Source of the DNA: Anaerolineae bacterium
GTDB taxonomy: Bacteria; Chloroflexota; Anaerolineae; UBA1429
Direction of reading: 5' to 3'
NCBI GenBank assembly: GCA_016928125.1
Contig: JAFGLK010000445.1
Coordinates: forward strand, 1 to 17,555
DNA: 17,555 nt
Below are positions 1 to 17,555 of the stretch, piece after piece. The first letter of the stretch is position 1, and every line of letters begins with the position of its first letter. Both the position numbers and the translations under genes were made by a program. The notes under the pieces are model-generated. The model worked only from the letters and a program-made list of their open reading frames with translations. It was not told where the DNA came from and made no database searches.

Positions 1-1
1 A

Positions 2-97
2 GCCAGCCTCCGGCGACCTGGCCTGTTTGAGCCCACCGAGGAGTGGAATGCGCCCAAGTTGGGACCCTGGCGCCCCGATGATCGCTGGAGTGCCTGA
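2..97 (+). CDS. Enolase-superfamily (mandelate racemase-like) protein, C-terminal end only
   Basis: This is the last 31 codons of a gene that begins before the window. The frame ends at TGA 95-97 and closes with a stretch reading FEPTEEWNAPKLGPW followed by RPDDRWSA. The complete enolase-superfamily protein at 1230-2558 ends with the closely matching FGPTDEWNTPKLGFW and QPDRRWDR, so the two are paralogues. Only this tail can be seen, so no catalytic residue can be checked. It lies 131 bp upstream of the aldolase-type gene, on the same strand. The likely role, inferred from the paralogue, is a sugar-acid dehydratase or racemase. The family match is clear from the shared tail; the substrate is unknown. 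Confidence 0.75.
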   Translation, partial: ASLRRPGLFEPTEEWNAPKLGPWRPDDRWSA

Positions 98-142
98 TCT
101 TTCGAAACGGAATCGAGTCGTAAGTCGTCTGGCCCGAGTCGC

Positions 143-172
143 TTGACGACAGGGTGGCACCTGTGACAGAAT
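143..172 (+). promoter_or_regulatory. Weak candidate promoter upstream of the aldolase-type gene
   Basis: TTGACG (143-148) is followed after 18 bp by CAGAAT (167-172), placing the expected start of transcription about 50 nt before the ATG at 229. The -10 matches only 4 of 6 consensus positions. The gene could instead be read through from the upstream enolase-superfamily gene. Confidence 0.3.
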
Positions 173-228
173 GCCTTGGTTACCCGCGCTGAGGCAGCGA
201 AGCTAACCTGGAGACAAAGGAGCTAAAG

Positions 229-1131
229 ATGGCCAACCGAAAGCTGTTCGGCAGTTTCGCGATTCCGATGACGCCCTATGACGAGAAAGACCGCGTGGAT
301 GAGGATGTGCTGGCCGCAGAGATCGACTTTTGCTGCGAGTCGAACGTGGGTGGCATCGTGGTGCCGGTGATGGTGAGCGAGTTCCGCCTCCTGTCGGAGG
401 ACGAGCGGCGCACCCTTATCCGGGTTCCAGTGGAGGCCTCGGCGGGCCGTGTGCCAATCATCGCCAATGTGGCGGCCGTCAACACGCCTCTGGCCGTGAG
501 CTATGCCGAGTATGCCCAGAAGGTCGGGGCCGACGCGGTGATTGCCATGCCATCCTACATCCATCGCCACGATACTGAGACGATCCGCGCCTACTATCAG
601 GCGATCTCCGATGCCGTATCGGTGCCGGTGTGGATCCAGAATGCCAGCGTGGCAGCCCTCTCGGGGGACGAGGTGATCCGCATGTGCACCGAGATCAAGA
701 ACGTGAGCTGGATCAAGGAGGAAGTACCGCCCGAGCCGGAGCGCATCGGCGCCCTGGTCAAGCGCAACTGCCCCGATCTCGCCGGGGTGGCTGGCGGCGC
801 CGGCGCGCGCTATTCCATCACCGAATGGCAGCGTGGCGCGGTGGGCACGGTGCACGCCTGTCAGTTCTGCGACGTGGTGCAAAGGATCTGGGATCTCCTG
901 GATGAGGGCCAGATGGATGAGGCCGGCGACCTCTTTGAGAAGCTGATGCCCGCTCTGATGATCGAGGGGCTGTTCGGCATGTCGTGTGCCAAAGAGATCA
1001 TGATCCGCCGGGGCGTGTTCAAGAACAACCGCGTCCGGACGCGCGCGAATCCGTTGAGCGACGACGACATGAAAGAGATCGATCGCGTCTGGGAGCGCAT
1101 CCAGCCCCATCTGGTGTGGCACAAGAGCTAA
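229..1131 (+). CDS. Dihydrodipicolinate synthase/N-acetylneuraminate lyase-family protein
   Basis: This 300-residue protein has the normal length of a class I aldolase TIM barrel of the DapA/NanA/KDG-aldolase family. The start ATG is fixed by AAAGGAG at 216-222, spaced 6 nt. The opening GSFAIPMTPYDE and the central SWIKEE, with Lys163 as the expected Schiff-base lysine, are family landmarks. Two usual active-site features are changed. The Thr-Thr pair of the GTTGE loop reads Met-Val (VPVMVSEFRLLS, residues 45-56), and the catalytic Tyr of the usual YN motif is Gln137 (WIQNAS). It sits between two enolase-superfamily paralogues, so a lyase acting on a 2-keto-3-deoxy sugar acid made by a neighbouring dehydratase is plausible. 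That substrate is inferred. It is unlikely to be the lysine-biosynthesis DapA. Confidence 0.85.
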   Translation: MANRKLFGSFAIPMTPYDEKDRVDEDVLAAEIDFCCESNVGGIVVPVMVSEFRLLSEDERRTLIRVPVEASAGRVPIIANVAAVNTPLAVSYAEYAQKVGADAVIAMPSYIHRHDTETIRAYYQAISDAVSVPVWIQNASVAALSGDEVIRMCTEIKNVSWIKEEVPPEPERIGALVKRNCPDLAGVAGGAGARYSITEWQRGAVGTVHACQFCDVVQRIWDLLDEGQMDEAGDLFEKLMPALMIEGLFGMSCAKEIMIRRGVFKNNRVRTRANPLSDDDMKEIDRVWERIQPHLVWHKS

Positions 1132-1229
1132 GCCCACCCCGAGGCAACGCATAGGCAGTCGGGCGCATGCCTGTCGGTATGCGCCTGTCCGTGAAACGAA
1201 AAGCCCAGATCAACGACGAAAGGAACATC

Positions 1230-2558
1230 ATGAGCCCCCAAAAGCAGGACGAACGCGCGCTCGGCAACGTGGAGAACGCCATCAACACATACTCGCGACC
1301 GACCGATCTCAAGATCACCGACATGCGCATCGCCGTGGTCGCCTCGAACTATGACTATCCCATCATCCGTCTGGACACCAATCAGGATGTCTATGGCATC
1401 GGTGAGGTGCGCGACGCAGGCCACAAGGAGAACGCGCTCCAGTTCAAGAGCATGTTGCTGGGGCAGAATCCCTGCAACGTGGATATGCTCTTTCGCGCCA
1501 TCAAGCGCTTTGGCAACTGGGGCCGTGAGGGCGGCGGCGTCTCGGGCCTCGAGTTGGCCCTGTGGGACCTGGTGGGCAAAGTGTATGGCGTGCCCTGCTA
1601 TCAGTTCCTGGGCGGCAAGTACCGCGACAAGGTGCGGGTCTACGCAGACACGCCGACCCCCGCCGAGCCAACCCCCCAAGGGTACGCCGAGCGCGTGTTG
1701 GGGCGCAAAGCGTTGGGCTTTACCTTTATCAAGTTCGATGTGACCCCCAGAGTGCTGATCGGCATGCCTGGCATGTTGATCGGTACGCCCACCCAGCACG
1801 AATATCGCATGGTGCGCTGGAACCAGGCTCCTGGCTCCGGCGTGGTGGCCAAAGTGACCGATGAGGGCATCGCGCGCATGGCGGAGGTGGCCGCGGCCGT
1901 GCGCGAGGCCGTCGGTTGGGATGTCTCGCTCTGTGTGGATCACTTTGGACACGGCTATCTGACTGCCAACGAGGTGATCCGCCTGGGAAAGGCCCTGGAG
2001 CCTTACGGCCTGGCCTGGATGGAGGATCCGATGCCGTGGTGGGATATCGAGGGGCACCGCATCGTCACTCAGGCGATCCAGGTACCTACGGCTGCTGGTG
2101 AGGAGCTCTATCTGTGGGACGGCTTTCGCGAGCTGATCGAAAAGCGGGCGGTCGACATCATCCATCCCGATCTGCTCACCTCGGGCGGTATGCTGGAGAC
2201 GAAAAAGATCGCGGACTATGCCGAGCGTTTTGGCATTCCCACGGCCTTGCACTTTGCGGGCTCGCCGATCGCCTTCATGGCCAATATCCATTGTGCGGCG
2301 GCCATCCCTAGCTTTGTGGCTCTGGAGAACCACGCCGTCGATCTGCCCTTCTGGAAGGGCCTCGTCACAGGTCTCGCCGATCCCTTGATGGAGGAAGGGT
2401 ACGTGGCGGTGCCGGAAAAGCCGGGCCTGGGCGTGGATCTGAACTACGAGGGCATCGAGGCCAATCTGCGGCCGCCGAGCGCGCTTTTTGGCCCTACCGA
2501 CGAGTGGAATACGCCCAAGTTGGGCTTCTGGCAGCCTGACCGACGTTGGGATAGATGA
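1230..2558 (+). CDS. Enolase-superfamily mandelate racemase/sugar-acid dehydratase-like protein
   Basis: This protein has 442 residues, with the start chosen at ATG 1230 because GAAAGGA (1218-1224) lies just upstream; an in-frame ATG at 1167 lacks this. An N-terminal capping domain (about residues 25-140) precedes the barrel. Predicted Mg2+ ligands are Asp237 (CVDHFGHG), Glu265 (MEDP) and Glu291 (GEEL). An Asp314 (HPDLLTSGG)-His341 (LHFAGS) dyad and Glu366 (LENH) place it in the mandelate-racemase subgroup. The second-strand motif is Lys168-Phe-Asp170, rather than the Lys-x-Lys of mandelate racemase. These enzymes abstract the proton next to a carboxylate, often dehydrating sugar acids to 2-keto-3-deoxy acids. 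The preceding aldolase-type gene fits that product. Paralogue of the partial gene at 2-97. Exact substrate not determinable. Confidence 0.87.
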   Translation: MSPQKQDERALGNVENAINTYSRPTDLKITDMRIAVVASNYDYPIIRLDTNQDVYGIGEVRDAGHKENALQFKSMLLGQNPCNVDMLFRAIKRFGNWGREGGGVSGLELALWDLVGKVYGVPCYQFLGGKYRDKVRVYADTPTPAEPTPQGYAERVLGRKALGFTFIKFDVTPRVLIGMPGMLIGTPTQHEYRMVRWNQAPGSGVVAKVTDEGIARMAEVAAAVREAVGWDVSLCVDHFGHGYLTANEVIRLGKALEPYGLAWMEDPMPWWDIEGHRIVTQAIQVPTAAGEELYLWDGFRELIEKRAVDIIHPDLLTSGGMLETKKIADYAERFGIPTALHFAGSPIAFMANIHCAAAIPSFVALENHAVDLPFWKGLVTGLADPLMEEGYVAVPEKPGLGVDLNYEGIEANLRPPSALFGPTDEWNTPKLGFWQPDRRWDR

Positions 2559-2595
2559 ATCTGCCCCACCCAAAGTAGGAGAGAAGAAAAGCAAG

Positions 2596-2624
2596 AGGGG
2601 GGAGATCTTGGTATCCTCCCCCCT
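2596..2624 (-). terminator. Terminator of the Ca2+-ATPase gene, between convergent genes
   Basis: AGGGGGGAG (2596-2604) pairs perfectly with CTCCCCCCT (2616-2624) across an 11-nt loop. Read on the minus strand, the hairpin is followed by the T-rich CTTGCTTTTCTTCTC, so it best terminates the ATPase transcript ending at 2660. It may also stop the enolase-superfamily transcript ending at 2558, although the plus-strand side has no T run. Confidence 0.75.
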
Positions 2625-2659
2625 GCGCTGTTCTGTCGGTGCGGCCCTTTGCGGACGGT

Positions 2660-5476
<2,817 letters not shown>

Positions 5477-5665
5477 TCCACCCTCCTTGTTCCATGATCT
5501 CTTGGTCGTGACGCTGGGGTACCTTTCTCGCCGAGCCTTACCGCGCCGCTGGCCCAAAATCGGCGCATCTCGCCAGTGGCGCTTGAGCCTCGCCCGAGAT
5601 CTTCGGCTTGACCGCCAAGCGGCTGGCGGGCCTTGGCGCAGATTGCCATAACCTCACCGTTGCAG

Positions 5666-5694
5666 AATATAGCAGGCACTGCCCAAGCGCGCAA
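5666..5694 (-). promoter_or_regulatory. Promoter of the Ca2+-ATPase gene
   Basis: On the minus strand TTGCGC (5694-5689) is followed after 17 bp by TATATT (5671-5666), with TGC immediately before the -10 as in extended -10 promoters. Transcription would start near 5658, leaving an untranslated leader of about 180 nt before the ATG at 5476. The same TTGCGC-17 arrangement occurs before the LarA-like gene. The rest of the 312-bp stretch 5477-5788 holds this promoter, a hairpin and the leader; I see no gene in it. Confidence 0.6.
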
Positions 5695-5702
5695 ATATGC
5701 GC

Positions 5703-5726
5703 TCGGAGAGTGTATCGCCTCTCCGA
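5703..5726 (-). terminator. Hairpin downstream of the acetamidase-family gene
   Basis: TCGGAGAG (5703-5710) pairs perfectly with CTCTCCGA (5719-5726) across an 8-nt loop, 62 bp beyond the stop of the acetamidase-family gene and just upstream of the ATPase promoter. It has no T run, so a terminator role is inferred from position and symmetry only. Confidence 0.45.
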
Positions 5727-5788
5727 CGGCAGCAGCTTGGCGCGAGGCGACGACTGCTCGAGACTCTGCCAGAAGCCCTCACGAATGG

Positions 5789-6709
5789 TTAGGCAGGCGC
5801 GATCTTGTCGAGCACCTCCTTGGAGACCTTGCAGACCATGGTGAAGGCTGGGTCAAACACGTTCCCCACCTCGTATTCCACGCATTGCCCGAGCAGAATG
5901 CTGGCGCCATAGGCATCGAGGCCATATTCCTCGCGAAGCCAGCGCATCATCTCCGTGGTGGCGTGCTGCACGCCTCCATCCAGCGGCCTGGCGTTCCCGA
6001 TGGTAAAGATGTGCGTGGCGCTCTCGCCTCGCGGCCAGCCGATGGTCTTGCCTTTGAGTACGTCGACGGTCAGCTCGACATCGAATGAGATCTCGATGCC
6101 CGTGCCGATGATCTCCCCATCGCCCTGCACCGCATGCCCGTCGCCGAAGAAGAGCAATGCGCCCGGTTCAAACACAGGAAAGTAGATCGTCACCCCAGCG
6201 CGCAAGCCGCGGTAGTCCATGTTGCCGCCGTGCTCCGCCGAGGTGGCCGAGGAGATGGCCTGCTTGCGGCTTGGCGCGACCCCCAGACAGCCCAGCATCG
6301 GATCGAGCGCCAACTCGATCTGCCCCAAGGCGGTCTGGGGCTCGATTAGCCTGGCGGTGCCACCCCCAAGATCGAGTTGCCAGCGGGCCAGATCTCCTTC
6401 TTGGGGCAATTCCCGCACGTAAGCGGCCTCCACGACGTGTGGCGCCACCACGGTGCGCGTCCAGCCATACTCGCGATTGGGCCACAGGCGATCAAGGCGA
6501 ACGACCAGGGTATCGCCCGGTTCGGCATCCTCAATGAAAAAGGGACCGGTGAGCGGGTTCCCGCGCGGGGCGACTTTGTTCCCAGCTGCATCCAGGCCGC
6601 GAGCGCAGAGGCTATGGCTCACAAGCGTGTCGCCCGCGGCGATGTGTAGAACCGGCTCGTATGGGCCGAAGGCATTGTAGTAGCGGCTGGGTTGATAGGT
6701 GTGCTTCAT
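5789..6709 (-). CDS. Acetamidase/formamidase family protein
   Basis: This 306-residue protein is of the FmdA/AmdA family, which hydrolyses short-chain amides such as formamide and acetamide to the acid and ammonia in the cytoplasm. The start is ATG 6707-6709 with AGGAGAG upstream; an upstream in-frame ATG at 6775 would add 22 residues with no family resemblance. Family signatures are NPLTGP (51-56) followed by an acidic EDAEPGD stretch, HGGNMD (160-165), and GDGHAVQGDGE (189-199). No signal peptide or membrane segment is seen. The length is typical. It stands alone, divergent from rnpB and upstream of the ATPase, so context adds nothing about the substrate. The family is broad and many members have no tested activity. 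Confidence 0.9.
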   Translation of the reverse strand: MKHTYQPSRYYNAFGPYEPVLHIAAGDTLVSHSLCARGLDAAGNKVAPRGNPLTGPFFIEDAEPGDTLVVRLDRLWPNREYGWTRTVVAPHVVEAAYVRELPQEGDLARWQLDLGGGTARLIEPQTALGQIELALDPMLGCLGVAPSRKQAISSATSAEHGGNMDYRGLRAGVTIYFPVFEPGALLFFGDGHAVQGDGEIIGTGIEISFDVELTVDVLKGKTIGWPRGESATHIFTIGNARPLDGGVQHATTEMMRWLREEYGLDAYGASILLGQCVEYEVGNVFDPAFTMVCKVSKEVLDKIAPA

Positions 6710-6803
6710 CTCAATCCCTCTCCTGGTGATCTGCTCTGGCTCAACACGCTCGCAGGCTATCATAGACGCCATCATCTGGCAAGCAGGTGAGGATCTTCAT
6801 TTT

Positions 6804-6825
6804 ATGTCAACTTGCGATTTGACAT
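6804..6825. repeat. Inverted repeat overlapping the rnpB -35 box
   Basis: ATGTCAA (6804-6810) and TTGACAT (6819-6825) form a perfect 7-8-7 inverted repeat. The right arm contains the rnpB -35 hexamer. The left arm gives a TTGACA on the minus strand, but no matching -10 lies at the proper distance there. A regulator-binding site is possible; chance symmetry of the -35 box is the alternative. Confidence 0.4.
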
Positions 6826-6847
6826 GCTCCTGCGTGTGTGCTATCAT
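6819..6847 (+). promoter_or_regulatory. Promoter of rnpB
   Basis: A consensus TTGACA (6819-6824) is followed after exactly 17 bp by TATCAT (6842-6847), with TGC just before the -10 (extended -10). The predicted start, 6-7 nt after the -10, falls at about 6853-6854, which is where the RNase P RNA P1 helix begins. Confidence 0.85.
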
Positions 6848-6853
6848 CGAGGC

Positions 6854-7287
6854 GAGCGAGTGAGCCAGGCGATCGCGTGACGGGCGCCGATCCGAACAGG
6901 ATCGAGGCCACGTCATGAGGAAAGTCCGAACTCCATAGAGCACGATGCTGGGTAACGCCCAGGCGAGGCGACTCGACGGAAAGCGCCACAGAAAAGATGC
7001 AGCCCGCTTCGGCAGCCCAAGCTGGCGGAGCGGGTCATGGTGAAAAGGTGGTGTAAGAGACCCCCAGCGGCCCAGGTGACTGGGCCGGCTAGGCAAGCCC
7101 CATCGGGAGCAAGACCAAGCATGGGACCGCGCGCCCGCTTTCTGAGTGGACGCGCACGGGCTGCTCGTCCGTTCATCCCGGGTAGGTCGCTCGAGGCGCC
7201 GGGCAACTGGCGCCCCAGATGGATGATCGCCAGCCCCAGGCCCACGGGCCTGGGGTGACAGAATTCGGCTTATCGGCCCACTCGTTC
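6854..7287 (+). ncRNA. rnpB: RNase P RNA, bacterial class A
   Basis: This is the catalytic RNA that matures the 5' ends of tRNAs. The hallmark conserved block GAGGAAAGTCC starts at 6917 and continues into CTCCATAGAGCAC. The 3' block ACAGAATTCGGCTTAT (from 7258) supplies the other half of the universal core helix P4. GGTGAAAAGGTGGTGTAAGAG (7039-7059) and GGCTAGGCAAGCCCC are further conserved features. The ends are set by helix P1: CGAGTGAGCC (6857-6866) pairs with GGCCCACTCG (7275-7284) with one mismatch, extending to 6854/7287 through three more pairs. A long GC helix near 7233-7256 precedes the 3' core. The length of about 434 nt is within the range of class A molecules. The 5' end matches the start predicted from the promoter. 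Confidence 0.95.
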
Positions 7288-7292
7288 TCCTC

Positions 7293-7350
7293 GAGGCGGC
7301 TGTACGTGAACCTTTGGCCCTCTGGGCCGGGCTTCATGTTCAGCCGCCTC
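7293..7350 (+). terminator. Compound stem-loop directly downstream of rnpB
   Basis: Three nested pairings lie within 58 nt: GAGGCGGC (7293-7300) with GCCGCCTC (7343-7350), TGAAC (7307-7311) with GTTCA (7338-7342), and GGCCC (7316-7320) with GGGCC (7324-7328). There is a 6-nt bulge on the 5' side. It begins 6 nt after the RNase P RNA 3' end, so a terminator or 3'-processing signal is likely. There is no T run after it. Confidence 0.55.
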
Positions 7351-7378
7351 TGGTTCATGCCTTCGCATCGACGTGTGC

Positions 7379-7402
7379 TTGGCCGGTGCGAAAGCCGGCC
7401 AA
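7379..7402. other. Perfect hairpin between rnpB and the LarA-like gene
   Basis: TTGGCCGG (7379-7386) pairs with CCGGCCAA (7395-7402) across an 8-nt loop, 10 bp upstream of the -35 box of the next gene. It could be a second stop for rnpB transcription or an operator. No T run is present. Confidence 0.4.
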
Positions 7403-7412
7403 CGACCACCGC

Positions 7413-7441
7413 TTGCGCAGGGCGTGTGCCCCAGGTATGAT
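7413..7441 (+). promoter_or_regulatory. Promoter of the LarA-like/GH20 operon
   Basis: TTGCGC (7413-7418) is followed after 17 bp by TATGAT (7436-7441). Transcription would start near 7448, giving a leader of about 29 nt that carries the GGAGAGAAGG ribosome-binding site of the gene at 7477. Confidence 0.55.
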
Positions 7442-7476
7442 TCGCCCGATCCACAACAAGTCACTGGAGAGAAGGC

Positions 7477-8745
7477 ATGCGTGTAGGGCTAGCCTATGGC
7501 GAAGGGACGCGATCGATTGAGGTGCCTGACGACGCGACCGTGCTGTTGCCTCGACAGGTGGCAGGGATTCTAGATGAGCGTGGGGCCATCGTAGATGCCC
7601 TGAGATGCCCGCCGGAGCAGCGGTCGCTCCGCGAGAGGGTGAGCCCCCACGACCGTGTTGCCGTGGTCTTTAGCGATATCACCCGTCCGATGCCCAACGC
7701 GCGGGTGCTGCCGGCGCTGCTGGATGAGTTGGCACACATCCCGCCCGAGCAAATCGTGCTGATCAACGGCCTGGGCACCCATCGCGCTCAGACTGAGGAG
7801 GAACTGGCCCGCATGTTGGGCCGCGATCTCGTGGCACGCTACGCCATCGAGCAGCACGACGCCTGGAACGCCGATCGGCTTGTCGATCTGGGAGAAACGC
7901 GCTACGGCCATCGCGCCCTGGTGAATCGGACCTATGTCGAGGCGACCTTCAGGATCGTGACCGGCTTCATCGAGCCGCACATCTTTGCCGGGTTCAGCGG
8001 GGGCCCCAAGGCTGTTTTGCCGGGCATTGCGGGCATCGGGTCGATCATGGACAACCATGGCTATGCCATGCTGAGTGCGCCCACGGCCACATGGGGCATC
8101 ACCGAGGGGAACCCCGTGTGGGAGGAGATCAGCCAGGTAGGGCAGCTCGCGCGCCCCGACCTGATGCTCAATGTGACCCTCAACCGGCGTCGCGAGATCA
8201 CGGGCGTTTTTGCCGGTGAGATGATGGCGACGCACCGCCAAGGCATCGAGTTCGTGCGCAGTTCGGCCATGGTGCCGGTCGAAGCGCCCTTTGACATCGT
8301 CGTCACCAGCAACAGCGGCTATCCGTTGGACATCAATCTCTATCAGGCCGTCAAAGGGATGTCGTGCGCAGCCCAGATCGTCAAGCCCGGTGGGAGCATC
8401 CTGATCGCCAGCGAGTGCCGAGATGGCGTGCCGGACTATGGCGAGTACCGCAATCTCATGCACGAAGGCGGTTCACCAGCAGGTGTGCTCGACCTGATTA
8501 GCCAGCCGGGCTTTCGCCGCCATGATCAGTGGGAGGCGCAGCTTCATGCGCAGATCCTGCAACTGGCCGACATCCATGTCTACAGCGACTATCTCTCTGA
8601 TGAGGAGACGCGGGGCATGCTGTGCGAGCCGTGCCACGATCTTGACGCCACCCTGGCCAGCCTCCTGGGAAGACACGGGGCGGGCGCTCGGGTATGCGTT
8701 TTGCCGGAAGGCCCTCAGACGATTCCCTTCGTGGCCACGCGCTGA
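7477..8745 (+). CDS. LarA-like (DUF2088) protein, lactate racemase family
   Basis: This 422-residue cytoplasmic protein has the length of the lactate racemase LarA, which uses a covalently bound nickel-pincer nucleotide to move hydride on 2-hydroxy acids. The start ATG follows GGAGAGAAGG. Residues corresponding to the LarA active site are present: Asp67 and Arg70 (SDITRP), His102 (GLGTHR), His168 (IEPHIFAGF), the cofactor-linking Lys178 (GGPKAV) and His194 (DNHG). The spacing from His102 to His194 is the same as in LarA. None of the cofactor-synthesis genes larB, larC or larE lies in the window. It precedes a GH20 glycosidase by 82 bp, which suggests a sugar-derived hydroxy acid rather than lactate as substrate. 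That is inference; DUF2088 members of unknown specificity are common. Confidence 0.85.
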   Translation: MRVGLAYGEGTRSIEVPDDATVLLPRQVAGILDERGAIVDALRCPPEQRSLRERVSPHDRVAVVFSDITRPMPNARVLPALLDELAHIPPEQIVLINGLGTHRAQTEEELARMLGRDLVARYAIEQHDAWNADRLVDLGETRYGHRALVNRTYVEATFRIVTGFIEPHIFAGFSGGPKAVLPGIAGIGSIMDNHGYAMLSAPTATWGITEGNPVWEEISQVGQLARPDLMLNVTLNRRREITGVFAGEMMATHRQGIEFVRSSAMVPVEAPFDIVVTSNSGYPLDINLYQAVKGMSCAAQIVKPGGSILIASECRDGVPDYGEYRNLMHEGGSPAGVLDLISQPGFRRHDQWEAQLHAQILQLADIHVYSDYLSDEETRGMLCEPCHDLDATLASLLGRHGAGARVCVLPEGPQTIPFVATR

Positions 8746-8827
8746 ACAACATGCGGGGCCAGATCCCCTTGCCTTGCTCGACATAGGCGTTCGGTTCTGC
8801 CGAGTACGGAATGAAAGGAGTAGTTGG

Positions 8828-10915
8828 ATGGCAGCCAAGCGTTCCCCGTGTGTGATCCCAGAGCCCAAGCAGGTCGAGTGGCGGGCGGCGCAGTTCACGC
8901 TGGCCGCGGATACCTGGCTGGTCCTGTTGCCGGACGCGCCGGAGGCGGACCTCGTGGCGGCCCGCGCCCTGCAGCGAGAGATCCAGGAGGCGAGCGGGCT
9001 CGATCTGCCGATCGTCAAGACCGCGCAGCCCGCGCGTTCGGACAACATTATCCTGCTGGTCTCGGACCAAGAAGCTGCCGAAGGCTATCTCGCCGGCGCT
9101 GGCTTCTCTACGAGCGACCTGGCCTGGGATCGTGCGTTGGCCGCCCATGGGGAGCAGGCCTACCTGATCGATGTCTCGCCGCGACGCGTGATCGCCGGCG
9201 GACGGGGCTCTCTCGCGCTTTACTATGCCGTTCAGACGCTACGTCAGATGGTGCGCGTCGAAGGCCCTCGTTGGCCAGCCATGAGGCTGCGCGACTGGCC
9301 GGCGTTGCCCTATCGGGGCTTGATGCTGGACGTCTCGCGGGGCAAAGTGCCGACCTTGGAGACCCTCAAGCATCTGGTAGACGAGCTCAGTCTCTACAAG
9401 CTCAATGTACTGCAGCTGTACACAGAGCACACCTTTCTGTTTCCCCATCATCCGCGCATCGGCGAGGGCTGCGACCCACTCAGCGGCGACGATATGCTGA
9501 CCCTGGATCACTATGCACGCGAGCGCCACGTGGAATTGGTGCCCAATCTGCAGTCTTTCGGACACTGCGCCCACATCCTGTCTATGCCCGAGTATCGCCA
9601 TCTGGCCGAGCTGCCGGCAGCGGGTTGGTCACTGTGTCCACAGGATGAAGCCACGTACCGCTTCCTCGAGGAGCTGTATGGCGATCTGTTGCCCAACTTT
9701 TCCTCGGATACCCTGAATATCAACTGCGATGAGACTTACGATCTGGGCGCCGGACGTTCCGCTCAGGCCGTCGCCGAGAGGGGCGTCGGACGCGTGTATC
9801 TGGAACACATCCTGCGGCTGCGCGAGCTCGCCCGCGCCCATGGACGACGCATTCAGCTCTGGGGGGATATCCTGCTACACCATCCGGAATTGGTGCCAGA
9901 GCTCCCCGATGACGTAATCCTGCTCGACTGGCACTATGGCGCGGCCGATGACTATCCCTCGGTGCGCACCTTTGCAGAGAGCGGCCGCGCTTTCTGGGTC
10001 TGTCCCGGCACCTCGTCGTGGAATACCCTTTTCCCACGCATCGAGAACGCCAACGTGAACATCCGTACCTTGGCCCGCCTGGGGACCGAGCATGGCGCCC
10101 AAGGCTTGCTGAACACCGACTGGGGCGACTATGGCCACTATCAGCCGCTGGGACAGTGTTGGTATGGCTATCTCTATGGTGCCGAACAAGCCTGGACCGG
10201 CGGGGTGACGGAGGATGAGCGCTTTGACGCGCGCTTTGGGCCGCTCTTCTTTGGCGCCCGCGGCGACGAGGTGGTCCAGGCCATGCGCACCATCGGGCGC
10301 CTGAACATCCTGGAGGGCATGCCACGACCGAATGCCGCGAACAGCATCTATGCGCTGCTGGATGAGCCCCTGGTGGGAACGATGATCGCCGAGCTGCCTG
10401 AGGCGACCTGTGTCGAGATCGTGCGCGTGGGTGCAGAGGCCCAGGCCGCGCTGCGGCGGACGCTGCCTGTAGTTCGTGATCGGCTGTCAGTGGAAGAGAT
10501 GATCTACTCGGTGCGCATGATGGCCTATGCGGCGCGCAAGGTGCTGGCCTCCCAGGGAATCCGCCGCGATCTGGCGCGCTTGGCTCAAGGCGGTGGCTCA
10601 GGAGCGGATATGCTCCGTCAGGCTATGGAGACGCTGCGTTCGCTGGATGCAGAGCGAGTGCATCTCACCGAGCTGTTCGAGGAGCTCTGGCTGCGTCGCG
10701 CGCGCCGCTCCGAGATCGACATCACCCTGAGCCACCTGGCCCGCTTGGGAGAGCGATTCGCAGCCGCCGTCGCCTGGTTGGGGGAACGGCTGGCTGAGGT
10801 GGAAGCCGGGGAGACGCCCGACTATACCCTCGATGCCTATCAGCAGGCCGCTGCGGACTATGAAGTCCTGGGGCAATCGTTCCGGCGTCGGATGCAGGAG
10901 GCCGGCGTCTTCTAG
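8828..10915 (+). CDS. Glycoside hydrolase family 20 (beta-N-acetylhexosaminidase-like)
   Basis: This protein has 695 residues. The start is ATG 8828 with GAAAGGAG at 8813-8820; the open frame runs further upstream but overlaps the preceding gene in another frame. An N-terminal GH20b-type alpha/beta domain (about 8-150) leads into the barrel, which opens with YRGLMLDVSRGK (about 162-173). The catalytic pair is Asp301-Glu302 (NINCDETYDLG), corresponding to the Asp-Glu of GH20 substrate-assisted catalysis. FGH (244-246), WGDI (345-348) and TDWGDYGHY (430-438) are further family features. About 230 C-terminal residues look helical. No signal peptide is seen, so it probably acts on imported oligosaccharides in the cytoplasm. 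It follows the LarA-like gene by 82 bp in one likely operon and ends at a strong hairpin. Exact glycan unknown. Confidence 0.88.
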   Translation: MAAKRSPCVIPEPKQVEWRAAQFTLAADTWLVLLPDAPEADLVAARALQREIQEASGLDLPIVKTAQPARSDNIILLVSDQEAAEGYLAGAGFSTSDLAWDRALAAHGEQAYLIDVSPRRVIAGGRGSLALYYAVQTLRQMVRVEGPRWPAMRLRDWPALPYRGLMLDVSRGKVPTLETLKHLVDELSLYKLNVLQLYTEHTFLFPHHPRIGEGCDPLSGDDMLTLDHYARERHVELVPNLQSFGHCAHILSMPEYRHLAELPAAGWSLCPQDEATYRFLEELYGDLLPNFSSDTLNINCDETYDLGAGRSAQAVAERGVGRVYLEHILRLRELARAHGRRIQLWGDILLHHPELVPELPDDVILLDWHYGAADDYPSVRTFAESGRAFWVCPGTSSWNTLFPRIENANVNIRTLARLGTEHGAQGLLNTDWGDYGHYQPLGQCWYGYLYGAEQAWTGGVTEDERFDARFGPLFFGARGDEVVQAMRTIGRLNILEGMPRPNAANSIYALLDEPLVGTMIAELPEATCVEIVRVGAEAQAALRRTLPVVRDRLSVEEMIYSVRMMAYAARKVLASQGIRRDLARLAQGGGSGADMLRQAMETLRSLDAERVHLTELFEELWLRRARRSEIDITLSHLARLGERFAAAVAWLGERLAEVEAGETPDYTLDAYQQAAADYEVLGQSFRRRMQEAGVF

Positions 10916-10925
10916 GGCCTGAGAC

Positions 10926-10957
10926 GACGCTCTTGGGGCGCATGCCCCAAGAGCGTC
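10926..10957. terminator. Bidirectional terminator hairpin between convergent genes
   Basis: GACGCTCTTGGGG (10926-10938) pairs perfectly over 13 bp with CCCCAAGAGCGTC (10945-10957). The 6-nt loop CGCATG can close to a GCAT tetraloop. It lies 10 bp after the GH20 stop and 13 bp from the DUF4342 stop on the other strand. There is no T run on either side. Confidence 0.75.
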
Positions 10958-10970
10958 AGCCTGGCGTGGT

Positions 10971-11225
10971 CTACTCCTCGACGATCCGCTCCACCACGAT
11001 GGAGCAGTTGGTCGCCAGGGCAGCGAACGCACCAATGGCGGCCAGCACCGGCGCCAGCACAGCGCCCACGGCCGCGACCGTCAAGGGGAGCTCCATGACC
11101 GTCCGATTGTCTTGTTTGATGACGATGCGCCGGATGTTGCCCTCATGGAACAGCTCTTTGACCTTTTCGACCAGCTGTGACCCGGCGACCTTGAATTCTT
11201 CTTGTCTGACCTTCTGCTCTGACAT
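10971..11225 (-). CDS. DUF4342 domain-containing protein
   Basis: This small protein of 84 residues has the typical DUF4342 layout. A charged helical N-terminus (EEFKVAGSQLVEKVKELFHE, residues 9-28) is followed by a short strand-like stretch ending RRIVIKQ, then one hydrophobic segment (about 46-71, LPLTVAAVGAVLAPVLAAIG) and the tail NCSIVVERIVEE. The hydrophobic segment suggests membrane association. The start ATG is supported by AAGGAAGG a few bases upstream on the minus strand. The function of the family is unknown. It is monocistronic, with the hairpin at 10926-10957 at its end. I found no convincing promoter in the 265 bp between it and the divergent signal peptidase gene. Confidence 0.85.
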   Translation of the reverse strand: MSEQKVRQEEFKVAGSQLVEKVKELFHEGNIRRIVIKQDNRTVMELPLTVAAVGAVLAPVLAAIGAFAALATNCSIVVERIVEE

Positions 11226-11428
11226 GTTGTACCTTCCTTGTGAATATGTGCCTATCAGCTACTTGCATCGTCAGCGATGAGTTCGTGGCTCATAGACAAC
11301 TCCCCAATATGGTCCGCCTCTCTGCTGAGAAGGCTAATCCCATGATGTCTACACACAATACGCGCTGTCCTCATTCCAAGTTGCGCCATATCGCTCGGCT
11401 GGTGGCCCATTGTTGCTGCAGGGCACGC

Positions 11429-11456
11429 TTGCCAGCCGGTGTATTCTGGTTAGAAT
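11429..11456 (+). promoter_or_regulatory. Promoter of the signal peptidase gene
   Basis: TTGCCA (11429-11434) is followed after 16 bp by TAGAAT (11451-11456). Transcription would start near 11463, which rules out translation starts upstream of that point, although the open frame reaches 11410. Confidence 0.55.
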
Positions 11457-11490
11457 GGATCCATCTTCGCGCATGAGGCAAGATACCGAT

Positions 11491-12081
11491 ATGATGGATG
11501 AGCATCCTGTAGACTCCCGGATCAGCGATAGCTCCCGTGTGATGAACGCCACCTCGTCTGACCTTCCACAGCTCGCTTGCTGGCTGCGAGAGCTGGGGGC
11601 CACGGTGGTCCCTGCCATCGTGATTGTCTTGAGCATCAATCTCTTGCTGGCCCAGCCTCGCGTGGTGCATGGACAGAGCATGGAGCCCAGCCTGCACGAG
11701 AGCCAGCGCGTCATTGTGGATCTCCTCGCCTATCGGTTGCGCACGCCGCGCTATGGTGAGATCGTCGTGCTCGATGTGCCTGAGCGAGAGTCAGGGCCGC
11801 CTTTGATCAAGCGCGTCATTGGCCTTCCCGGCGACGTGGTGGAGATCAAAGGGGGCTCCGTCTATGTGAACGGCCACAAGCTAGTGGAACCCTACCTCGA
11901 CCAGATCACCACGGGGGCACTGGGCTCCACGCTGGTTCCTGAGGAGCACGTCTTTGTGCTGGGCGACAACCGCCGCAGCAGCAATGACTCGCGCTATTTT
12001 GGCACGGTGCCCTTTGAGAGCATCCTTGGGCGTGCCTGGATGACCTATTGGCCCCCTGCCGAGGTTGGCTTCTTTGAGTAG
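11491..12081 (+). CDS. lepB: Signal peptidase I
   Basis: This membrane-anchored serine protease (S26 family) removes signal peptides from exported proteins at the outer face of the cytoplasmic membrane. The product is about 196 residues from ATG 11491, chosen because it lies downstream of the predicted transcription start with GAGG about 11 nt upstream. ATG 11473 and 11494 are also possible. One membrane helix (about 36-54) precedes the catalytic Ser63 in HGQSMEPSL. The general base Lys107 sits in LIKRVIGLPGD, and the C-terminal box GDNRRSSNDSR is complete. The length fits Gram-positive-type enzymes with a single anchor. The epimerase gene follows after 51 bp, probably in the same transcript, although their functions are not obviously linked. 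Confidence 0.92.
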   Translation: MMDEHPVDSRISDSSRVMNATSSDLPQLACWLRELGATVVPAIVIVLSINLLLAQPRVVHGQSMEPSLHESQRVIVDLLAYRLRTPRYGEIVVLDVPERESGPPLIKRVIGLPGDVVEIKGGSVYVNGHKLVEPYLDQITTGALGSTLVPEEHVFVLGDNRRSSNDSRYFGTVPFESILGRAWMTYWPPAEVGFFE

Positions 12082-12132
12082 TCTGCTCCCGCATCTGGTC
12101 GAGCGCTCTGGCTGATAGGGAGGGGCGTGTCG

Positions 12133-13110
12133 ATGCGAGCTCTCATCACGGGTGGCTGTGGTTTCATCGGCAGCCATCTGGCCGAGGCACTTTTGGCGCG
12201 AGGCGATGAGGTCACCGTCGTCGATGATCTCTCGACCGGCTGTTTTGACAATATCGCCCATCTCGTGAGTCGGCCAGGCTTTCGCTTTGCCATCGAGACG
12301 ATCCTCAACGAAACGGTGATGGATCGCCTGGTCAGCGAATGCGAGATCATCTATCATCTAGCGGCAGCCGTGGGGGTGGAACTGATCGTCCGAGACCCGG
12401 TGCGCGTCATTGAGACCAACATCAAAGGGTGCGAGACGATCATGCGCATCGGGGCCAGATATCGCAAGAAGGTCATGCTGGCCTCCACCTCCGAGATCTA
12501 TGGCAAGAGCGACAAGGTGCCTTTTGCCGAAGATGACGATGGCGTGCTGGGGCCTACCACGCACAGCCGCTGGAGCTATGCCTGCTCCAAGGCGATGGAC
12601 GAGTTCCTGGCCCTGGCGTACGCCAAGCAGATGGCGCTACCCGTGGTGATCATGCGCTTTTTCAACACCGTAGGGTCACGCCAGACGGGACGCTATGGCA
12701 TGGTGGTGCCTCGCTTTGTCGAGCAGGCGCTGCAGGGCCGGCCGCTCACGGTTTATGGCGATGGTCAGCAGACGCGCTGCTTCACCTATGTGGGCGATGT
12801 GATCAGAGCCATCCTCAGCCTGAGCGACGAACCGGCGGCTGCGGGCCAGGTCTTTAACATCGGCAGCACTCAGGAGGTGACCATCGAGGCGCTGGCCAGG
12901 CGTATCATCGCCTTGGCCAACAGCGCCTCCGACTTGATCTTTATCCCGTACGATCAGGCCTATGAGGCTGGCTTTCAGGATATGCGTCGCCGGGTGCCAA
13001 GTATCTCCAAGATTCATCGGCTGACCGGTTGGCAGCCTGAGATCGACCTGGATGGCATCCTGAAGCGTGTGATCGCCTATGCGCGGGGCCAAAACGCATC
13101 TCCATGCTGA
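12133..13110 (+). CDS. NAD-dependent nucleotide-sugar epimerase/dehydratase (extended SDR)
   Basis: This protein has 325 residues. ATG 12133 is preferred over GTG 12127 because AGGGAGGGG (12117-12125) is then 7 nt away. The Rossmann motif TGGCGFIGSH (6-15) with an acidic VVDDLSTG (30-37) after strand 2 indicates NAD+ binding. The catalytic motif is Tyr149-x-x-x-Lys153 in RWSYACSK, with Ser/Thr in STSEIYG just before. The C-terminal FFNTVGSRQTGRYG and VYGDGQQTRCFTYVGD resemble UDP-glucuronate decarboxylase, ArnA C-domain and UDP-glucose 4-epimerase relatives. Members remodel UDP- or dTDP-sugars for surface polysaccharides in the cytoplasm. No glycosyltransferase lies nearby to narrow the substrate. 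Likely cotranscribed with the signal peptidase gene. Confidence 0.88.
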   Translation: MRALITGGCGFIGSHLAEALLARGDEVTVVDDLSTGCFDNIAHLVSRPGFRFAIETILNETVMDRLVSECEIIYHLAAAVGVELIVRDPVRVIETNIKGCETIMRIGARYRKKVMLASTSEIYGKSDKVPFAEDDDGVLGPTTHSRWSYACSKAMDEFLALAYAKQMALPVVIMRFFNTVGSRQTGRYGMVVPRFVEQALQGRPLTVYGDGQQTRCFTYVGDVIRAILSLSDEPAAAGQVFNIGSTQEVTIEALARRIIALANSASDLIFIPYDQAYEAGFQDMRRRVPSISKIHRLTGWQPEIDLDGILKRVIAYARGQNASPC

Positions 13111-13252
13111 TCATTCCTGCCCCGAGAGGGGCATACTGGCGCTTGGGTGGTCCACTCCACACGAGGGAGAGACAGAACATCACGTTAGGGGACAAAGAGG
13201 AAGCACTTCCGGGGCATTCCGGAGCCTTGTCAGGGCAAGAAAGGAGTACGCG

Positions 13253-13936
13253 ATGAAGTACGAGGTTCATGGTGAGACCTTGCCATCCATCGATGTGTGG
13301 CTCGATGCGGGCGAGGCCGTGTTCACCGAGAGCGGCGGCATGGCCTGGATGAAAGGCGACGTCTCCATGGAGACGGGCACCCGCGGGGGGCTGTTGGCCG
13401 GGCTGGGGCGCAAACTGGCCGGCGAGTCGCTCTTTATGACGACCTACAAATGCCAGAGCGGAACAGGCCTGGTGACCTTCACGCCTGAGGCGCCCGGTCG
13501 GATTCTGGTGTTCGAGTTGCAGGCGGGGCAAAGCCTGATCTGCCAGAAGGATGCCTTCATGGCGGCTGAGGAGGGGGTCGGCCTGGAGATGCACTTCCGC
13601 AAGCGCCTGGGCGCCGGCCTCTTTGGCGGCGAGGGCTTTATCTTGCAGCGCGTTTCGGGCCCAGGGGTGGCGTTTCTCGAGATCGCCGGCGATGTGCGCG
13701 AGTACTCCCTGGGTGAAGGCGAGGTCATGAAAGTCGATCCAGGGCACATTGCGCTATACGAGCCCAGCATCGACTATGATATCGAGGCGGTGCGCGGTCT
13801 GACCAATGTGCTCTTTGCCGGGGAGGGCCTGTTCCTGGCCACTCTGCGTGGGCCTGGCAAAGTCTGGCTGCAGAGCATGCCGATCAGCAATCTGGCAGCC
13901 AAGATCCGCCAGTACATCCCCAGCAAGAGCAGTTGA
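13253..13936 (+). CDS. AIM24/TIGR00266 family protein
   Basis: This protein has 227 residues, with start ATG 13253 set by AAAGGAG at 13240-13246. The open frame extends upstream into the epimerase gene without family-like sequence. AIM24 landmarks are visible: ESGGMAWMKGDVSMET near residues 25-40, GESLFMTTYK (about 58-67), LFGGEGFILQRVSGPG (about 124-139), and a C-terminal GEGLFLATLRGPGKVWLQS (about 190-208). The family forms a trimeric beta-sandwich of TRAP-like fold and its bacterial role is not established. No membrane segment or signal peptide is seen. It lies 142 bp after the epimerase gene. That gap holds a small GCCCC-GAGA-GGGGC hairpin (13119-13132) and no clear promoter. It ends at the terminator at 13944. 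Confidence 0.88.
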   Translation: MKYEVHGETLPSIDVWLDAGEAVFTESGGMAWMKGDVSMETGTRGGLLAGLGRKLAGESLFMTTYKCQSGTGLVTFTPEAPGRILVFELQAGQSLICQKDAFMAAEEGVGLEMHFRKRLGAGLFGGEGFILQRVSGPGVAFLEIAGDVREYSLGEGEVMKVDPGHIALYEPSIDYDIEAVRGLTNVLFAGEGLFLATLRGPGKVWLQSMPISNLAAKIRQYIPSKSS

Positions 13937-13943
13937 GAGAGGA

Positions 13944-13979
13944 GCCTGAGCGTTCCCGGCATGGCCGGGACGCTCAGGC
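13944..13979. terminator. Bidirectional terminator hairpin between convergent genes
   Basis: GCCTGAGCGT (13944-13953) pairs with ACGCTCAGGC (13970-13979), and inside it CCCGGC pairs with GCCGGG. This gives 16 bp with a single bulged T at 13954 and an ATG loop. It is 7 bp after the AIM24 stop and 8 bp from the DUF554 stop on the opposite strand. There is no T run on either side. Confidence 0.75.
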
Positions 13980-13987
13980 GGCAGCCG

Positions 13988-14698
13988 CTAGAACGAGATC
14001 TCGAACGCCTCCAGCAGCGCCACGATCGCCGGCGCGATGGCCAGGGCGGGCAGAAGGTTGGCGACACGAATGCGCTTGAGGTCCAGGAGCAACAACCCAA
14101 TCGCGAGGATCAGCACGCCCCCGGTGGCCGTCATCTCGGCGATCATCGCGTCAGTCAGGATCGTCTGTACCAGCCCAGCAGCCAGGGTCAGTCCCCCCTG
14201 GTAGAGCAGAATCGTCAGAATGGAGAACAGCACCCCTACGCCCAGAGATGACGCAAAAGCCAGGGCCGCAAAAGCATCGAGCATCGATTTGATCGCCAGC
14301 AGCGTGAAATCTCCGCTGAGGCCGTCCTGAATCGATCCCAGGATGGTCATTGGACCGATGCAGAAGACGAGACTCGACGTGATGAAACCCTCCGTAAAGT
14401 GGGTCAGGCTATGGCTTGACAGGCGCTTGCCCACCCGCGATTTGAGCCATTCGCTCGCCCGGTCCAGCCCCACATCGATGCGCCACCACTCTCCGAGCAG
14501 GCCTCCGACCAATACGCTGCCCATGACGATCAGGATGTTCTCGGTCTCCATCGAGAGGTGGATGCCCACGATGACGGTGACCAGCCCCAAGCCATGCAAA
14601 ACCGTCTCGCGAACACGTTCCGCGAGACGGTTGCCGAGGATGGCCCCGATGCTGCCCCCGATCAGGACCGTTGCGACATTGAGCCATGTGCCGATCAA
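13988..14698 (-). CDS. DUF554 family membrane protein (YdfK-like)
   Basis: This 236-residue integral membrane protein has about six or seven hydrophobic segments. Family landmarks are the N-terminal IGTWLNVATVLIGGSIG, a central GFITSSLVFCIGPMTILGSI followed by QDGLSGDFTLL, and a glycine-rich SSLGVGVLFS helix. The start is TTG at 14696-14698, which places the protein end where the family normally begins. The only purine-rich stretch upstream (GGAAGGG) is farther than usual, so initiation may depend on coupling to the upstream ferritin-like gene 51 bp away. The family function is unestablished; a transporter or channel role has been suggested by its topology. It is the last gene of the run beginning with the glutaredoxin-PDZ gene. 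Confidence 0.88.
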   Translation of the reverse strand: MIGTWLNVATVLIGGSIGAILGNRLAERVRETVLHGLGLVTVIVGIHLSMETENILIVMGSVLVGGLLGEWWRIDVGLDRASEWLKSRVGKRLSSHSLTHFTEGFITSSLVFCIGPMTILGSIQDGLSGDFTLLAIKSMLDAFAALAFASSLGVGVLFSILTILLYQGGLTLAAGLVQTILTDAMIAEMTATGGVLILAIGLLLLDLKRIRVANLLPALAIAPAIVALLEAFEISF

Positions 14699-14749
14699 AG
14701 CTGCCCGAGTCCCTTCCAGGCTGTGGGATGCTCCAGAGCGAACATGAGC

Positions 14750-15274
14750 CTAGCCCTCGAAGAAGGGCAATTCGCGCTCGTCAAAGTACCAGACGCCGTC
14801 GTTGACCAGGTAGTCATAGGTCTCTTGCAGGAAGACATAGTGCTTGTTCTCAGCCGCCGCCAGCCATTCCCAGAGGGTCTTCTCCGCCTCTGAGCTCGCA
14901 TCGGCAGCCGCCTCCTCATACATCTTGAAGCCGCGCTCCTCAAAGTCCATGGCCAGCTTGAGAGCCTGCTCGTCGGTAGCATCGGCCGGAATCAGCTGTT
15001 CGGCCTGATCTGCGCCAGGGAATATGTGAGTGGGATCCACCGAGTCGGCCAGTTGGACCGCCTCGGCCACAGTGACCCATACCTCGCTCCCCGACACAGC
15101 GGCGTACTCGCCGCGCAGGATGTCCAAATGCTTGCTCTCCTCAGCCACCAGGCTCTGAAAGACCTGCTTGCCTTTCTCTGCCTGTGTGCGGGCCACGGCC
15201 TGCTCATAGAAACGCTTGCCCCAAATCTCGGTGCTCATGCCTGTTTTGATTACATCAAGTGCGCTTGTCATCAT
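14750..15274 (-). CDS. Ferritin-like/rubrerythrin-type diiron protein (first copy)
   Basis: This 174-residue protein folds as a predicted four-helix bundle. Iron-ligand motifs are spaced as in rubrerythrins: Glu16 (TEIWGKRFYE), Glu46-x-x-His49 (EESKH), Glu112/113 (DFEERGFKMYEEAA) and Glu142-x-x-His145 (AENKH). There is no C-terminal rubredoxin domain with Cys-x-x-Cys pairs, so this is a rubredoxin-less form. Such proteins reduce peroxide or store iron in the cytoplasm, but the activity here is untested. Two consecutive ATGs begin the gene; AAAGGTG upstream suits the second (15271) slightly better. It lies 40 bp after the second ferritin-like gene, with identical placement of both ExxH pairs, so the two arose by duplication. 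Confidence 0.85.
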   Translation of the reverse strand: MMTSALDVIKTGMSTEIWGKRFYEQAVARTQAEKGKQVFQSLVAEESKHLDILRGEYAAVSGSEVWVTVAEAVQLADSVDPTHIFPGADQAEQLIPADATDEQALKLAMDFEERGFKMYEEAAADASSEAEKTLWEWLAAAENKHYVFLQETYDYLVNDGVWYFDERELPFFEG

Positions 15275-15314
15275 TCACCTTTCTCTATGACTCTAGAATA
15301 GACCAACGACCTCT

Positions 15315-15806
15315 CTAAACCCAGCCGCCACGCTCGGAGAGCGCCTCATAGTTGCTCATCAGCAGGTTAAAGTGGGTCGTCTCGGCGCCCACCAGCCACA
15401 GATACATCTGCTTGCCGGCTGGGTCCTCTGTCTGCCGAGCGGCCTGGGCGTATAGATCCCGGCTCTGGATCTCGCGCTCGAGTGCCATGTGCAGCGCGTC
15501 CATGACGCTTGGGTCGATGCCCAACTTGGCCTCGACGCTCTCTCGATCGGGCGGAAAGAGCTTTTGCTCTGCATCGATCCCTTGCACGTCCAGATCGGGC
15601 AGCAGCACATAGCGGCCATCGCCTTCAAGCGCGTGAAGCTGGCGGGTCACCATGTCGGCATGCTTGACCTCGTCATCAGCCAGCGACAGGAACATGGCAC
15701 GGCCTTTTTCGTCTAGCGTCAGCTCGGCTGCCTTCAGGTAGAACTGCTCTCCCTCGCGCTCCAGCTTGAGCGCCTGGCTCAGTATCTCCAATTCCTTGTT
15801 GGCCAT
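15315..15806 (-). CDS. Ferritin-like/rubrerythrin-type diiron protein (second copy)
   Basis: This protein has 163 residues from ATG 15804-15806, preferred over an ATG six codons upstream because GAGGAG then lies at a workable distance. The four-helix-bundle ligands are Glu17 (KLEREGEQFY), Glu46-x-x-His49 (DEVKH), Glu110/112 (ALEREIQSRDLY) and Glu142-x-x-His145 (AETTH). It has no rubredoxin domain and no cysteines that would bind extra iron. The middle linker (about 60-100) is proline and charge rich. It lies 53 bp downstream of the glutaredoxin-PDZ gene and 40 bp upstream of its paralogue on the same strand, so a shared transcript is likely. A role in peroxide or iron handling is inferred from the family and the glutaredoxin neighbour. 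Confidence 0.86.
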   Translation of the reverse strand: MANKELEILSQALKLEREGEQFYLKAAELTLDEKGRAMFLSLADDEVKHADMVTRQLHALEGDGRYVLLPDLDVQGIDAEQKLFPPDRESVEAKLGIDPSVMDALHMALEREIQSRDLYAQAARQTEDPAGKQMYLWLVGAETTHFNLLMSNYEALSERGGWV

Positions 15807-15859
15807 CTCTTGTCTGCTCCTCATGCTGTTGGCATAGCGGGCTCCCTATGCGCTGGGCC

Positions 15860-16372
15860 CTAGAACTCCAGTACCGCGTCATGGCGCCGCCCGTTGCGCA
15901 CAAAAGCCAGTGGCACGCGCTGACCGGGCCTGACCGCCGCAACGAACTGCTCGAGATGCAGGGCGCTCTGCACCTCTCGCCCTGCCAGAGCGACGATCAC
16001 GTCTCCGGGCTGCAGGCCAGCTCGCTGGGCGACGCCGCCAGAGGTCACTCTGCCGATGTATGCGCCCCGCTGCTCGCTGGAACGTCCTTTGCGGGCCATC
16101 TCGGCCGCATCGGCCACCGCAGCGCCCAAGCGCGGGCGCTGCGTCTCGCGCAGCAGCGCATCCAGGCGCGGCTGATCATACCCCACCACAATCTGCCCAT
16201 CGATCGCCGTCACCGGCACGCCCTGCTGCCCCGAGAGGCGCACCATCTCGGCCGCCGCCGCCGGATCACGCGACACATCCACATCCCGAAACGGAACGGA
16301 ACGACGTGAAAGAAACTCTTTCACCTGACGACAATAGGGTCACGTGGGTGTCGAATAGACCGTGACGTTCAA
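15860..16372 (-). CDS. Putative selenocysteine glutaredoxin fused to a PDZ domain (in-frame UGA at codon 11)
   Basis: Read from TTG 16370-16372, the product is 170 residues. It opens MNVTVYSTPT, then UGA (16340-16342) at residue 11, then PYCRQVKEFL. The glutaredoxin CPYC site therefore reads U-P-Y-C. The frame after the UGA is open to TAG at 15860. The glutaredoxin fold continues with cis-proline in GVPV (Pro53) and IVVGYDQPRLDALL. A PDZ domain follows (about 104-168: YIGRVTSGGVAQRAGL, then QPGDVIVALAGREV). GGAG lies 7 nt before the TTG, and the family normally begins at this point. A SECIS-like hairpin follows the UGA. A dithiol/selenol reductase acting on PDZ-bound partners is inferred. Alternatives are a sequencing error or a recent nonsense mutation. 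Gene callers would start at GTG 16324, after the active site. Seleno-forms of small glutaredoxin-like proteins are known; the PDZ fusion I do not recognise. Confidence 0.75.
16306..16324 (-). promoter_or_regulatory. Candidate bacterial SECIS hairpin
   Basis: On the minus strand GTGAAAG (16324-16318) pairs perfectly with CTTTCAC (16312-16306) around the loop AGTTT (16317-16313). The loop starts 22 nt after the UGA codon, and G is its second base followed by U. This agrees with the general bacterial SECIS pattern of a short stem-loop about 16-37 nt after the UGA with a G in the first two loop positions. It lies inside the coding frame, as bacterial SECIS elements do. Confidence 0.65.
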
Positions 16373-16434
16373 TGCACCACTCCGCTTCCTCAACAGATCA
16401 CAAAAATCGATCCAAAAAAGACTAGACGACTCTT

Positions 16435-16462
16435 ATTCTACCCTCTTCGCTTCGGCGGTCAA
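16435..16462 (-). promoter_or_regulatory. Promoter of the glutaredoxin-ferritin-DUF554 run
   Basis: On the minus strand TTGACC (16462-16457) is followed after 16 bp by TAGAAT (16440-16435). Transcription would start near 16428, leaving a leader of about 55 nt before the TTG start codon at 16372. It lies in the 171-bp gap after korB, and I see no clear terminator for korB there. Confidence 0.55.
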
Positions 16463-16543
16463 ATCCCTGGCCCTCAGACTAACTCAAGGCGCCGGGGCCT
16501 GCACGCTGGCCGAGGATGCCTTGCACATGCCGAGTCGTCCGCG

Positions 16544-17419
16544 TCAGATGAACTCCTGCAGGAGCAACTCATAGTCCTCGGCTGGGCGCGTGCGCAGTGG
16601 CTGCGCTACGAGAGAGCCAGCTTGCAGAGCGGGCAATTGCTCCTCATAGGATGGCTTGGTCTCGTCCCGGTAGATGATGCCCGTGGGGATACGCTCTCCC
16701 CCCGGATACTCGAGCGCTCTGGCCATGGCGGCCATGCGATCACCGGGGTCATGGCCCTCATCCTCGACCTTGTACACGCGTTCCCGGTACCAGGCATAGC
16801 TCATCGGCCGGTTAAAGCTGACGCAAGGCTGCATCACGTCGATCAGCGCATAGCCGCGGTGGTTTAGGGCCTCCACCAGCAAGGCGGCGAGGCCCTGCAG
16901 ATCCAGCGCAAAGCCCCGGGCCACAAAGGTGGCGCCCTGTGAGATCGCCAGCGCCAGCGGGCTCACTGGGCTGTCGATGGCCCCCTCCGGCGAGGTCGAG
17001 GTCCTGAAGCCGGGCCGGCTCGTGGGCGAGTACTGGCCCTTGGTGAGGCCGTAGACATGGTTGTTCTCGATCATATCCACGATGCCGATGTTGCGACGGG
17101 TGGCATGCAGGAAATGGTTGCCCCCTTCGCCATAGCCATCCCCATCGCCGTGAACGCAGAGCACCTTGAGATCGGGATTGGCCAATTTGAACCCGGTCGC
17201 CACCGCGACCGTGCGTCCGTGCAGCGTGTGCAGGCCATTGACGTGCATATAGTCGCTGATCTTGCTGCCGCAGCCAATGCCCGAGACGATGATGACTTGA
17301 TGGGGCTCCAGGCCCGCCTGGACGAGGCCGCGTTTGACCGCGTTCCAGATGCCATAATCGCCGCAGCCCTGACACCAGGTGGGTCGGATATCGTTGCTAT
17401 AGTCCTCGACCGTTGCCAT
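16544..17419 (-). CDS. korB: 2-oxoacid:ferredoxin oxidoreductase, beta subunit
   Basis: This 291-residue subunit of the 2-oxoglutarate/2-oxoacid:ferredoxin oxidoreductase decarboxylates 2-oxoacids to acyl-CoA with reduction of ferredoxin in the cytoplasm. The thiamine-diphosphate motif runs GDGDGYGEGGNHFLHATRRN (91-110) to IENNHVYGLTKGQ (117-129). Cys16 and Cys19 (TWCQGCGD), Cys50 (GIGCGSK) and Cys199 (QPCVSFN) are the expected [4Fe-4S] ligands of this subunit. The start ATG is one base after the korA stop (TAACATG), so translation is probably coupled. The length is normal for this two-subunit class. Presence of the enzyme suggests a ferredoxin-based, low-potential metabolism, anaerobic or microaerobic. 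Pyruvate cannot be excluded as substrate. Confidence 0.92.
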   Translation of the reverse strand: MATVEDYSNDIRPTWCQGCGDYGIWNAVKRGLVQAGLEPHQVIIVSGIGCGSKISDYMHVNGLHTLHGRTVAVATGFKLANPDLKVLCVHGDGDGYGEGGNHFLHATRRNIGIVDMIENNHVYGLTKGQYSPTSRPGFRTSTSPEGAIDSPVSPLALAISQGATFVARGFALDLQGLAALLVEALNHRGYALIDVMQPCVSFNRPMSYAWYRERVYKVEDEGHDPGDRMAAMARALEYPGGERIPTGIIYRDETKPSYEEQLPALQAGSLVAQPLRTRPAEDYELLLQEFI

Positions 17420-17420
17420 G

Positions 17421-17555
17421 TTACTTGCCCCCCAACTGGTGAAATGCGTCTAGGATGTACTGCGCTGTAAACCCCCGCCCGTCGTACTTCAGGATGCGAT
17501 GATCCACCTCGATGCCCGTCTGCGCCTGGAGCAACGCAGCGAACTGAGCGCTGCC
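17421..17555 (-). CDS. korA: 2-oxoacid:ferredoxin oxidoreductase, alpha subunit, C-terminal end
   Basis: Only the last 44 codons and stop TAA (17421-17423) are in the window; the gene continues beyond 17555. The visible end contains GIEVDHRILKYDGRGFTAQY followed by ILDAFHQLGGK, which resembles the tail of fused gamma-alpha KorA subunits. The one-base gap to the downstream beta-subunit gene is the usual korAB arrangement. The subunit binds the 2-oxoacid and CoA, but none of those residues are visible here. The assignment rests on the tail sequence together with its adjacency to korB. Confidence 0.85.
   Translation of the reverse strand, partial: GSAQFAALLQAQTGIEVDHRILKYDGRGFTAQYILDAFHQLGGK

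Follow-up and report, generated by a model that had tools for sequence, protein, structure and literature searches.

A frame on the minus strand of contig JAFGLK010000445.1 from an Anaerolineae bacterium (assembly GCA_016928125.1; positions 1 to 17,555, the whole stretch that was analysed, are called the window below) carries a glutaredoxin (Grx) fused to a PDZ domain, with a UGA codon at the place of the first active-site cysteine. The question raised by this locus is whether the codon is read as selenocysteine (Sec), ends the protein or marks a damaged gene, and, if it is read, what the attached PDZ domain may be there for.

From TTG 16372 the minus strand translates as LNVTVYSTPT, UGA, PYCRQVKEFLS and onwards to the next stop, TAG at 15862-15860, and the product has 170 amino acids if the UGA is counted as one residue. 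As was noted in the preliminary description, the UGA (TGA at 16342-16340) is in frame and falls exactly on the first Cys of a CPYC motif, the frame from TTG 16372 to 15860 is open apart from it and contains Grx and PDZ domains, and a GGAG sequence (16383-16380) is located 7 nt 5' of the TTG. The start was likewise found at the usual place of the family, since most UGA-containing relatives have a start codon, usually ATG, at the same residue, the exceptions being L081 and L083, which begin a few codons further upstream. The promoter that had been claimed upstream is weaker than stated and rests on a single match to the consensus at 16462-16435, with agreement at 10 of 12 positions; no other occurred in the scanned 3.7 kb, for which shuffled sequences gave an expectation of 0.7. 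The GTG at 16324 of the window gene is the start predicted by gene callers, with loss of the active site; gene finders truncate the Sec-Grx-PDZ gene at its UGA codon.

Table 1. Positions of the features discussed in the text, numbered along the window
Feature	Position	Strand	Remarks
grx-PDZ gene (predicted selenoprotein)	15860..16372	-	TTG start, 170 residues, predicted Sec at residue 11, TAG stop
UGA codon, probably read as Sec	16340..16342	-	UPYC motif, nucleophilic Cys position
GGAG ribosome-binding-type site	16380..16383	-	7 nt before TTG start
bSECIS-type hairpin	16306..16324	-	GUGAAAG-AGUUU-CUUUCAC; apical G then U; UGA-to-apical-loop 22 nt
korB-like gene, 2-oxoacid:ferredoxin oxidoreductase beta subunit	16544..17419	-	C-terminus EFI, candidate PDZ ligand
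Rubrerythrin/ferritin-like protein A (RubA)	15315..15824	-	conserved neighbour, C-terminus GGWV
Rubrerythrin/ferritin-like protein B (RubB)	14750..15274	-	conserved neighbour
DUF554 protein	13988..14698	-	conserved neighbour

The Grx domain was recognised by Pfam PF00462 at residues 3-62 (E 3e-19; 69.4 bits against a cut-off of 22.9) and the PDZ domain by PF13180/PF17820 at residues 91-166 (42.3 bits with PF13180, cut-off 27). Both folds are present in the AlphaFold2 model (mean pLDDT 92.9, pTM 0.65), residues 1-77 forming the Grx domain and residues 84-169 the PDZ domain. The 50 Foldseek matches listed are headed by HtrA-type proteins and consist mostly of HtrA-type proteases or PDZ domains; none of them matches the whole model, the TM-score on the query being at most 0.51. 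Each of the 60 sequences listed among 107 matches to solved structures covers either the Grx or the PDZ part.

Codon 11 and the adjoining hairpin in related genes

A protein search gave 366 homologues. Among the 120 of them listed, residue 11 is Cys in 81, while in 34 the sequence starts only at residues 15-17, immediately beyond the site, and in five later still. A pattern scan of a species-genome collection gave 35 loci, 34 of which cover codon 11 (L035 does not), the codon being TGA in 10 and TGC or TGT in 24. In a further search, of 396 genomes of one class, that of G005 (the genome of L005), 37 of the matches listed scored 129 bits or more, 21 with exactly one internal TGA and 16 without a stop; TAA or TAG inside the gene was found in none of the 37. 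The listed matches below 129 bits, mostly Grx only, contain TAA and TAG as well as TGA and were left out of this count.

Altogether 24 distinct Grx-PDZ genes have UGA at codon 11, that of the window and 23 from Chloroflexota genomes, loci L048-L073 being mostly second copies of genes already in the set, each of which was counted once. Neither UAA nor UAG was found at this codon in the genes read, Cys14 is kept in all 24 UGA genes, and, apart from one paralogue with Asp, residue 11 is Cys in the remaining relatives that were read. The Cys/Sec exchange that had been expected among the homologues was therefore found, with TGA in 24 genes and TGC or TGT in the Cys-type relatives, and the UGA lies in frame at a catalytic Cys that homologues retain. 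The recurrence of TGA at the same codon in 24 distinct genes makes its placement more than chance. The Asp paralogue (L084:3120), a second Grx-PDZ gene of G019 with a DPTC motif in which Asp stands for the first Cys, was dropped from both the Sec and the Cys counts; G019 also has a Cys-type copy, L019. In plasmid records only distant relatives were found (163 records, every one below 60% identity).

In the UGA genes a stem of 7 bp with a 5-nt loop starts 15 nt 3' of the UGA. The consensus of the 24 genes is GYGAAAG-NGUNN-CUUUCNC, with AAG in place of AAA in three, and standard pairs occupy 98.2% of the 168 stem cells; in the same columns of 21 Cys genes 53.7% of the cells are paired and the hairpin is largely absent, the remote L030-L034 having been omitted from the comparison. 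In the loop, xGUxx, the G and the U are invariant (24/24). According to the bSECIS model given in a 2026 review (PMC13188914), the first or second nucleotide of the loop is a G, with G or U often coming next, and 16-37 nt separate the UGA from the loop; the hairpin of the UGA genes agrees with the loop rule and has a spacing of 22 nt.

One stem pair varies on both sides (UA 11, CG 8, UG 2 and unpaired 3 in the 24 UGA genes), another varies on one side, and five of the seven never vary. The double-change cells and the covariation score exceeded those of all 500 shuffles, whereas double changes affected no more pairs than they did in the shuffles. A slide by +2 columns gave a covariation score of 0.125 against 0.143 in register, yet just 59.5% of its cells were paired. 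As judged from the alignment, the covariation rests on a single pair, itself broken in three of the 24 genes. A 61-nt piece of the window, folded alone, was no better than shuffled sequences (z -0.49), and the comparison of genes was used for this reason. An Rfam scan of the window gave no SECIS family and ARAGORN no tRNA. The only Rfam match over gathering score was an unrelated bacterial RNase P RNA class A (6857-7288, plus strand, 282.8 bits).

All 24 UGA genes have CTT for Leu21, and elsewhere in the same genes CTT accounts for 28 of 280 Leu codons (Fisher p 2e-21, which is not a strict probability because the sequences are related); in the 11 window coding sequences counted it accounts for 19 of 367. 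A covariance model of the hairpin region matched one place in the window (E up to 5), namely the gene itself, which is part of the model by construction. Among the Cys genes the highest score with this model, 53 bits, was obtained for L009 (5983-6042), which retains much of the hairpin; the sequence suggests a likely relic of a recent change from Sec to Cys.

When every pair among the 24 UGA genes was pooled, the ratio pN/pS was 0.35 for residues 2-10 (the nine codons from start to UGA), 0.43 for residues 24-60 and 1.00 for the ten codons 5' of the start (L001, in which this region is not covered, was excluded). Purifying selection acts on both sides of the UGA, residues 2-10 included. Decay of the other UGA homologues, which had been named as an observation that would speak against Sec, was looked for and is not seen. 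In the codons of the hairpin the proportion of synonymous differences falls to 0.34, from 0.70-0.95 around them.

The same constraint can be followed in a close trio. The UGA genes L077 and L078 differ at none of 21 hairpin nucleotides and at 64 of 438 from residue 24 to the end, whereas a comparison of L077 with the Cys gene L020 gives 7/21 in the hairpin and 26/438 beyond it (Fisher p 3e-4). The contrast is weaker for L078 and L020, with 7/21 and 73/438, respectively (p 0.07). The trio offers a natural experiment on the decay of a SECIS after replacement of Sec by Cys. A tree was built from 24 Sec and 19 Cys rows, with residue 11 masked and the remote L028-L034 omitted; on it the Sec/Cys label needs seven changes, at least two of them forced by well-supported branches.

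Decoding machinery and other readings of the UGA codon

Among the 23 UGA genomes of the relatives, SelB over its curated cut-off was found in 18 and tRNA-Sec above 60 bits in 19; one or the other is present in 21 and both in 16, many of the assemblies being fragmented, and in G021 and G024 neither of the two was found at these thresholds. The threshold of 60 bits is exceeded also in 13 of the 21 Cys genomes; Rfam's own cut-off was rejected as too loose, since 5 of 14 control genomes pass it and many further matches lie at 47-54 bits. SelB occurs in 17/21 Cys-type genomes and in 102/120 genomes of the class of G005, a count by which nearly every member of that class seems to have the Sec trait. 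SelB (18/23 versus 17/21) was therefore rejected as a means of distinguishing UGA from Cys genomes: the machinery that Sec requires is there in most of the relatives, and it does not tell the two kinds of genome apart.

If the UGA were a true stop, the working protein would start at GTG 16324 and have no active site. The 34 listed database proteins that begin just after the site, and the presence of the GTG in the window gene, would fit such a product. However, the codon at this position is GCG, no start codon, in 8 of the 24 UGA genes, residues 2-10 are under purifying selection, and the shortened protein would lose its first strand and the UxxC motif, so that the stop reading is very improbable. 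It seems rather that many database copies have been shortened to a point immediately behind the Sec codon. The UGA could also be a nonsense change of a Cys codon, real in a pseudogene or artefactual through an error of sequencing or assembly; one base suffices to turn TGC or TGT into TGA, and the window is an assembled contig. This possibility, more improbable still, is in the main refuted by the conservation of TGA, never TAA or TAG, at the same codon in the window and 23 genomes, and by the constrained hairpin, and the frame is under selection on either side of the codon. A reassignment of UGA in the lineage, for example to Cys or Trp, would account for its alignment with Cys, but is in effect refuted and has a negligible probability, because UGA is an ordinary terminal stop in 6 of the 23 UGA genes with a known end and in 5 of the 11 coding sequences counted in the window, and because SelB and tRNA-Sec are present in most relatives.

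The Sec at residue 11 that had been proposed from the window is supported by the Cys/Sec exchange, the SECIS-type hairpin, purifying selection and the Sec machinery in most of the relatives' genomes, and comparison of these sequences indicates that the UGA is almost certainly decoded as Sec. Decoding would be performed by SelB with Sec-tRNA, directed by the bSECIS hairpin inside the coding sequence; the way SelB recognises SECIS elements varies among species. The best explanation of the locus as a whole, which we consider very likely, is that of a selenoprotein composed of a UPYC Grx and a C-terminal HtrA-type PDZ domain, decoded by means of SelB and a bSECIS, with a presumed redox role and docking through the PDZ domain.

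Neighbouring genes and possible partners of the PDZ domain

The genes follow one another in the order korB, grx-PDZ, two rubrerythrin-like genes and DUF554, and the gene preceding korB is truncated at the end of the window. The grx-PDZ gene had been taken for the head of an operon; it is not the head of the cluster, because korB immediately precedes it in the same orientation, an arrangement shared by many relatives. Similar neighbours recur in relatives of both Sec and Cys type. A korB match was found in 9/16 Sec and 9/17 Cys loci tested, contig ends limiting these counts; it is located downstream of the gene in L019 and about 1 kb upstream in L010 and L017, and none was found in the available locus DNA of L007, L021, L022, L079, L081 and L083.

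On the basis of known Grx chemistry, the selenol would attack a disulfide, a mixed disulfide with a small thiol, or an oxidised thiol, and Cys14 would resolve the selenenyl-sulfide. The PDZ domain may hold the Sec active site on a partner by binding the C-terminus of the latter. Two neighbours have C-termini of interest in this respect, KorB as the likeliest candidate because of its E-x-hydrophobic end, and RubA as the second.

The C-terminus of KorB in Grx-PDZ loci is hydrophobic in 18/19 cases and of the form E-x-hydrophobic in 14/19; the latter is a class III PDZ ligand. As a control, 20 genomes lacking a full-length Grx-PDZ hit were chosen, of which 16 yielded 23 KorB-like matches, and here the end is hydrophobic in 8/23 (four of these being Ala) and E-x-hydrophobic in 1/23; all but one of the controls are remote (below 50% identity), and the comparison is therefore confounded by ancestry. 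Nine of the ten RubA orthologues of at least 44% identity, that of the window included, end in W-V or W-A (L012 ends in W-Q), and remoter ones have other ends. The GGWV end of RubA presumably resembles a ligand for HtrA-type PDZ domains. Both C-termini are leads only, suggested by the terminal motif.

It is rather probable that the protein is a selenoprotein as described above and that its PDZ domain serves self-assembly, targeting to a membrane or protease, or binding of RubA, and not of KorB. The HtrA/DegP type of the domain and the ends of nine of the ten closer RubA orthologues speak for such a role, as do the six loci named above in whose available DNA korB is missing; against it, the C-terminal chemistry of KorB is alike in more of the loci. 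Docking of the PDZ domain on KorB, as suggested by its terminal residues, is possible and on balance doubtful. The Grx-PDZ module would provide thiol repair or an electron relay around the 2-oxoacid:ferredoxin oxidoreductase and the peroxide defence of an anaerobe. In the most specific and unlikely form of this reading, a Sec-Grx docked by its PDZ domain on the C-terminus of KorB would be a dedicated selenium-dependent subunit for thiol repair or redox switching, coupled to a peroxide defence of the rubrerythrin type. If true, this would mean that a metabolic enzyme receives a selenium redox centre in trans; a PDZ link with an enzyme of central carbon metabolism, as suggested here, is directly testable.

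Relation to known glutaredoxins and selenoproteins

The 2026 review puts the selenoprotein families or subfamilies of prokaryotes at 119, among them Grx UxxC, distant Grx-like/UXX-star and Trx7/PDZ (CxxU) proteins (PMC13188914). Grx-PDZ is absent from its selenoprotein table, its main text contains no word beginning with Chloroflex or Anaerolin, and no Grx-PDZ appears in the passages on the topic of a 2022 review (PMC9312934). Among the open-licence papers listed, as far as titles and the openings of abstracts go, none is about a Sec-Grx-PDZ protein, from which absence from print does not follow. The earlier suggestion that such a protein is undescribed holds with respect to the table of the 2026 inventory; Sec-glutaredoxins themselves are known. 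The UGA Grx-PDZ relatives would represent a subfamily found in none of the catalogues consulted, whose members very probably use Sec. They add a Sec-Grx-PDZ architecture, with a SECIS of its own, in a class in which SelB is near-universal.

The closest known proteins share only parts of this architecture. The Sec glutaredoxin UxxC (PF00462; Kim et al. 2011, as cited in PMC13188914) has the same Grx fold with Sec for the first Cys, whereas the window protein adds a C-terminal PDZ domain and is encoded in a korB/rubrerythrin cluster. The UXX-star proteins (NF041212, NF041114 and NF041211) are likewise Grx-like (seleno)proteins, and NF041212 matches the Grx part with 63.3 bits; the window protein stays below the three cut-offs (66, 72 and 100, that of NF041212 being 66). 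Family 1 of UXX-star is described as UxxT (PMC13188914), whereas the window protein keeps Cys14, and the short UXX-star models have no PDZ domain. The best NCBIfam match of the Grx domain is the YruB-family glutaredoxin-like model (TIGR02196), with 86.9 bits, just below its cut-off of 88.55; the model spans the Grx domain only. The Trx7/PDZ selenoprotein (NF041199) also combines a thioredoxin fold with a PDZ domain, but has a CxxU motif and another thioredoxin-like domain (PMC13188914), and the window protein matches this model at the PDZ end only, with 31.8 bits against a cut-off of 300. Among the matches listed, PDZ1 of HtrA/DegP/DegQ is the closest PDZ domain by sequence and fold; these proteins have a protease domain, which the window protein lacks.

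Other Grx genes with UGA were also encountered. Short single-domain genes with UGA at the active-site Cys are present in L096:727 (+), L098:917 (-), L099:879 (-) and L017:12021 (+); their motif is Y[ST]Q[PK]G-U-[ML]FC, and their hairpin resembles the one in the Grx-PDZ genes, reaching 48-66 bits under model R1. None of them attains the cut-off of a UXX-star or YruB model. In two of these loci a second UGA Grx-like gene (U-ADC) lies less than 300 bases from the first (L096:1000 (+) and L098:641 (-)). UGA Grx-like domains followed by other domains were found in L094:806 (+), L100 and L095:965 (-). In L094 the domain after Grx matches the start of acetate-CoA ligase alpha, its CoA-binding part, with a score under the cut-off, L100 being similar by sequence, and in L095 the Grx-like domain has a further C-terminal part.
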